A model generated the notes under the pieces. That model was not told where the DNA came from, did no database searches, and saw only the letters and a program-made list of their open reading frames with translations. Below are positions 1 through 64,000 of a stretch of DNA of 64,000 nucleotides, one piece after another; within the stretch, counting starts at the first letter, position 1; the number at the start of each line of letters is the position of its first letter. Source of the stretch: Pseudomonas helmanticensis (GTDB lineage Bacteria > Pseudomonadota > Gammaproteobacteria > Pseudomonadales > Pseudomonadaceae); the NCBI RefSeq assembly GCF_900182985.1, contig NZ_FXUY01000002.1:1351001-1415000 (forward strand), given 5' to 3'. Position numbers and translations under genes: made by a program.

Positions 1-160
1 ATACAGACGCTTTCGGGGGCTCGGGTCGGCGCGTCCGTTCAACGGCAAGATTCTTCGGCGGCGGCGCATCACTTCCACTGCAGAAAGAGGTCGGCAATTA
101 TGCAGATTGCGAAAAATATTTCAACCTGCTTTTATGATTGTTTTGCCCAAGGAGCACCCG

Positions 161-1201
161 ATGGACTATCGCCAGCTAGGCCGTACCGACCTGAACGTGA
201 GTGCAATCTGCCTCGGCACCATGACCTGGGGCGAGCAAAACACTGAAGCTGAAGCCTTCGCCCAGATCGAACGGGCCAAGGAAGCCGGGATCAATTTCAT
301 CGACACCGCCGAGATGTACCCGGTGCCGCCAAAAGCCGAAACCTACGCCACTACCGAGCGCTACATCGGCAATTACTTCAAAAGCCGCGGCGACCGCGCC
401 GACTGGATCCTCGCCAGCAAAATCGCCGGCCCCGGCAACACCATCGACTATATCCGCGACAAAAACCTGCGCCACAATCGCCAGCACATCACCGCTGCGG
501 TGGATGCCAGCCTTGAGCGCCTGCAGACCGACTACATCGACCTGTATCAATTGCACTGGCCGGAGCGCAGCACCAACTTTTTCGGACAGCTGGGCTACAA
601 GCACAAGATCGAAGCCAATCTCACTCCGCTGGAAGACACTCTTGAAGCGCTCGACGAGCAAGTGAAGGCCGGCAAGATTCGTCACATCGGCCTGTCCAAC
701 GAAACACCGTGGGGCACCATGCGTTTTCTCGCGCTGGCCGAAGCCCGTGGCTGGCCGCGTGCGGTGTCGATCCAGAACCCGTACAACCTGCTCAACCGCA
801 GCTTTGAAGTCGGCCTGGCGGAAATCGCCATCCGCGAACAATGCGGCCTGCTCGCTTATTCGCCGCTGGCGTTTGGTTTCCTCTCAGGCAAGTACGAAGG
901 TGGCGCGCGTCCGCCGAAAGGCCGCCTGAGCCTCTACAGCCGCTTCAGCCGCTATTTCAACGCGCAATCGGAAGCAGCGTGCAGCCGTTACGTCGCGCTG
1001 GCCCGTGAACACGGTCTGGATCCGGCGCAAATGGCGTTGGCGTTTGTGACCCAGCAACCGTTCGTCACCAGCAACATCATCGGGGCAACGACGCTTGAGC
1101 AACTGGACAGCAACATTGCCAGTTTCGATCTGCAGCTCTCGGATGAAGTGCTGGCAGGGATCGAGGCGATTCATAAGGATCATCCGAATCCTGCCCCGTA
1201 A
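161..1201 (+). CDS. tas: Tas-like NADP(H)-dependent aldo/keto reductase
   Basis: A 346-residue cytosolic oxidoreductase of the aldo/keto reductase superfamily, the same length as E. coli Tas. It is expected to reduce carbonyl substrates with NADPH; the true substrate is unknown. The TIM-barrel catalytic tetrad is visible as D48, Y53 (in FIDTAEMY), K87 (ILASKIAGP) and H132 (YQLHWPE). I chose the ATG at 161 over an in-frame upstream start at 107 because AAGGAGCACCCG lies directly before it and the family begins MDYRQLG. It is a single gene followed by a REP pair. Substrate assignment is not possible from sequence. Confidence 0.93.
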   Translation: MDYRQLGRTDLNVSAICLGTMTWGEQNTEAEAFAQIERAKEAGINFIDTAEMYPVPPKAETYATTERYIGNYFKSRGDRADWILASKIAGPGNTIDYIRDKNLRHNRQHITAAVDASLERLQTDYIDLYQLHWPERSTNFFGQLGYKHKIEANLTPLEDTLEALDEQVKAGKIRHIGLSNETPWGTMRFLALAEARGWPRAVSIQNPYNLLNRSFEVGLAEIAIREQCGLLAYSPLAFGFLSGKYEGGARPPKGRLSLYSRFSRYFNAQSEAACSRYVALAREHGLDPAQMALAFVTQQPFVTSNIIGATTLEQLDSNIASFDLQLSDEVLAGIEAIHKDHPNPAP

Positions 1202-1205
1202 GTAA

Positions 1206-1282
1206 AAAGATCGCAGCCTGCGGCAGCTCCTACACGGGTTGGGTGTGAACCCTGTAGGAGCTGCCGCAGGCTGCGATCCTTT
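1206..1282. repeat. REP pair, family A (inverted)
   Basis: Two inverted copies of the motif GTAGGAGCTGCCGCAGGCTG (reverse copy first) flank a short unique loop between two convergent genes. The same family recurs near 16.8, 22.5, 32.8, 38.2, 44.4 and 58.9 kb. The hairpin may also act as a transcription barrier for both convergent genes. Confidence 0.9.
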
Positions 1283-1288
1283 CAGCCG

Positions 1289-2425
1289 TCAAAGCGACCG
1301 CGCAATGATCTCCTTCATGATTTCATTGGTGCCGGCATAAATCCGCTGCACCCGCGCATCCGCCCATGCCCGGGCCACCGGGTATTCCCACATGAAGCCG
1401 TAACCGCCATGCAACTGCACGCACTCGTCGAGGACCTTGCATTGCAGATCAGTGCCCCAGTATTTCGCCATCGCCGCCGTCGGCACATCCAGCTTGCCTT
1501 GCAGATGTAATTCGAGACATTTATCGACGAAGACCCTGCCGATCTGAATCTCGGTGGCCATCTCCGCCAGCTTGAAACGGGTGTTCTGGAAGTCAGCAAT
1601 CGCTTTGCCGAACGCCTTGCGATCGCGGGTGTAATCCAGCGTCCACTGCAACGCTGCCTCGGCTGAAGCCAGACCACCAATGGCCACGGTCAGACGCTCC
1701 TGCGGCAACTCCTGCATCAGATAGGCAAACCCTGCTCCCGCCTGCCCCAGCAGGTTTTCCTTCGGCACACGCACGTCTTGGAAAAACAATTCCGAGGTGT
1801 CCTGCGCCTTCATGCCGACCTTCTCCAGGCGCTTGCCCTTCTCGAATCCCGGGCTATTCGCTTCAACTAGAAACAGGCTGGTGCCTTTGGCGCCGGCTTT
1901 CGGATCGGTTTTGGCGACGACGATCACCAGATCTGCCAAGAAGCCGTTGGTGATGAAGGTTTTCGAACCGTTGATCACGTACTCGTCACCGTCCAGCACA
2001 GCGGTGGTTTTCACGCCTTGCAGGTCGGAGCCCGCACCCGGCTCGGTCATGGCGATGGCTGTGACCATCTCGCCCGAGACCAGTTTCGGCAGGTATTTGT
2101 GCTTCAGTGCCTCGCTGCCGTAATGCAGGATGTACGGCGCAACAATGTCCGAATGCAGCGAGAAACCGATGCCGGTCAACCCCAGTCGACCGACCTCTTC
2201 GATCACCACGGCGCTGTACAGAAAGTCCGCCCCCAAACCGCCGTACTCTTCCGGCAGGTGCGAGCAAAGCATTCCCGCCTCCCCCGCCTTGTTCCAGAGC
2301 TTGCGGTCGATATGGCCTTGTTTCTCCCATTGAGCGTGGAACGGCACAGCCTCTTTTTCGAGGAAGGTTCGTACGCTGTCGCGGAACAATTCGTGCTCGG
2401 AGCTGAACAAGGTTCTGGGGATCAT
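1289..2425 (-). CDS. Acyl-CoA dehydrogenase (long-chain type)
   Basis: A 378-residue FAD enzyme that oxidises acyl-CoA to trans-2-enoyl-CoA and passes electrons to ETF. The FAD/substrate signature AMTEPGAGSDL is near residue 125 and the C-terminal signature reads YAGTNEIMKEIIAR. The position of the medium-chain catalytic Glu (YEGT) is Ala here. Instead Glu243 in QELPQERL matches the catalytic base of long-chain acyl-CoA dehydrogenases, so the protein belongs to that branch and is probably active. ATG at 2425 is preceded by AAAGGTG. It is divergent from the GlxA-type regulator across 151 bp, which suggests, but does not prove, local control. Confidence 0.92.
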   Translation of the reverse strand: MIPRTLFSSEHELFRDSVRTFLEKEAVPFHAQWEKQGHIDRKLWNKAGEAGMLCSHLPEEYGGLGADFLYSAVVIEEVGRLGLTGIGFSLHSDIVAPYILHYGSEALKHKYLPKLVSGEMVTAIAMTEPGAGSDLQGVKTTAVLDGDEYVINGSKTFITNGFLADLVIVVAKTDPKAGAKGTSLFLVEANSPGFEKGKRLEKVGMKAQDTSELFFQDVRVPKENLLGQAGAGFAYLMQELPQERLTVAIGGLASAEAALQWTLDYTRDRKAFGKAIADFQNTRFKLAEMATEIQIGRVFVDKCLELHLQGKLDVPTAAMAKYWGTDLQCKVLDECVQLHGGYGFMWEYPVARAWADARVQRIYAGTNEIMKEIIARSL

Positions 2426-2576
2426 GCGGCACCTTTCTTTGTTGTTGGAGGGGGATGACCTTCAGAGACTAAGCGCCACCGGCGATACAGGACACTGGAC
2501 ACATCCGACAAAAAATAAGACGATCCAGCCGTCTGGTGACCACTTTCCCTTATAAAAACAAAACAAAAGTTGAATT

Positions 2577-3572
2577 ATGTCCAAGCAAGTCTCCACGCCC
2601 TTGCGGCGCGTCAGCATCCTGGCGATTGACCGGGTTTTCGCATCTACTCTCATGCAGGCCAAGGATTTTTTCCATCTGGCCAGCCTGCGTTACGGCAAGC
2701 AACTGGGCCACGGCCTGACTCCGGCGTTTGAAACGCGCCTGGTCAGTCCCGACGGCAAACCAGTGAACAGCTTCAGTGACGTGGTCATGCCGGTCGACGG
2801 CGGCCTGGAAAACGCCGACGTCATTATCCTTCCGGCGTTCTGGGACGATTTCGATACGCTTTGCAGCCGTTATCCCCAGGTCTTGCCGTGGTTGCGCGAA
2901 CAGCATGCGCGTGGCGCAGTGTTGTGCGGCGAAGCCACCGGGGTGTTCTGGCTGGCCGAAGCCGGCCTGCTCAACGGCAAGGAAGCGACCACCTACTGGC
3001 GGTTCTTCAATGCGTTCGCCGAGCGTTTTCCGCGGGTGTACCTGAATCAGGACAAACACCTGACCGACGCCGATAACCTCTACTGCGCCGGCGGCACCAC
3101 TTCAGCCTGCGATCTCTATATCTATCTGATCGAACGCTTCTGCGGGGCAAACGTCGCGCAAGCCGTGGCCCGCGACATCCTCTACGAAGTGCAGCGCAGC
3201 TATTCGCCGGGACGCATCGGTTTCGGTGGGCAGAAGCTGCATCAGGATGTGATCATTCTGCAGATCCAGCACTGGCTCGAAGAGCACTTCGCCGACAAGT
3301 TCCGCTTCGAAGACGTCGCCCGCGAGCACGGCATGAGCATCCGCAATTTCATGCGGCGCTTCCAGACGGCCACCGGCGACAAACCGTTGCATTACCTGCA
3401 AAGGCTGCGGATCGAGACCGCGAAAGGCTTGCTGTCCGGCAGCCGCAAGAGCATCAAGACCATCAGTTATGAGGTCGGCTACGACGATGCAAGCTTCTTT
3501 GCGCGGCTATTCCGCCAGCACACCGAGCTGTCGCCGAACCAGTATCGACAGCAGTTCCAACAGGCTGCATAA
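2577..3572 (+). CDS. GlxA-type transcriptional regulator (DJ-1/PfpI + AraC HTH)
   Basis: A 331-residue regulator with an N-terminal DJ-1/PfpI (class I glutamine amidotransferase-like) ligand domain at about residues 12-190 and a C-terminal AraC/XylS double helix-turn-helix at about 228-328 (motif VGYDDASFFARLFRQHTELSPNQYR ends the second HTH; split here as VGYDDASFFARLF and SPNQYR). The elbow reads LCGEATGVFWLAEAGLL, keeping the Cys found in many GATase1-AraC proteins. Family members sense small nitrogenous or metabolic ligands and activate nearby catabolic genes. The divergent acyl-CoA dehydrogenase is the obvious candidate target. The Shine-Dalgarno before ATG 2577 is weak. Confidence 0.9.
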   Translation: MSKQVSTPLRRVSILAIDRVFASTLMQAKDFFHLASLRYGKQLGHGLTPAFETRLVSPDGKPVNSFSDVVMPVDGGLENADVIILPAFWDDFDTLCSRYPQVLPWLREQHARGAVLCGEATGVFWLAEAGLLNGKEATTYWRFFNAFAERFPRVYLNQDKHLTDADNLYCAGGTTSACDLYIYLIERFCGANVAQAVARDILYEVQRSYSPGRIGFGGQKLHQDVIILQIQHWLEEHFADKFRFEDVAREHGMSIRNFMRRFQTATGDKPLHYLQRLRIETAKGLLSGSRKSIKTISYEVGYDDASFFARLFRQHTELSPNQYRQQFQQAA

Positions 3573-3587
3573 CCCTCCCCCCGATGA

Positions 3588-3698
3588 GCGTTCCCACGCT
3601 CTGCGTGGGAACGCTGCCAATGGACGCTCTGCGTCCGCCCCGGAATGTGACGCAGAGCGTCACGGTATGCATTCCCACGCGGAGCGTGGGAACGATCA
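3588..3698. repeat. REP-like element, family B
   Basis: Built from inverted copies of CGTTCCCACGCTCTGCGTGG and GACGCAGAGCGTCAC-type palindromes, ending in GTGGGAACGATCA. The same family occurs at 40.9 kb and, truncated, inside another element at 58.9 kb. Confidence 0.88.
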
Positions 3699-3725
3699 GT
3701 GTGCGCGGGCCGGTGAATTCGAGAT

Positions 3726-3760
3726 AAAAAAAGGGCCTGCAATTGCAGGCCCTGTTTATT
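3726..3760 (-). terminator. Intrinsic terminator of zapE
   Basis: Perfect palindrome GGGCCTGCAATTGCAGGCCC at 3733-3752 followed, on the minus strand, by a run of seven T. It lies 13 bp past the zapE stop codon. Confidence 0.9.
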
Positions 3761-3772
3761 TGGCGAAACTGT

Positions 3773-4867
3773 TTAAGGCTTGTGCGCCCGCGACAGGAAT
3801 TCGTGCGATTGCATCTCCAGCAAGCGGCTCAGCGTGCGCTGGAACTCGAAGTTCAAACGGCCGCCGGTGTACAGATCCTTCAGCTCGACTTCCGCCGAAA
3901 TGATCAGCTTGACGTTACGGTCGTAGAATTCGTCGACCATGTTGATGAAGCGACGGGCGATGTCGTCGGTGGTGACGCTCATCTGCTCGACGCCGCTGAG
4001 CAGCACGGCGTGGAAGATCTTGCCCAGCTCGATGTAATCGTTCTGGCTGCGCGGGCCGTCGCAGAGTTCGCGGAAATCGAACCAGGCCACATCGTCACAA
4101 GTACGCAGGGCACGGATCTCGCGGTTCTCGATCATCAGCACGTCATTCTCGACCGCTGCGGTGCACTCTGGCGTCAGCGCGCGGAAGCTCTTGCGCAGGC
4201 TTTCGTGGGACGCTTCGTCGAGCGGAAAGTGAAACAGCTCCGCTTGTTCGAGGTGACGCAGACGGTAGTCGACGCCGCTGTCAACGTTGACGATCTCGGT
4301 GTTCTGCTTGATCAGCGCAATCGCCGGCAGGAAGCGCGCGCGTTGCAGACCGTCCTTGTACAGACCGTCCGGGACGATGTTCGAGGTCGCGACCAGGGTC
4401 ACGCCATTCTTGAACAATTCTTCCATCAACGTGCCGAGGATCATCGCGTCTGTGATGTCGGAAACGAAGAACTCATCGAAGCAGATTACCCGCGACTCAT
4501 CGGCAAAACGTTTGGCGATGAGGGTCAGCGGGTTTTTCTCGCCACCGAGGGTTTTCATCTCTTCGTGCACACGCTTCATGAAGCGGTGGAAGTGGGTGCG
4601 GGTCTTTTCCTTGAACGGCAGCGCTTCGAAGAAGGTGTCGACCAGGTAAGTTTTTCCGCGACCCACGCCGCCCCAGAAATAAAGGCCCTTGACCGGCGTC
4701 TGATCTTTTTTGCCGAACAGCTTGCTCAGCAGACCCGGTTTGTTCTGATCGGCGGCGATCAGATCCTCGTACAAACGCTGTAGATGACGCACAGCAGTTT
4801 CCTGCGCGGCGTCATGGAAGAAGTCCGGGCGTTTCAGATCAGCTTGGTATCGTTCTAGGGGCGTCAT
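3773..4867 (-). CDS. zapE: Cell division protein ZapE (AFG1-like ATPase)
   Basis: A 364-residue AFG1/ZapE family AAA+ ATPase. Walker A reads GGVGRGKTYL (about residue 67) and Walker B VICFDEFFVSD (about residue 147), both intact. In E. coli ZapE associates with the constriction site late in division and destabilises FtsZ polymers in an ATP-dependent way. It begins with ATG at 4867 and is preceded on the chromosome by trpS on the same strand, but a strong terminator between them makes it a separate transcript. Length is normal for the family. Confidence 0.94.
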   Translation of the reverse strand: MTPLERYQADLKRPDFFHDAAQETAVRHLQRLYEDLIAADQNKPGLLSKLFGKKDQTPVKGLYFWGGVGRGKTYLVDTFFEALPFKEKTRTHFHRFMKRVHEEMKTLGGEKNPLTLIAKRFADESRVICFDEFFVSDITDAMILGTLMEELFKNGVTLVATSNIVPDGLYKDGLQRARFLPAIALIKQNTEIVNVDSGVDYRLRHLEQAELFHFPLDEASHESLRKSFRALTPECTAAVENDVLMIENREIRALRTCDDVAWFDFRELCDGPRSQNDYIELGKIFHAVLLSGVEQMSVTTDDIARRFINMVDEFYDRNVKLIISAEVELKDLYTGGRLNFEFQRTLSRLLEMQSHEFLSRAHKP

Positions 4868-4885
4868 AATTCGTTAGCAAGGCAA

Positions 4886-4918
4886 CAAAAACGGGCCGTC
4901 ACTGTAGCGACGGCCCGT
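4886..4918 (-). terminator. Intrinsic terminator of trpS
   Basis: Ten-bp stem ACGGGCCGTC/GACGGCCCGT at 4891-4918 with an 8-nt loop, followed on the minus strand by TTTTTGTT. It separates trpS from zapE. Confidence 0.88.
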
Positions 4919-4957
4919 GGGAATGGCAATCGGCCCTTGGTCGGACCGTGCCGCCGA

Positions 4958-6313
4958 TTAGTCCTGAACCGGGGTCAGCGCGATGCGCAGCGCCTCGATG
5001 GCCGCGTCCCGCGCAACCGTGTCGGCGAACGCCGGGCTATCGCCAACGCAATCACCTTCCAGCCAGACGCTGAAGCTCAGGTCTTCGCTGCGCACGTCCA
5101 GCGGCTGGCCGGTTTGCAGCTGTTTGGTCACTTGGCCTGCGGTTTTGCCGTCGGCGAAATTGCGCGACAGCAGCAGTTGCTCGCCATCGGCCGCCAGCAG
5201 ACGGAAACGGAAGCTACCGTCGTCTTCGCGGAAGCTGACGAAACGTGCGGCTTTCGCGGCTTTCTTCTTGGTCGTCGTTGCGACTTGTACCTGATTGACG
5301 AAAGAACGCAGGCCAACGGCTTCGCGCAGTTCGTTGAGAAACGGCGTCGCCACGGCACGGGCCTTTTTCGCACCGATCTGCAGGATGTCTTCAAGATCCG
5401 CCGGACGTTCGATCAACTGGTGATACTTGTCGCGCGCCTCGCCGAGATCGTTGTCGAGCAACTGGAACAGACGGTTCTTCGCCTCACCCCAACCCAGACC
5501 ACCGAGCAGTTCGCTGCGGAACTCACCAGCCTGCGCCGGCGTGGCGAACGCCTGGAACAGGGTGAACAAATGCGAGTTGTCCGGATCTTTCGCTTCGCCT
5601 GGCGCTTTCGAATCAGTAACGATCCGCGAAATCGCGTCCTTCATCTCTTTGGCGCTGGAGAACAACGGGATGGTGTTGTCGTAGCTCTTCGACATCTTGC
5701 GACCGTCGAGGCCCGGCAACGTCGCCACGCTTTCTTCAATCAGCGCTTCGGGCATGGTGAAGAATTCTTTGCCCTGACCGAACAAGTGGTTGAAGCGCTG
5801 GCCGATATCACGCGCCATCTCGACATGCTGGATCTGGTCACGACCGACCGGCACCTTGTGCGCGTTGAACATCAGAATGTCCGCGGCCATCAGCACCGGG
5901 TAGCTGTAGAGGCCCATGGTGATGCCGGCGTCCGGGTCTTCACCGGTTTCGACGTTCTTGTCGACCGAGGCCTTATAGGCGTGCGCACGGTTGAGCAGGC
6001 CTTTGGCGGCAACGCAGGTCAGCAGCCAGGTCAGCTCGGGGATTTCCGGGATGTCGGACTGGCGGTAGAAGGTCACGCGGTCGACATCGAGGCCACCGGC
6101 CAGCCAGGTCGCGGCGATTTCCAGACGCGAGCGCTGGATGCGCAGCGGGTCATCGCATTTGATCAGGGCGTGGTAGTCGGCCAGAAAGTAGAACGAATCG
6201 GCATTGCTGTCGCGGCTGGCAAGGATTGCCGGGCGGATCGCGCCGGCGTAGTTGCCCAGGTGCGGCGTGCCGGTGGTGGTGATGCCGGTGAGGATACGGG
6301 TACGGTTCGTCAT
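4958..6313 (-). CDS. trpS: Tryptophan--tRNA ligase
   Basis: A 451-residue class I aminoacyl-tRNA synthetase that charges tRNA-Trp. The HIGH-equivalent is TTGTPHLGNYAGA near residue 13 and the KMSKS loop is GRKMSKSYDN near residue 212. It is the long form found in pseudomonads, with about 110 extra C-terminal residues (Lys/Ala-rich linker TTKKKAAKAA) compared with the 334-residue E. coli enzyme. I chose ATG 6313 (MTNRTRILTG) over an in-frame TTG at 6337. The upstream hydrolase stop lies 24 bp before the start, so the two are probably cotranscribed. Confidence 0.95.
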   Translation of the reverse strand: MTNRTRILTGITTTGTPHLGNYAGAIRPAILASRDSNADSFYFLADYHALIKCDDPLRIQRSRLEIAATWLAGGLDVDRVTFYRQSDIPEIPELTWLLTCVAAKGLLNRAHAYKASVDKNVETGEDPDAGITMGLYSYPVLMAADILMFNAHKVPVGRDQIQHVEMARDIGQRFNHLFGQGKEFFTMPEALIEESVATLPGLDGRKMSKSYDNTIPLFSSAKEMKDAISRIVTDSKAPGEAKDPDNSHLFTLFQAFATPAQAGEFRSELLGGLGWGEAKNRLFQLLDNDLGEARDKYHQLIERPADLEDILQIGAKKARAVATPFLNELREAVGLRSFVNQVQVATTTKKKAAKAARFVSFREDDGSFRFRLLAADGEQLLLSRNFADGKTAGQVTKQLQTGQPLDVRSEDLSFSVWLEGDCVGDSPAFADTVARDAAIEALRIALTPVQD

Positions 6314-6337
6314 GGGTAATCGCTTGTCAGACTGCAA

Positions 6338-6982
6338 TCAATTCGAGAGACGCGGCAGGATCAGATCCTTGAGATCGGTCAGCTTGCCATGAAAAAAGTG
6401 TCCGCATTCTGCCACTTTCAGCAGCTCATGGGGGCGCTGGAGTTTTTCCGACCAGTCGTAGACCAACTGCGGATCGATGACTTCGTCGGTTTCCGGCTGG
6501 ATCACCGTGAGTTCGCCGTGTTGCGGCAGTTGATCCTGCTCGCCCAGACGCATGACCGCCGGCGCGACCATGAACAGGTGCTTGAGCTGCACGCCTTGCG
6601 CTTCAAGACGGCCGCCGAGACTTGCTGCAACAAATCCGCCGAAGGAGAAACCGAACAGGGTCATCGGCAGATCCGGGTGTTTTTCCCGCAGCCACTTGGC
6701 AGCCGCCTGAGCGTCATCGACTTCACCGGTGCCCATGTCATGCGAACCTTCGCTGGCGCCGACGCCACGATAGTTGAAACGCAAGGTAATCAGGCCGGCG
6801 TCGCGCGCGGTGCGCTGCAGGGTCGAGACAACCTTGTTGAGCATGGTGCCGCCCTGCACCGGGTTCGGGTGGCAGATCAGCGCGATGCCGCGCGGCTGCT
6901 CGTTGTCCAAGCTCTTGTTTTCGAGAAGCAGAGCTTCGATTTGGCCGACAGGGCCGGCAATCACTACAGGGGTTTCACGCAT
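6338..6982 (-). CDS. Alpha/beta hydrolase (YcjY-like family)
   Basis: A 214-residue soluble alpha/beta hydrolase of the short dienelactone-hydrolase-like group. It shows the conserved HPNPVQGGTMLNKVV segment, the RFNYRGVG oxyanion region, the nucleophile elbow FGFSFGG (Ser) and a late His in AECGHFF. ATG 6982 (MRETPVVIAG) was chosen because the conserved fold begins there; in-frame codons extend upstream to 7135 but would overlap the divergent zapG start. A GGAG lies about 15 nt upstream, which would also suit a TTG two codons earlier. Substrate unknown; probably an operon with trpS. Confidence 0.85.
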   Translation of the reverse strand: MRETPVVIAGPVGQIEALLLENKSLDNEQPRGIALICHPNPVQGGTMLNKVVSTLQRTARDAGLITLRFNYRGVGASEGSHDMGTGEVDDAQAAAKWLREKHPDLPMTLFGFSFGGFVAASLGGRLEAQGVQLKHLFMVAPAVMRLGEQDQLPQHGELTVIQPETDEVIDPQLVYDWSEKLQRPHELLKVAECGHFFHGKLTDLKDLILPRLSN

Positions 6983-7126
6983 CAGCAAGGAAGGAACTCC
7001 GTGACCTCGAATCGGGTCGACTCGTCTAGCAAATTGTCTGTGCCAATCTATTGCGAGTGAATCGCGGTATACAGCGCAGGTTCGAGCCGTTAACGTAAAG
7101 CAAAGCCGTTTATAGAGGAAGGACTC

Positions 7127-7561
7127 GTGGAACACTCGCTCTTAGTTTGGTTGTTACCGACTCTTGCCCTGGTTGTGGGTGTCGCCATTGGATTCCTGAT
7201 CGCGCGCGTTGCGCCGAACGCCGCACCGAGCCGCACGCAGCGTCAACTGGATGATATTCAGGAACGCTTCGACAGTTATCAGAACGAGGTGGTCACCCAC
7301 TTCAACAGCACCGCGATGCTGGTCAAGAAACTGACCCAGAGCTATCAGGAAGTGCAGGACCATCTCGCCGAGGGTGCCAATCGTCTGGCCCTGGACGAGC
7401 AGACCCGCCAGCGCCTGATCGCCGCCCTGCATGCCGACGCGGCAGTGGCACCACGCGAACGCCTGACGCCACCGCGCGATCAGGAGCCGCCACGCGACTA
7501 CGCACCGAAAACCCCGAACTCGCCGGGCATGCTCGATGAGCATTATGGTCTGAAGAAGTAA
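7127..7561 (+). CDS. zapG: ZapG/YhcB (DUF1043) inner-membrane protein
   Basis: A 144-residue protein with one N-terminal membrane helix (about residues 5-25, LLVWLLPTLALVVGVAIGFLIA) followed by a coiled-coil cytoplasmic region (RQLDDIQERFDSYQNEVVTHF) and a Pro-rich tail. This is the DUF1043/YhcB family, which in E. coli helps coordinate envelope growth and division. It starts at GTG 7127, supported by AGAGGAAGGA seven bases before. It is divergent from the hydrolase-trpS unit and ends in a strong terminator. Confidence 0.9.
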   Translation: MEHSLLVWLLPTLALVVGVAIGFLIARVAPNAAPSRTQRQLDDIQERFDSYQNEVVTHFNSTAMLVKKLTQSYQEVQDHLAEGANRLALDEQTRQRLIAALHADAAVAPRERLTPPRDQEPPRDYAPKTPNSPGMLDEHYGLKK

Positions 7562-7577
7562 TCAGCCTTCGCTGAAA

Positions 7578-7620
7578 ACAAAAAGCCCCCGGACAGTGAT
7601 GTGTCCGGGGGCTTTTTTGT
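7578..7620 (+). terminator. Intrinsic terminator of zapG
   Basis: Long GC stem (AGCCCCCGGACA/TGTCCGGGGGCT) followed by TTTTTT; an A-run on the other side may make it bidirectional. Confidence 0.92.
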
Positions 7621-7647
7621 GCCTGATAGTTTTGTGGTGCCGATTTG

Positions 7648-7724
7648 ATCGCCATCGCGAGCAGGCTCACTCCTACATTTTGAAATGCATTCCCCTGTAG
7701 GAGTGAGCCTGCTCGCGATGAGGC
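7648..7724. repeat. REP pair, family C (inverted)
   Basis: Inverted copies of TGTAGGAGTGAGCCTGCTCG flank an 18-bp spacer. The second copy of this family in the window is at 53.3 kb, also between genes. Confidence 0.9.
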
Positions 7725-7738
7725 CATAACCGGCCACA

Positions 7739-7776
7739 CAAAAAAAATGCCCGATCACAGGATCGGGCATTTCTTC
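7739..7776 (-). terminator. Intrinsic terminator of the OmpA-type lipoprotein gene
   Basis: Stem ATGCCCGATC/GATCGGGCAT, with a run of eight T on the minus strand, 15 bp past the stop codon. Confidence 0.9.
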
Positions 7777-7790
7777 ATTCAGGCAATCGC

Positions 7791-8528
7791 TTACGGATAC
7801 TGCTGAACCGTACCCGGCTGCTGTTGCTGCTGACCACCATACTGCTGGCCCGGGATCGCCTTCAGGTTGACTTCAACCCGACGGTTCTGCGCCCGGCCAT
7901 TGACGTCACCGTTGCTGGCAATCGGATTATCGGGACCGGCACCACGGGCCGTCAGGTTGGCACCGCCGACACCTTGCGAGGTCAGGTAGGTCGCCACGCT
8001 CTGCGCACGACGCTGGGACAGGTCCATGTTGTGCTGACGGCTGCCGGTGCTGTCGGTGTAGCCGACGATTTCGATCTGGTTCTGGTTGAACTCTTTCAGC
8101 GAGTTGGCCAGGTTGTTCAGCGGCTGGTAGAAGCTCGATGCAATGTTCGCCGAATCGGTGGCGAAGGTGATGTTGCCCGGCATGATCAGCTTGATCTGGT
8201 CGCCCTGACGCTGCACTTCAACTCCGGTGTTGGCCATGCTGGCGCGCAGCTTGGCTTCCTGTTTGTCAGCGTAGTAACCGTAACCGGCCGCTGAAGCACC
8301 CACCACAGCGGCGCCGATCAAGGCACCCTTGCCGCGATTGTTATGGTCGATGGCAGCACCGGCCAAAGCACCGGCCAGAGCACCGAGACCACCGTACTTG
8401 GCGGTTTTGCTCATGCCTTGAGAGCCACCGTCGGCCTGGCCCTGATTGTCATACGGGTTAGGCGAGGCGCAGCCGGACAGCAAGGCCACGGCAGTAGCGA
8501 CAATAATCAAACGACGCTTGGTGAACAT
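7791..8528 (-). CDS. OmpA-family lipoprotein (YiaD-like)
   Basis: A 245-residue outer-membrane lipoprotein. It has a lipobox LLSGC near residue 19, then a glycine-zipper stretch (GALAGALAGAAIDHN... GAAVVGASAAGYGYY) and a C-terminal OmpA peptidoglycan-binding domain with EIVGYTDSTGSRQHN and the LSQRRA helix. It ends in a Gln/Pro-rich tail. Such proteins anchor the outer membrane to peptidoglycan. ATG 8528 is supported by CAGGAGCTCTCC. Monocistronic, with its own terminator. Confidence 0.92.
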   Translation of the reverse strand: MFTKRRLIIVATAVALLSGCASPNPYDNQGQADGGSQGMSKTAKYGGLGALAGALAGAAIDHNNRGKGALIGAAVVGASAAGYGYYADKQEAKLRASMANTGVEVQRQGDQIKLIMPGNITFATDSANIASSFYQPLNNLANSLKEFNQNQIEIVGYTDSTGSRQHNMDLSQRRAQSVATYLTSQGVGGANLTARGAGPDNPIASNGDVNGRAQNRRVEVNLKAIPGQQYGGQQQQQPGTVQQYP

Positions 8529-8646
8529 GGAGAGCTCCTGGTTTTTCGCATTCTGTGATGCAGCGGCCACTGGGTAAAATGGACCTGCGCGGGCGTTGGA
8601 TCATGACAATGCACAAAAATTCCGCCGGGCACTCGTGACAAAATAT

Positions 8647-9291
8647 TTACGCCCGCACAAACGGGTTTTCGCGCATTTCATCACCCAGTCGCGTATCCGG
8701 ACCATGCCCGGTCACCACCGTTGCATCTTCGTCCAGGGTATACAACCGCTGCTTGATCGACCGCACGATGGTCGCCTGGTCGCCGCCCCACAAATCCGTG
8801 CGCCCTACGCCGCGACGAAACAGCGTGTCGCCGGCAATCAACAGCTTAGCCTCGGAAAACCAAAAGCTCATGGAACCGGGCGTATGACCCGGCGTATGCA
8901 GCGCCACGCCGCAGCCACAGGCGAGTTCCTCGTCATCGCTCAACCAGCGATCCGGCGATGGCACCGGGATGTAGGGCACGCCGAACATCTGGCACTGCAT
9001 CTCAAGGTTGTCCCAGAGGAACTGATCTTCCTTGTGCAAGTGCAGGGTCGCACCGGTTTTCTCTTTCATCTGGCCGGAGGCGAGGAAGTGATCGAGATGG
9101 GCATGGGTGTGGATGATGCTGACGACTTTCAGGCCATGCGCATCGAGGCGCGCCATGATCAGGTCAGGATTGCCACCCGGATCGACGACGATCGCCTTTT
9201 TGGTGATCGGGTCACCGATGATGGTGCAGTTGCACTGGAGCGGGCCGACGGGAAAGGTTTCGCGGATGAGCTTAGTGGCCGGGACATTCAT
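8647..9291 (-). CDS. MBL-fold metallohydrolase (glyoxalase II-like, YcbL type)
   Basis: A 214-residue metallo-beta-lactamase-fold enzyme. The metal motif HTHAHLDH is near residue 56, followed by GHTPGSMSF, the bridging Asp in AGDTLF, and GHGPDT. This is the short YcbL/GloB-like group, which hydrolyses thioesters such as S-lactoylglutathione in some members. ATG 9291 is preceded by TTCAGGAGCTC; an upstream in-frame ATG at 9360 lacks this. It stands alone between two unrelated transcripts. Confidence 0.9.
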   Translation of the reverse strand: MNVPATKLIRETFPVGPLQCNCTIIGDPITKKAIVVDPGGNPDLIMARLDAHGLKVVSIIHTHAHLDHFLASGQMKEKTGATLHLHKEDQFLWDNLEMQCQMFGVPYIPVPSPDRWLSDDEELACGCGVALHTPGHTPGSMSFWFSEAKLLIAGDTLFRRGVGRTDLWGGDQATIVRSIKQRLYTLDEDATVVTGHGPDTRLGDEMRENPFVRA

Positions 9292-9501
9292 CGAGAGCTC
9301 CTGAATTTCGATTTCCGACAGGATACCAGCCTGCCGATCTTCAGTTTCATGCCGGCGCACCGATATAGGGCTGAGTCATTTTTCTGGCGCCACCGATAAA
9401 AAAATAGTGGCGTACTGATATCAATTGACGCTGCTCTTGGTACAAAATTGTTTATTGAAGTGGCCATATTCAGGAAGGCCGCCCCCACTCAGGATCTCGC
9501 A

Positions 9502-12500
9502 ATGTCGTCACCAACAGGTTATGTGCTCACCAGGCCTTCGTTTCTTACCGGCAATGCCCAGGCAGACAGCCTGATCTTTGGCACACAGTGGCTGAGCCCG
9601 GACTTTGGTGGCAGCGATTTCTTCTCGACCCGACTGACCTACAGCTTTGTCACCCCCGGCCAGTCGTACTTCGCCAAGGGCTACAGTCCGGACAACGAAT
9701 TTCTCAACAGCTATGCCCTGACCAGTGCACAACAAACCGCCGTGACCAGTGCACTCAATGCCTGGAGCGCCGTAGCGAACATCAAATTCACGCTGATCAG
9801 CGACATTAACGACAGCGCTGGCGACCTGCGTTTTGGCGGCTACGCCGGCATGGACCCGAAAACGGCCGCGTGGGCCTACTTTCCTGATGAAAAACCTCTG
9901 GCCGGCGACGTCTGGATCGGACCGGTGACGGATAACCCGAACCCTGTCCGAGGCACGTATGACTACATGACATTTGTCCATGAAATCGGTCATGCGCTGG
10001 GCCTGAAGCACCCGTTCGAAGCGAGCCCGACCAACAGCACCCTTATTTCGCCGTTGATCGACGATTCGCATTTCACCCTGATGAGCTACAACAACACGTA
10101 CTCCTATCAGCCAACGACGCCGATGGTTCTGGACATCCTCGTGATCCAGCAGCTCTACGGTGCCAACATGCTCTGGCAGGCTGGCGACAACGTCTACAAA
10201 TGGGCACCTGACCAATCGGTTTTCGAGACCATCTGGGACGCTGGCGGTAACGACACCATCGACGCAAGCAATCAACTGTCGGCAGTCACACTGAACCTCA
10301 ATGAGGGGCAGTACAGCCAGATCGGCAAGGCTTTCGTCAACACCACCACTCAGGCGTCGGTCAATGACGGCCTAGCGATCGCGTTCGGTGCCAAGATTGA
10401 AAATGCCACCGGCTCTGCCTTCGATGATGTCCTGATCGGCAACGATCTGAACAACTGGCTCAACGGCATGGGCGGTGCGGACACCATGAGCGGTGGCGCC
10501 GGTAACGATACCTACGTCGTCGATAACGTTAACGATGTGATCATCGAGACGAACGCATCACTCACTGAATATGACACCGTCATTTCCGTTATCGACTACA
10601 CACTCGGCGCCAATCTCGAATACCTGTCCCTGGCTGGCACGGCGAACATCAATGCCACCGGTAACGCCCTTGGCAATCGTCTGACCGGTAATGTCGGCAA
10701 CAACATTCTCGACGGCGGCGCGGGTAACGACCTGCTCACCGGCGGACTCGGCAACGACACTTACATCGTCGACAGCACAGGCGACGTGGTTGTCGAAACT
10801 AGCACTTTGAGCACCGAGATCGACACGGTCAAGGCGTCGGTCAGCTACACGCTGAGCGCCAACGTGGAAAATCTGGTCCTCACCGGTACTGCCGACCTCA
10901 ATGGCAACGGCAACGGCCTGAACAACGTCATCACCGGCAACATCGGCAACAACCTGCTCAACGGCGGCGCGGGTGCCGACACCCTGATCGGCGGCGCTGG
11001 CAATGACACCTACATCATCGACAACGCCGGCGACTCCGTTGTCGAACTGGCCAACGAAGGCCAGGATCTGGTCAAGGCCTCCGTCAGTTACGTCTTCAAC
11101 GCCAACGTTGAAGACGGCGAACTGACCGGCACCGATGCCATCAACATGGTCGGCAACGACCTGAACAACGTGCTCACCGGCAACAGTGCCGCCAACGTTC
11201 TCAACGGCATGGCCGGTGCGGACACGATGATCGGCGGCGCCGGCAACGACTACTATTTCGTCGACAACGTCGGCGACCTGGTGGTCGAGACCAGCACGCT
11301 GGCCAGTGAGATCGACACCGTGCGTTCCACCATCAGCTACGCCCTGACGTCCAACGTCGAGTACCTGGTGCTGACCGGCAACGCCGACATCAACGCCACC
11401 GGCAACGCCTTGGGCAACCGCCTGACCGGTAACGACGGCAACAACATTCTCGACGGCGGCGCGGGTAACGACCTGCTCACCGGCGGCCTCGGCAACGACA
11501 CTTACATCGTCGACAGCACCGGCGACGTGGTTGTCGAAACCAGCACCCTGAGCACTGAAATCGACACCGTCAAAGCGTCAGTCAACTACGCGCTGGGCGC
11601 CAACCTCGAGAATCTGGTTCTGACCGGCACTGCCGACCTCAACGGCAGCGGCAACGGCCTGAACAACGTCATCACCGGCAACATCGGCAATAACCTGCTC
11701 GACGGCGGCGTGGGTGCCGACACCTTAATCGGCGGCGCCGGCAATGACACTTATATCGTCGACAACGCCAGTGATACCGTCATTGAACAAGCAGACGAAG
11801 GCTACGACCGTGTCAATGCCTCGATCAGCTATACCCTCGGCGCCAATATCGAGGAAGGTCTGCTGACCGGGAACAATGCGATCAATCTGACTGGCAACAA
11901 TCTGGACAATCGACTCACCGGCAACGCCGCGGCCAACACACTGCAAGGTGGCGCCGGCAACGACACTTTGGATGGCGGCGCGGGTGCCGACACCCTGATC
12001 GGCGGCGCTGGCAATGACACCTACATCATCGACAACGCCAACGACTCGGTTGTCGAACTGGCCAACGAAGGCCAGGATCTGGTCAAGGCCTCCGTCAGTT
12101 ACGTCTTCAACGCCAACGTTGAAGACGGCGAACTGACCGGCACCGATGCCATCAACATGGTCGGCAACGACCTGAACAACGTGCTCACCGGCAACAGTGC
12201 CGCCAACGTTCTCAACGGCATGGCCGGTGCGGACACGATGATCGGCGGCGCCGGCAACGACTACTATTTCGTCGACAACGTCGGCGACCTGGTGGTCGAG
12301 ACCAGCACGCTGGCCAGTGAGATCGACACCGTGCGTTCCACCATCAGCTACGCCCTGACGTCCAACGTCGAGTACCTGGTGCTGACCGGCAACGCCGACA
12401 TCAACGCCACCGGCAACGCCTTGGGCAACCGCCTGACCGGTAACGACGGCAACAACATTCTCGACGGCGGCGCGGGTAACGACCTGCTCACCGGCGGCCT

Positions 12501-13821
12501 CGGCAACGACACTTACATCGTCGACAGCACCGGCGACGTGGTTGTCGAAACCAGCACCCTGAGCACTGAAATCGACACCGTCAAAGCGTCAGTCAACTAC
12601 GCGCTGGGCGCCAACCTCGAGAATCTGGTTCTGACCGGCACTGCCGACCTCAACGGCAGCGGCAACGGCCTGAACAACGTCATCACCGGCAACATCGGCA
12701 ATAACCTGCTCGACGGCGGCGTGGGTGCCGACACCTTGATCGGCGGCGCCGGCAATGACACTTATATCGTCGACAACGCCGGCGACTCCGTTGTCGAACT
12801 GGCCAATGAAGGTATTGATCTGGTCAAGGCCTCCGTCAGCTACTTCTTCACCGCCAACATTGAAAACGGCGAGCTGACCGGTACTGACGCTATCAATATG
12901 GTCGGCAACGACCTGAACAACGTGCTCACCGGCAACAGTGCCGCCAACGTCCTCAACGGCATGGAAGGCGCAGACACGATGATCGGCGGCGCCGGCAACG
13001 ACTACTATTTCGTCGACAACGTCGGCGACCTGGTGGTCGAGACCAGCACGCTGGCCAGTGAGATCGACACCGTGCGTTCCACCATCAGCTACGCCCTGAC
13101 GTCCAACGTCGAGTACCTGGTGCTGACCGGCAACGCCGACATCAACGCCACCGGCAACGCCTTGGGCAACCGCCTGACCGGTAACGACGGCAACAACATT
13201 CTCGACGGCGGCGCGGGTAACGACCTGCTCACCGGCGGTCTCGGCAACGACACTTACATCGTCGACAGCACCGGCGACGTGGTTGTCGAAACCAGCACCC
13301 TGAGCACTGAAATCGACACCGTCGTGTCGTCGGTCAACTACACGCTGGGCAACAATCTTGAGAACCTCACACTGACCGGTAGCGCCAGCCTCAACGGCAA
13401 CGGCAACGCACTGGATAACTTGCTGATCGGCAATGCCGGTGCCAACGTGCTCAACGGCGGCGCTGGCGCTGACACCCTGATCGGTGGATTGGGCACCGAT
13501 ACACTCACGGGAGGCAGCGGTGCGGATCTGTTTGTGTTCAACGCATGGAACGAATCCGCAACCGGCAACGCACGCGACGTCATCACCGACTTCAACAGCC
13601 TGCAAGGAGACAAGATCGACCTGACGAAATTTGATGCCAACCTGCTGGATGCCGGTTTCAATGGCTTCTCTTTCATCGGTGCGGCTGATTTCACCGGCGC
13701 AGGGCAACTGCGCTTCGTTGACCACGTGCTCTCGGGCAACGTCAGCGGCAACGCCGGTGCGGACTTCGAGATCCAGTTGGTCGGGGTGAACAGTTTCAGC
13801 GCCAACGACCTGGTAGCCTGA
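9502..13821 (+). CDS. Serralysin-like (M10) metalloprotease with long RTX/calcium-binding array
   Basis: A 1439-residue, probably secreted, calcium-binding protein. The N-terminal third is a metzincin protease domain with zinc motif HEIGHALGLKHP at residues 160-171 and Met-turn MSYNNTYSY from residue 194. About 12 RTX modules follow, each with GGAGNDTY-type nonapeptides and a 60-75 residue beta-rich spacer (VVETSTLSTEIDTV...YTL..NVENLVLTG). It ends in an M10 C-terminal domain and the tail SFSANDLVA, as expected for type I secretion. It has no N-terminal signal peptide. Usual serralysins are about 480 residues; this one is three times longer through array expansion. No ABC transporter, membrane-fusion protein or inhibitor gene is within the window. 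ATG 9502 (after AGGATCTC) was chosen over a TTG at 9448. Confidence 0.88.
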   Translation: MSSPTGYVLTRPSFLTGNAQADSLIFGTQWLSPDFGGSDFFSTRLTYSFVTPGQSYFAKGYSPDNEFLNSYALTSAQQTAVTSALNAWSAVANIKFTLISDINDSAGDLRFGGYAGMDPKTAAWAYFPDEKPLAGDVWIGPVTDNPNPVRGTYDYMTFVHEIGHALGLKHPFEASPTNSTLISPLIDDSHFTLMSYNNTYSYQPTTPMVLDILVIQQLYGANMLWQAGDNVYKWAPDQSVFETIWDAGGNDTIDASNQLSAVTLNLNEGQYSQIGKAFVNTTTQASVNDGLAIAFGAKIENATGSAFDDVLIGNDLNNWLNGMGGADTMSGGAGNDTYVVDNVNDVIIETNASLTEYDTVISVIDYTLGANLEYLSLAGTANINATGNALGNRLTGNVGNNILDGGAGNDLLTGGLGNDTYIVDSTGDVVVETSTLSTEIDTVKASVSYTLSANVENLVLTGTADLNGNGNGLNNVITGNIGNNLLNGGAGADTLIGGAGNDTYIIDNAGDSVVELANEGQDLVKASVSYVFNANVEDGELTGTDAINMVGNDLNNVLTGNSAANVLNGMAGADTMIGGAGNDYYFVDNVGDLVVETSTLASEIDTVRSTISYALTSNVEYLVLTGNADINATGNALGNRLTGNDGNNILDGGAGNDLLTGGLGNDTYIVDSTGDVVVETSTLSTEIDTVKASVNYALGANLENLVLTGTADLNGSGNGLNNVITGNIGNNLLDGGVGADTLIGGAGNDTYIVDNASDTVIEQADEGYDRVNASISYTLGANIEEGLLTGNNAINLTGNNLDNRLTGNAAANTLQGGAGNDTLDGGAGADTLIGGAGNDTYIIDNANDSVVELANEGQDLVKASVSYVFNANVEDGELTGTDAINMVGNDLNNVLTGNSAANVLNGMAGADTMIGGAGNDYYFVDNVGDLVVETSTLASEIDTVRSTISYALTSNVEYLVLTGNADINATGNALGNRLTGNDGNNILDGGAGNDLLTGGLGNDTYIVDSTGDVVVETSTLSTEIDTVKASVNYALGANLENLVLTGTADLNGSGNGLNNVITGNIGNNLLDGGVGADTLIGGAGNDTYIVDNAGDSVVELANEGIDLVKASVSYFFTANIENGELTGTDAINMVGNDLNNVLTGNSAANVLNGMEGADTMIGGAGNDYYFVDNVGDLVVETSTLASEIDTVRSTISYALTSNVEYLVLTGNADINATGNALGNRLTGNDGNNILDGGAGNDLLTGGLGNDTYIVDSTGDVVVETSTLSTEIDTVVSSVNYTLGNNLENLTLTGSASLNGNGNALDNLLIGNAGANVLNGGAGADTLIGGLGTDTLTGGSGADLFVFNAWNESATGNARDVITDFNSLQGDKIDLTKFDANLLDAGFNGFSFIGAADFTGAGQLRFVDHVLSGNVSGNAGADFEIQLVGVNSFSANDLVA
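11038..13322. repeat. Long direct repeats inside the RTX gene
   Basis: By eye, about 690 bp at 11038-11725 recur at 12049-12736 without a difference I can find (period 1011 bp, four RTX modules). A third, shorter copy (about 350 bp) runs from about 12968 to 13322, at a period of 741 bp (three modules), with at least one silent change. The flanks diverge more, pointing to recent duplication or gene conversion. Confidence 0.88.
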
Positions 13822-13865
13822 CGGTTATTGCAGTCATTGCGGCTTGCCATACAGGCCGTCATCCA

Positions 13866-13901
13866 TAAAAAACGCCCCGACTGGATCGAGGCGTTTTTTT
13901 T
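13866..13901. terminator. Bidirectional terminator between protease and LuxR genes
   Basis: Stem AAAAAACGCC/GGCGTTTTTT with a GC core gives a U-run in both directions, serving the two convergent genes. Confidence 0.88.
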
Positions 13902-13921
13902 GCTTTGGCATTTGTGGCCAG

Positions 13922-16654
13922 TTAACCCAGGACTCCCAGTTCCTTCGCCCTCGCCACGGCCTGTGTACGCCGCTCGACCCCCAACTTGCTGTTGATATGG
14001 CTGGCATGGGTTTTCACCGTATGCAGCGAAATGAACAGTTGCTCGCTGATCTCCTGGTTCGAGCAGCCTTGGGCGATCAGGCGTAGCACCGCAAGCTCCC
14101 GGCTGCTGAGTTGCTCCGCCGCTGCGGACTCTGCCGGGCGGCTGGCTGACGGCGGAAAATGCATCAGCAGTTGCTGGCTGACCACCGCCCCGGAGGTCTG
14201 CGCCAACTGCCCCCGCAACCAGTCCGCGGATTCTTTCATCAGCGTATCGAAGGGTTGCAGCACGCCCCCGGCAGCGGCTTCCAGCGCCTGACTCAGCGCT
14301 TTGCGCGCTTGCGGCTCACGATCTGCGGCCAGCAGCAATGCTACCTTCTGCGTCAACGCCATTACACTGAGCAACTGCCGGCCGGTTTGCTGGCCGTTTT
14401 CATGCAACGCGTTCAGTCGTCCTTCGGCGAGCATTGGTTGCCCTTGAATCATCTCCAGCAACGCTTGTTGCAATTCAACATGCAACGGCAGTTGTGGATG
14501 AAACTCCGGCGGCGCGGCGGCGCGTTCGCCTGTGTAGGTCTGGCCAAGGCGCGCCAGCCAGGCCTCGGCCAGATCGGTGCGGCCCTGCGCCAGCCACAGT
14601 TCACATTTGACCAGGGTGATCATCGCCAGATAGTAGATCGGCGGCACGTCCCAGATGTGCATCAGCCGTTCGGCTTCGGCCAGTTCGGCAAAGGCCTTGG
14701 CGAACTCGCCGTTGCTGCCATCCAGTCGAGCGATGACGCAATGGCCGATCAATACGCTGATATCGCGACAGGCCCGTGCCTCGGCGATCCCGGCCAACAA
14801 ACGCACGCGCGCCGCCTGAGGCTGCAAGCGCATCGCCAACAAAAAACCTTCGTACAGCGTCAGCCGTGCACGCACCGCATACAAGCGTTGCGGCGACAGC
14901 CCGCGCAGGCGCTCCAGGCCCTGATGCACTTCATCCAGCGCGCGCAGAATTTCACCGCGCGACTGCAATACGCGCGCGCGGTCGTAATGGGCCAACGCTT
15001 CAAACAGCGGATTGCCGACCCGTTGCGCCAGTTCAAGGGATTCGCGGTTAAGACCACGGGCGCGCCATAGATCACCATCGGCAATCGCCAGATTGGACAG
15101 GGTCGACAGGCACATCAGCCGCTGGCCGTAGCGTTTGGCGGGCAGGCTTTCCAGAGCTTCGCTGCAATACCTGAGCGTCAGTTCACGGTGGCCGCGACCA
15201 CGGGCAATGATCCCGCTCAACGCCAGCCATTGCGCCAGCATCGACTTTTGCGCAGTCGCCGAAGGCGCTGGCAGAAAGCGGCTCAAATGGCTGGACAACT
15301 CTTCGGCGGCATCGAGCTGGCAAGCCAGCCCCAGCGCCCAACTGTAGAGGACGATCAAACGCGGCGTGCTGATCAGCAGGCTGTCGGGCAAGTCCATTTT
15401 CCAGCGCAGCAGCATGCCGACGTTCTGTTCGGCCAGTAGTTGTTCTTCAGAAAGGTTTTGCACCAGATTCGCGGCCACATCAAGGTGGCCGGCACGCAAC
15501 GCCTGCTCCACGGCCTCATCGAGCAGCCCCTGCGCATTGAACCAGCGACAGGCGCGCAGGTGCAGTGTCGCGGTCGGCACCATCGCCTGCGCGATCGGAC
15601 GACTGCGCAGCAAATCAGAAAACAGATGGTGATAACGATACCAGTGCCCGTGCTCATCCAGCGGCACCAGAAACACCTGATGCGCCAGCAGGAAACGCAG
15701 GATCTCGGCGCTGTCATGGGCCTCGCGGACGGCGTCGCACAGTTCGCTGCAAAAGCGTTCCTGAGGCGCCGTTTCGTAGAGAAACGCCTGCACTTCGGGG
15801 GGCAGGCAATCGATGACTTCTTCGAGCAGGTAATCGCGGATCAGCCCTTCCCCGCCGTTCAACGCTTGCGGCAAGGCGGCGTCGCTACCAGCTTCAGCCA
15901 CTGCCAGCAGCCAGAAACGTAGCCCGGCTACCCAGCCTTCGCTACGTTGGATCAGGCTTTCCAGCGCTTCGCCGCGCAGTGAGCTGCTGTGGCGATCGAG
16001 CAAGGTCAAAGCTTCGTCGTGGGTCAGCCGCAGATCCTGTTCGTGCAGTTCGAGCAGTTGCCGAGACAGGCGCAAGCGCGCCAGATGCCAGTCGGGGCGT
16101 TGGCGACTGGTGACCATGACCAGCAAGCCGTCCGGTAAATGATTGAGGAAGAATTGCAGGCAGCGATCGAGTACCGGGCCTTGCGCCAGATGATAATCGT
16201 CGAGCACCAACAGCAGCGGCGCCGCTGGATCAAGGTGCAGCGCCAGCTCATCGAGCAGACCGTCGAGCCATTCTTCAAACGCAAACGGCTGATGACGCTG
16301 ACGCATTTTCAGCAGCCCCAATGCACGGCTGCCCAATTGCGGAAAGTAGTCCTGCAAACCTTCCAGCAAACGCTCGAGGAAGCGCCCGGGGTCACTGTCG
16401 CGCGGGCTCAGGCCGAGCCACAGACTTTGCCACTGCGCCGGCAGACTCTGGCAGAACTCCACCGCCAGCGAACTCTTGCCAAACCCGGCCGGGGCACTGA
16501 CCAGCAATAGCCGTCCACCGAGCCCGGCTTGCAGGCGCTCGCACAGGCGCGGTCGCAGCACGTAGCCCTCGGGCAATGGCGGGCGAAAAAAACGCCCGTC
16601 GAGTGCCGCGACGGCAACGCTTGCAGGACCCGGAAGTGGGGACAGATCAGTCAT
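13922..16654 (-). CDS. MalT-type LuxR-family regulator (LAL/STAND ATPase)
   Basis: A 910-residue regulator of the large ATP-binding LuxR class. Walker A SAPAGFGKSS is at residues 53-62 and Walker B-like LLLVLDDYHL near residue 150. A TPR-like helical middle follows, then a LuxR/FixJ HTH at about 848-905 (LSSRELAVLRLIAQGCSNQEI, HTVKTHASHINSKLGV shown in two pieces). Family members bind a small ligand and ATP, oligomerise and activate adjacent genes. The DUF1329-DUF1302-ligase genes lie directly upstream on the same strand, a combination often seen in pseudomonads, so they are the likely targets. ATG 16654 has only a weak ribosome site. Confidence 0.9.
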   Translation of the reverse strand: MTDLSPLPGPASVAVAALDGRFFRPPLPEGYVLRPRLCERLQAGLGGRLLLVSAPAGFGKSSLAVEFCQSLPAQWQSLWLGLSPRDSDPGRFLERLLEGLQDYFPQLGSRALGLLKMRQRHQPFAFEEWLDGLLDELALHLDPAAPLLLVLDDYHLAQGPVLDRCLQFFLNHLPDGLLVMVTSRQRPDWHLARLRLSRQLLELHEQDLRLTHDEALTLLDRHSSSLRGEALESLIQRSEGWVAGLRFWLLAVAEAGSDAALPQALNGGEGLIRDYLLEEVIDCLPPEVQAFLYETAPQERFCSELCDAVREAHDSAEILRFLLAHQVFLVPLDEHGHWYRYHHLFSDLLRSRPIAQAMVPTATLHLRACRWFNAQGLLDEAVEQALRAGHLDVAANLVQNLSEEQLLAEQNVGMLLRWKMDLPDSLLISTPRLIVLYSWALGLACQLDAAEELSSHLSRFLPAPSATAQKSMLAQWLALSGIIARGRGHRELTLRYCSEALESLPAKRYGQRLMCLSTLSNLAIADGDLWRARGLNRESLELAQRVGNPLFEALAHYDRARVLQSRGEILRALDEVHQGLERLRGLSPQRLYAVRARLTLYEGFLLAMRLQPQAARVRLLAGIAEARACRDISVLIGHCVIARLDGSNGEFAKAFAELAEAERLMHIWDVPPIYYLAMITLVKCELWLAQGRTDLAEAWLARLGQTYTGERAAAPPEFHPQLPLHVELQQALLEMIQGQPMLAEGRLNALHENGQQTGRQLLSVMALTQKVALLLAADREPQARKALSQALEAAAGGVLQPFDTLMKESADWLRGQLAQTSGAVVSQQLLMHFPPSASRPAESAAAEQLSSRELAVLRLIAQGCSNQEISEQLFISLHTVKTHASHINSKLGVERRTQAVARAKELGVLG

Positions 16655-16816
16655 GGCCGGCTCTTGTTTGAATGGCTATTGGCGGCATTGCAGATGTCCG
16701 CAGACTAGCCTTAAACGAAGAGGTAATGAAGGTTGCTGCTACAAATGGCTACAAAAAAGCTACACAGCGCCGACAAAATCCGCCATCACCGCTACATCGC
16801 GCCTTGTGCTGAATCC

Positions 16817-16910
16817 GTGTAGGAGCTGCCGCAGGCTGCGATCTTTTGACCTTGGTTTTTTACAATCAACAACAGGATCAAAAGATCGCAGCCTGCGGCA
16901 GCTCCTGCAT
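16817..16910. repeat. REP pair, family A (inverted)
   Basis: GTAGGAGCTGCCGCAGGCTG and its inverted copy separated by about 45 bp; the inner ends also pair (GATCTTTTGA/TCAAAAGATC). Confidence 0.9.
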
Positions 16911-16932
16911 GAGCGGTGCGGTGGGAAACGCG

Positions 16933-16967
16933 CAAAAAAACGCCCCGAACCAGTCGGGGCGTTTTTC
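16933..16967 (-). terminator. Intrinsic terminator of DUF1302-DUF1329 transcript
   Basis: Stem CGCCCCGA/TCGGGGCG followed by a run of T on the minus strand (TTTTTTTGCG), 31 bp past the DUF1329 stop. Confidence 0.9.
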
Positions 16968-16997
16968 ACGAGGATGCGGCCTCGGGTTTACAGCGGT

Positions 16998-18362
16998 TTA
17001 GCGAACACCGTCCTGACGCAGAGCGGCTGGAGTGAAGTCGCTGGTGGTGGCGGTGAAACCGAAGTCATACGCCTGTTTCTCTTCGTTCTTCATGCCCAGC
17101 GCCAGATAACGGCCAGATTGCAGGTCGTAGAGGGTTTCCAGGGCGTACCACGGCACTTGCTTGTCGTAGTAGTCCTCGGCATGCGCCTCGGCCACACGCC
17201 ACAGCTGACCACGACCGTCGTAGTGGTCGATCACCGCCGCTTGCCAGGTGTCTTCATCGATATAGAAGTCGCGCTTGGCGTAGATGTGGCGCTGACCTTC
17301 CTTCAGGGTTGCAACCACGTGCCAGACGCGACGCAGCTCGTAGCGCGCCAGGTCCTGGTTGATGTGGCCGGCCTTGATGATGTCGGTGTACTTCAGTTTC
17401 GGATCGTCGAGCTTGTAGCTGTCCGAAGCGATGTACATCTCTTTCTTGCCTTCGAGCTTCCAGTCGTAACGATCCGGGGCACCGTTGAACATGTCGAGGT
17501 TGTCGGAGGTACGCAGGCCATCCGCCGCAGTACCCGGGCCGTCATAGGACACTTGTGGCGCACGGCGCACACGACGCTGACCGGCGTTGTAGACCCACGC
17601 CGAACGCGGTTCCTTCACTTGGTCGAGGGTCTCGTGCACCAGCAGCACGCCACCGGCCAGACGTGCCGGCGCAGTCACTTTCTGCTTGAAGTAGAACAGG
17701 ATGTTGCCTGGGTTTTTCGGGTCGTAGTCCTTCATCTTGTCGCGGAACACGAACTGATCCTGGAAGTACACCAGGCTGAACGAGCCGTTCGGTTGTGGCG
17801 TCGCCTGGGTCACCAGACGGGTCACGCTGCCGCCGCGATAGCGGGTGATATGGTTCCAGATGACTTCCACACCGCTTTTTGGAATCGGGAACGGCACAGC
17901 GGTTTCGAAGTTTTCCAGACCGTTGCCGCCGGACACCAGATTGGTGGTGGTGGCGTTTTTCTTGATGGCGGCGAACACGTCATCCGGCACGGTCGCGCCG
18001 CGATGGGACGGGTAAACCGGCATCTTGAAGGTGTCCGGATAACGCTTGAACATCGCGTACTGGCCCGGTGCAAGTTTGTCCTTGTACTTGTCGACGTCCT
18101 TGGCGGTGATGATGAACAGCGGTTTTTCACTGGCGTACGGGTCAGACAGGAAACCCTTGCTGTCGACGGTGCCGGCATTCTTCGGCAGCGGTTTCCACGC
18201 CGGAATCGAACCGTCGGCGTTACCAGCCATTTCAGCGCCCATCGGGGTCAGGCTCTTGCCCAACTTGTCGGCTTCAGCAGCAGGCACAGCGGCCATGACA
18301 CCGGTCGCCAACAGCGACAGGCCCAGTACACCGGCGTGGAACAGACTCTTTGTTATTTTCAT
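16998..18362 (-). CDS. DUF1329 periplasmic/outer-membrane protein
   Basis: A 454-residue exported protein with a Sec signal peptide (cleavage expected after residue 24, GVMA). The rest is the DUF1329 family, whose fold is related to LolA/LolB lipoprotein carriers; the molecular role is not established. It follows the DUF1302 gene by 27 bp on the same strand, so the two form an operon. Such pairs recur in pseudomonads beside acyl-CoA ligases, RND transporters or catabolic genes, which suggests, by inference, handling of a hydrophobic substrate in the envelope. ATG 18362 is preceded by AGGA at -15. Confidence 0.9.
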   Translation of the reverse strand: MKITKSLFHAGVLGLSLLATGVMAAVPAAEADKLGKSLTPMGAEMAGNADGSIPAWKPLPKNAGTVDSKGFLSDPYASEKPLFIITAKDVDKYKDKLAPGQYAMFKRYPDTFKMPVYPSHRGATVPDDVFAAIKKNATTTNLVSGGNGLENFETAVPFPIPKSGVEVIWNHITRYRGGSVTRLVTQATPQPNGSFSLVYFQDQFVFRDKMKDYDPKNPGNILFYFKQKVTAPARLAGGVLLVHETLDQVKEPRSAWVYNAGQRRVRRAPQVSYDGPGTAADGLRTSDNLDMFNGAPDRYDWKLEGKKEMYIASDSYKLDDPKLKYTDIIKAGHINQDLARYELRRVWHVVATLKEGQRHIYAKRDFYIDEDTWQAAVIDHYDGRGQLWRVAEAHAEDYYDKQVPWYALETLYDLQSGRYLALGMKNEEKQAYDFGFTATTSDFTPAALRQDGVR

Positions 18363-18389
18363 ATGTGTGTTCGTCCTGAAATGCAGTGC

Positions 18390-20279
18390 TTAGAAGTTCA
18401 CGCCGAAGCTGAGCGCAACGAAGTCGCGGTCATCCACGGTGGTGTACTTGCCGTCGAAGAAGTTGGTGTAAGCCAGGCTCGCGGTGTAGGTGTTCTGGTA
18501 TTCAGCGTCGACACCGAGGCTGACCGCCTTGCGACCTTCCTCGAAGTTGCCGCCAGGGCCTGGCGAGTAACCGCTGACGTCGTGGGACCAGGCCACGTTC
18601 GGCTTGAGGTTCACGCCGGCGAAGACGTCGTTGTATTCCCAGATGGCGCGACCGCGGTAGCCCCACGACACTGATGTGGTGAAGCCGTCGTTGTCGCAAT
18701 TGCGGCTGCGGTTGTTCTGCGGCGACCCAGGTCCTGCACCGTTGATGGTGCTGGCGTTGAGAATGTTGGCGCAGGTATCGATACCGCCAGTGGCTGGCAA
18801 CTCACCCGGGCCAAACACCGGATCGCGGCCATAACGCATGTCGGAACGGCTTTCCAGCCCGCCGACATAAGTCGCGCCGACTTCGCCAACCAGGGTCAGA
18901 CGGCTGGCGCCCATGACTTGATCGAAGAAGTGCGTGAACGTTGTCTGGATCTGGGTGATTTCCTTGCGCTCGTAACCATGCAGGTCCTGACCCGGCACAC
19001 CGTTGAGTATCGAAGCGTTGGTCAGTGCACCGCCGAGCGGACGCACACCGGCGAACAGAATGTCGGTGGAGTTCAGTTGCACCGGCGCGTTCGGACGGTA
19101 GCTGATCTCACCGCTCCACGCCGTACCGGTAGGCAGGGTGGTGGAGAAGCTCAAGCCGTAGAGGCGGATGTCTTCAGGGTATTCAATGAAGTATTGCGAG
19201 TTACCCGCAACCAGCAGGGGGCCAAGTGCCGCAAAAGGCCCCGGCAGCGCGCGCGCCGTGTTGTAGACCGATTGCGGCGCACCGGTGGCGCTGAAGATCG
19301 GCGCGCGGCTGTGGTAGTTCATGAAGTAGGCACCGAACTCGGTGTCCAGCGGTTCGTACATGTACTTGAAGGACGCGCCCCACTGGCCGCTGTCACGGGC
19401 ATCACGGTCGCCGCCACGGCGCACCAGAACACCTTCTTCGTTGACGTCGACACCGTTGGCAGCCAATGGCCCCAGAGCAACGGCCGGAATTTGCGAACGT
19501 TTGTTCAGCACACGCAGGTTGTCGTTGCAACCGTCGGCAACGATGTCCGGCTGCGAGAAGAACGTACCGCAGTTGTCGACAACCGTCTGGTCCCATTCCA
19601 GCTGATAGAACGCTTCGGCCGAGAGGTTTTCGGTCAGGCTCTGCGACACGTAGAACATGTTGACCGGAATCAGACCTTCCTTGATCTCGGCACCCGGACG
19701 GCGGAACGCGGAGACGTCGATCGGGTTGATCGAGTTGATGCCGCCGCCGATGAAAGTACTTTCACCCCAGCTCACCACCTGCTTGCCGAGACGCACGGAG
19801 CCCGGCTCATCGGCAACCGAATAGTTGTGATACACGAAGGCGTCGAGGATCTGCCCGCCGGACGATTTGGCGCCCTCTTTGCGACCCGAATCGCTGATGT
19901 CCTTGAACTCGCGGCTTTCATCTTTGAGTTCGAAGTCGTACCAGTATTTGCCACGCACGAACACGCCGGTGTCGCCGTATTTCAATTCAAGGTCGTGGAT
20001 ACCCTTGAAGATCTTCGAGAAGGTTTCGCCGCTCTTGAAGTTGGCGTGACCGTCGTCGGAAGTCTGCGAGAGGCCGTGACCACCATTGTTGACGCCGATG
20101 AGGTTCTTGTTCGGTTGCTGAGTAGACCAACTGGCACCGATCGACAGGGACGAGTCGAACTGGCCTTCGATTTCACCGACGTTGAAATTGACGCCGAATG
20201 CGGGCCCGGCGAGCGAAGAGGCAATGCTGACCGCCAGAGGCAGTTTCGCCCGGCGCCAGAACTGGTTTACTGAGGTCAT
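18390..20279 (-). CDS. DUF1302 outer-membrane beta-barrel-like protein
   Basis: A 629-residue exported protein with signal peptide (residues 1 to about 29, ending GPAFG). The DUF1302 region follows, rich in alternating aromatic strands and ending in a Phe-rich strand (DFVALSFGVNF), which fits an outer-membrane barrel. The C-terminal Phe matches the BAM-recognition rule. It probably acts with the DUF1329 protein 27 bp downstream. ATG 20279 (MTSVNQFWRR) was chosen because the signal peptide starts there and GGAG lies 8-11 bases upstream; an in-frame extension to 20534 looks non-coding. A -10-like TATAGT lies on the minus strand at 20428-20433. Confidence 0.88.
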   Translation of the reverse strand: MTSVNQFWRRAKLPLAVSIASSLAGPAFGVNFNVGEIEGQFDSSLSIGASWSTQQPNKNLIGVNNGGHGLSQTSDDGHANFKSGETFSKIFKGIHDLELKYGDTGVFVRGKYWYDFELKDESREFKDISDSGRKEGAKSSGGQILDAFVYHNYSVADEPGSVRLGKQVVSWGESTFIGGGINSINPIDVSAFRRPGAEIKEGLIPVNMFYVSQSLTENLSAEAFYQLEWDQTVVDNCGTFFSQPDIVADGCNDNLRVLNKRSQIPAVALGPLAANGVDVNEEGVLVRRGGDRDARDSGQWGASFKYMYEPLDTEFGAYFMNYHSRAPIFSATGAPQSVYNTARALPGPFAALGPLLVAGNSQYFIEYPEDIRLYGLSFSTTLPTGTAWSGEISYRPNAPVQLNSTDILFAGVRPLGGALTNASILNGVPGQDLHGYERKEITQIQTTFTHFFDQVMGASRLTLVGEVGATYVGGLESRSDMRYGRDPVFGPGELPATGGIDTCANILNASTINGAGPGSPQNNRSRNCDNDGFTTSVSWGYRGRAIWEYNDVFAGVNLKPNVAWSHDVSGYSPGPGGNFEEGRKAVSLGVDAEYQNTYTASLAYTNFFDGKYTTVDDRDFVALSFGVNF

Positions 20280-20616
20280 CGACGCTACTCCATGTGCATT
20301 ATTGTTATGGCAGTGAGTACTTTTAAAAACGCTGTGGAGGGACCGGGCGCCAGGGCTGCCCGAAATCACGCCAAAGTTGCTCGCCCCGTTTAGTGCGTGT
20401 GCTCCGTTCTTAAAAATCCTTGAGCGGACTATAGCCAGCAGGTAGTACTGCTTGATCCCTCTAAAGTGTGATTTGCAGCTGCCGGCCACTCTGGAACAGT
20501 CCTTTCGCCAGTCCGACACATGTCGGCACGGCAAGGATGGCTGAATTTTTCGATTTCACAAGGCAAGCGCTTGCTTGGTGGGTCTGGCGCGCCGTTTTCG
20601 GCGCGCCAGCAGACAC
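20280..20616. other. Intergenic region upstream of DUF1302
   Basis: These 337 bp contain the presumed DUF1302 promoter/leader and, at 20587-20612, a perfect 10-bp stem (CTGGCGCGCC/GGCGCGCCAG) just past the ligase stop. This hairpin lacks a U-run, so it may be a weak or Rho-assisted terminator. A palindrome CAAGCGCTTG lies at about 20565. No gene seen. Confidence 0.7.
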
Positions 20617-22299
20617 TTAAAGTGTCGAGAGGAAGGTGCTGTTGTTGGCCTGCCATTCGGTGATGTCGAGGCGGATGCGCTTCTTGTCGAGTTTACCGAC
20701 GCTGGTCTTGGGAATTTCAGTAACAAGGGCGATCTGGCTTGGAATTGCCCACTTGCTCAGGTGCCCCAATTCCACGAATGGCTTGAGGTGTTCCTTGAGC
20801 TCGCGCGCCCCGATCACGTGCCCTTCACGGATGACCAGCAAGGCAAACGGGCGCTCGCCCCACTGCGGATCGGCGATGCCGACCACTGCTACTTCGCGTA
20901 CCGCGACGTGGCGGCTGATCAGGTCTTCGAGGTCCAGCGAGGAAATCCACTCGCCACCGGTCTTGATCACGTCCTTGATGCGGTCGCGAATATCGATCAC
21001 GCCCATGCTGTCGAGCGTGGCAACGTCACCGGTGTGCAGCCAGCCGCCGGCCCAGAGCTCAGCGCCCTTCTGCGGTTCGTTGAAATAGCCTTCGGTGAGC
21101 CAGGGTGCGCGCAGCACCAGTTCGCCCTGGGTTTCGCCGTCGGCCGGAAGGAAGTTGCCCTCGGCGTCGACGATCGCCGCTTCCACCAGCGGCCCCGGCA
21201 CACCGGCCTTGATCCGGTAGGTGGTGCGTTCGTCCTCGCTGCCGGCCATCAGTTCATCATTGAGATGCGCACAGGACACCAGCGGCCCGGTTTCCGACAT
21301 GCCGTACGCCGCGGTGAGTTGAATGCCCTTCGCCTTGGCCGTTTCATACAGCGTGCGATTAAGCGCACTGCCGCCGATGACGATTTTCCAGCCGCCGAAA
21401 TCGGTGCCCTGCGCGCCTTTGGCGTTGAGCAGCATTTGCAGGATGGTCGGTACGCAGTGGGAGAACGTGACCTTTTCCTTGCGCCACAACTCGACGAGAT
21501 ACTCTGGATCGTAGCGCCCCGGATAAACCTGCTTGAGCCCGAGCATGGTCGCCACGTACGGCAATCCCCAGGCGTGGACGTGGAACATCGGCGTGATCGG
21601 CATGTACACATCGTTGGTGCCGAGCAGCCGCACGCTGTCGATGGAGCCCATGATCGTCGCTACGCCCATGGTGTGCAGCACTAGTTGCCGATGGGTGAAA
21701 TACACACCTTTCGGGTTGCCGGTGGTACCGGTGGTATAGAACGTGGTGGCGACCGAGTTTTCGTCGAAGTCCTGGAAGTCGTATTGCGGACTGGCGGCGG
21801 CCAGCAGTTGCTCATACTCGCCGACCAGATTCGGCAGGTCGGCAGTCTTCTCCGGCAGATCCGTCAGCAGCAGGGTTTTCTCGACAGTGGTCAGATGTGG
21901 CGCAATCGCTTGATACAGCCCGACGAACTCACTGTTGACCAGCACGAAGCGGTCCTCGGCGTGGTTCATGGTGTAGAGGATCTGCTCGGGTGACAGGCGC
22001 ACGTTAATGGTGTGAATCACCGCGCCGATCATCGGAATGGCAAACATGCATTCCAGGTAACGATGGCTGTCCCAATCCATCACCGCCACCGTGTCACCGG
22101 CCTTCACTCCGGCAGCCGTCAGCACATTGGCCAGCCGCGCGACCCGCTCGATCAGGGTCGGGTAGCTGTAGCGCAACTGGTCACGGTAGACAATCTCGCG
22201 GGTTTTCTCGTAACGGGCGCCGGACATCAGCAGCCGCTTGATCAGCAATGGATACTGGTAGGCCCCATCGGCCGGGGGAATGACGCGAGTCTGCAACAT
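20617..22299 (-). CDS. Long-chain fatty acid--CoA ligase (AMP-forming)
   Basis: A 560-residue ANL-superfamily enzyme that activates a carboxylic acid to acyl-AMP and then acyl-CoA. The P-loop is YTTGTTGNPKG (residues 188-198), motif A5 is YGMSETGP (332-339), TGDVATLD and the DRIKDVIKTGGEWIS hinge follow, and the catalytic Lys is in KTSVGKLDKK near the C terminus. It resembles the medium/long-chain AlkK-FadD3-like group. It sits upstream of, and parallel to, the DUF1302-DUF1329 operon and the MalT-type regulator, so all four may process one hydrophobic acid. ATG 22299 follows AAGGGATTCAT. Confidence 0.92.
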   Translation of the reverse strand: MLQTRVIPPADGAYQYPLLIKRLLMSGARYEKTREIVYRDQLRYSYPTLIERVARLANVLTAAGVKAGDTVAVMDWDSHRYLECMFAIPMIGAVIHTINVRLSPEQILYTMNHAEDRFVLVNSEFVGLYQAIAPHLTTVEKTLLLTDLPEKTADLPNLVGEYEQLLAAASPQYDFQDFDENSVATTFYTTGTTGNPKGVYFTHRQLVLHTMGVATIMGSIDSVRLLGTNDVYMPITPMFHVHAWGLPYVATMLGLKQVYPGRYDPEYLVELWRKEKVTFSHCVPTILQMLLNAKGAQGTDFGGWKIVIGGSALNRTLYETAKAKGIQLTAAYGMSETGPLVSCAHLNDELMAGSEDERTTYRIKAGVPGPLVEAAIVDAEGNFLPADGETQGELVLRAPWLTEGYFNEPQKGAELWAGGWLHTGDVATLDSMGVIDIRDRIKDVIKTGGEWISSLDLEDLISRHVAVREVAVVGIADPQWGERPFALLVIREGHVIGARELKEHLKPFVELGHLSKWAIPSQIALVTEIPKTSVGKLDKKRIRLDITEWQANNSTFLSTL

Positions 22300-22475
22300 A
22301 TGAATCCCTTTTCTGGCTGCACGGTGTTGGCGTAAAGATTTGTACTGTAGAACCCTTATACGCCAGCCAAATCAGCCAAAGGAATGATTTGCAAAGCCGT
22401 ACAAATGCTAGCTTTGCGCCAGCATTTGCAATCGCAGGACGAGCCTCAACTCCCTGAGCAAGTGCATCGCACTCG

Positions 22476-22560
22476 TGTAGGAGCTGCCGAAGGCTGCGAT
22501 TTGTTGATCCTGTTTTTAAGGACCAGGATCAACAGATCGCAGCCTTCGGCAGCTCCTACT
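22476..22560. repeat. REP pair, family A variant (CGAAGG)
   Basis: Inverted TGTAGGAGCTGCCGAAGGCT copies; here CGAAGG replaces CGCAGG in both arms, a compensated change that preserves pairing. The inner arm pair GATCCTG/CAGGATC extends the hairpin. Confidence 0.88.
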
Positions 22561-22567
22561 GGGAAGA

Positions 22568-23197
22568 TCAGTGCATTTCGGTGAAGGCGATTTTCACGCC
22601 GAGAGCGATCAACACCGCGCCCATGGTGCGATCGAACCAGTGACCCATGCGAGCAAAACCGGCGCGGACACGTTGCTGGCTGAACAGCATCGCCACCAGG
22701 CAGAACCAGATAGCGGTCGCCACGGCGAGGTAAACGCCATAACCGGCCTGCACCGCCAGTGGCGTGTGCGGGTTGATCACTACGGTGAACAGCGACAGGA
22801 AAAACAGCGTGGCTTTCGGGTTCAAGCCATTGGTCACGAAACCCGACGTGAACGCGCCGCGCGCCGTACGTACACCCGCTTCCTTGTGCAGATCATCCGT
22901 CACGGTTTTCGCCGGTTGCGCGCGCAGGGCTTTGAAGCCGATGTACAGCAAGTAAGCGGCAGCCGCCCATTTCAGCGCGTTGAACAACACAATCGACTGC
23001 GACACGATCAGGCCGATGCCGAGCAGCGAATAACCGACATGCAGGAAAATCGCCGTGCCCACGCCCAGTGCCGTCCAGGTGCCAGCGCGGCGACCATGGG
23101 TCACGCTCTCGCGCACTACCACGGCAAAGTCCGGGCCGGGGCTGGCGACGGCCAGCAAGTGGATCAGTGCAACGGTCAAGAACTCGGTCCAGTACAT
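22568..23197 (-). CDS. LysE/RhtB-family exporter
   Basis: A 209-residue inner-membrane exporter of the LysE superfamily with about six hydrophobic segments. The diagnostic N-terminal motif HLLAVASPGPDFAVVVRESV-like stretch (ASPGPDF) is present and the mid-protein GFVTNGLNPKA motif is intact. Members export amino acids such as homoserine, threonine or lysine, or related compounds; the substrate cannot be told here. ATG 23197 (MYWTEFL) was preferred over 23221 because GAAAGGAGCGCCC precedes it. Confidence 0.9.
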   Translation of the reverse strand: MYWTEFLTVALIHLLAVASPGPDFAVVVRESVTHGRRAGTWTALGVGTAIFLHVGYSLLGIGLIVSQSIVLFNALKWAAAAYLLYIGFKALRAQPAKTVTDDLHKEAGVRTARGAFTSGFVTNGLNPKATLFFLSLFTVVINPHTPLAVQAGYGVYLAVATAIWFCLVAMLFSQQRVRAGFARMGHWFDRTMGAVLIALGVKIAFTEMH

Positions 23198-23225
23198 GGG
23201 CGCTCCTTTCAATAGAGTCAAAACA

Positions 23226-23260
23226 ATTGTGGCGAGGGGGCTTGCCCCCTCGCCACAGGG
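23226..23260. repeat. Short palindromic repeat, family E
   Basis: TGTGGCGAGGGGGC/GCCCCCTCGCCACA hairpin with a tiny loop. A longer relative with the same GTGGCGAGGGG ends is at 37.1 kb. Confidence 0.85.
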
Positions 23261-23362
23261 TTATCCGTTCGCATAAGACTTTCGTGCGTTGCGTAACGAT
23301 TTGTTTCATCTGGTAGGCTCGGCAGATTACGCCCTACGCTCAAAGCCTAAAAGGTACAGTTG

Positions 23363-24328
23363 ATGACGAACACGCGCCGCGCGGTATTCCTTGACCACCC
23401 TTCACTGGATCTTGGCGATCTGGATCTCAGTCCCTTGCGTGAATGTTTCAGCGATCTGCAACTGTTCGCCCAGACCTTGCCCGAGCAAGTGGCCGAGCGC
23501 CTGCAAGGCGCGACCGTGGCAATCTCCAACAAGATCCTGATCGACGCCGCCGCCATGGCTGCCAACCCTGCGCTGAAACTGATCCTGATCACCGCCACCG
23601 GCACCAACAACGTCGACCTCGCCGCCGCTCGCGCCCACGGCATCACCGTGTGCAATTGCCAGGGTTACGGCACACCGTCGGTGGCACAACATACGATCAT
23701 GCTGCTGCTCAACCTCGCCACACGCCTGGCCGATTATCAGCAAGCCGTAGGCGAAGGTCGCTGGCAGCAGGCGAAACAGTTTTGTCTGCTCGACTACCCG
23801 ATTGTCGAACTGGAAGGTAAAACCCTTGGTCTGCTCGGCCACGGTGAACTCGGTGGCGCCGTAGCGCGACTGGCCGAAGCGTTCGGCATGCGCGTGCTGC
23901 TCGGACAAATTCCGGGCCGCCCTGCCCGCCCGGATCGTCTGCCACTGAACGAACTGCTGCCGCAAATCGACGCGCTCACCCTGCACTGCCCGCTCAACGA
24001 ACACACCCGCCACTTCATCGGCGCACGCGAACTGGCGTCGATGAAACCCGGCGCGTTCGTAGTCAACACCGCACGTGGCGGCCTCGTCGATGAGCAGGCG
24101 CTGGCCGATGCCTTGCGCAGCGGTCATCTCGGCGGCGCGGCCACCGACGTGTTGAGTGTCGAGCCACCGACTCAAGGCAATCCGCTGCTGGCCGCCGACA
24201 TTCCACGCCTGATCGTCACGCCGCACAACGCTTGGGGCAGTGTTGAAGCGCGGCAGCGCATCGTCGGCCAATTGACCGAAAACGCCGAGGCGTTCTTCAG
24301 CGGTAAGGCGCTGCGGGTCGTCAGTTGA
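23363..24328 (+). CDS. hprA: D-2-hydroxyacid dehydrogenase (hydroxypyruvate/glycerate type)
   Basis: A 321-residue NAD(P)-dependent dehydrogenase. The Rossmann motif is GLLGHGELGG (near residue 152). The catalytic triad is visible as Arg in NTARGGLVDE, a following Glu (in VEPPTQGNP) and His in TPHNAWGS. It fits glycerate/hydroxypyruvate dehydrogenases; the adjacent rsmC reproduces (from memory) the P. aeruginosa hprA-rsmC order. ATG 23363 (after AAAAGGTACAG) was taken rather than the TTG one codon earlier. The exact substrate remains an inference. Confidence 0.87.
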   Translation: MTNTRRAVFLDHPSLDLGDLDLSPLRECFSDLQLFAQTLPEQVAERLQGATVAISNKILIDAAAMAANPALKLILITATGTNNVDLAAARAHGITVCNCQGYGTPSVAQHTIMLLLNLATRLADYQQAVGEGRWQQAKQFCLLDYPIVELEGKTLGLLGHGELGGAVARLAEAFGMRVLLGQIPGRPARPDRLPLNELLPQIDALTLHCPLNEHTRHFIGARELASMKPGAFVVNTARGGLVDEQALADALRSGHLGGAATDVLSVEPPTQGNPLLAADIPRLIVTPHNAWGSVEARQRIVGQLTENAEAFFSGKALRVVS

Positions 24329-24360
24329 TAGACTGCGGCACTTTTTTTTGAGGAGCAGTT

Positions 24361-25359
24361 ATGGATCCGCGCAGTGAAGTACTGCTTCGTCAGCCCGAGT
24401 TGTTTCAAGGATCGTTGTTGCTCGCCGGTTTGCCCGCCGATGATTTGCTCGGGCGCTTGCCCAATGCGTTCGGCTGGTGCTGGCATGCCGGCGATCAAGC
24501 CGCGCTGGACGCCCGTTTCGAAGGCCGCAGCCACTTCGGCGTGAACGTCCCGGAACGCGAGTTTGATAGCGCCGTGGTGTTCCTGCCCAAGTCCAAGGAC
24601 CTGACCGATTACATCCTCAATGCCGTGGCCTCGCGCCTGGCCGGTCGCGAGGTGTTTCTGGTCGGTGAAAAACGCAGCGGAATCGAAGGCGCCTCCAAGC
24701 AGCTCAATCCGTTCGGCAAGCCACGCAAGCTCGACAGCGCGCGTCACTGCCAACTCTGGCAAGTGACCGTGGCCAACGCCCCTGAAGCGAAATCGCTGGA
24801 AAGCCTGGCGCAGACCTATGAGTTGCCACTGGCGGAAGGCCCGCTGAAAGTCATCAGCCTGCCGGGCGTGTTCAGCCACGGTCGCCTCGATCGCGGCAGC
24901 GCTCTGCTTCTGGAGCATCTGGACAAACTGCCAAGCGGCCATCTTCTCGACTTCGGTTGCGGCGCTGGCGTGTTGGGGGCTGCGGTCAAACGTCGCTATC
25001 CGCACAATCAGGTGACGCTGCTCGATGTCGATGCATTCGCCGCCGCCAGCAGCCGTCTGACGCTGGCTGCCAACGGTCTGGAAGCTGAAGTGCTGACCGG
25101 GGATGGGATCGACGCTGCGCCGATGGGTTTGAACGCAATCCTGAGCAATCCACCGTTCCATGTCGGCGTGCACACCGATTATTTCGCGACCGAGAACTTG
25201 CTGCGAAAAGCAGCAAAACATCTGAAAAACGGCGGCGAACTGCGCTTGGTCGCCAACAGCTTCCTCAAGTATCAGCCGTTGATCGAAGAGCATCTCGGCG
25301 TCTGCTCAATCAAGGCCGAAGGCAATGGTTTCCGCATCTACCGGGCCAAGCGCGGCTGA
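24361..25359 (+). CDS. rsmC: 16S rRNA (guanine1207-N2)-methyltransferase
   Basis: A 332-residue tandem methyltransferase: a degenerate N-terminal RsmC domain and a C-terminal SAM-dependent domain with motif [15 protein letters not shown] (about residue 197) and motif [10 protein letters not shown] (about residue 261), the signature of N2-guanine methylases. It modifies G1207 of 16S rRNA in the 30S subunit. A clear TGAGGAGCAGTT precedes ATG 24361. It follows the dehydrogenase by 32 bp and is likely cotranscribed. Confidence 0.93.
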
Positions 25360-25380
25360 AACTTCTTTTAAAAAAGAGGC

Positions 25381-25409
25381 TTGCTCAATCGGTTTTGCGA
25401 AGGCAGAAT
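25381..25409 (+). promoter_or_regulatory. Sigma70-type promoter for the riboswitch transcript
   Basis: TTGCTC (25381-25386), a 17-bp spacer, then CAGAAT (25404-25409); transcription would begin a few bases before the first riboswitch helix. Confidence 0.5.
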
Positions 25410-25416
25410 CCGCTCC

Positions 25417-25549
25417 GTCCTAGGGGAGTAGTCTCCCACGAGCGCCAAGCTCGTCCGGCATACGTCAACATACTTGATCCTCAGATCATGGCGTATGCGA
25501 CCCAAGCGTCCGCAGCAGACGGATCGCAGGGTTTGACAAGACCTATGAC
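25417..25549 (+). promoter_or_regulatory. yybP-ykoY manganese riboswitch (aptamer)
   Basis: The leader contains the family loop GGGGAGTAG (25423-25431) and the distal conserved ACAAGACCT (25537-25545). The closing helix P1 forms between GTCCTAGG (25417-25424) and CCTATGAC (25542-25549) with one mismatch. These are the two Mn2+-binding internal loops of the yybP-ykoY class. The downstream gene is a GDT1-family manganese exporter, the classic partner, so Mn2+ should raise its expression. Confidence 0.88.
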
Positions 25550-25614
25550 ACGCACACCTTACCCGGGGCGGGAAGGCTGTACGTGTCATAGCCGTGTCGA
25601 CCCGCCCCTTAGGA
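25543..25614 (+). promoter_or_regulatory. Riboswitch expression platform
   Basis: CTATGACACG (25543-25552), the 3' side of P1, is perfectly complementary to CGTGTCATAG (25582-25591). A second helix GGGGCGGG (25565-25572)/CCCGCCCC (25601-25608) crosses the first, so they exclude each other. There is no U-run, and the ribosome site AGGA follows at 25611, which favours control of translation over termination. Confidence 0.7.
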
Positions 25615-25621
25615 AATCCTG

Positions 25622-26209
25622 ATGCTGGACTCGTTACTCGTTCCCACCGCAATCGTTGCCTTGGCCGAAATTGGCGACAAGACGCAACTGCTCGCGCTGA
25701 TTCTCGCCGCTCGCTTTCGCAAACCCTGGCCGATCATTGCCGGTATTGTCGCTGCGACCCTGGCCAACCACGCAGCAGCCGGTGCGGTAGGCGCCTGGTT
25801 CGGCAGCTTCTTCTCGAATGCAACGCTGCACTGGATCCTCGCCGCGAGCTTCACGGCCACGGCGCTGTGGACGCTGGTCCCGGACAAAATGGACGACGAT
25901 GAAACCAGTACCGCACGCAAGTTCGGGCCTTTCCTGACCACGCTGATTGCGTTCTTCCTCGCCGAAATGGGCGACAAGACGCAGGTCGCGACAGTGATGC
26001 TCGCCGCGCAATACCCGGATCTGTGGCTGGTGATTCTCGGCACCACCGCCGGCATGTTGATTGCCAACGTGCCGGTGGTTCTGGCGGGTAATTTTGCCGC
26101 AGACAAACTGCCGCTGACCCTGATCCGTCGCCTCGCGGCTTCGGCGTTCATGATTCTGGCGATCGTTGCGGTGTACAAGGCAATGCAGAGCAGCGGGTGG
26201 GTTGGGTAA
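25622..26209 (+). CDS. TMEM165/GDT1-family manganese exporter (UPF0016, MneA-like)
   Basis: A 195-residue inner-membrane cation transporter with six predicted helices in two inverted repeats. Each repeat carries the family motif E-x-G-D-K-T/S: ALAEIGDKTQL (near residue 16) and FLAEMGDKTQV (near residue 117). Bacterial members export Mn2+. The Mn2+ riboswitch directly upstream strongly supports this substrate and explains the regulation. ATG 25622 follows AGGAAATCCTG. Confidence 0.93.
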   Translation: MLDSLLVPTAIVALAEIGDKTQLLALILAARFRKPWPIIAGIVAATLANHAAAGAVGAWFGSFFSNATLHWILAASFTATALWTLVPDKMDDDETSTARKFGPFLTTLIAFFLAEMGDKTQVATVMLAAQYPDLWLVILGTTAGMLIANVPVVLAGNFAADKLPLTLIRRLAASAFMILAIVAVYKAMQSSGWVG

Positions 26210-26250
26210 CGCCCACTGCCGATACAAATTACCTATCAATAAAATGCGGT

Positions 26251-26278
26251 CGATAGCTGTCAGAATTGACAGCTATCG
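26251..26278. promoter_or_regulatory. Perfect 12-bp inverted repeat (operator or hairpin)
   Basis: CGATAGCTGTCA and its exact inverted copy are separated by GAAT. No U-run follows, so a simple terminator for the exporter gene is unlikely. Its position 66 bp before the next gene makes an operator or mRNA hairpin possible. Confidence 0.5.
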
Positions 26279-26343
26279 TCACCGTATTAACGGGCATACA
26301 TTCATGAATTCTGATCTCACTGCACTTCACAAGGATCGTAATC

Positions 26344-26853
26344 ATGACTACGCCCAAGCATTACTCCAAGTTAACCGCGTCCGGCATCATCATTCCCTAC
26401 ACGCCTTTCAGCCACTCTTGTGTGTACACGGCGACCGTGGATAAAACTGATCCGAAACGGGTGCATTTCCTGCTGACAGGGCGCACCGAGAACGGCCTGA
26501 AAGAACTGGAATATCTTGATGGAAGAGCCGATTTGCTCGTGCAAAACGTTGGCGGTTACAGCACTCGTGCCGCTCAATACGAGAGCGACTCATCCGACAG
26601 TTACTATTGGACGTTTCCTGCCGCAGGCACGCCGACCCACTTCACCATTTCAGACGGTGCGGGAAATCCGTTCAGGATCAACTTCACCAAAAAGGACGCT
26701 CGAGAATTCGAGTTTGAGTGCGAGTTCTTCCTCGTGTTCGGGAAAGATCATGACTACAACTCGCGCGGTAATTACATCTTCATCGATTATCTACTGCCCT
26801 CACCAGGCTCGGTGCTAAGAGACAACTTTGCCAATGCGCAGCCCGGCAAGTAA
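26344..26853 (+). CDS. Hypothetical protein, 169 aa
   Basis: I do not recognise this protein. It is soluble, has no signal peptide or membrane segment, and is unusually rich in aromatic and polar residues (Phe/Tyr/Ser/Thr/Asp) in short alternating stretches such as DSSDSYYWTFP and FTISDGAGNPFRINF, which suggests an all-beta fold. Codons are less GC-biased than those of neighbours, hinting at accessory status. ATG 26344 is preceded by AAGGATCGTA. It is monocistronic, with a 28-bp palindrome upstream and a strong terminator downstream. Confidence 0.8.
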   Translation: MTTPKHYSKLTASGIIIPYTPFSHSCVYTATVDKTDPKRVHFLLTGRTENGLKELEYLDGRADLLVQNVGGYSTRAAQYESDSSDSYYWTFPAAGTPTHFTISDGAGNPFRINFTKKDAREFEFECEFFLVFGKDHDYNSRGNYIFIDYLLPSPGSVLRDNFANAQPGK

Positions 26854-26861
26854 AACGGGTC

Positions 26862-26891
26862 AAGGCGCTCTCGCGGTGAGAGCGCCTTTTT
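26862..26891 (+). terminator. Intrinsic terminator of the 169-aa gene
   Basis: Stem AAGGCGCTCTC/GAGAGCGCCTT with a GCGGT loop, followed by TTTT. It also faces the convergent M48 gene. Confidence 0.9.
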
Positions 26892-26894
26892 TAC

Positions 26895-27713
26895 TCAGGA
26901 TTTCGGGGCCTGTTCGTACAGCGGCATGACTTTCGGGATCGCCGCCTGCAACGAGGCAATCCGGCTGGCCGAGGCTGGGTGAGTGCTCATGAACTCCGGC
27001 GGCGCACCTTCCGACGCCTTGCTCATCTTGTTCCACAAGGTGATCGCGGCGTTCGGGTTGTAGCCGGCGAGTGCGGCCAACTCCAGACCAATAAGATCCG
27101 CTTCGTTTTCGTTGGCGCGGCTGTTCGGCAGGGTCATGCCGTAGTTGGCCACGGTGTCGGCCAGCGCCAGACTGTCCTGACCCAGACCCAGCAATGCACC
27201 CGCGCCCTGCTTGGCCATTTCAATCCCGTAGGCCTTGGACATCGCTTCACGACCGTGCTCGCGCAGGGCGTGGGCGATTTCATGGCCCATGACCGCAGCG
27301 ATTTCATCGTCGGTCAGTTTCAGACTGTCGATCAGCCCGGTGTAGAAAATGATCTTGCCGCCAGGCCCACAGTTGGCATTGAGCTCATCGCTCTTGATCA
27401 GATTGACTTCCCACTGCCATTGCGCCGCATCCGGACGGAAATTCGGCGCCTGGGCGATCAAGCGATTGGCAATTGCCTGAACCCGTTTGGCCTCAGGACT
27501 GGTCTTGTCCAGCACACCCTTGCTGGAGGCTTCACCGACAGTCTTCTGATACGACTGGGCATACATCTGGTCGACCTCTTGCGAGGACAGCATGCTGAAC
27601 ATGTACTGCTTGCGCTCCACACCCACGGCACCGCCGCTGGTGGTGTTGACCGACTGACAACCGGCCAGCAACAGCGCTGCGCTCAGTGCACTTACAACCA
27701 ATGTCTTGTTCAT
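26895..27713 (-). CDS. M48-family lipoprotein metalloprotease
   Basis: A 272-residue lipoprotein with lipobox LLLAGC (Cys19), and an M48 peptidase domain with zinc motif HEIAHALREH (about residue 145) and third-ligand region RANENEADLIGLE. It resembles the LoiP/YcaL group of small periplasmic zinc proteases that process or degrade outer-membrane proteins. ATG 27713 is preceded by CAGGGAGCTTTTGA. It is divergent from the chemoreceptor gene. Confidence 0.92.
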   Translation of the reverse strand: MNKTLVVSALSAALLLAGCQSVNTTSGGAVGVERKQYMFSMLSSQEVDQMYAQSYQKTVGEASSKGVLDKTSPEAKRVQAIANRLIAQAPNFRPDAAQWQWEVNLIKSDELNANCGPGGKIIFYTGLIDSLKLTDDEIAAVMGHEIAHALREHGREAMSKAYGIEMAKQGAGALLGLGQDSLALADTVANYGMTLPNSRANENEADLIGLELAALAGYNPNAAITLWNKMSKASEGAPPEFMSTHPASASRIASLQAAIPKVMPLYEQAPKS

Positions 27714-27755
27714 TCAAAAGCTCCCTGAAAACCTGCGCGTATCCTAGGCGGGTAA

Positions 27756-27776
27756 TTGTATCGACGCCAGATACAA
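27756..27776. promoter_or_regulatory. 7-bp inverted repeat in divergent promoter region
   Basis: TTGTATC and GATACAA separated by 7 bp, 43 bp upstream of the M48 start. Candidate operator; no family match is claimed. Confidence 0.35.
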
Positions 27777-27975
27777 CGGACGTGCTGCAACGACTTTCAG
27801 ACGTTTCCCACCAGAGCTGTCGTAAAAAATTCACAGCGACTGCCAAGTCCCGTGCTACTGCGTCGCGCACAGATCCATTTGCGACATCGGCTTGTAATTG
27901 CACCGGCTTGCACTCATGGCCCAATGCCGCCTGCCGATACATCACCGCAGACGTCCTCTTGCGTGCGGAGCTCCC

Positions 27976-30117
27976 ATGAAGTTCAAGTCGATCCAGTTTT
28001 CCGTTGCCGCCCTCGCCGGCGCCATCGTCCTTAGCGTGGTGGCCGCGCTGGTGCTGTACGCGCTGTTTTCCGGTGCGCGCACGCAAGAGATGGTGCAGCA
28101 GCGCACCCAGGCGCAATTCGAGCAAGTCATCGAGCAGCGCCTGACTTCGCTGGCACAAACCCAGGTCAGCCAGATCCAGCGCGAACTCGAAGCGCCGCTG
28201 TTGATTGCCGGCGGGCTGGTACGGGTCAACGCCCTGCTCGGCACGCCGGGCGCCGATGGCCAGCCGCGCCTGAGCGTCAGCCGCGAGCAGTTGATCAGCC
28301 TGATCAAAGAGAACGTCGAAAAGAACCCGAAGATTCTCGGCACCTACATCGGCTGGGAAAAAAACGCGCTGGACCACAATGACGCGGCTTACGTCGGCAC
28401 CAGCGTGGTTGGCATCGATGCCGCCAACGGGCGCTTTCTGCCGTGGTGGTTCCGCAATGACGACGGCACCCTCGGCCTGGACAAACTGGTCGACGTCGAC
28501 GACCAGAAAACCCTGTCCACCGGCGTGCGCGCCAGCGAGTACTACCTGTGTTCGAAAGAGAGTAAAAAATCCTGCGTGATCGATCCGGCGCCCTACAAGG
28601 TCGGCGACAAGATCGTCATGCTCGCCTCCTTTATTGAACCGATCATGCTCAATGGCACGTTCCAAGGCATCGTCGGCGCCGACCTGTCGGTAAACTTCAT
28701 TCAGGAAATGCTCCTCGCAGCCAACCAGAAACTCTACAGCGGCGCCGGGCAAATGGCCCTGATCGGCGGCAATGGCCGGATCGTTGCCTACACCAAGGAC
28801 CCGAGCAAATTCGGCGAGAAAGTCAGCGACATCCTCGATGCCGAACAGACGGCCAACATGGCCAATCTCAAACGCGGCGAAGTCACCTATTCCGTCAACA
28901 AGGACAAAGGCCGCATCGAACTGTACCTGCCATTCGGCATCGGCCAGACCGACGCGCGCTGGACGCTGATGCTGCAACTGCCGCTCAACGCGGTGATGGC
29001 GGACCTGCAAAAACTGCAGGGTGATCTCGATGCCCAACGCAAGTCCGACACCTTCGGCATGGCCATGGTCGGTCTGCTCATCGCCGGCATTGGTTTGCTG
29101 GTGATCTGGCTGGTCGGCCACGGCATTGCCCGGCCGCTGAAGCAGATGGTCGCGATGCTCAATGACATCGCTCAAGGTGAGGGTGATCTGACCCGCCGCC
29201 TGAGCAGTGATCGCAGCGATGAACTGGGCTCGATCGCCAAGGGCTTCAACACCTTTCTCGCCAAGTTGCAGGCGATGATCACGCAAGTGGTGACGTCAGT
29301 GCAGAGCGTCAGCGATTCTTCGGAACACACCGCCGACATCGCCATTCGCACCAACATCGGCATCCAGAAACAAATGGCCGAGATCGATCAGGTTGCAACA
29401 GCGGTGCAGGAAATGACCGCCACCGCCCAGGACGTTGCGCGCAATGCGACGCAGGCGGCGCAAGCGGCCAGCCATGCCGATCAGGCGGCCAGTCAGGGCA
29501 TGCAGATCGTCCGCGATACATCGAACTCGATCGGCGTACTCGCGCTGGAAATCGGCAAGGCTGTAGGTGTGGTGCAGACGCTGGCCAAGGACAGCGAGAA
29601 CATCAACGCGATCCTCACGGCGATACGCGGGATTGCCGAGCAGACCAACCTGCTGGCGCTGAACGCGGCGATTGAAGCGGCCCGCGCGGGCGAGCAGGGT
29701 CGTGGTTTTGCCGTGGTGGCGGACGAGGTGCGCAATCTGGCGCAGAAGACCCAGAAGGCTACCGAAGAAATCCAGACCATGATCCAGCAACTGCAACAGG
29801 GCACTCGCGACGTGGTGCGGGTCATGGAAGACAGTCAGAACCGTACCGACGAAAGCGTGCAGCACGCGGCGAAAGCGGCCGAGGCGCTGGAGACGATTAC
29901 CCAGGCGGTGTCGGTGATCAACGACATGAACACGCAGATTGCCAGTGCGGCGGAGGAACAGAGTGCGGTGGCCGATGACATTAACCGCAACGTGATCAAC
30001 ATTGGTCAGGTGGCGAACGAAGTGGCGGGCGGTGCGGATGAGTCGAGCTCGGCGAGTGCCGATTTGACCAAGTTGGCGGAGCAGCAGCGGCGGTTGATCA
30101 ATCAGTTCAAGGTTTAA
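27976..30117 (+). CDS. Methyl-accepting chemotaxis protein, dCache type
   Basis: A 713-residue inner-membrane chemoreceptor. TM1 covers about residues 8-30, a periplasmic double-Cache ligand domain about 35-345, TM2 about 360-382 ([20 protein letters not shown]), HAMP about 385-437, then the signalling domain with the conserved hairpin [20 protein letters not shown] (near residue 555). Ligand unknown; dCache domains of pseudomonads often bind amino acids or organic acids. Two Cys in [10 protein letters not shown] could form a disulfide. ATG 27976 (after GCGGAGCTCCC) was preferred to 27898. Confidence 0.92.
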
Positions 30118-30124
30118 GGTCAAG

Positions 30125-30324
30125 ACACCCTCACCCTAACCCTCTCCCAGAGGGAGAGGGGACTGACCGAGTTGTCTCCCGTCATACATCGACCTGAAAG
30201 AAACCAGTCGATTATGGATTCAAAGCAGAGCGTTCAAGTCGGTGTATTACTTCAATATCCCCCAATCAGTCCCCTCTCCCTACGGGCGGTCCGACGTTTC
30301 GGGAGGGCTAGGGTGAGGGGCTTT
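30125..30324. repeat. Intergenic repeat, family D (about 200 bp, terminal inverted repeats)
   Basis: Begins CCCTCACCCTAACCCTCTCC with an AGAGGGAGAGGGG hairpin and ends with CCCCTCTCCCT...GGGCTAGGGTGAGGGG, forming imperfect terminal inverted repeats around a unique-looking core (ATCGACCTGAAAG). A second copy lies at 33.5 kb with the same ends and the same core words. Confidence 0.85.
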
Positions 30325-30337
30325 TGATCTAAATGCT

Positions 30338-30961
30338 TTAGCCCGGGGTCAGGCACTCGGGGCCATTGAGCTTGGGATCATTGATCAGGTTCGCCAGCAC
30401 TCGCTCGCGTAATGCGACCGGTTCGCTGGCGAGCAAGCCTTGCAGCACATGCAACGGTGTCTCCGGATCAAGCCATGCCGCCTGCCCTGCCTCATCAAGA
30501 ATCAACGGCCGGCGCTGACTCGATGCCGCCTGCGTGATCACCGCCGTACTCAACCAGACCTGCTCCTGCACCGGGTAAGCCTCCCAGATCGCCGCGAAGA
30601 ACAGCGATGAGCCCTCGCCCGGCGTCAGCCAGAACGGGCGCTTGCGCTGGGTTCCGCGCCATTCGTAAAAACCATTCGCCGGTAGCAGGCAGCGACGCTG
30701 ACGCAGCGCCTCACGGAACATCGGCTGCTCGGCCACGGTTTCCGCGCGGGCATGCGTCGGAGTCTTCGACAGATCGGTCAGCCACGGCGGCGTCAGCCCC
30801 CAACGGGCGCGGGCCAGCGTGCGTGCACCGGCTTCACCGGCACGCAGCATCAACACCGAATCATTGGGGGAAATGTTCCACTGCGCCTGCTGATCGGCGG
30901 GAAAACCTGGCAGGGCCGCGAAATCGCGGTTCCAGCGAAACAGGGCATAACGTCCACACAT
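30338..30961 (-). CDS. SOS response-associated peptidase family protein (YedK/HMCES-like), divergent active site
   Basis: A 207-residue SRAP-domain protein. Family members crosslink Cys2 to abasic sites in single-stranded DNA. Cys2 (MCGRY) and Glu100 (NGFYEW) are present. Compared with E. coli YedK, the Asn of NAR-x-ET is His70 (THARAET) and the His of IHDRRP is Ser148 (SSQRRP). Either this branch uses different residues or its chemistry has changed. It heads a group of three minus-strand genes only by position; the upstream DUF2007 gene ends 36 bp away, so they may be one transcript. Confidence 0.85.
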   Translation of the reverse strand: MCGRYALFRWNRDFAALPGFPADQQAQWNISPNDSVLMLRAGEAGARTLARARWGLTPPWLTDLSKTPTHARAETVAEQPMFREALRQRRCLLPANGFYEWRGTQRKRPFWLTPGEGSSLFFAAIWEAYPVQEQVWLSTAVITQAASSQRRPLILDEAGQAAWLDPETPLHVLQGLLASEPVALRERVLANLINDPKLNGPECLTPG

Positions 30962-30997
30962 GGGGCAACACGACTCTGAAGTAAAACGAAGCTCAGC

Positions 30998-31258
30998 CTA
31001 ACAGACCAGCGTCCCCGGAAAGCTCTCCGGTTCATCGCCGGGCAGCGGCAGCGCGGCATTGTACGCGGTGATCAACTCGCGGGCGTACTCGGCCTGGTCA
31101 TTCTCGACCGACAAGCCCAACAGGCCGAAGATCGGCAGCTCACCGGTACCGCCAAGCAAATCGCGGCCCACCAGGTGCGCCTCGATACCTTCGCTGGCGA
31201 GCATGCCCTTGAGCATTTCGCCTTCCATCAGGTTTTCCGGATCGTAGATTCGCTGCAT
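30998..31258 (-). CDS. DUF2007 domain protein (putative signal transducing protein)
   Basis: An 86-residue soluble protein with the DUF2007 pattern: MQRIYDPENLMEGEMLKGML, then EGIEAHLVGRDLLGG, then a strand-helix ending with a conserved Asp-rich segment. The biochemical role is unknown; the fold is PII-like. It lies 9 bp downstream of the CPXCG gene and 36 bp upstream of the YedK-like gene, all on the minus strand. Confidence 0.85.
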   Translation of the reverse strand: MQRIYDPENLMEGEMLKGMLASEGIEAHLVGRDLLGGTGELPIFGLLGLSVENDQAEYARELITAYNAALPLPGDEPESFPGTLVC

Positions 31259-31267
31259 GGGCGCGCC

Positions 31268-31450
31268 TCACTCGTTTTCGCTGAAGACTTCCAGAAACCA
31301 ATCCTCGCCATGGACCTGCAATACAAACGTGACCGGCCGACAACACACCTGACAATCTTCGATATAGGTCTGATCGCCACCGGACAGGTCCACTGACGTC
31401 TCGACCATTTCCCCACAATAAGGACATTCGTATTCAGCGGCTTCCAGCAT
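31268..31450 (-). CDS. CPXCG motif-containing cysteine-rich protein
   Basis: A 60-residue small zinc-ribbon-like protein. Its two Cys pairs are CPYCG (residues 9-13) and CQVCCRP (33-39), fitting one tetrahedral metal site. Function unknown; the family is widespread in Gammaproteobacteria. First gene of a probable three-gene unit with DUF2007 and the YedK-like gene. Confidence 0.88.
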   Translation of the reverse strand: MLEAAEYECPYCGEMVETSVDLSGGDQTYIEDCQVCCRPVTFVLQVHGEDWFLEVFSENE

Positions 31451-31590
31451 CGCGGTCTCCCAAGTGACTTGTGCGTATAATCGCCGGTCTATTTGCAGGG
31501 CTATTTTTGTCTGGCTACCTTTTTCAGACCGTGCCCCGTTGGTTTTCGATCAAAACCTTTACTTACCCTAGCCGTTTCCAACAAGAGAGC

Positions 31591-32757
31591 ATGATGGGCG
31601 AATTCGATGCCATCCGACCTTACGACGACAGCGAAGTACCTGTGGTACTGGCAAGACTGCTCGCCGACAAGGCGTTTCTAGATATCCTCACCCACTTCCG
31701 CTTCCCGCGTTTTGCCGGTGCCTTCGGCTGGATGCTCAAACCACTTATAGCCCATCGGCTGCGTCGTGAGTTCGCCGACGTGACCTCGGTGGCGACGTTG
31801 CAGGACAAGGTCGAGTCCTACGTCGACCACACCATCGAGCGCGCCACCGACGGCGTGACCTACACCGGTGTCGAGCAATTCAAGTCGGGCAGCGCCTATC
31901 TGTTCATCGCCAACCACCGCGACATCGTCATGGACCCGGCCTTCGTCAACTACGCCGTGTACCACGCGGGCCTGCCGACGCCGCGCATCGCGATCGGCGA
32001 CAACCTGCTGCAAAAGCCGTTTGTCAGCGATCTGATGCGCTTGAACAAGAGTTTCATCGTTCACCGCTCGATCACCGGCCGCCGCGAAAAAATGGCCGCG
32101 TATCAGCTGCTGTCGGCGTACATCAACCACTCGATCCGCAATGATTGCGCGTCGATCTGGATCGCTCAGGCCGAAGGCCGCGCGAAGGATGGCGATGACC
32201 GCACCGAGTCGGCGATCCTCAAGATGTTCCACATGAGCCGCAAGGACGAGCCGTTCGGCGAAGTCATTCGTTCGCTGAACGTCACCCCGGTGTCGATCAG
32301 CTACGAATACGACCCGTGCGACCAGGCCAAGGCCCGCGAGCTGTACATCCGCGCCACCACCGGCACTTACGCGAAAGCGCCGGGCGAGGATGACGTGAGC
32401 ATTGCCAAGGGCATCACCGGCTACAAGGGCCGCGTGCACGTCAACTTCGCCGCGCCGATCAGCGAGCTGTTCGAGGACACCAAGCAATTGGCGGTCGAGA
32501 TGGACAAGCAGATTCTGGGCGGTTACCGGTTATTCCCGGTGCATTACCTGGCGTACGCACAGTGGGCCGATGCGGATGCGCAATTGAATGTGCCGAAAGC
32601 TGCCGAGGTGTTTGCGGCGGATGAGCTGGCCAAGGCGCAGGAAGAGTGGCAGAGTCGGCTGGACGCGTGCCCGGTAGAGCATCGTCCGTATCTGGTCCTG
32701 CAATATGCGACGCCGGTGCGTAATCAGTACCGGGTGAAGGCTGGGTTGCCGCTGTAA
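31591..32757 (+). CDS. 1-acyl-sn-glycerol-3-phosphate acyltransferase family protein
   Basis: A 388-residue PlsC-like membrane-associated acyltransferase. The catalytic region is NHRDIVMD (His109, Asp115), an H-x5-D spacing instead of the textbook H-x4-D. Further motifs are the substrate-binding SFIVHRSITGRREKM and IAQAEGRAKDG. It probably acylates lysophosphatidate or a related lysophospholipid. The ATG pair at 31591/31594 starts the conserved sequence; an in-frame run back to 31471 contains a -10-like TATAAT (31476-31481) and is more likely promoter than protein. Divergent from the CPXCG gene. Confidence 0.85.
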   Translation: MMGEFDAIRPYDDSEVPVVLARLLADKAFLDILTHFRFPRFAGAFGWMLKPLIAHRLRREFADVTSVATLQDKVESYVDHTIERATDGVTYTGVEQFKSGSAYLFIANHRDIVMDPAFVNYAVYHAGLPTPRIAIGDNLLQKPFVSDLMRLNKSFIVHRSITGRREKMAAYQLLSAYINHSIRNDCASIWIAQAEGRAKDGDDRTESAILKMFHMSRKDEPFGEVIRSLNVTPVSISYEYDPCDQAKARELYIRATTGTYAKAPGEDDVSIAKGITGYKGRVHVNFAAPISELFEDTKQLAVEMDKQILGGYRLFPVHYLAYAQWADADAQLNVPKAAEVFAADELAKAQEEWQSRLDACPVEHRPYLVLQYATPVRNQYRVKAGLPL

Positions 32758-32770
32758 AACAACGGCAAGA

Positions 32771-32843
32771 TCAAAAGATCGCAGCCTGCGGCAGCTCCTA
32801 CAGGGGATTCATGTAGGAGCTGCCGCAGGCTGCGATCTTTTGC
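32771..32843. repeat. REP pair, family A (inverted, convergent genes)
   Basis: Both arms are full-length (AGATCGCAGCCTGCGGCAGC and its inverse) with a 17-bp loop; ends 3 bp from the stop codon of the minus-strand membrane-protein gene. Confidence 0.9.
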
Positions 32844-32845
32844 TT

Positions 32846-33124
32846 TTAGTACCGCGTGCTGATCCACGAGACGATCAGGGCCAGAGCCAGGCAGGCAAAC
32901 CCGAAACGATAGAAAAACCGGTTCATGCGCAACGTCGCCCAATCGAGGATCGGCTCGGCATTCGGTTGCGCTTGGCGCTGTGCGGCGATACTGGCCATCG
33001 CCCGCTGTTCACGGCGGCGGGTTGCATGCAGCAGCCAACTGCCGGGAAACGCCAACAGCAGCGCCAGCAGGTTGATCAATTTGGCGGGATGGGCGGTAAA
33101 CAGCGTCATCAAGTGCAGCGACAT
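32846..33124 (-). CDS. Small membrane protein, 92 aa
   Basis: Two hydrophobic segments (about residues 13-31, LINLLALLLAFPGSWLL, and 71-88, FACLALALIVSWI) flank a basic/polar loop with RRREQRAM. I do not recognise the family. ATG 33124 was chosen because AGAGG precedes it at a 6-nt spacing; a GTG lies one codon earlier. No obvious functional link to neighbours. Confidence 0.7.
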   Translation of the reverse strand: MSLHLMTLFTAHPAKLINLLALLLAFPGSWLLHATRRREQRAMASIAAQRQAQPNAEPILDWATLRMNRFFYRFGFACLALALIVSWISTRY

Positions 33125-33242
33125 CACAGACCTCTATCTAAACCGGTGTGGCAGGCGCCAGACCGACGACCGCGGCGCGGATTCTACCGAAACCTGACTG
33201 CCCTGCCCCAGCCTTTGCGACAAATTACCTGACATTCGACCG

Positions 33243-33524
33243 ATGGCTGCCCTGTGTCACGGCTTCGTCATGTGGATGCAGCACCATGCGCGCCTCGAAA
33301 CGCACATGGAACGCGACATGCTTCACGCTGAAAACCAGGATCGCCTGTACCTCATCACCCCTTACGACGAGCAACAAAGCCTCGTCGGCAGCCTTGCCTT
33401 CAATGTTCAGGATCGCCACTGGCTGGTGTATTGCGCCCTCGGCGGGCATCAGCATGCGGATTTGCCCGAGACGGATTTGCTGACGGGCGTTAGCGTGCTT
33501 GACTTTTACTCTCAGGCGGCCTGA
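33243..33524 (+). CDS. Hypothetical small protein, 93 aa
   Basis: Unrecognised. The sequence has His/Met-rich N-terminal part (MWMQHHARLETHMERDMLH) and then a balanced, protein-like segment (LYLITPYDEQQSLVGSLAFN). No signal peptide, membrane helix or clear Shine-Dalgarno; the start could be 33270. Overlapping frames in both strands exist, so this call rests on composition only. A family D repeat begins 12 bp after the stop. Confidence 0.5.
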   Translation: MAALCHGFVMWMQHHARLETHMERDMLHAENQDRLYLITPYDEQQSLVGSLAFNVQDRHWLVYCALGGHQHADLPETDLLTGVSVLDFYSQAA

Positions 33525-33535
33525 ATAAGCAAAAA

Positions 33536-33697
33536 CACCCTCACCCTAGCCCTCTCCCAGAGGGAGAGGGGACTGACCGAGGTGTTTGGTCGAAGTACAT
33601 CGACCTGAAAGTCCGAGGTGAATGTAGATTTCAAGAACAACACAAATCGGCTCCCTTCCCCCTCTACCCCCTGGGGGAGAGGGTTGGGGTGAGGGGG
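33536..33697. repeat. Intergenic repeat, family D (about 160 bp)
   Basis: Same left end (CCCTCACCCTAGCCCTCTCC, AGAGGGAGAGGGGACTGACC), same inner words (TACATCGACCTGAAAG) and matching right end (GGGTTGGGGTGAGGG) as the copy at 30.1 kb. Confidence 0.85.
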
Positions 33698-33737
33698 ATC
33701 GATCTCCCGTACAACACAAATCCCAACCCTGACACCC

Positions 33738-33779
33738 ACAAAAAAGCCCGGAACCATCACTGATCCCGGGCTTTTTCAC
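33738..33779 (-). terminator. Intrinsic terminator of the YajG gene
   Basis: Stem AAGCCCGG/CCGGGCTT with flanking A and T runs; oriented for the minus-strand gene ending at 33793, and followed by TTTTTTG on that strand. Confidence 0.88.
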
Positions 33780-33792
33780 ATCCGCCGACAGC

Positions 33793-34377
33793 TTACTCAG
33801 CCAGAACCTGACCCACAGTCGGATCCTTGAACAGACGCGTCAACGCATCACTCAACACGTCGCTCACAAGCTTGGTATTGGTTTCCTGGTTCGGCGCCAT
33901 GCCGAAACGCTGGTCCAGCGACGCGCCATAACGGCCGCTATAACGGCGGTTGGCGTTCTGCACGTCGGAGCGGAAGGTCGCGCCGATGGTCGCTTCGGTG
34001 ACGTACATGCCTTCTTTCGGCGACTGGTACTTCAGTTCGGCGAGGGTCACGGTCAGTTGCGGAGCGTTTGGCGCGTTGTTGGTCGGGGTGAAACCGAGCA
34101 GACGCACGGCGGCTTCAGCCTGCGCCTGCAACTTCGGCAGGATCTGCTCGCGCTGCACGGTGATGGCGCTGGTTTCCGGGTACAGACCGCCACGGGTGCC
34201 GAGGGTTGGCGACGGACGACCGTCGACCACACGCACCACCACCGGCTGGCCACGACCGACCGGCGCCAGTTGGGTGGTCAGCTTCGGCTCCGGACTCAGT
34301 TGTTGCGGGCTGTGGGCGCAGCCGGCCAGGGTCAAACCGGCCACAGTGATCAAACCGAACAACAGGCGTTGCAACAT
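33793..34377 (-). CDS. YajG-family lipoprotein
   Basis: A 194-residue lipoprotein with lipobox LTLAGC (Cys20) and the YajG domain. Recognisable features are VVVRVVDGRPSPTLGTRGG near residue 50 and the paired strands LTVTLAELKYQ. In E. coli yajG neighbours ampG, but here no such neighbour exists. Function unknown. ATG 34377 is preceded by TCTGGAGAGAAGAGC. Confidence 0.88.
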   Translation of the reverse strand: MLQRLLFGLITVAGLTLAGCAHSPQQLSPEPKLTTQLAPVGRGQPVVVRVVDGRPSPTLGTRGGLYPETSAITVQREQILPKLQAQAEAAVRLLGFTPTNNAPNAPQLTVTLAELKYQSPKEGMYVTEATIGATFRSDVQNANRRYSGRYGASLDQRFGMAPNQETNTKLVSDVLSDALTRLFKDPTVGQVLAE

Positions 34378-34581
34378 GCTCTTCTCTCCAGAATCAGGCA
34401 CAAACAGGCCGGCAGTATAGCGGTGGGCCACTGCGGGTCACCAGCGTCACGCGGTGAATACTGCAATGTCTGACCCAGCCGCGTCAGGCCGGTTCCTGTC
34501 ATGCATCCGTCACCCCACGGACATGTTCACGTCACGGCCTGCTGGCAACCTGCAAATCAGTCCTCCAACAAGGTACTCGCC

Positions 34582-34815
34582 ATGCGTTATCTGATCTCGT
34601 TGTTTGCGCCACGCCCGCTGCATCGCAGCTTTGCCCTGCTCGACCGTAACGGCCATTGCCAGGCATTCAAGCAGTGCAGCCTGCAGCCAATGGGCGACGG
34701 CTGGGTGGAAATCGAAGAAATCCGCCTCAACTGGTTGCACCAGCCACTGCCCGCCAGCGCCCGCGTCATAGCGTCGCAGCCCCGCGCACGGGTGCAGGCG
34801 ATGTTGAGCATCTGA
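34582..34815 (+). CDS. Hypothetical small protein, 77 aa
   Basis: Unrecognised, basic protein beginning MRYLISLFAPRPLHRSFALLD, with no membrane helix or metal motif. ATG 34582 is preceded by AAGG 13 bases upstream; an in-frame ATG at 34501 is less likely. Isolated from neighbours on both sides. Confidence 0.6.
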   Translation: MRYLISLFAPRPLHRSFALLDRNGHCQAFKQCSLQPMGDGWVEIEEIRLNWLHQPLPASARVIASQPRARVQAMLSI

Positions 34816-35522
34816 CCGGATGCCTAATAAAAGTCATTAAACACGAGCAACTGCCCGCATTTCTTCGATACAATCTCCCCCCGATTATAAGGACGTCTCC
34901 TGATCGGGCCCCGCAACAGCGTCAATGCGCTTGCATCGACATCAAAATCGCCCACAGAGAGCCGCCCACACAGATCGAGTGAAGTTGGCGCGCTTGCCTG
35001 TTCTTCCGGCAAAAACCCGCTTTTCGCGAATCTGCAGAGCTGTCATCAGGCTCGGCCACCGCGTTGTTTTGCCCTTGCGGGCACGGTGCCAGGCTCCGAC
35101 AGCCCTTTTTGAGGTTCACGTCTTCAAAAGAGCGTGAAAAAAACGGGTTTTCACAACTTCACAAGAGTGTGGCGAGCAAATGAATAGTTTTGCGTCTGAA
35201 CATGCACCATTAGCGTCTGAAACAGCCCAACGACACAGGACCGGGTATACCTCGAATATCGGAGCCTGAAGCCTGTCCGCTACGGATTTGGTTGCACAAA
35301 AACGGATGTCTCGACCATAAGTCGAATTGCCAGCTGCGTGCTGAAATGAGTTCATGGAGCTCTTGAAAGCCAAGCCGCATACATCCGTCGAAGTTGCGAA
35401 AAATTGCGAAGATTCGGACATGGCGAACCTGACCACGGATAGCCCGGACATCAATGACCTGTCCCGGAACGCCTGGCAGCCATGCCGACAATTTGGTGCT
35501 GCAGATTTTGGAGACGCGTTAA
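34816..35522. other. 707-bp non-coding region upstream of mqo
   Basis: No convincing protein frame. A -10-like TACAAT (34869-34874) and TATAAG (34886-34891) occur near the left end. A small hairpin GGCT-CCGAC-AGCC followed by CTTTTT lies near 35093-35113. The remainder, to the mqo ribosome site TTTTGGAGA, could be a long mqo 5' leader or hold a small RNA. Nothing is assigned. Confidence 0.5.
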
Positions 35523-37031
35523 ATGGCGCATAACGAAGCAGTCGACGTAGTACTGGTTGGGGCCGGCATCATGAGTGCCACCCTTGCCGTACTGCTCAAA
35601 GAGCTCGACCCCGCGATCAAGCTGGAAGTCGTCGAGCTGATGGATTCCGGTGCTGCGGAGAGTTCCAACCCGTGGAACAACGCCGGTACCGGTCACGCTG
35701 GCCTGTGCGAGTTGAACTACACGCCGCAAGCCGCCGATGGCACCGTCGACATCAAGAAAGCCGTGCACATCAACACCCAGTTCGAGGTGTCGAAGCAGTT
35801 CTGGTCGTACCTGACCAAGAAAGGCACGTTCGGCTCGTGCAAATCCTTCATCAGCCCGGTGCCGCACCTGAGTTTCGTCCAGGGCGACTCAGGCGTGTCC
35901 TTCCTCAAGGATCGCTTTGATGTGCTGCACAAGCATCACGCCTTCGCCGACATGGAATACACCGAAGACAAGGCCAAAATGGCCGAGTGGATGCCGCTGA
36001 TGATGCCGGGCCGCTCGCCGGACGAAGTCCTCGCCGCAACCCGCGTGATGAACGGCACCGACGTCAACTTCGGCGCCCTGACCAATCAGTTGCTCAAGCA
36101 CCTGACCAGCGCACCCGACACCCAGGTCAAATACTGCAAGCGCGTCACCGGCCTCAAGCGTAACGGCAACGGCTGGACCGTCAGCATCAAGGACGTCAAC
36201 AGCGGCAGCACTCGTGAAGTCGACGCCAAGTTCGTCTTCCTCGGCGCGGGCGGTGCGGCGCTGCCGTTGTTGCAGGCTTCGGGTATCGAAGAAAGCAAAG
36301 GCTTCGGCGGCTTCCCGATCAGCGGCCAGTGGCTGCGTTGCGACAACCCGGAAGTGGTCAAACTGCACCAGGCCAAGGTTTACAGCCAGGCCGCCGTGGG
36401 TTCGCCACCGATGTCGGTGCCGCACCTCGACACCCGCGTTGTCGACGGCAAGAAATCCCTGCTGTTCGGGCCATACGCCGGTTTCACCACCAAGTTCCTC
36501 AAGCACGGCTCCTTCATGGACCTGCCGCTGTCGGTTCGCGCCGGCAACATCGGGCCGATGCTGGCGGTAGCGAAAAACAACATGGACCTGACCAAATACC
36601 TGGTCAGCGAAGTGATGCAATCGATGGAACAGCGTCTGGATTCCCTGCGTCGTTTCTACCCTGAGGCGAAAGCCGAAGACTGGCGCCTGGAAGTGGCCGG
36701 CCAACGGGTGCAGATCATCAAGAAAGACCCGAAAAAGGGCGGCATCCTGCAATTCGGTACCGAACTGGTGTCGGCCAAGGACGGCTCCCTCGCCGCCCTG
36801 CTCGGTGCTTCGCCAGGCGCGTCGGTGACCGTTTCGATCATGCTGGAACTGATCGAGAAATGCTTCCCGGCCAAGGCCAAGGGTGAATGGGCTGGCAAAC
36901 TGGCGGAGATCTTCCCGGCCCGTGAAAAGGTTCTGGAAACCGATGCTGCGCTGTATCGCAAGATCAACACGCAGAACAACATCGCGCTGGAGCTGGTTGA
37001 AGAAAGCAGCGAGACCCCAAGCTACGCTTGA
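35523..37031 (+). CDS. mqo: Malate:quinone oxidoreductase
   Basis: A 502-residue FAD-dependent peripheral membrane enzyme that oxidises malate to oxaloacetate and reduces quinone, replacing or supplementing NAD-malate dehydrogenase in the TCA cycle. The FAD Rossmann motif [17 protein letters not shown] is at residues 8-24; [20 protein letters not shown] is the family signature. ATG 35523 follows TTTTGGAGACGCG. Pseudomonads often have more than one mqo; gene order here matches mqoB of P. aeruginosa from memory. Ends in a strong terminator. Confidence 0.95.
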
Positions 37032-37041
37032 TCACGCCGCA

Positions 37042-37082
37042 TAAAAAACGCCCCGTACTCAGTGAGTGCGGGGCGTTTTTTA
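37042..37082 (+). terminator. Intrinsic terminator of mqo
   Basis: Stem AACGCCCCGTACTC/GAGTGCGGGGCGTT followed by TTTTTT. Confidence 0.92.
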
Positions 37083-37118
37083 TGGCCAGGTAAAACCAAT
37101 ACCGCTGGCTCACCTACC

Positions 37119-37256
37119 TTTGTGGCGAGGGGATTTATCTCCGCTGGGCTGCGAAGCGGCCCCAAAACCTGCTGATAAGGTGTGTCAGGCAAACCGCACT
37201 CACTGATTTTGCGACTGCTGCGCAGCCGAACGGGGATAAATCCCCTCGCCACAGTT
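37119..37256. repeat. Family E repeat, long form
   Basis: Ends TTTGTGGCGAGGGGATTTATC and GGGGATAAATCCCCTCGCCACA (given in part: GATAAATCCCCTCGCCACA) form inverted termini around a 90-bp core with its own hairpin GCTGCGAAGCGGC/GCTGCGCAGC. Confidence 0.85.
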
Positions 37257-37268
37257 ATTGGGGATACC

Positions 37269-37556
37269 TCAGGTACGGGACTTTGCGATCAGCTCGATGT
37301 ATTCCGGGGCATTGCGCTGATCGGCGATCAGCTCAACGAAAGTCTTGCCCTGCTCGTCCTTGCCATCAACGTCATAACCCGCCTCGACGAAGAAGCCCAG
37401 AAAGCGCTCGAAGTCATCGATGCGCAAGCCACGGTAAGCCTTGATCAGTTTGTGCAGCGACGGCGAAGTGGCGTCGACCGGCTCAAAATCGAGGAACAGC
37501 TTGATCTGCTCATCGCCGATCTCGTCACCAATCACTTGTTTCTTATCTTTACGCAT
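37269..37556 (-). CDS. PA4642-family protein
   Basis: A 95-residue acidic soluble protein that I recognise as the conserved small gene next to mqoB in Pseudomonas (PA4642 family). It begins MRKDKKQVIGDEIGDEQIKL and consists of helical segments ending in an ankyrin-like GKDEQGKTFVELIADQRN. Function unknown. It may be cotranscribed with the gene 63 bp upstream, which lies on the same strand. Confidence 0.82.
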   Translation of the reverse strand: MRKDKKQVIGDEIGDEQIKLFLDFEPVDATSPSLHKLIKAYRGLRIDDFERFLGFFVEAGYDVDGKDEQGKTFVELIADQRNAPEYIELIAKSRT

Positions 37557-37619
37557 TGCCGACTCCAGCTCGCAGACATGACACGGGGCGGGCAGTTTAC
37601 CCCTGCCCGACGGCCAGGC

Positions 37620-38099
37620 TCAACGCGAACGCGTACTGCCGGTGTGCAAATCGGCCCAGATGTGGCCGTTGGCGTAACTGAGGAACTGTACATACACGCT
37701 GTCGTTGCGCAGCAAGTCGATGACCACGCGGTATTGGGCCAGTGGATAAAAAAGCGTCAGGGTTTTGCTCTTGTCGTCGTAGATCGGCTTTTTCAGGCTT
37801 TTGCTTTCGCCGTCGAAATTGACCAGCACTTGAGTAATGGTCGCGCCTTTGTTCAGGGACTTGCCCTTGAGGCGGATCAGCAGCGGCGAGGTGACCGGAA
37901 TCGGTTGCTGATTGGACTGGCGTTGCGCGCCCACCACAACGGAATAGTCGGTGACTTGCATGAGTTGCTGCTGCTCAGGCTCGGCATCGCGCAGGGTCAG
38001 ATCGTCCGGCGGCAGGAACTGGCTGTGCATCGGCGCGGCGGAAAGGGGCAGGCTGAGGGCCAGCAGCAGGGCGGCGAAGCTGCGGATAATGAGGCGCAT
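37620..38099 (-). CDS. Periplasmic hypothetical protein, 159 aa
   Basis: An exported protein with a clear Sec signal peptide (MRLIIRSFAALLLALSLPLSA, cleavage about residue 22) and no lipobox. The mature part is beta-rich (TQVLVNFDGESKSLKKPIY, LTLFYPLAQYRVVIDLL) and has no motif that I can name. Conserved position beside the PA4642-like gene suggests a core Pseudomonas gene of unknown role. Confidence 0.8.
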   Translation of the reverse strand: MRLIIRSFAALLLALSLPLSAAPMHSQFLPPDDLTLRDAEPEQQQLMQVTDYSVVVGAQRQSNQQPIPVTSPLLIRLKGKSLNKGATITQVLVNFDGESKSLKKPIYDDKSKTLTLFYPLAQYRVVIDLLRNDSVYVQFLSYANGHIWADLHTGSTRSR

Positions 38100-38147
38100 G
38101 ACAGGCTCCGGAAGGCGGGGCCGAGCACTCTAGCATGGGATTAAAAG

Positions 38148-38230
38148 CAAAAGATCGCAGCGTTCCGCAGCTCCTGCAGGGTTTACAGCATTCCCATGTA
38201 GGAGCTGCCGAAGGCTGCGATCTTTTGATC
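38148..38230. repeat. REP pair, family A, one arm degenerate
   Basis: The left arm reads AAGATCGCAGCGTTCCGCAG, which no longer pairs fully with the right arm TGTAGGAGCTGCCGAAGGCT; the left arm has lost part of the palindrome. Confidence 0.85.
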
Positions 38231-38234
38231 TTGC

Positions 38235-38792
38235 TTACATGCCTTTAACGGCAAAGATCCCGTTGGCGTTGCGCCAGTAGCCTTTGTAATCCATGCCGTA
38301 ACCGAAGATGTAACGGTCGATGCACGGCAGGCCGACGAAATCGGCTTTCAGGTCAGGACGCGCCTTGCGGTCGTGATCCTTGTCGATCAGCACGGCGGTG
38401 TGCACTTTGCGCGCGCCAGCGTGTTTGCAGAAGTCGATGATCGCGCCAAGGGTGTGGCCTTCATCGAGAATGTCGTCGATGATCAGCACGTCGCGGTCGA
38501 TGAACGAGACTTCCGGCTTGGCTTTCCAGAACAGATCGCCGCCGCTGGTTTCATTGCGATAGCGGGTCGCGTGCAGGTAAGACGCTTCCAGCGGAAATTG
38601 CAGATGCGTCAGCAGCTTGCCGGAGAAGATCAGGCCGCCGTTCATCACGCAGAACACCACCGGGTTGCTGTCAGCCAGTTGTTCGTTGATTTGTGCACCG
38701 ACGCGAGCGATGGCGGCCTCGACTTCAGATTCGGTGTACAGGCAGTCAGCCTCTCGCATGATTTGACGGATATGCTCGAGATCAGCGGACAT
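38235..38792 (-). CDS. hpt: Hypoxanthine-guanine phosphoribosyltransferase
   Basis: A 185-residue purine salvage enzyme that joins hypoxanthine or guanine to PRPP. The PRPP-binding loop is VLIIDDILDEGHTL near residue 100. YGMDYKGYWRNANGIFAV near the C terminus is the short lineage-specific form. ATG 38792 (after CCTGGAGAGCGCC) was chosen over 38831. It is divergent from upp; the shared 162-bp region has two palindromes. Confidence 0.9.
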   Translation of the reverse strand: MSADLEHIRQIMREADCLYTESEVEAAIARVGAQINEQLADSNPVVFCVMNGGLIFSGKLLTHLQFPLEASYLHATRYRNETSGGDLFWKAKPEVSFIDRDVLIIDDILDEGHTLGAIIDFCKHAGARKVHTAVLIDKDHDRKARPDLKADFVGLPCIDRYIFGYGMDYKGYWRNANGIFAVKGM

Positions 38793-38882
38793 GGCGCTCT
38801 CCAGGGGGTTCGATTTCGGAAAAGCGGGCAAAGGTACGCATCCCGCGAGGTCGAATCAAGCATTTGTGGACTAACGTACAGA

Positions 38883-38920
38883 ATGTCCTATAGGACATCA
38901 CCCTCGGATAGATTAATCTA
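38883..38920. promoter_or_regulatory. Two palindromes between hpt and upp
   Basis: A perfect 16-bp palindrome ATGTCCTATAGGACAT (38883-38898) and, 10 bp on, a perfect 12-bp palindrome TAGATTAATCTA (38909-38920). Their location between divergent purine and pyrimidine salvage genes suggests an operator for one shared regulator. I cannot name the regulator. Confidence 0.5.
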
Positions 38921-38954
38921 GGCCGGTTTTTTTGCCCGCCGCCGGAGTTTTTTC

Positions 38955-39593
38955 ATGCCCATCCTCGAGATCCGCCATCCGCTGATCCGCCATAAACTCG
39001 GCCTGATGCGCCGCGCTGACATCAGCACCAAGAATTTCCGTGAGCTTGCTCAGGAAGTCGGCGCCCTGTTGACCTATGAAGCTACAAAAGATTTGCCGCT
39101 GGAATCCTACGATATTCAAGGCTGGTGCGGCACCGTGTCGGTCGAGAAGATCGCCGGCAAGAAGATCACCGTCGTGCCGATCCTGCGCGCCGGCATCGGC
39201 ATGCTCGAAGGCGTGTTGAGCCTGATCCCGGGTGCCAAGGTTTCCGCTGTGGGTGTCGCCCGCAATGAAGAAACCCTGCAAGCGCACACCTATCTGGAAA
39301 AACTGGTTCCGGAAATCGACGAACGGTTGGCGATGATCATCGACCCGATGCTCGCCACCGGCAGCTCGATGGTTGCGACCATTGACCTGCTGAAGAAAGC
39401 CGGTTGCAAGGACATCCGCGCGATGGTGCTGGTTGCCGCGCCGGAAGGCATTGCAGCAGTGGAAAAAGCTCACCCGGACGTGACCATCTACACCGCGTCC
39501 ATCGATGAGCGCTTGAACGAGCACGGCTACATCATTCCTGGACTTGGCGACGCCGGTGACAAGATCTTCGGCACCAAGCAGAAGGACGCGTAA
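38955..39593 (+). CDS. upp: Uracil phosphoribosyltransferase
   Basis: A 212-residue enzyme making UMP from uracil and PRPP. The PRPP loop is [12 protein letters not shown] (about residue 131) and the uracil-binding end is [16 protein letters not shown]. Length is standard. ATG 38955 follows CGGAGTTTTTTC. Stop codon is 2 bp before uraA, so uptake and conversion of uracil are one transcription unit. Confidence 0.97.
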
Positions 39594-39595
39594 CC

Positions 39596-40870
39596 ATGCA
39601 GCAAGAGTTCAACGATCCGCTCTGGCGCACGGTGCTGTCCGGCGCCCAGATGCTGTTCGTGGCTTTCGGCGCTTTGGTGCTGATGCCGCTGATCACGGGC
39701 CTGGACCCGAACGTGGCACTGTTTACCGCAGGTCTAGGGACGATTCTGTTCCAGATCGTCACCGGGCGTCAGGTGCCGGTGTTTCTGGCGTCGAGCTTCG
39801 CTTTCATCACCCCGATCATTCTCGCCAAGGGCCAGTTCGGCCTCGCCGCGACCATGGGCGGTGTGATGGCGGCCGGTTTCGTCTACACCTTCCTGGGCCT
39901 TGCCGTGAAGATCAAAGGCACGGGCTTCATCGACCGTTTGCTGCCGCCGGTGGTGATTGGTCCGGTGATCATTTCCATCGGTCTGGCCATGGCGCCGATT
40001 GCTGCGAATATGGCGATGGGCAAGGCTGGCGACGGTTCTGAACTGATCCACTACCAGACCGCCATGCTGATCTCGATGCCGGCGCTGCTGACCACGTTGA
40101 TCGTCGCGGTGTTCGGCAAAGGCATCTTCCGTCTGGTGCCGATCATTTCCGGTGTGCTGGTCGGTTTTGGTATGGCGTTCTATTTCGGCGTGGTCGACAC
40201 CGCGAAGATTGCCGCCGCGCCATGGTTTGCGATTCCGCATTTCACCGCGCCGGAATTCAACTGGCAGGCGATCCTGTTCATCGTTCCGGTGGCGCTGGCT
40301 CCGGCCATTGAACACATCGGTGGCGTGATTGCCGTGGGTAGCGTGACCGGTCGCGATTACCTGAAAAAACCAGGCCTGCATCGCACCCTGCTCGGTGACG
40401 GCATTGCCACCACCGCCGCCGGCCTGTTCGGCGGCCCGCCAAACACCACCTACGCCGAAGTGACTGGCGCAGTGATGCTGACCAAGAACTACAATCCGAA
40501 AATCATGACCTGGGCGGCGGTCTTCGCCATCACCCTGGCGTTTATCGGCAAGTTCGGCGCACTGCTGCAAAGCATTCCGGTGCCGGTGATGGGCGGGATT
40601 CTGTGCCTGTTGTTCGGTTCGATTGCGGCGGTGGGCATGAACACCCTGATCCGCCACAAGATCGATCTGGGCGAGGCGCGCAATCTGGTGATTGTCTCGG
40701 TGACATTGGTGTTCGGGATTGGCGGTGTGCTGGTCGGTACCGGTACTGGTCCGGACGACTTCGGCCTCAAAGGCATCGCATTGTGCGCGGTGGTGGCGAT
40801 TGCGCTGAACCTGATTCTGCCGGGCAATGACGGCTGGAAGAACAAGAAGGCGGATGAGCCGCTGATCTAA
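39596..40870 (+). CDS. uraA: Uracil permease (NCS2 family)
   Basis: A 424-residue inner-membrane uracil:H+ symporter with about 14 membrane segments. NCS2 signatures are visible: ASSFAFITPI in TM3, PAIEHIGGVIAVGSVTGRDY, and GLFGGPPNTTYAEVTGAV. It is translationally linked to upp. A family B repeat follows in place of a clear terminator. Confidence 0.95.
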   Translation: MQQEFNDPLWRTVLSGAQMLFVAFGALVLMPLITGLDPNVALFTAGLGTILFQIVTGRQVPVFLASSFAFITPIILAKGQFGLAATMGGVMAAGFVYTFLGLAVKIKGTGFIDRLLPPVVIGPVIISIGLAMAPIAANMAMGKAGDGSELIHYQTAMLISMPALLTTLIVAVFGKGIFRLVPIISGVLVGFGMAFYFGVVDTAKIAAAPWFAIPHFTAPEFNWQAILFIVPVALAPAIEHIGGVIAVGSVTGRDYLKKPGLHRTLLGDGIATTAAGLFGGPPNTTYAEVTGAVMLTKNYNPKIMTWAAVFAITLAFIGKFGALLQSIPVPVMGGILCLLFGSIAAVGMNTLIRHKIDLGEARNLVIVSVTLVFGIGGVLVGTGTGPDDFGLKGIALCAVVAIALNLILPGNDGWKNKKADEPLI

Positions 40871-40881
40871 ACCCTTAGATC

Positions 40882-41010
40882 TGATCGTTCCCACGCTCTG
40901 CGTGGGAATGCAGCCCGTGACGCTCCGCGTCACTGGACGCGGAGCGTCCCTAGAGGCATTCCCACGCAGAGCGTGGGAACGATCATGTGGGAGCGGGCTT
41001 GCTCGCGAAG
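40882..41010. repeat. Family B repeat followed by a single REP-like unit
   Basis: Outer arms TGATCGTTCCCACGCTCTGC and its inverse (GAGCGTGGGAACGATCA) enclose an inner GACGCTCCGCGTC palindrome pair. TGTGGGAGCGGGCTTGCTCG is attached directly at 40986-41010 as an unpaired REP-like unit. Confidence 0.87.
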
Positions 41011-41020
41011 CTTCTGGCTC

Positions 41021-42046
41021 TTAGAGGGCCAGCGGCGCTCGTTCGCAGAGAGTTGCCAACGCCTTCGCCCATTGCCGGTCGTCATTCAGGCATGGCACCA
41101 GCACCAACTCCTCGCCCCCCGCTTCGCGGAACTGCTCCTTGCCGCGATCGCCAATCTCTTCCAGCGTCTCGATGCAATCGGCGACAAACGCCGGGCACAT
41201 CACCAGCAGCTTCTTCACGCCGCTTTTACCCAGCTCATCCAGCCGCGCTTCGGTGTACGGTTCGATCCATTTCGCCCGGCCCAACCGCGACTGAAACGAT
41301 ACCGACCACTTGCCGTCCGGCAGGCCCATGCGCTCAGCGAACAGCGCTGCAGTTCGCAGGCATTGTGCGCGATAACAGGTGGCCATTACCGCCGGTGAAG
41401 CGTTCTTGCAGCAGTCGTCATTCTTGAAACAATGATTACCCGTCGGGTCGAGCTTGGTCAGGTGCCGTTCCGGCAACCCGTGGAAACTCAACAGCAAGTG
41501 ATCGTAATCCTGCTGCAAGTGCGGTCTGGCGCTTGCAACCAGCGCGTCGAGATACTCCGGCTGATCGTAGAACGGTTGCAGCACCGACAGCTGCACATTG
41601 AGCTTCTTCTCGCGGATCACTCGCTTGGCTTCTTCGATCACCGTGGTCGTGGTGCTGTCGGCGAACTGTGGATACAGCGGCGCCAGCGTGATGCGCTTGT
41701 GTCCCGCGGCCACCAGCTTGAGCAAACAGGTTTCAATCGACGGCTCGCCGTAACGCATGGCCAGTTCCACCGGGCCCTGAGTCCACTGCGCGTGCATCTG
41801 CTGTTGCAGGCGACGGCTGAGCACCACCAGTGGCGAGCCCTCCTCCCACCAGATCGACGCGTAGGCGTGGGCCGACTGTTCCGGACGCTTGATCAGGATC
41901 AGCGATACCAGCAGACGCCGCACCGGCCATGGCAGGTCGATCACGTACGGGTCCATCAGAAATTGATTGAGGTAGCTGCGCACATCGGCCACAGAGGTTG
42001 AGGCCGGGGAACCCAGGTTGACCAGAAGCAAGGCGTGATCGGTCAT
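41021..42046 (-). CDS. hemH: Ferrochelatase, with cysteine-rich insert
   Basis: A 341-residue ferrochelatase inserting Fe2+ into protoporphyrin IX, the last step of haem synthesis. Catalytic His189 lies in [10 protein letters not shown]. Between it and the [11 protein letters not shown] segment is a cysteine-rich stretch (Cys206, 212, 213, 224, 229), typical of the pseudomonad branch and suitable for an iron-sulfur or other metal site. ATG 42046 ([10 protein letters not shown]) follows AGGACGTTGC. The TIGR01777 gene ends 13 bp upstream on the same strand, so they form an operon. Confidence 0.94.
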
Positions 42047-42059
42047 GCAACGTCCTATT

Positions 42060-42962
42060 TCAGAGGCGGCTGGAGAGATCATCCAGGGCCGCGCGTAAAT
42101 CCGTGAACTGGAAAGTGAAACCCGCTTCCAGCAAGCGTTCCGGCAAAGCCTTCTGGCCGCCGAGCAACAACAAAGACATCTCGCCGAGGCCGACCTTCAG
42201 GGCCAGGGTCGGCATCGGCATGAACGCCGGGCGGTGCAGCACGCTGCCCAGCGTCTTGGCAAATTCGCGATTGCGCACAGGTTTTGGCGCGCACGCATTA
42301 TAAGGACCACTGGCCTGATCGCGGTGCAGAAGAAAATCAATCAGGGCGATTTGATCGTTGATATGAATCCACGGCATCCACTGCCGACCATTGCCCAAAG
42401 GCCCGCCGAGCCCGAGCTTGAACGGCAGCAGTAACCGCGACAAAAAGCCGCCCTCGGCCGACAGCACCAGCCCGGTGCGCACCAGCACCACACGGATGCC
42501 CTGCGCTTCGGCGCGCAGCGCGGTTTCTTCCCAGGCGATGCACAACTGACTGGCGAAGTCGTCGATCACCGGCGGCGAGTCTTCCGTCAGTTCGCGCTCG
42601 CCACCATCGCCGTACCAGCCGATCGCCGATCCGGAAATCAGCAACGCCGGTTTTTGCGCGCGGGTTTCCAGCCACGCCAGCAAGGTTTCCGTGAGCTTGA
42701 TCCGACTGCTCCACAGCAACGCTTTGCGTCGATGGGTCCACGGCCGGTCGGCAATCGGTGCGCCAGCAAGATTGATGATCGCGTCCACGGGTTCCTCGCC
42801 GAGGTCTTCGAGATGCGCAATGCCACGCACTTGCGCACCGCAGATTTTCGCGACTTTTTCCGCTTTGCGACTCCACACGGTCAGGCGGTGCCCCTGCCCT
42901 GACCAGTGCCGGCAAAGCTGACGTCCGATCAAACCAGTACCGCCGGTCAGCAATATGTGCAT
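42060..42962 (-). CDS. TIGR01777 family NAD-dependent epimerase-like protein
   Basis: A 300-residue extended SDR protein of the YfcH/SULA type. The nucleotide motif is [13 protein letters not shown] at the N terminus, with [17 protein letters not shown] and a C-terminal DUF1731 segment ([18 protein letters not shown]). Substrate unknown. ATG 42962 follows CGAGGAAGATGT. It is divergent from the renalase-like gene of the light-type regulon and could share its promoter region, though no TGTACA pair directly overlaps its own start. Confidence 0.88.
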
Positions 42963-43063
42963 GACATCTTCCTCGCGTGGCGTTTTACCCTGATCACTAG
43001 TCTATTTTTATAAACAGGGATCTTTTCTAACGGGCAGGCTCTATTGTTTAACCATAGGCCAAG

Positions 43064-44356
<1,293 letters not shown>

Positions 44357-44361
<5 letters not shown>

Positions 44362-44440
44362 GAGCTGCCGAAGGCTGCGATCTTTTGATCCTGTTTTTAA
44401 AAACAACATCAAAAGATCGCAGCCTTCGGCAGCCCCCTAC
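44357..44440. repeat. REP pair, family A variant, overlapping a stop codon
   Basis: Left arm TGTAGGAGCTGCCGAAGGCT starts within the last codons of the TIGR02450 gene; inverse arm ends at 44440, eight bases before the first TGTACA half-site of operon 2. The inner arms GATCTTTTGAT/ATCAAAAGATC pair too, so it may act as the terminator of operon 1. Confidence 0.88.
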
Positions 44441-44447
44441 AGAAACT

Positions 44448-44521
44448 TGTACAAACAATTTGACTTGTACACCTTTGAATCTATGCTAACCCAATATTGT
44501 ACAGAGATTGCTCTCTGTACA
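44448..44521 (+). promoter_or_regulatory. Tandem LitR-type operators, operon 2
   Basis: Two pairs with identical geometry: TGTACA (44448-44453)-N12-TGTACA (44466-44471) and TGTACA (44498-44503)-N12-TGTACA (44516-44521). The first pair brackets the -35 box, the second lies just past the predicted transcription start. Two-site repression or cooperative binding by the MerR-type product of the same operon is the simplest reading. Confidence 0.8.
44460..44487 (+). promoter_or_regulatory. Sigma70 promoter of the light-type operon
   Basis: TTGACT (44460-44465), 16-bp spacer, TATGCT (44482-44487). The -35 lies between the two half-sites of operator 1; the predicted start near 44494 is immediately before operator 2. 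Confidence 0.7.
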
Positions 44522-44541
44522 GGTTTAGATTCGAGGTGCTT

Positions 44542-45504
44542 ATGTCCGTCCTTTCCCCGGCCAAACCGAAAATCGCCATCAGCGCCTGCCTGCTGGGTGC
44601 CGAGGTGCGCTTCAACGGTGGGCACAAGGAATCGCGCCTGTGCAGCCGCACCCTTACTGAATATTTCGATTTCACTCCGGTCTGCCCGGAGGTCGCCATC
44701 GGCCTGGGTATTCCCCGCGAGCCGATCCGCCTCGTCGGTGATCCAGATCATCCTGAAGCCATCGGCACGGTGAATCCGGCGATCAACGTCACCCGGCCAC
44801 TGGCCGAGTACGGCGAGAAAATGGCCGCCGAACTCGATGACATCTGCGGCTACATCTTCATGCAGCAATCGCCGTCCTGCGGTCTGGAACGGGTCAAGGT
44901 CTATCACGCCAACGGCGCTCCGGTGAATGGCGGCGGACGCGGCATCTACGCCGAAGCCTTCTGTGCGCAACACCCGGACCTGCCGGTGGAAGAAGCCGGG
45001 CGTCTCAACGATCCGGTACTGCGCGAAAACTTCATCACCCGCGTGTTCGCCTACAGCGCCTGGCAGCAAGTGCTCGGCGAAGGCCTGAGCCGTCGCGCGC
45101 TGACCGAATTCCACTCGCGCTACAAATACCTGCTGATGGCCCACAACCCGCTGCAATACAAAGCACTGGGCAAACTGCTGGGCAATATGGCGCACACCGA
45201 TCCCGCCGAACTCGGCCCGCGCTACTTCAGCGAACTGATGGCGGCGCTGAAAAAATGCGCCACGCGCGGCACGCACTGCAACGTGTTGCTGCACATCAGC
45301 GGATATCTGAAACAGGTCATCAGCGCCGCAGACAAACAGGAAATGGTTCACGTCATCGACCAGTACCGTCAGGGCATCGTGCCGCTGGTGGTGCCGTTGA
45401 CGCTGCTCAAGCATCACTTTCGCCAACATCCCGATCCGTATATCGCGCAACAGGTTTACCTGCAACCGCACCCGGAAAACCTCAGCCTGCGAAACGCCAT
45501 CTGA
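44542..45504 (+). CDS. DUF523 and DUF1722 domain protein
   Basis: A 320-residue fusion of DUF523 (residues about 8-150; ISACLLGAEVRFNGGHK and SPSCGLERVKVY, with conserved Cys) and DUF1722 (about 190-310; YKYLLMAHN, then QYRQGIVPLVVPLTLLKHH). The DUF523 half has a Cys pattern suggesting metal or cluster binding; no reaction is known. ATG 44542 follows CGAGGTGCT. First gene of the operon; its stop overlaps the MerR start (TGATG). Common companion of photolyase and LitR genes. Confidence 0.9.
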   Translation: MSVLSPAKPKIAISACLLGAEVRFNGGHKESRLCSRTLTEYFDFTPVCPEVAIGLGIPREPIRLVGDPDHPEAIGTVNPAINVTRPLAEYGEKMAAELDDICGYIFMQQSPSCGLERVKVYHANGAPVNGGGRGIYAEAFCAQHPDLPVEEAGRLNDPVLRENFITRVFAYSAWQQVLGEGLSRRALTEFHSRYKYLLMAHNPLQYKALGKLLGNMAHTDPAELGPRYFSELMAALKKCATRGTHCNVLLHISGYLKQVISAADKQEMVHVIDQYRQGIVPLVVPLTLLKHHFRQHPDPYIAQQVYLQPHPENLSLRNAI

Positions 45505-46445
45505 TGAACGACAAACCCGACTCCAGCGCCCAGGAAGACCTCGGCGCCGACTTCAAGAAAGCCCTCGACGAAGGCTGGCTGCCGATCCGCGAAGTCGCGC
45601 GGCAGACCGGCGTCAACGCGATCACATTGCGTGCGTGGGAGCGCCGTTACGGGCTGATCGTGCCGCAACGCACGCCCAAGGGCCATCGACTCTACAGCGC
45701 CGAACATGTGCAACGGGTTCTGGCGATCCTGACCTGGCTCAACCGTGGCGTCGCGGTCAGTCAGGTCAAGCCGCTGCTCGACACCCCGCATGCTTTCAGC
45801 GAATCGGTGGAAAACGATTGGCAACGCCTGCGCCAGACCTTGCTGGCCGCCGTTACCCAACTCAATGAACGTGCGCTCGACGACAGCGTCAATCAGGCCA
45901 TGGCGCTCTACCCGCCGCGCACCCTGTGTGAACAATTGCTGATGCCGCTGCTGGCTGATCTCGAACAGCGCTGGCAGGGCCAGTTCGGTGCGCAGATGGA
46001 ACGCACGTTCTTTTTTTCCTGGTTACGCAGCAAATTCGGCGCCCGCATCTACCATAACAATCGTCAGTTACACACCGCGCCCTTGCTGTTGATCAATCAA
46101 TCCGACCTGCCACTGGAACCTCATCTGTGGCTGTGCGCGTGGCTGATCAGCAGCGCCGATTGCCCGGTGCAAGTGTTTGACTGGCCTATACCGGCCGGTG
46201 AATTGGCGCTGACCGTCGAACACCTGCAAGCCCGTGGCGTACTGCTGTATTCCAGCAAAGCCATGAACCTTGCGCACTTGCCCAAGCTACTGAACGGAGT
46301 CAGTTGCACAAAAATGCTGGTCGGACCAACGGTATGCATCCACCACGCCGAGTTGTCCGTAAGAACTTCCGAGATCGCTGATTTGTACCTGGCTGAAGAT
46401 CCGCTTTCGGCGCACCAGGCACTCGTTCAGCGTGGGCTGATTTAA
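45504..46445 (+). CDS. MerR-family regulator, LitR/CarH-like without cobalamin ligands
   Basis: A 313-residue regulator with a MerR winged HTH at about residues 25-92 (LPIREVARQTGVNAITLRAW) and a C-terminal region equivalent to the cobalamin-binding half of LitR/CarH. The key cobalamin features are absent: the Trp...Glu-His lid motif reads W157...E166-R167, one residue shorter and with Arg for His, and no DxHxxG is present. This matches class II LitR, reported in P. putida to work with short LOV photoreceptors instead of B12. No LOV gene is in the window. The TGTACA pairs upstream are likely its own sites (autoregulation). Coupled to both neighbours by 1-bp overlaps. Confidence 0.85.
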   Translation: MNDKPDSSAQEDLGADFKKALDEGWLPIREVARQTGVNAITLRAWERRYGLIVPQRTPKGHRLYSAEHVQRVLAILTWLNRGVAVSQVKPLLDTPHAFSESVENDWQRLRQTLLAAVTQLNERALDDSVNQAMALYPPRTLCEQLLMPLLADLEQRWQGQFGAQMERTFFFSWLRSKFGARIYHNNRQLHTAPLLLINQSDLPLEPHLWLCAWLISSADCPVQVFDWPIPAGELALTVEHLQARGVLLYSSKAMNLAHLPKLLNGVSCTKMLVGPTVCIHHAELSVRTSEIADLYLAEDPLSAHQALVQRGLI

Positions 46446-47908
46446 TGAACTCAGTGAATTCCGACATGCAATTGATCTGGCTGCGCAGCGACTTGCGCCA
46501 ACACGACAACACCGCCCTTTCGGCTGCCGCAGCGCGCGGCCCGACGGTGGCCGTGTACCTGTTGAGTCCACAGCAATGGCTGGAACACGACGATGCGCCG
46601 TGCAAGGTCGACTTCTGGCTGCGCAATCTCAAGGAGCTGAGCAAAAGCCTCGGCGAGCTGAACATTCCCTTGTTGATTCGCACCGCAGCGCATTGGGATC
46701 AGGCTCAGGCCGAACTGCTCAAGCTGTGCCAGCAACTGAAGATTGAAGCGCTGCACGTCAATGAAGAATATGGCGTTCACGAGAGCCGTCGCGATGCCGC
46801 CGTGGCCGAAACCTTGAAAGCCGAGGGCATCGAGTTTCACAGCTACCTCGATCAGTTGCTGTTCAAGCCCGGCACCGTGCTGACCAAGACCGACACCTAC
46901 TTCAAGGTCTTCAGCCAGTTCAGAAAGGTCTGTTACGAGCGTCTGCATCGCTCGATGCCGGCGCGGGTCAAGGCACCCGGCAAGCAGGCGAAACTCAAGA
47001 TCGACAGCGACCCGATTGCTGATTCGGTAGAAGGCTTCACTACCCCGAGCGAATCCCTGCAAGCCCTTTGGCCAGCGGGTGAAAAAGAAGCCCAGCGACG
47101 CCTCGACACCTTCGCTGACGCGCAAATCGACTACTACAAAAGCGAACGCGACTTCCCGGCCAAACCCGGTACCAGCCAGCTTTCAGCGTATCTGGCCGCC
47201 GGCGTGATCTCGCCGCGCCAATGTCTGCACGCCGCGTTGCAAAGCAATCAGGGCGAATTCGAGAGCGGCAAGGTCGGCGCCGTTACCTGGATCAACGAAC
47301 TGCTCTGGCGCGAGTTCTACAAGCACATTCTGGTCGGCTACCCGCGCGTCTCCCGCCACCGCGCCTTCCGCCCGGAAACCGAAGCGCTGGCGTGGCGTGA
47401 TGCGCCGGACGAACTCGCTGCGTGGCAAGAGGCGCGCACCGGTCTGCCGATCATTGACGCTGCAATGCGCCAACTGCTCGAAACCGGCTGGATGCACAAC
47501 CGCCTGCGCATGGTCGTGGCGATGTTCCTGACCAAGAACCTGCTGATCGACTGGCGCGAAGGCGAACGCTTTTTCATGCGCCACTTGATCGATGGCGACC
47601 TGGCGGCGAACAACGGTGGCTGGCAATGGAGTTCATCGACCGGCACTGATTCGGCGCCGTATTTCCGCATCTTCAATCCGTTGAGCCAGTCGGAAAAATT
47701 CGACAGCGAAGGCCTGTTCATCAAGCACTGGCTGCCGCAACTCGCAGGTCTAAACAAGAAAGAAGTACATAACCCGGCCAGCGCCGGTCTGTTCGGTGCC
47801 GCCGACTACCCGGCGCCGATCGTCAATCTGAGCGCTTCACGGGAACGGGCGCTGACCGCGTTCAAGAACCTGCCCTCGCGTCAGGCTGGCGGAGACGATC
47901 ATGAGTGA
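46445..47908 (+). CDS. phrB: Deoxyribodipyrimidine photo-lyase (CPD photolyase)
   Basis: A 487-residue class I photolyase repairing cyclobutane dimers with blue light, using FAD and an antenna chromophore. N-terminal antenna domain begins MQLIWLRSDLRQHDN; the FAD domain has GTSQLSAYLAAGVISPRQC and WINELLWREFYKHIL, then the strongly conserved RMVVAMFLTKNLLIDW and DGDLAANNGGWQWSSSTGTD (about residues 355-400). ATG 46445 overlaps the regulator stop by one base. Placement in the operon links repair to light sensing. Confidence 0.96.
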   Translation: MNSVNSDMQLIWLRSDLRQHDNTALSAAAARGPTVAVYLLSPQQWLEHDDAPCKVDFWLRNLKELSKSLGELNIPLLIRTAAHWDQAQAELLKLCQQLKIEALHVNEEYGVHESRRDAAVAETLKAEGIEFHSYLDQLLFKPGTVLTKTDTYFKVFSQFRKVCYERLHRSMPARVKAPGKQAKLKIDSDPIADSVEGFTTPSESLQALWPAGEKEAQRRLDTFADAQIDYYKSERDFPAKPGTSQLSAYLAAGVISPRQCLHAALQSNQGEFESGKVGAVTWINELLWREFYKHILVGYPRVSRHRAFRPETEALAWRDAPDELAAWQEARTGLPIIDAAMRQLLETGWMHNRLRMVVAMFLTKNLLIDWREGERFFMRHLIDGDLAANNGGWQWSSSTGTDSAPYFRIFNPLSQSEKFDSEGLFIKHWLPQLAGLNKKEVHNPASAGLFGAADYPAPIVNLSASRERALTAFKNLPSRQAGGDDHE

Positions 47909-48323
47909 ATTCCTGCAGCGCTTCGCCCGGCAATTTTCAGCGTTGAACAAAGACAACCTGCAACGCCTGGGCGAGCTCTACAGCGATGACATTCATTTCA
48001 CCGACCCGCTGCACGAAGTTCAGGGCCTGGCGCAATTGCGCGATTACTTCAGCGAGCTGTACGCCAACGTCAGCGAACTGCATTTCGACTTTCACGGTTT
48101 CGACCAGATCAGCGAGGGCGAAGGCTACTTGCGCTGGGTCATGCGTTATCGCCACCCGCGCCTGGCCAATGGCCGGGAGATCAGAGTCAGCGGCTGCTCG
48201 CACCTGCTGTGGCGCGACAAGGTTTATCGCCATCGGGATTATTTCGATGCCGGGGCACTGCTTTATGAACATTTACCCGTATTGGGCCGGGTGATCGCTT
48301 GGCTGAAAAGGAGAATGGGATGA
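47901..48323 (+). CDS. SnoaL-like / NTF2-fold protein
   Basis: A 140-residue single-domain protein of the SnoaL-like polyketide-cyclase superfamily (NTF2 fold). FLQRFARQFSALNKDNLQRLGELYSDD starts the fold and IHFTDPLHEVQG gives the usual Asp near the cavity mouth. The substrate is unknown; in this operon it could act on an oxidised lipid or be structural. It overlaps phrB by 8 bp and the SDR gene by 4 bp. Confidence 0.86.
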   Translation: MSEFLQRFARQFSALNKDNLQRLGELYSDDIHFTDPLHEVQGLAQLRDYFSELYANVSELHFDFHGFDQISEGEGYLRWVMRYRHPRLANGREIRVSGCSHLLWRDKVYRHRDYFDAGALLYEHLPVLGRVIAWLKRRMG

Positions 48324-49102
48324 GTCGTACAACTCCACGGCGTTATTGGTTGACCGGAGCCAGCAGTGGCATCGGCGCGGCGCTGGCTGAAGAGATATTG
48401 AAAACCGGTGCGCACCTGGCAGTCAGTTCACGCCAGATCGCACCGCTCAAAGTGTTGGCGCAACGCTATCCGGGACAGGTATTGGTGGTCCCGGGGGATT
48501 TGACCAACAGCCAGACCGTGCGCGAAATCGGCCAGCAGATCGCGGAGGACTGGGGTTCGCTCGACAGCGTCATCCTCAACGCCGGAACCTGCGAATACGT
48601 CGATGCCAAGCAGTTCGATGCCTCGATCATCGAACACGTGGTGCGCACCAATCTGCTCGCCAGCAGTTATTGCATCGAGGCCGCCCTGCCGCTGCTACGC
48701 CAAGGCACGGCGCCGCATCTGGTCGGCGTGGCCAGTTCGGTGACCTATCTGCCGCTGCCTCGGGCCGAAGCCTACGGGGCATCGAAGGCCGGGTTGCGTT
48801 ACCTGTTCGAATCGCTGCGCATCGATCTTGCCGACGAAGGTATTGAAGTCACCGTGGTCAGCCCGGGATTTGTCGAGACGCCGCTGACCGCCAAAAACGA
48901 TTTCCCGATGCCGCTCAGTTGGCCTGTGGATAAAGCCGCACGGCACATCTTTGCCAAGCTCAAGGATCGGCCACTGGAGATCGCTTTTCCGGCCCTGTTC
49001 ATGGCGGCGCTCTGGCCGTTGTCGAAACTGCCCGCGCGCGTGCAACTGGCCATCGGCAAACGCATGGTGCGCAAACCACCACCACAAACGGATCTGGCAT
49101 GA
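48320..49102 (+). CDS. Short-chain dehydrogenase/reductase
   Basis: A 260-residue classical SDR. The cofactor motif is TGASSGIGAAL near residue 12, NAG appears in VILNAGTCEY, and the catalytic Tyr/Lys is YGASK (about residue 154). Substrate unknown; context suggests an acyl or lipid aldehyde/ketone. ATG 48320 (after AAAAGGAGAATGGG) was preferred over a TTG at 48299. ATGA overlaps connect it to both neighbours. Confidence 0.9.
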   Translation: MSRTTPRRYWLTGASSGIGAALAEEILKTGAHLAVSSRQIAPLKVLAQRYPGQVLVVPGDLTNSQTVREIGQQIAEDWGSLDSVILNAGTCEYVDAKQFDASIIEHVVRTNLLASSYCIEAALPLLRQGTAPHLVGVASSVTYLPLPRAEAYGASKAGLRYLFESLRIDLADEGIEVTVVSPGFVETPLTAKNDFPMPLSWPVDKAARHIFAKLKDRPLEIAFPALFMAALWPLSKLPARVQLAIGKRMVRKPPPQTDLA

Positions 49103-50346
49103 AGATCGCCATCGTCGGGAGCGGGATCGCCGGGTTGACCTGCGCCTACCTGCTCAATCGCCGACACGAGATCACGGTGTTCGAGGCCAGCGACTGGGTC
49201 GGTGGCCACACGCATACCGTGGAGGTCACCGTCGAGGGCCGGCAGTACGCCGTGGACACCGGTTTCATCGTGTTCAACGACTGGACCTACCCGAACTTCA
49301 TTCGCTTGCTGGGCCAACTGGGCGTGACGTTCAAACCGACCGAAATGAGCTTCTCGGTGACCGATCCGGACACCGGCCTGGAATACAACGGCAACAACCT
49401 CAACAGCCTGTTTGCCCAGCGCAGCAATCTGTTGTCGCCAGGGTTTTGGGGCATGTTGCGTGACATTCTGCGCTTCAACAAAGAAGCCCAGCGCGACCTT
49501 CTCGAATTGCGTATCGCCGCCGACATGACGCTCGATGATTACCTCAAGGCTGGCGGTTATGGCGAGCGTTTCATCCTGCATTACATCGTGCCGATGGGCG
49601 CGGCGATCTGGTCGATGCCGATGGCCGAAATGCTTGATTTCCCGCTGCAGTTCTTCGTGCGTTTCTTCAAGAACCACGGGCTGCTGTCGGTCAGTGATCG
49701 TCCGCAATGGCAAGTTATCGAGGGCGGCTCCAGCGCCTACATCGCGCCATTGACTGCTTCGTTCAAAGACAGGATTCGCCTCAACTGCCCGGTCAACCGG
49801 GTCGATCGCGACGTGCACGGCGTGGTTATCCACAGCCCGGCGGGCATCGAACATTTTGACCAGGTGGTATTTGCCTGCCACAGCGATCAGGCCCTGCAAT
49901 TGCTCGCCAGCCCGAGCGATGCCGAACGCGAAATCCTCGGTGCCCTGCCCTACGCCGACAACGAAGTGGTGCTGCACACCGACACGCGCCTGTTGCCCAC
50001 ACGGAAACTGGCGTGGGCGAGCTGGAATTATCGCCTCGGCGGATCCGGCCATACCCAAGCCGCGGTCACCTACGACATGAACATTCTGCAAGGCATCCAG
50101 AGCGACACCACGTTCTGCGTCAGCCTCAACCAGAGCGCCGGCATCAGCCCGTTCAAAGTGCTGGCCAAGTACACCTATGCGCACCCGCAATACAGCCTCG
50201 CGGCGGTCGCGGCACAAAATCGCTGGGGCGAACTCGATGGCGCACACCACACGCATTATTGCGGCGCCTATTGGGCCAACGGTTTTCATGAAGACGGCGT
50301 GGTCAGCGGTTTACGCGTGGCCGCAGCCTTCGGGGAAACCTTATGA
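49099..50346 (+). CDS. FAD-dependent amine oxidase-like protein (lipid desaturase/oxidase candidate)
   Basis: A 415-residue flavoprotein with the FAD-binding start MKIAIVGSGIAGLTCAYLLN and GGHTHTV, of the amine-oxidase superfamily branch found beside Cfa-like genes and DUF1365. Rhodobacter relatives in the singlet-oxygen (ChrR/RpoE) regulon take part in furan fatty-acid synthesis, so desaturation of a methylated acyl chain is plausible but unproven. GTG/ATG-type 4-bp overlaps tie it to the SDR and DUF1365 genes. Confidence 0.88.
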   Translation: MKIAIVGSGIAGLTCAYLLNRRHEITVFEASDWVGGHTHTVEVTVEGRQYAVDTGFIVFNDWTYPNFIRLLGQLGVTFKPTEMSFSVTDPDTGLEYNGNNLNSLFAQRSNLLSPGFWGMLRDILRFNKEAQRDLLELRIAADMTLDDYLKAGGYGERFILHYIVPMGAAIWSMPMAEMLDFPLQFFVRFFKNHGLLSVSDRPQWQVIEGGSSAYIAPLTASFKDRIRLNCPVNRVDRDVHGVVIHSPAGIEHFDQVVFACHSDQALQLLASPSDAEREILGALPYADNEVVLHTDTRLLPTRKLAWASWNYRLGGSGHTQAAVTYDMNILQGIQSDTTFCVSLNQSAGISPFKVLAKYTYAHPQYSLAAVAAQNRWGELDGAHHTHYCGAYWANGFHEDGVVSGLRVAAAFGETL

Positions 50347-51158
50347 ACAGCGCCCTGTACAGCGGCTGGATCGGCCATCGGCGTTTCTCGCCGCGTCGGC
50401 ATGAGTTCCGCTATCGGATCGGCCTGCTCTATCTCGACCTGAGCGAGCAGGATGCGGTGCTGGCGCTGTCACCGCTGGCGGGGCGCAGCCGCTTTGCGCC
50501 GTTCTCGTTTCGCGAGACAGATTACCTGAAGACCTTTACCGGTCGCGGCGTGCGCCTGATCGATGCCGTGCGCCAGCAGGTTGGCGCAGCCATCGGTCAT
50601 GCGCCGCAAGGCACGGTCTGCCTGCTGACCCAGGCGCGCAGTTGGGGCTTGTCGTTCAATCCGGTGAGTTTCTTTTATTGCCACGAGGCCGACGGTCAAC
50701 TGGCAGCGATTGTCTGCGAAGTCACCAACACGCCGTGGCGCGAGCGCTATCACTACGTGTTGCCGGCACGCGCACCGATCAATCCGGGCAATGTTCATCA
50801 GCACTTTGCCGTGGCAAAGGCGTTTCACGTTTCACCGTTCTTGCCGCGCGATCTCGAATACCGCATGAGCTTCAGCCCTGCCGCGCAAACCCTCGGCGTG
50901 CACATGGCTGACTGGCAGGGCGAACACAAACTGTTCGACGCCACCCTCAACCTGCAACGCGAAACGCTCGATCGCCCAAGCTTGCACCGTTACTTGCGGC
51001 GTTTCCCGTGGATGACCGCGAAAACCGCTCTGGCGATTTACTGGCAAGCCCTGCGCCTGTTGCTCAAGCGCGCGCCGATCTTTGCTCATCAGGCTGCCGA
51101 CGGCAGCTTTCAAACCGCCACTGTGCCTCCCAAGGAGCACCGCCATGAAATCCTCTAG
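50343..51158 (+). CDS. DUF1365 domain protein
   Basis: A 271-residue soluble or peripheral protein with the DUF1365 signature: GWIGHRRFSPRRHEFRYRIG at the start, LLTQARSWGLSFNPVSFFYC in the middle and an aromatic C-terminal half (FPWMTAKTALAIYWQALRLL). The family is nearly always adjacent to a Cfa-like methyltransferase and an amine-oxidase-like flavoprotein, as here; its reaction is unknown. The downstream cfa start lies 14 bp inside its 3' end. Confidence 0.9.
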   Translation: MNSALYSGWIGHRRFSPRRHEFRYRIGLLYLDLSEQDAVLALSPLAGRSRFAPFSFRETDYLKTFTGRGVRLIDAVRQQVGAAIGHAPQGTVCLLTQARSWGLSFNPVSFFYCHEADGQLAAIVCEVTNTPWRERYHYVLPARAPINPGNVHQHFAVAKAFHVSPFLPRDLEYRMSFSPAAQTLGVHMADWQGEHKLFDATLNLQRETLDRPSLHRYLRRFPWMTAKTALAIYWQALRLLLKRAPIFAHQAADGSFQTATVPPKEHRHEIL

Positions 51159-52410
51159 CCTGTCGGTCAGTCGGCTCAGCACTAACGGTTTGACCGGTTC
51201 GCTGCTGCGCCGGGGCGTCTTGCGCCAACTCGGTCAGCTCAAACACGGGCAATTGATGGTGTTCGAAGACGGCGAACAAATGCTCTTCGGTACGCCCGGC
51301 AGTGCGCTGCTGGGGGAAATTCACATCACCGACCCGGCCGTTTGGGGGATGGTTGCCAGCAGTGGCTCGATTGGCGCCGGCGAAGCGTTTATTCATGGCT
51401 ACTGGAGTTCACCGGATCTGACGGCGGTGGTGCGCGTGTTTGTCAGCAACCTGGAAGTACTCGATGCCATGGAGGGCGGCCTCGCCCGCCTCGGGAGGCC
51501 ATTGGTGCAAGGCCTGCACTGGCTCAATCGCAATACGCGCAAGGGCTCGCAGAAAAACATCGCCGCGCATTACGACCTCGGTAACGATCTGTTCGAGCAG
51601 TTTCTCGACCCGACCATGATGTATTCGGCGGCACAGTTCCTCACGCCCGAAGACAGCCTCGAGCAGGCGCAGTTGAACAAACTCGAACGCATCTGCCAGA
51701 AACTCGCGCTCAAGCCCAGCGATCACTTGCTGGAAATCGGTACCGGTTGGGGCAGCATGGCGCTCTATGCCGCGCAGAATTACGGTTGCCGCGTGACCAC
51801 TACCACGCTGTCGAAAGAGCAGTTCGCCTTTACCGCGCAACGCATCGAACAGCTTGGCTTGCAGCAGCAGGTGACGCTGCTGTTGGAGGATTACCGCGAC
51901 CTCAGCGGCGAATACGACAAACTGGTCTCGATCGAGATGATCGAAGCGGTCGGCCACCGCTTCCTGCCGACCTACTTCAAACAGTGCGCGCACCTGCTCA
52001 AGAGCAACGGACTGATGCTGATCCAGGCCATCACCATCCGCGAGCAACGTTACGAACAGGCCAAGCGCGGCGTCGATTTCATCCAGCGCTACATCTTCCC
52101 CGGCGGCGCCCTGCCGTGTGTGCAAAAGATGCTCGAGATCGTCAGTCGCGACACCGACATGAACCTGCTGCACATGGAGGATTTCGGCCTGCATTACGCG
52201 AAGACCCTGCGCCTGTGGCACGAGAACTTTCGCCATGCCCACGGTCGCTTGAGCGAACTCGGCTACGACGATTACTTCCTGCGCCTGTGGGAGTTTTACC
52301 TGTGCTACTGCGAGGGTGGCTTCCTTGAGCGCACCATCGGCACCGCGCAACTGTTGCTGGCCAAACCCGAGGCAATGCCGGCGCCATTGCTTGGCCGCTT
52401 CGATGCTTGA
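51145..52410 (+). CDS. Cyclopropane-fatty-acyl-phospholipid synthase-like methyltransferase
   Basis: A 421-residue SAM-dependent lipid methyltransferase. The SAM motif LLEIGTGWGS is at residues 195-204; YCEGGF near the C terminus corresponds to the catalytic region of CfaS. It adds a methylene or methyl group across cis double bonds of membrane acyl chains. Context with DUF1365 and the flavoprotein fits the UfaM-like (furan fatty acid) branch as well as a true Cfa; sequence alone does not decide. ATG 51145 follows AAGGAGCACCGCC. Confidence 0.92.
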   Translation: MKSSSLSVSRLSTNGLTGSLLRRGVLRQLGQLKHGQLMVFEDGEQMLFGTPGSALLGEIHITDPAVWGMVASSGSIGAGEAFIHGYWSSPDLTAVVRVFVSNLEVLDAMEGGLARLGRPLVQGLHWLNRNTRKGSQKNIAAHYDLGNDLFEQFLDPTMMYSAAQFLTPEDSLEQAQLNKLERICQKLALKPSDHLLEIGTGWGSMALYAAQNYGCRVTTTTLSKEQFAFTAQRIEQLGLQQQVTLLLEDYRDLSGEYDKLVSIEMIEAVGHRFLPTYFKQCAHLLKSNGLMLIQAITIREQRYEQAKRGVDFIQRYIFPGGALPCVQKMLEIVSRDTDMNLLHMEDFGLHYAKTLRLWHENFRHAHGRLSELGYDDYFLRLWEFYLCYCEGGFLERTIGTAQLLLAKPEAMPAPLLGRFDA

Positions 52411-52894
52411 GCGTTGCGCCAATGCGGCATTGTTCCAGATTGGCTGGCTGGCCTGCGTGCTTGGCGGCAACAGCATGTGGTTACTGCTGGCGCTGGCGGT
52501 GCTGGTGATTCATCTGTGCTGGATCAGCAGTTGGGCGGCGGAAGGTCGGCTGATTCTCAGCGTGGTAGTTGTCGGCACGGCGCTCGACAGTATTTTGCGC
52601 GGTCTGGGTGTGTTCAGGTTCGACGACCTGTCGCCGCTGATTCCACTGTGGTTGATGCTGCTCTGGGCGTTGCTGGCGACCACGCTACGCCATTGTCTGC
52701 AATGGAGCGCCCGGCCGTGGTGGCTGGCCAGCGCGCTCGGTGCGCTCGGCGGTGCGTTGTCGTATTACGCTGGCGGGCGACTGGCCGGCGTGCAATTCCC
52801 CTATGGTGAACTGCCGACGCTGATCGCGATCGGGCTGATCTGGGCGCTGGTGTTTCCGCTGCTGCACACGATGGCGCGACGCCTGAGTCAGTGA
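52403..52894 (+). CDS. DUF2878 membrane protein
   Basis: A 163-residue inner-membrane protein with about five hydrophobic segments and the DUF2878 pattern (FQIGWLACVLGG, DSILRGLGVFRF, GALGGALSYYAGGRLAGVQF). Function unknown. It starts inside the last codons of the cfa-like gene (8-bp overlap) and is the last fully overlapping gene of the operon. Families of this type follow Cfa-like genes in many Gammaproteobacteria. Confidence 0.87.
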   Translation: MLERCANAALFQIGWLACVLGGNSMWLLLALAVLVIHLCWISSWAAEGRLILSVVVVGTALDSILRGLGVFRFDDLSPLIPLWLMLLWALLATTLRHCLQWSARPWWLASALGALGGALSYYAGGRLAGVQFPYGELPTLIAIGLIWALVFPLLHTMARRLSQ

Positions 52895-52946
52895 GCGTCT
52901 GTCAGGCCTTTCACACAGGGCCCGGCCACTGCCTTACACTGCCGCC

Positions 52947-53252
52947 ATGAAAACCATTCCCCATCATCAAATCGCTGAACCGGCGGTCACTTGCTCGACG
53001 TGCGCCGCCTGCTGCTGTCAGCTCGAAGTGATGCTGATCACCGACACCGGCGTGCCTGATCGCTTTATCGATACCGATGAGTGGGGCGGTGAAGTGATGC
53101 TGCGTCTGGACGACGGCTGGTGTGCAGCGCTGGATCGCGACACGATGATGTGCACGATCTATGAGAAACGTCCGCTGATCTGCCGCGAGTTCGAAATGGG
53201 CGCGCCGGAATGCATCGAAGAACGCCAGGGCATTACGACCGCTTACCGCTGA
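52947..53252 (+). CDS. YkgJ-family cysteine cluster protein
   Basis: A 101-residue protein with an N-terminal Cys cluster CSTCAACCC (about residues 16-24), then CAALD, CTIYEKRPLICREFEMG and CIEE. The pattern fits the YkgJ (Fe/S- or zinc-binding CxxxC) family. Function unknown. It starts 53 bp after the DUF2878 gene and has no separate strong promoter visible, so it may be the distal gene of the light-type operon. Confidence 0.88.
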   Translation: MKTIPHHQIAEPAVTCSTCAACCCQLEVMLITDTGVPDRFIDTDEWGGEVMLRLDDGWCAALDRDTMMCTIYEKRPLICREFEMGAPECIEERQGITTAYR

Positions 53253-53275
53253 CCTCAAGAACACCCCAAAACAAA

Positions 53276-53364
53276 TGTAGGAGTGAGCCTGCTCGCGATA
53301 GCGGTGAGTCAGTCAATATATGTGTGACTGACACACCGCTATCGCGAGCAGGCTCACTCCTACA
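53276..53364. repeat. REP pair, family C (inverted)
   Basis: TGTAGGAGTGAGCCTGCTCG and its inverted copy, with extended pairing through GATAGCGGTG.../CACCGCTATC and an inner GTCAGTCA/TGACTGAC stem; a nearly continuous long hairpin between convergent genes. Confidence 0.9.
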
Positions 53365-53380
53365 GGGTTATGCGTACGAC

Positions 53381-53899
53381 TTACAACGGCATCGTGTAGT
53401 GCAGCGCGTAACTTTCTACGCCGTCGTTATCACTGGCCAGGCCGGCGTTGGAATAGTGCGTTGCCCGGATCCCGACTTCATGCCCGCCATTGAAGCGCAG
53501 ACCAAAACCGAGACGGTCTTCGAACTGGAAAGAACCGCCAATGTTGTTGCTTTCATACTTGGTGTTGGAGAACGCAGCCACACCAATGCCCGCTTCGATA
53601 TACGGCTTGACCGATTGACCGGCAAACTCGTAAACGAATACCGGCGAGAACGACAGGCTGTTGTTGCTGGAGGTCTTGTCACCTTCCCAGTAGGTGTAAG
53701 CACCGCTCCAGTAACCGGTCAGGCGACCAACGTCGCTCTGCAGCCAGCTTTTGTCCCAGTCGAAATTCATCCCCAGGCGGTAGGTCATGGTCGAATCGCT
53801 GGTGGCCCCCACCGCAAATTCAACACCTGCGGCTTGTGCAGTAAAACTTTGCCCCATCAGTGCGGCCGCAATCGCGGCCAAGCAGAATAGTCGCTTCAC
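53381..53899 (-). CDS. pagL: Lipid A 3-O-deacylase PagL
   Basis: A 172-residue outer-membrane beta-barrel enzyme that removes the 3-O-acyl chain of lipid A and tempers endotoxin signalling. Signal peptide ends near residue 22-23 (FTAQA). The catalytic triad is intact: His148, Ser150 and Glu162 (THYSNAGL, GVESY) correspond to His126/Ser128/Glu140 of mature P. aeruginosa PagL, with the same spacing. It lies beside murI, as in P. aeruginosa (from memory). A 112-bp AT-rich leader separates it from murI, so it has its own promoter. Confidence 0.93.
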   Translation of the reverse strand: MKRLFCLAAIAAALMGQSFTAQAAGVEFAVGATSDSTMTYRLGMNFDWDKSWLQSDVGRLTGYWSGAYTYWEGDKTSSNNSLSFSPVFVYEFAGQSVKPYIEAGIGVAAFSNTKYESNNIGGSFQFEDRLGFGLRFNGGHEVGIRATHYSNAGLASDNDGVESYALHYTMPL

Positions 53900-54011
53900 T
53901 TTGAAACTTCCTTTTCCGGAACGATCGTTTGGTTTTCTAGATAACTCTTCGCTATAGAAGCTAGCGCCTGCTTAGAAGTTCAGCTGATTTTTTAGTTATT
54001 TCACATTTTTT

Positions 54012-54803
54012 TTACAAGCTGAATTTTTGCACTTCGTCCGCTGTTTGCCCCAGTAGCGGCAGGATGTTTTTGAAGTACGCAGGATCGGCGCTGGTCCAGA
54101 ATCTGACCGGCTGGTTCGGCCCGTCAGCGAGCAGATCGCGCTCAGCCAGCAGACGCTGAAGTTGCCGCGCTACGGCGGCGCCGGTATCGATCAGGCTGAT
54201 GTCCTCGGGGATCATCGTCTTGAGCATCGGCTTGAGGAAAGGATAATGCGTGCAGCCCAGGATGATCGTGTCGCAACCACTGGCCAACAGTGGCTCGACA
54301 TAACTCTGCAGCAGCGTGCGCAACGCCGCGCTGTGCAGGTCACCGCTTTCAATCAGCTCGACCAGACCGGGGCATGGCTGGGTAATCACCCGCACATCGG
54401 TAGCAAAGCGATCGAGCAACGCGGCGAACTTGGCACTCTGCAATGTGCCGGTGGTAGCGAGCACGCCGACTACACCGCTGCGGGTGGCGGCGGCGGCAGG
54501 CTTGACCGCAGGCTCCATGCCGACAATCGGCCAGTCGGGAAAATCGCGGCGCAGATCGGCGACACCGGCAACGGTCGCGGTATTGCAGGCCAGCACCAAC
54601 GCCTTGGCGCCCTGCTCGCGGAAAAACCCGGCCATCACGCTGCAGCGCTGGCGGATGAATTCCGGGGTTTTCTCACCGTAGGGAATGTGCCCGCAATCGG
54701 CGACATAGAGCAGCGACTCATTGGGCAGCAAGCGCTGGATTTCCGCGAGGACCGACAAGCCGCCGACGCCGGAATCGAATACGCCAATGGGCGCTTCACG
54801 CAT
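54012..54803 (-). CDS. murI: Glutamate racemase
   Basis: A 263-residue enzyme supplying D-glutamate for peptidoglycan. It has the two catalytic cysteines in [11 protein letters not shown] (about residue 73) and [10 protein letters not shown] (about residue 184) and the substrate loop [15 protein letters not shown] 54803 ([12 protein letters not shown]) overlaps the moeB stop by 8 bp; there is no strong ribosome site, so translation is probably coupled to moeB. Last gene of the hemA operon. Confidence 0.95.
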
Positions 54804-55551
54804 GGCGCGGGCCACAGACGCTGCAACCCGGATCGCGCTTGACCCGCAGTTCACGAAAACGCGAACCCAATGCATCGATCAGCAGCAAGCGACCGACCAG
54901 AGGCTCGCCAAAACCGACCAAAACTTTCAACGCTTCCAACGCCTGAAGGCTGCCGACCAGTCCCACCAGCGGCCCGACTACACCGGCCTCGCTGCAAGTC
55001 AGTTCAGCTTCGCTGCCGTGGCCGTACAAGCAGTGATAGCACGGGCTCTCGGTGCGACGCGGGTCGAACACCGACAACTGTCCTTCCAGACGAATCGCTG
55101 CGCCGCTGACCAGTGGCTTTTGCGCAGCCACGCACGCGGCATTGACCGCTTCGCGGGTGGAGAAATTATCGGAACAATCGAGCACCAGATCCACCGCAGT
55201 CACGGCTGCGGCGAGAGAATCCTCGTCCAGCGCCTGACGATGGGCGATCAATTGAATCTCGGGATTGATCGCGGTCAGACGCTTGAGCGCCGAGTCGACC
55301 TTGCTCATGCCGACGCTGTCGGTGTCGTGGATGATCTGGCGTTGCAGGTTGGTCAGGTCGACCGTGTCGAAATCCGCCAGATGCAATTCACCGACACCGG
55401 CCGCTGCCAGGTACAAGGCCACCGGTGCGCCAAGGCCGCCGAGGCCGACGATCAGCACGCGGCTGTCCTTGAGTTTCAACTGGCCATCGATGTCGATGTG
55501 TTGCAGCAGAATCTGCCGGCTATAGCGCAGCAATTCCTGATCATTCAGCAC
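54796..55551 (-). CDS. moeB: Molybdopterin-synthase adenylyltransferase (MoeB/ThiF/HesA family)
   Basis: A 251-residue E1-like adenylyltransferase that activates the C-terminal Gly of a sulfur carrier (MoaD or ThiS). The ATP motif is [12 protein letters not shown] (about residue 32), with SRQILLQ and [10 protein letters not shown]. The zinc pairs are CYHC and CSVC. Start is GTG 55549-55551, overlapping prmC by 7 bp. A MoaD partner is not in the window. Confidence 0.92.
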
Positions 55552-56375
55552 GGCAGGCGCCCCAGACTGATGCGTTGATGGCCGCCCAGATCGGTGCGGC
55601 TGTGGACTTCTTCGAAACCGCGCGTCAGCAGCAAGTCACGGACAGCTTCGGCTTGATCATAGCCGTGTTCGAGCATCAACCAGCCAGCGGCCTCCAGATA
55701 CTCCGGCGCTTGGGCGACGATCAAGCGCAGATCATCGAGGCCGTCTTCACCGGCGATCAGTGCGCTGGCTGGTTCGAAGCGCACGTCACCCTCGACCAGA
55801 TGCGGATCGGCGGCGGCAATGTAGGGCGGGTTGCTGATGATCAACTGGAAACGCTGACCTTCCAGCGCGCTGAACCAATGGCTGCTCAGCACCGTGGCGT
55901 TGTTCAGGTGCAGGCGCTGACGATTGCGCTCGGCCAAGGCTACGGCTTCGAGCACACGATCCACCGCCGTGACCTTCCACGCCGGACGTTCGCTGGCCAA
56001 GGCCAATGCAATCGCGCCGCTGCCGGTGCCGAGGTCGAGCACTGTGGCTGGCGTCGCGGGCAGCAATTCCAGCGCCGCTTCCACCAGTAATTCAGTGTCC
56101 GGGCGCGGGATCAGCGTGTGCGGTGCGACTTCCAGATCGAGTTTCCAGAAACCCTGCTGACCGAGAATGTAGGCCACCGGCTCACCGCCACGACGACGTT
56201 GCAGGTATTCGGCAAACGTCAGCGCGGCTTCACTCGGCACGATGCGCTCGGGCCAGGTGTGCAGAAAACTGCGCGACTTGCCCAGCGCAGCGGCAAGAAG
56301 CAATTCAGCGTCCAGGCGAGCGGTGGGCGAGTCCGGCAGTTCGGCGGCGCGCAACAGGCTGGCAATGATGGTCAT
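55545..56375 (-). CDS. prmC: Peptide chain release factor N5-glutamine methyltransferase
   Basis: A 276-residue SAM enzyme that methylates the Gln of the GGQ motif in release factors. Motif I is VLDLGTGSGAIAL (about residue 114) and the catalytic NPPY is in IISNPPYIAAADPH (about residue 185). Its gene immediately follows prfA (stop and start abut at 56375/56376), matching enzyme with substrate. Length is normal. Confidence 0.95.
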   Translation of the reverse strand: MTIIASLLRAAELPDSPTARLDAELLLAAALGKSRSFLHTWPERIVPSEAALTFAEYLQRRRGGEPVAYILGQQGFWKLDLEVAPHTLIPRPDTELLVEAALELLPATPATVLDLGTGSGAIALALASERPAWKVTAVDRVLEAVALAERNRQRLHLNNATVLSSHWFSALEGQRFQLIISNPPYIAAADPHLVEGDVRFEPASALIAGEDGLDDLRLIVAQAPEYLEAAGWLMLEHGYDQAEAVRDLLLTRGFEEVHSRTDLGGHQRISLGRLPC

Positions 56376-57458
56376 TTATTCACCTATCGCTGCGAGTTGG
56401 TCAGCCTGGTATTCGGCCAGCAACGGCTCGATGACCGCTTCAACGCCACCGGCGAGAATTTCATCCAGAGAGTACAGAGTCAGGTTGACGCGATGGTCAG
56501 TGACTCGCCCCTGAGCAAAGTTGTACGTGCGAATGCGCTCGGAACGGTCGCCGGAACCGACGAGCAATTTACGCTCGCTGGCGATGGCATTGGCCGCCGC
56601 TGCGGTTTGCTGATCGTTGAGCTTGGCCGACAACCAGGCCATCGCCCGGGCACGGTTTTTGTGCTGGGATCGCTCTTCCTGACACTCGACGACGGTGCCG
56701 GTCGGAATGTGCGTGATGCGGATCGCCGAGTCAGTGGTGTTGACGTGCTGACCACCGGCCCCGGAGGAGCGGAACGTGTCGACACGCAGATCCGCCGGGT
56801 TGATCTCGATGGCTTCGCGCTCGTCCGGCTCAGGCAACACCGCCACGGTGCAGGCCGAGGTGTGGATACGGCCCTGGGATTCGGTAGCGGGTACACGCTG
56901 TACGCGGTGCGCGCCGGATTCGAATTTCAGCTTGCCGTAAACGTTGTCGCCTTCAATGCGGGCGATGACTTCTTTATAGCCACCGTGTTCGCCTACGTTT
57001 TCCGAGAGGATCTCGACGCGCCAGCCACGGCGCTCGGCATAACGCGAGTACATGCGGAACAGGTCGCCGGAGAAGATCGCCGCCTCATCGCCACCAGTGC
57101 CAGCACGAATTTCGAGGAAGACGTTGCGGCCGTCATTCGGGTCCTTGGGCAGCAGCATGCGTTGCAGGTCGGCTTCCAGAGTGATCAGCAATTCCTTGGC
57201 TTCGCGGACTTCTTCCACGGCCATTTCGCGCATGTCCGGGTCGCTGTCCTTGAGCAACGCCTGCGCGCCTTCGAGATCGCTTTGTACGCCGAGGAGCTTT
57301 TTATAGCCTTGGACGATCGGCTCGAGTTCAGCGTATTCCTTGGAATAACCGCGAAATTTGGCCTGATCGGCAATGACTTCGCCGTCGCCGAGCAGCGCGG
57401 TCAGTTCCTCGAAACGGTCCTGGAGGATGTCCAGCTTATTGAGCAGTGACGCTTTCAT
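56376..57458 (-). CDS. prfA: Peptide chain release factor 1
   Basis: A 360-residue RF1 that terminates translation at UAA/UAG. The GGQ loop [15 protein letters not shown] is at about residues 228-242 and the stop-recognition PAT lies in [10 protein letters not shown] (about 185). Start ATG 57456-57458 overlaps the hemA stop by 4 bp (ATGA). Normal length with no anomaly. Confidence 0.97.
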
Positions 57459-58741
57459 TGCGGTTTTTTATCCGAAAAGCTATCCGGTGAGCCCTCGAGG
57501 GCAAAGAGTTCCTGGGCCATGGCCAGCGCATCGAGGCGGCCTTCGGCAGAAAGCTTTTTCAGTTGCACGCTCGGGGCATGCAACAGTTTATTGGTCAGGC
57601 CACGGGCCAGTTGCCCGAGCACGTCTTCGGCGTTGCCGCCGTTGGCCAGCAGGCGCAGGGCTTTTTGCAGCTCTTCGTCGCGCAGGCGTTCGCTCTGTTG
57701 ACGATAGGCCTTGAGCACATCGACCGCCGCCAGCTCGCGCAGGCGCACCATGAAATCATCGGCGCCGACCGAGACCATCTCTTCGGCCGCTTGCGCAGCG
57801 CCCTGACGGCTCTTGAGATTTTCGGCAACCACTTCGTGGAGATCGTCGACGCTATACAGGTAAACGTCGTCCAGTTCGCCGACTTCCGGTTCGATATCCC
57901 GGGGAACAGCGATGTCGACCATGAAGATCGGCTTGTGCTTGCGCAACTTCAATGCGCTTTCCACCGCGCCCTTACCGAGAATCGGCAACTGACTGGCGGT
58001 CGAACTGATGACGATGTCGCTGCGCACCAGTTCTGCCGGAATGTCCGACAGCAGCACCGCGTGGGCGCCGAACTGTTCGGCGAGCAGACTGGCGCGCTCC
58101 AGCGTGCGGTTGGCAACGACAATGCGCTTGACGCCCAGCTCGTGCAAATGGCGGGCGACTAAAGTGATGGTCTCGCCGGCGCCGATCAGCAGGGCCTGGC
58201 TGCGTTGCAAATCACTGAAAATCTGTTTCGCCAGGCTGACGGCAGCAAACGCCACGGACACCGGATTTTCACCGATTGCAGTGTCGGTACGCACCTGCTT
58301 GGCGGCATTGAACGTCGCCTGGAACAGTCGCCCCAGCAGCGGACCGATGGTGCCGGCCTCGCGGGCCACGGCGTAGGCCGATTTCATCTGGCCGAGAATC
58401 TGTGGTTCGCCAAGCACCAGCGAGTCGAGCCCGGAGGCGACGCGCATCATGTGACGAACTGCCGCATCATCTTCGTGCACATAAGCACTCGCGCGCAGCT
58501 CATCGAGGCTTAAATGGTGATAGTCGGCCAGCCAGCGCAGCACGATATCGGCAGAAAGCTGATCCTGTTCTATATAAAGCTCACTGCGATTACAGGTCGA
58601 GAGGATCGCAGCTTCGCGGCTGTCGGTCAGTCGGCAGAGCTGCTGCAAGGCTTCCACCAGCTGCTCAGGCGTAAAGGCCACGCGCTCGCGGACGTCTACT
58701 GAAGCAGTCTTGTGGTTGATACCGAGTGCAAGGAAGGCCAT
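57455..58741 (-). CDS. hemA: Glutamyl-tRNA reductase
   Basis: A 428-residue NADPH enzyme that makes glutamate-1-semialdehyde, the first step of haem synthesis. The catalytic Cys50 lies in [11 protein letters not shown]; the NADPH motif is [13 protein letters not shown] (about residue 184). It heads the operon hemA-prfA-prmC-moeB-murI, giving tight coupling of haem start and translation termination. ATG 58741. Divergent from the TPR gene across 350 bp that hold a nested REP. Confidence 0.95.
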
Positions 58742-59091
58742 TCAAAGTCGCTGGTGGTGACGTGAAGCCGGCAATTGTCCTACTTCGCCAGATTCAGAAC
58801 AACTATTGGATATCTATCGCCCTTATTGTATGCACCTTGTGCTGCGATCCATTCTCGTTCATGTACACACCACCCCCTGTGAGCTGCCGCAGGCTGCGAT
58901 CTTTTGATTGATCGTTCCCACGCTCGGCGTGGGAATGCAGCCCGGGACGCTCCGCGTCTCAAACAACGTCAAAAGATCGCAGCCTGCGGCAGCTCCCACA
59001 GGGGCATCAGCGTAAATTGCCTGAGCGGTTATGTTTGGCCGAAAGCTTGTGTCATGATGATCCGACCGCAGGTTAGTCGTCCTCTTCCTAT
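58742..59091. other. Divergent intergenic region hemA / TPR gene
   Basis: 350 bp holding the promoters of both transcripts. A TACAAT-like -10 for hemA is visible on the minus strand near 58829-58834; the middle is taken by a composite REP. No gene. Confidence 0.7.
58877..59001. repeat. Composite REP: family B inserted in family A
   Basis: Outer arms are family A (GAGCTGCCGCAGGCTGCGAT... and its inverse AGATCGCAGCCTGCGGCAGC). Between them, 58910-58960 is a truncated family B unit (ATCGTTCCCACGCTCGGCGT, then GACGCTCCGCGTCTC). The family B hairpin lacks its closing arm. Confidence 0.85.
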
Positions 59092-60816
59092 ATGAATAGA
59101 TCTTCCGCGTTGCTCCTCGCTTTTGTCTTCCTCAGCGGCTGCCAGGCCTTGGCACCCGTTTCGCCGGACGGTACGCCGCCGGTCGAAGACACCACGCCCG
59201 CGCCTGAAAAGCCCAAGGTTTACAGCTCGTTCAGCGAGGAAACCGTTTTCAGTCTGTTGAGCGCCGAACTCGCCGGCCAGCGCAATCGTTTCGACATTGC
59301 GCTGGATAACTACGTGACCCAGGCCATCAACACCCAGGATCCAGGCGTCTCCGAGCGGGCATTCCGTATCGCCGAATATCTGGGCGCCGATCAACCGGCC
59401 CTCGATACCGCGCTGATCTGGGCAAAAAATGCCCCGGACGATCTCGAAGCGCAACGCGCCGCCGCCGTGCAACTGGCGCGTGCCGGGCGTTATGACGACT
59501 CGATGGTCTATATGGAGAAAGTCCTGCAAGGCAAGGGCGACACCCATTTCGACTTCCTCGCGCTGTCGGCCGCCGATACCGATCAGGAAACCCGCAACGG
59601 TCTGATGAAAAGTTTTGACCGGTTGTTGCAGCGTCATCCGAACAACAGTCAGCTGATTTTCGGCAAGGCGCTGCTCCTGCAACAGGACGGCGACAACAAA
59701 GCCGCTTTGACCCTGCTCGAAGACCATCCGCCGGAAGAAGGCGAAATCGCCCCGATCCTGCTGCGCGCGCGTCTGTTGCAAGTGATGAACCGTGGTGACG
59801 AAGCGCTGCCACTGCTGCAGAAAAGCATCAAGAAGTACCCGGACGACAAGCGCCTGCGCCTGACTTACGCGCGCATGCTGGTTGAGCAAGACCGCATGGA
59901 CGATGCCAAGGCCGAGTTCTCCAGCCTCGTTCAGCAGTACCCGGAAGACGACGAACTGCGCTACTCGCTGGCGCTGGTGTGCCTCGAAGCCAAGGCGTGG
60001 GATGAAGCCAAGGGTTATCTGGAAGACTTGATTGCCCGCGAAAGCCACGTCGATTCGGCGCACCTGAACCTCGGTCGCATCGCCGAAGAACGTAATGACC
60101 CGCAAGGCGCCCTCATCGAGTACGCCCAGGTCGGCCCGGGCAACGACTATCTGCCGGCGCAATTGCGTCAGGCCGATATTCTGATGAACAACGGCAAGAC
60201 TGCTGAAGCGCAAAGCAAACTCGCCGCCCAGCGCGACGAGCAGCCAGATTACGCGATTCAGCTGTACCTGATCGAATCGGAAACCCTGTCGGCCAACAAA
60301 CAGGACGACAAGGCCTGGAAAGTCTTGCAGCAAGCCTTGCTGCAATACCCGGACGATCTGAATCTGCTGTACACCCGGGCGATGCTCGCGGAAAAACGCA
60401 ATGACCTGGCGCAGATGGAAAAAGACCTGCGCCTGATCATCAAGCGCGATCCGGACAATGCCATGGCGCTGAACGCTTTGGGCTATACCTTGTCCGACCG
60501 TACGACCCGCTACGCTGAAGCGAAAGCGCTGATCGAACAGGCGCACCAGATCAATCCGGAAGATCCAGCAGTACTCGACAGCCTTGGCTGGGTGAATTAC
60601 CGCATGGGCAATCTGGACGACGCCGAGAAATATCTGCGTCAGGCGCTCGAGCGTTTCCCTGACCACGAAGTCGCCGCGCACCTCGGCGAGGTGTTGTGGA
60701 CCAAGGGCAAGCAGCGTGAAGCCAAACAAATCTGGGGCAAATTCCTCAAGGATCAGCCCGACAGCACCATTCTGCGCAGCACCATCAAGCGCCTGACCGG
60801 ATCCGAGACTCTTTAA
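59092..60816 (+). CDS. TPR-repeat outer-membrane lipoprotein (PA4667 type)
   Basis: A 574-residue lipoprotein with lipobox FLSGC (Cys17) and about 12 tetratricopeptide-like repeats (e.g. RDPDNAMALNALGYTLSD and DPAVLDSLGWVNYRMGNLDD), forming a solenoid for protein contacts. It is cotranscribed with lolB (3-bp gap), so a role in outer-membrane assembly is likely, but its partner is unknown. No Shine-Dalgarno precedes ATG 59092 (CTCTTCCTAT), so initiation may be leaderless or weak. Confidence 0.9.
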   Translation: MNRSSALLLAFVFLSGCQALAPVSPDGTPPVEDTTPAPEKPKVYSSFSEETVFSLLSAELAGQRNRFDIALDNYVTQAINTQDPGVSERAFRIAEYLGADQPALDTALIWAKNAPDDLEAQRAAAVQLARAGRYDDSMVYMEKVLQGKGDTHFDFLALSAADTDQETRNGLMKSFDRLLQRHPNNSQLIFGKALLLQQDGDNKAALTLLEDHPPEEGEIAPILLRARLLQVMNRGDEALPLLQKSIKKYPDDKRLRLTYARMLVEQDRMDDAKAEFSSLVQQYPEDDELRYSLALVCLEAKAWDEAKGYLEDLIARESHVDSAHLNLGRIAEERNDPQGALIEYAQVGPGNDYLPAQLRQADILMNNGKTAEAQSKLAAQRDEQPDYAIQLYLIESETLSANKQDDKAWKVLQQALLQYPDDLNLLYTRAMLAEKRNDLAQMEKDLRLIIKRDPDNAMALNALGYTLSDRTTRYAEAKALIEQAHQINPEDPAVLDSLGWVNYRMGNLDDAEKYLRQALERFPDHEVAAHLGEVLWTKGKQREAKQIWGKFLKDQPDSTILRSTIKRLTGSETL

Positions 60817-60819
60817 CTC

Positions 60820-61437
60820 ATGTTTTTGCGCCACGTTATCGTTTTCAGCTTCATCGCCTTGCTCGCCGGCTGCTCGGGTTTTGGTACTCGCGAATCGGTC
60901 GAGGGCCACGGCAGCCCGGCTCAATGGGCGGCGAACAAACAGCAACTGAGCGGCCTCGATGGCTGGCAGATCGACGGCAAGATCGGCATCCGCGCGCCGA
61001 AAGATTCCGGTAGCGGCACGTTGTTCTGGCTGCAACGTCAGGATTACTACGACATTCGTTTGTCCGGCCCGCTGGGTCGTGGCGCGGCACGTCTGACCGG
61101 GCGTCCGGGCAAGGTGTCGCTGGAAGTCGCCAACCAGGGTCGCTATGAATCGCAGTCCCCGGAAGCTTTGCTCGAAGAGCAGCTTGGCTGGAAATTGCCG
61201 GTATCGAATCTGGCCTGGTGGGTGCGTGGCCTGCCGGCCCCAGACAGCAAAAGCCGCCTGAATCTGGATGCCGACAGCCGTCTGGCCAGCCTGGAACAGG
61301 ATGGCTGGAAGGTTGAATACACCGCTTACACCGAACAAAACGGTTACTGGCTGCCTGAGCGTATCAAGCTGCACGGCACCGACCTCGACGTGACGCTGGT
61401 GATCAAGACCTGGCAACCGCGCAAGTTGGGGCAATAA
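60820..61437 (+). CDS. lolB: Outer-membrane lipoprotein LolB
   Basis: A 205-residue lipoprotein that receives lipoproteins from LolA and inserts them into the outer membrane. Lipobox LLAGC (Cys18). Fold signatures are [22 protein letters not shown] (in part [13 protein letters not shown]) and the basic LARSRLLL-type hydrophobic cavity strands. It is the middle of TPR-lolB-ispE; gaps are 3 bp on each side, so translation is coupled. Confidence 0.93.
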
Positions 61438-61440
61438 CGC

Positions 61441-62292
61441 ATGACCGCTGCACGCCTGACCCTGCCCTCGCCGGCCAAACTCAACCTGATGCTGCACATT
61501 CTCGGTCGCCGTGAAGACGGTTATCACGAGTTGCAGACGCTGTTTCAGTTTGTCGACTACGGCGACGAAATCACTTTTGCCGTGCGCGATGACGGCGTGA
61601 TTCAACTGCACACCGAATTTGCCGGCGTGCCGCATGACAGCAACCTGATCGTGCGCGCGGCAAAAATGCTTCAACAACAGTCCGGTTGTACGCTCGGTAT
61701 CGACATCTGGATCGATAAAGTACTGCCCATGGGCGGCGGCATTGGCGGTGGCAGCTCAAATGCGGCGACGACTTTGCTCGGTCTCAATCATTTGTGGCAG
61801 CTGGGTTGGGATGAAGATCGCCTGGCCGCGCTGGGTCTGTCGCTCGGCGCCGACGTACCGGTTTTCGTCCGTGGCCACGCGGCTTTCGCCGAGGGCGTGG
61901 GCGAGAAACTCACCCCGGTGGATCCCGAAGAACCGTGGTATCTGGTGCTCGTACCGCAAGTCTCTGTTAGTACGGCAGAAATTTTTTCCGATCCTTTGTT
62001 GACACGTAACACGCCGCCCATTAAAGTGCGCCCCGTTCCCGAGGGAAACAGTCGAAATGACTGCTTGCCGGTGGTTGCAAGGCGTTATCCAGAAGTACGT
62101 AACGCATTGGATTTGTTAGGTAAATTTACCGAAGCAAAACTCACCGGAACTGGAAGTTGTGTGTTTGGGGGCTTCCCAAGCAAAGCTGAAGCTGATAAAG
62201 TCTCGGCCCTTCTGACAGAGACCCTTACAGGGTTTGTAGCGAAAGGCAGCAACGTTTCGATGTTGCACCGCAAGCTGCAAAGTCTGCTCTAA
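61441..62292 (+). CDS. ispE: 4-diphosphocytidyl-2-C-methyl-D-erythritol kinase
   Basis: A 283-residue GHMP kinase of the MEP isoprenoid pathway. The GHMP motif [14 protein letters not shown] is at about residues 97-110, with [13 protein letters not shown] at the start. The last 110 codons (from about 61965) use many more A/T-ending codons than the first part or the neighbouring lolB, a local shift that continues into prs. ATG 61441 is preceded by GGGGCAATAACGC. Confidence 0.95.
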
Positions 62293-62328
62293 AGGAACCA
62301 AGTGCTCGGCACTTGATGCAACAGATAC

Positions 62329-62403
62329 AGGGGCGTCGCCAAGCGGTAAGGCAGCAGGTTTTGATCCTGCCATGCGTTGGTTCGAATCCAGCCGCCCCTG
62401 CCA
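62329..62403 (+). tRNA. tRNA-Gln(UUG)
   Basis: A 75-nt cloverleaf with encoded CCA. Acceptor stem AGGGGCG/CGCCCCT, D-arm GTCGCCAAGCGGTAAGGC, anticodon stem GCAGG/CCTGC with loop TTTTGAT (anticodon TTG at 62361-62363), T-arm GGTTCGAATCC. It sits between ispE and prs on the same strand and may be cut from a common transcript. Confidence 0.97.
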
Positions 62404-62448
62404 TTTTCTATACTCATCCAGGTTACCCTCAGCCTCTAGGTACTGCGC

Positions 62449-63390
62449 GTGTCCAAGATGATGGTCTTTACGGGGAACGCTAACCCCGATCTGGCTCGGC
62501 GTGTTGTACGTCAGCTGCATATCCCTCTCGGTGACATCTCTGTCGGTAAATTTTCCGACGGCGAAATTACCGCCGAGATCAATGAAAACGTTCGCGGTAA
62601 AGACGTTTTCATTATTCAGCCGACTTGCGCTCCGACCAACGATAACCTGATGGAACTGGTAGTGATGGCTGATGCCTTCCGCCGCTCCTCGGCTACTCGT
62701 ATCACTGCTGTTATTCCTTATTTTGGTTATGCCCGTCAGGATCGCCGTCCGCGTTCCGCACGTGTGGCTATCAGCGCGAAAGTCGTCGCTGACATGCTTA
62801 CCGTAGTCGGCATCGACCGTGTTCTCACGGTTGATCTGCATGCTGACCAGATTCAGGGTTTCTTCGATATTCCGGTAGATAACATCTACGGCTCCCCGGT
62901 TCTGGTGGATGACATTGAAGATCAGCGCTTCGAAAACCTGATGATCGTTTCCCCGGACATTGGTGGCGTCGTGCGTGCACGTGCCGTTGCCAAATCCCTG
63001 GGCGTGGATCTCGGGATCATCGACAAACGCCGTGAGAAAGCCAATCACTCTGAAGTGATGCATATCATCGGTGATGTCGAAGGGCGTACCTGTATTCTGG
63101 TCGATGACATGGTCGATACCGCCGGCACTCTGTGCCACGCGGCGAAGGCCTTGAAAGAGCATGGCGCAGCCAAGGTCTTTGCCTACTGCACACACCCTGT
63201 GCTGTCGGGTCGGGCCATCGAGAATATCGAAAATTCCGTGCTGGACGAGCTGGTGGTGACCAACACCATCCCGCTGTCCGCGGCTGCACAAGCCTGTGCA
63301 CGTATCCGTCAACTGGATATCGCACCGGTTGTTGCCGAAGCGGTTCGCCGCATCAGCAATGAAGAATCGATCAGCGCGATGTTCCGTTAA
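62449..63390 (+). CDS. prs: Ribose-phosphate pyrophosphokinase (PRPP synthetase)
   Basis: A 313-residue enzyme making PRPP from ribose 5-phosphate and ATP, feeding purine, pyrimidine, His and Trp synthesis. The metal/ribose site [12 protein letters not shown] (about residue 128) and the PRPP loop [14 protein letters not shown] (about residue 217) are intact. Start is GTG 62449 (protein [14 protein letters not shown]), nine bases after CTCTAGGT. Codon use is relaxed towards T-ending codons, typical of a highly expressed gene. Confidence 0.96.
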
Positions 63391-63423
63391 GGGCCCTGCC
63401 CTTCTCGAAATGTCTCGTTGACG

Positions 63424-63468
63424 AAAAGCGCCCCGCCCCGGCATTCCTGCCGGGGCGGGGCTTTTTTG
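63424..63468 (+). terminator. Intrinsic terminator after prs
   Basis: Very stable stem AGCGCCCCGCCCCGGCA/TGCCGGGGCGGGGCTT followed by TTTTT. It may be partly read through into rplY. Confidence 0.9.
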
Positions 63469-63532
63469 CCCATACCGTGTTTGGCGCTGGTCGCAAACGC
63501 CACTCCGGTCATGGCTATATTGGAGATACACA

Positions 63533-64000
63533 ATGAACGATTTTACTCTGAATGCTGAAGTGCGTTCCGACCTGGGGAAAGGTGCGAGCCGCCGCCTGCG
63601 TCGTCTCGCAAGCCTGGTTCCAGCTGTAGTTTACGGTGGCGAAAAAGCCCCTGAATCCATCAGCATGCTGGCTAAAGAAGTTGCCAAACTGCTCGAAAAC
63701 GAAGCGGCTTACAGCCACATCATCGAGCTGAACGTTGGCGGCACCAAGCAGAACGTAATCATCAAAGCTCTGCAACGTCACCCGGCTAAAGGCCACGTGC
63801 TGCACGCTGACTTCGTACGCGTTGTCGCTGGCCAGAAACTGACCGCTATCGTTCCTGTGCACTTCATCAACGAAGCTGCTCCAGTGAAGAAAGGCGGCGA
63901 GATTTCGCACGTTGTTGCTGAAATCGAAGTGACCTGCCTGCCGAAAGATCTGCCTGAGTTCATCGAAGTCGATCTGGCTGACGCTGAAATCGGTTCGATC
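63533..64000 (+). CDS. rplY: 50S ribosomal protein L25 / general stress protein Ctc (partial, cut by window end)
   Basis: The first 156 codons of L25, which binds 5S r[26 protein letters not shown] starts the long CTC form, and [22 protein letters not shown] shows the C-terminal beta domain. TTGGAGATACACA precedes ATG 63533. The open frame continues past position 64000, so the stop is not seen. Confidence 0.96.

Follow-up and report, generated by a model that had tools for sequence, protein, structure and literature searches.

The window, that is the whole 64,000-nucleotide stretch of Pseudomonas helmanticensis DNA that was analysed, carries nine + strand genes between 44542 and 52894, with recomputed overlaps of 1, 1, 8, 4, 4, 4, 14 and 8 bp between neighbours. 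In order, these are rudS, for a putative TudS-DUF1722 tRNA 4-thiouridine desulfidase (44542..45504), a gene for a class II LitR repressor of the PplR1/PmlR1 type (45504..46445), the deoxyribodipyrimidine photolyase gene phrB (46445..47908), and a six-gene lipid module opened by a SnoaL-like protein (47901..48323) and followed by an SDR oxidoreductase, counterpart of RSP1087 (48320..49102), a UfaD-like flavoprotein or methylated acyl chain desaturase (49099..50346), a UfaO-like DUF1365 protein or furan-forming oxygenase (50343..51158), a UfaM-like SAM methyltransferase of the Cfa superfamily (51145..52410) and, as the last gene, a small DUF2878 protein (52403..52894). The Pfam matches are 2-thiour_desulf with DUF1722, MerR with B12-binding_2, DNA photolyase, SnoaL, SDR, amine oxidase, DUF1365, CMAS and DUF2878, respectively, and the families named for the nine genes in the sequence-only reading all agree with them; its fully overlapping run of genes was likewise reproduced exactly. 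Besides Pfam, the LitR gene was assigned by orthologue alignment (the pairing with PmlR1 being by operon position), phrB by a match to NF007955 above the cut-off, the SnoaL-like gene by the module loci, the SDR and the three Ufa-like genes by published pairings, and UfaM also by solved relatives. The UfaO-like model has a pLDDT of 93.7, and DUF2878 is predicted to be all-helical (helical model, pLDDT 94) and is probably a membrane protein.

Each of the nine ORFs is present, starts with ATG and has a high third-codon-position GC (0.71-0.79). All 8 junctions within the operon overlap, against 2 of 24 same-strand neighbour pairs elsewhere in the window, a background taken from a crude gene call that recovered only part of the operon. 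The promoter scan of 44100 to 53400 gave one sigma-70-like promoter, at the operon head; shuffled sequences average 2.3, so that this single promoter is consistent with one unit and says little more. The same scan returned 14 terminator-like patterns (shuffle mean 8.8), of which several are intragenic and one is the second operator described below, and these are not evidence of function. From the gene arrangement, the nine genes should be read as one polycistronic message.

The predicted promoter, TTGACT-N16-TATGCT (44460..44487, + strand), follows the layout published for P. mendocina, and the transcription start is predicted near 44494, 48 bp 5′ of the ATG as published for that species. Two + strand copies of TGTACA-N12-TGTACA surround it, one overlapping the -35 box (44448..44471) and kept in relatives, the other further downstream (44498..44521), and each is an exact match to the published LitR operator consensus T(G/A)TACA-N12-TGTA(C/T)A. 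It may be noted that 44448, where the locus had been taken to begin, is the first base of operator 1. Searching the 6.5-Mb genome for the exact operator gave 4 places (reversed control, 0): two at the operon head, one before a cryB-type gene and one inside a porin-like ORF, for which reason the last was rejected as a regulatory target. The operator survey comprised 41 Pseudomonas loci, 40 Pseudomonas loci having been hand-picked from 149 for diversity, and two of the 41 have no rudS at that place. All 39 loci with rudS there, window included, carry upstream of it a site with one mismatch or none, and 28 of these have two such sites. We also looked at the gene taken for folM, which adjoins a second LitR gene; it has no site with up to two mismatches and was rejected as a target. 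Since a one-mismatch site is reported at folM in P. mendocina (PMC9758184), the regulon appears to be partly different here.

Upstream of the operon, a LitR-type site with one mismatch, TATACC-N12-TGTACA (43089..43112, + strand), precedes an FAD flavoprotein gene (43160..44146, +), and a LitR-type site lies upstream of this gene in 39 of the 41 Pseudomonas loci. The flavoprotein is a probable regulon member; the site ahead of it had been missed in the earlier reading. The following gene for a Trp-rich DUF2389 small protein (44143..44361, +; Pfam) is probably co-transcribed with it. The site also separates the flavoprotein from a divergent TIGR01777-hemH pair. The regulon is sharply predicted to comprise the nine-gene operon, the flanking flavoprotein and cryB.

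The regulator itself has MerR and B12-binding_2 as its only Pfam domains and lacks a cobalamin-binding domain. The motif ExHxxG, which we take to be the CarH signature, is not conserved among the 37 LitR orthologues obtained from the 40 picked loci; its H is shared by 9 of them, and the window protein keeps the E and H but not the G. On both counts a B12-dependent LitR was rejected, in keeping with the earlier description of a B12-less LitR-type regulator. A second LitR gene lies elsewhere in the genome, and beside it is a gene for a short LOV photoreceptor (E 5e-50 against 3sw1, presumably PpSB1-LOV). Consensus operators at the head promoter and a genome-encoded short LOV partner, the marks of a class II LitR light operon, are therefore found together, and the operon is probably a light-driven unit, with a blue light switch predicted. 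The earlier proposal of light control through LitR fits the regulator, but overlooked the sensor, which is probably the short LOV protein encoded elsewhere rather than LitR. The RudS paper calls such regulators adenosyl-B12-dependent (PMC11417400), contrary to PMC9758184 and to the sequence here, and LOV anti-repression was shown in P. mendocina for PmlR2, not PmlR1.

Gene 1, with a 2-thiouracil desulfurase domain fused to DUF1722, is on its domain architecture RudS, the tRNA 4-thiouridine eraser, the removal of 4-thiouridine from tRNA by this enzyme class having been shown (PMC11417400); it had been recognised as DUF523-DUF1722, correct as to family, without this identity. Genes 6-8 are, judged from family, gene order and published pairings, the putative furan fatty acid genes ufaD, ufaO and ufaM, in agreement with the lipid genes proposed earlier. 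In the published pairing, the Ufa genes of R. sphaeroides and P. syringae are 35-39% identical. The marks of the pathway are UfaM, UfaD and UfaO encoded together, as here, and a 9M5-furan fatty acid as product. The likely product, as predicted from gene families and order, is a furan fatty acid and not a cyclopropane one; the proposal of a cyclopropane or furan lipid was right about the genes, while missing that furan is the likelier outcome. In the parts of the pathway literature consulted, two alphaproteobacteria and, by a cited title, a Shewanella are published producers, and no report for Pseudomonas was found. Rhodobacter does not need its counterpart of the SDR to make furan fatty acids.

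Across the phylum (195 of 396 genomes with DUF1365), 40 loci, mostly one per genus, were hand-chosen among the matches listed. Near the ufa genes, 24 have ECF and/or ChrR-like genes, 8 a LitR-like gene and 8 neither, which is not a population estimate because the loci were hand-chosen; all 40 contain ufaO by construction. The ECF and ChrR queries were drawn from these same loci, Pfam confirming three (two ECF, one ChrR); ChrR stands alone in L143 and L151, ECF alone in L145 and L150, and one LitR match is weak (28%, L154). Two loci from other families have the damage genes headed by ECF sigma/ChrR, not LitR. Within Pseudomonas, 24 ufaO places have no rudS within 9 kb, a tally that leaves out three fragment rows (two of G058, one of G103). 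Of the 14 fetched, one is a phrB operon without rudS and 13 are away from phrB, and all 13 have exact operators ahead of the six-gene module. Many relatives have no such module at phrB, and some genomes keep SDR and DUF2878 although they lack the furan genes. LOV genes were recorded only for genomes with ufaO away from rudS; in 12 of these genomes ufaO is about 3 kb from a short LOV gene and not in the phrB operon, an arrangement which we take to be that of KT2440 and which differs from the one here.

These surveys bear on three other explanations. As the six-gene module is found at other loci behind an operator of its own and many relatives lack it at phrB, an internal promoter could split rudS-litR-phrB from a recently joined lipid module; yet in the window phrB runs 8 bp into snoaL, with neither an operator (up to one mismatch) nor a promoter-like site between them, and we consider several units unlikely. 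The lipid genes might also make cyclopropane fatty acids, the Cfa-like enzyme being an ordinary CFA synthase: its best solved relatives are CFA synthases, as is its best NCBIfam model, although below the cut-off (282.5 of 400 bits). Against this, the proven genes of R. palustris, RPA2571-2569, are numbered in the same order ufaD-ufaO-ufaM, each of the 40 phylum loci (picked by DUF1365) has ufaD next to the DUF1365 gene, and a further Cfa-like gene, 38% identical, is present in the genome, so that we give this explanation little chance.

The third would have singlet oxygen run the operon through an ECF sigma and ChrR as in Rhodobacter, with LitR a minor modifier. It draws on the 24 phylum loci above and on P. 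syringae DC3000, where the region ahead of phrB is also bound by an RpoE-ChrR-type ECF sigma, from which it follows that the contrast between LitR and ECF/ChrR control is not absolute for the genus. Here, however, the head promoter has a sigma-70 sequence and LitR operators, and none of the 3-kb loci of the three PF12973 (ChrR cupin) matches in the genome holds an ECF-like gene. A ChrR/ECF pair close to one of these genes was accordingly rejected, the proposed regulator class different from that of Rhodobacter is supported by this search, and singlet-oxygen control of this operon is very improbable.

We are therefore confident in a LitR1/phrB light-response operon of Pseudomonas, with LitR repression, release by LOV and protection of tRNA, DNA and membrane. 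Gene content, overlaps, operators, sensor gene and genome-wide sites are observed here. In the dark, the class II LitR proteins of this operon and of the second locus would occupy the two operators and block the promoter. Blue light would convert the short LOV photoreceptor, which would pull LitR off the DNA, and the nine genes would then be transcribed as one message. RudS would strip photosensitive 4-thiouridine from tRNA, PhrB would repair pyrimidine dimers, and UfaM, UfaD and UfaO would turn cis-vaccenoyl phospholipid chains into a furan fatty acid, a singlet oxygen scavenger, with SnoaL, SDR and DUF2878 accompanying them. What has been demonstrated in relatives is light induction, anti-repression of PmlR2 by LOV, and the chemistry of RudS and the Ufa enzymes; for P. 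helmanticensis we infer repression, induction and the making of the lipid. Given the identities of genes 1 and 6-8, tRNA, DNA and membrane should all be served by a single light signal, uniting three separately published pieces (tRNA eraser, photolyase, furan-lipid pathway) in one testable light-damage programme of a common genus.

The occurrence of the same damage genes beside two unrelated regulator kinds makes an exchange of sensors testable. Only tentatively do we propose that the damage operon, headed across Proteobacteria by LitR or by ECF/ChrR, is a conserved response with an exchangeable light or singlet-oxygen sensor, and that snoaL-sdr-ufaD-ufaO-ufaM-DUF2878 is a portable membrane-protection cassette, placed at various chromosomal sites in Pseudomonas but keeping a LitR operator just ahead of it. 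Its SDR and DUF2878 may have oxidised lipid products as substrates instead of a part in making the furan, and the LitR-type site by TIGR01777-hemH could tie porphyrin removal to light.

As a discovery, the operon is already known, work on P. mendocina and P. putida having anticipated most of it. The pmlR1 operon of P. mendocina NBRC 14162 (PME6650-PME6610) is a blue-light-induced polycistron of nine genes, with 6- to 10-fold induction of pmlR1 and 25- to 33-fold of phrB and ufaM (PMC9758184). Its five named genes (pmlR1, phrB, SDR, FAD oxidoreductase, ufaM) match, and since the other four are "hypothetical" in that paper, their match to rudS, snoaL, DUF1365 and DUF2878 is our assignment. Alike also are overlapping or near start and stop codons, a sigma-70 promoter with a 16-bp spacer, two TGTACA-N12-TGTACA operators (the promoter there was footprinted) and a second LitR with a short LOV elsewhere; the -10 is TATGAT there and TATGCT here, and the presumed folM here lacks a clear operator. 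In P. putida KT2440, phrB, ufaM, cryB and the regulator gene are in one PplR1-3/PpSB-LOV light regulon, according to papers citing Sumi et al. 2020. The core RpoE-ChrR singlet-oxygen regulon of Rhodobacter sphaeroides shares UfaM/UfaD/UfaO, an SDR and a photolyase but has alternative sigma/anti-sigma control and separate loci, and the portions of the sources at hand do not mention RudS (PMC7380195, PMC5507510). The RudS tRNA desulfidases (PMC11417400) present the same TudS-DUF1722 fusion beside LitR and PhrB, with no difference seen. To these systems the present analysis adds the conserved site at the flanking flavoprotein, the operators ahead of the dispersed lipid module and the ECF/ChrR-headed loci.

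The operon occupies 44542-52894 of the + strand; each of its nine ORFs starts with ATG, and the third codon position is GC-rich in all nine genes. Recomputation returned the ORF positions and the successive overlaps claimed by the sequence-only reading (1, 1, 8, 4, 4, 4, 14 and 8 bp). Same-strand neighbours overlap at 8 of 8 operon junctions versus 2 of 24 elsewhere in the 64-kb window, a comparison that serves as a guide only since the gene caller is crude. The operon is real, well built and conserved, and the earlier reading was correct in outline. A 26-base inverted repeat (44364-44389 / 44408-44433), which we take to resemble a Pseudomonas REP element or a terminator, lies in the gap that separates the operon head from the DUF2389 gene; a similar inverted repeat is present near 53276-53365.

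Pfam and NCBIfam identify genes 1-3 as a 2-thiouracil-desulfurase/DUF1722 fusion, a MerR protein with B12-binding_2 and a photolyase (NF007955, score above cut-off), and genes 4-9 as SnoaL, SDR, flavin amine oxidase, DUF1365, CMAS-type methyltransferase and DUF2878. On sequence we assign gene 1 as RudS, because the same fusion has been shown to remove 4-thiouridine from tRNA (PMC11417400; publications are drawn on here in extract), and the RudS authors also remark that PhrB, LitR and RudS share a light-controlled operon (PMC11417400). Three later genes match the furan fatty acid pathway proteins UfaM, which methylates cis-vaccenate, UfaD, which desaturates, and UfaO, a DUF1365 protein required for oxygen addition from O2 (PMC7380195; in R. 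palustris RPA2571 is ufaD, 2570 ufaO and 2569 ufaM). At the P. syringae phrB locus the amine oxidase, hypothetical, cfa and SDR genes were paired with RSP_1091, 1090, 2144 and 1087 at 35-39% identity (PMC5507510). The order in Roseovarius sp. 217 and Yoonia vestfoldensis (ufaO of the latter placed by a separate sequence match) is ufaD, ufaO, an unlabelled gene (413-428 residues), DUF3833 and SDR, and no DUF3833 gene was called at the corresponding position in Gemmobacter tilapiae. This Rhodobacteraceae order, taken with published gene lengths, fits RSP1091-1087. By analogy furan fatty acid synthesis probably does not require the SDR, since deletion of RSP1087, like those of 1088 and 1089, each made singly, left the fatty acid profile unchanged (PMC7380195).

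A scan of 44100-53400 for sigma-70-like sites found only the head promoter TTGACT-N16-TATGCT (44460-44487, +), where shuffles average 2.3. Two exact copies of the LitR operator TGTACA-N12-TGTACA lie on the + strand, one at 44448-44471 overlying the -35 box and the other at 44498-44521; window shuffles average 0.08 matches at ≤1 mismatch. The 6.5-Mb genome holds four exact operators (two head this operon, a third precedes a cryB-type gene and the fourth falls within a porin-like ORF) and no match to the reversed control pattern. The head promoter and its two operators have the layout footprinted with PmlR2 in P. mendocina, in which the transcription start lies 48 bp ahead of the ATG (PMC9758184); the same distance would place the start at 44494, seven bases past the -10 box. 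In the fetched locus L011 a cryB-type gene (5240-6784, - strand) has an exact LitR operator upstream and is followed by a gene resembling a PAS sensor kinase (2638-5109, - strand).

The regulator had been read as a LitR type without B12 binding, and Pfam indeed finds no cobalamin-binding domain. The CarH signature ExHxxG is not conserved among 37 LitR orthologues (H in 9 of 37; the window protein has E and H, not G). The protein fits the published class II LitR (PMC9758184), whereas the RudS paper terms such regulators adenosyl-B12-dependent (PMC11417400). A second LitR in the genome, 36% identical, adjoins a short LOV gene. The 152-residue LOV protein contains DCRFLQ, and sensory box proteins rank among its best solved relatives, one being 3sw1, which we take to be PpSB1-LOV. 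An SDR gene nearby, assumed to be folM, has no LitR operator at ≤2 mismatches. In P. mendocina the illuminated LOV protein inhibits DNA binding by PmlR2 (PMC9758184), and we infer by analogy that such anti-repression would operate in the P. helmanticensis strain.

A relative of the flanking flavoprotein was found in all 149 Pseudomonas genomes searched. On taking the window and 40 of these genomes, a LitR-type site (≤1 mismatch) was present between TIGR01777 and the flavoprotein in 39 of 41 loci, 69-82 bp before the flavoprotein start in 36 of the 39 and further away in L077, L093 and L097; L074 offers a two-mismatch site at most, and L076 has none in this interval. A narrower form, TATACH-N11-TTGTAYA, occurs once in the genome, upstream of the flavoprotein. 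The flavoprotein is thus likely a member of the LitR regulon, given the site in 39 of 41 loci and the uniqueness of the narrower form, a membership not found stated in the extracts of the publications examined. Divergent from it on the - strand (41021-42962) are two genes that we label, from sequence, hemH (ferrochelatase) and TIGR01777-type. This pair shares with the flavoprotein the intergenic region holding the LitR-type site, and haem synthesis may possibly be under light control.

UfaO was found in 108 of the 149 genomes. The 109 ufaO places entered have rudS within 9 kb in 85 cases; of the other 24, 12 have a short LOV gene some 3 kb away. Fourteen of the 24 were fetched. One is a phrB operon that lacks rudS; the 13 others have snoaL-sdr-ufaD-ufaO-ufaM-DUF2878 grouped (L273 incomplete), and in all 13 an exact LitR operator starts no more than about 260 bp ahead of the snoaL match. 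The module in L273, the second of its genome, looks degraded (ufaD in two hits, ufaO short, ufaM not matched). In L268, L274 and L275 a cryB-type gene adjoins the module in convergent orientation and a further operator lies beyond cryB. In four genomes (G001, G105, G122 and G143) the phrB operon still has the SDR and UfaO was found nowhere in the genome, G001 and G143 also retaining DUF2878. The RudS match is partial in G027, G037 and G080 and in two pieces in G126; G014 has no RudS match, yet its litR-phrB operon is present.

Across the phylum we compared 40 hand-picked DUF1365 loci of other genera, with ufaD in 40 and ufaM in 35. The loci contain an ECF and/or ChrR-like gene in 24 cases, a LitR-like gene in 8 (one weak) and neither in 8; none has both. 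The order is ECF-ChrR-rudS-phrB-snoaL-sdr-ufaD-ufaO-ufaM in L166 and L177 (Pfam confirming the sigma factor in both and ChrR in L166), and rudS-litR-phrB-snoaL-sdr-ufaD-ufaO-ufaM-DUF2878 in L160 and L175. The Pseudomonas operator (≤1 mismatch) is present in just two LitR-like loci out of eight, L175 and L176, and the ChrR-bearing L151 contains an exact match; therefore LitR control outside the family is unsupported by operators. A single genome can house both kinds of control, because ChrR and a MerR regulator both act in the Vibrio cholerae blue-light response (PMC5241685) and the region ahead of phrB in P. syringae is bound by an ECF sigma (PMC5507510). The genome of the window has three PF12973 matches, and none of the 3-kb loci around them contains an ECF-like gene.

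A similar operon is already published in a relative, to which the comparison adds modestly with the site at the flavoprotein, the lipid module that bears an operator and the exchange of regulators. Among 19 light-inducible genes of P. putida are pplR1, phrB, ufaM, folE and cryB (via PMC9758184), and PP_0738-PP_0742 rose jointly in a co-culture study (PMC11014904). The nine P. mendocina genes PME6650 to PME6610 form a likely polycistron with start codons overlapping or closely neighbouring the preceding stops, and light induces pmlR1 6- to 10-fold, phrB 27- to 33-fold and ufaM 25- to 33-fold (PMC9758184). Five genes named in that operon match ours, and the remaining four, hypothetical in PMC9758184, would match by position and number.
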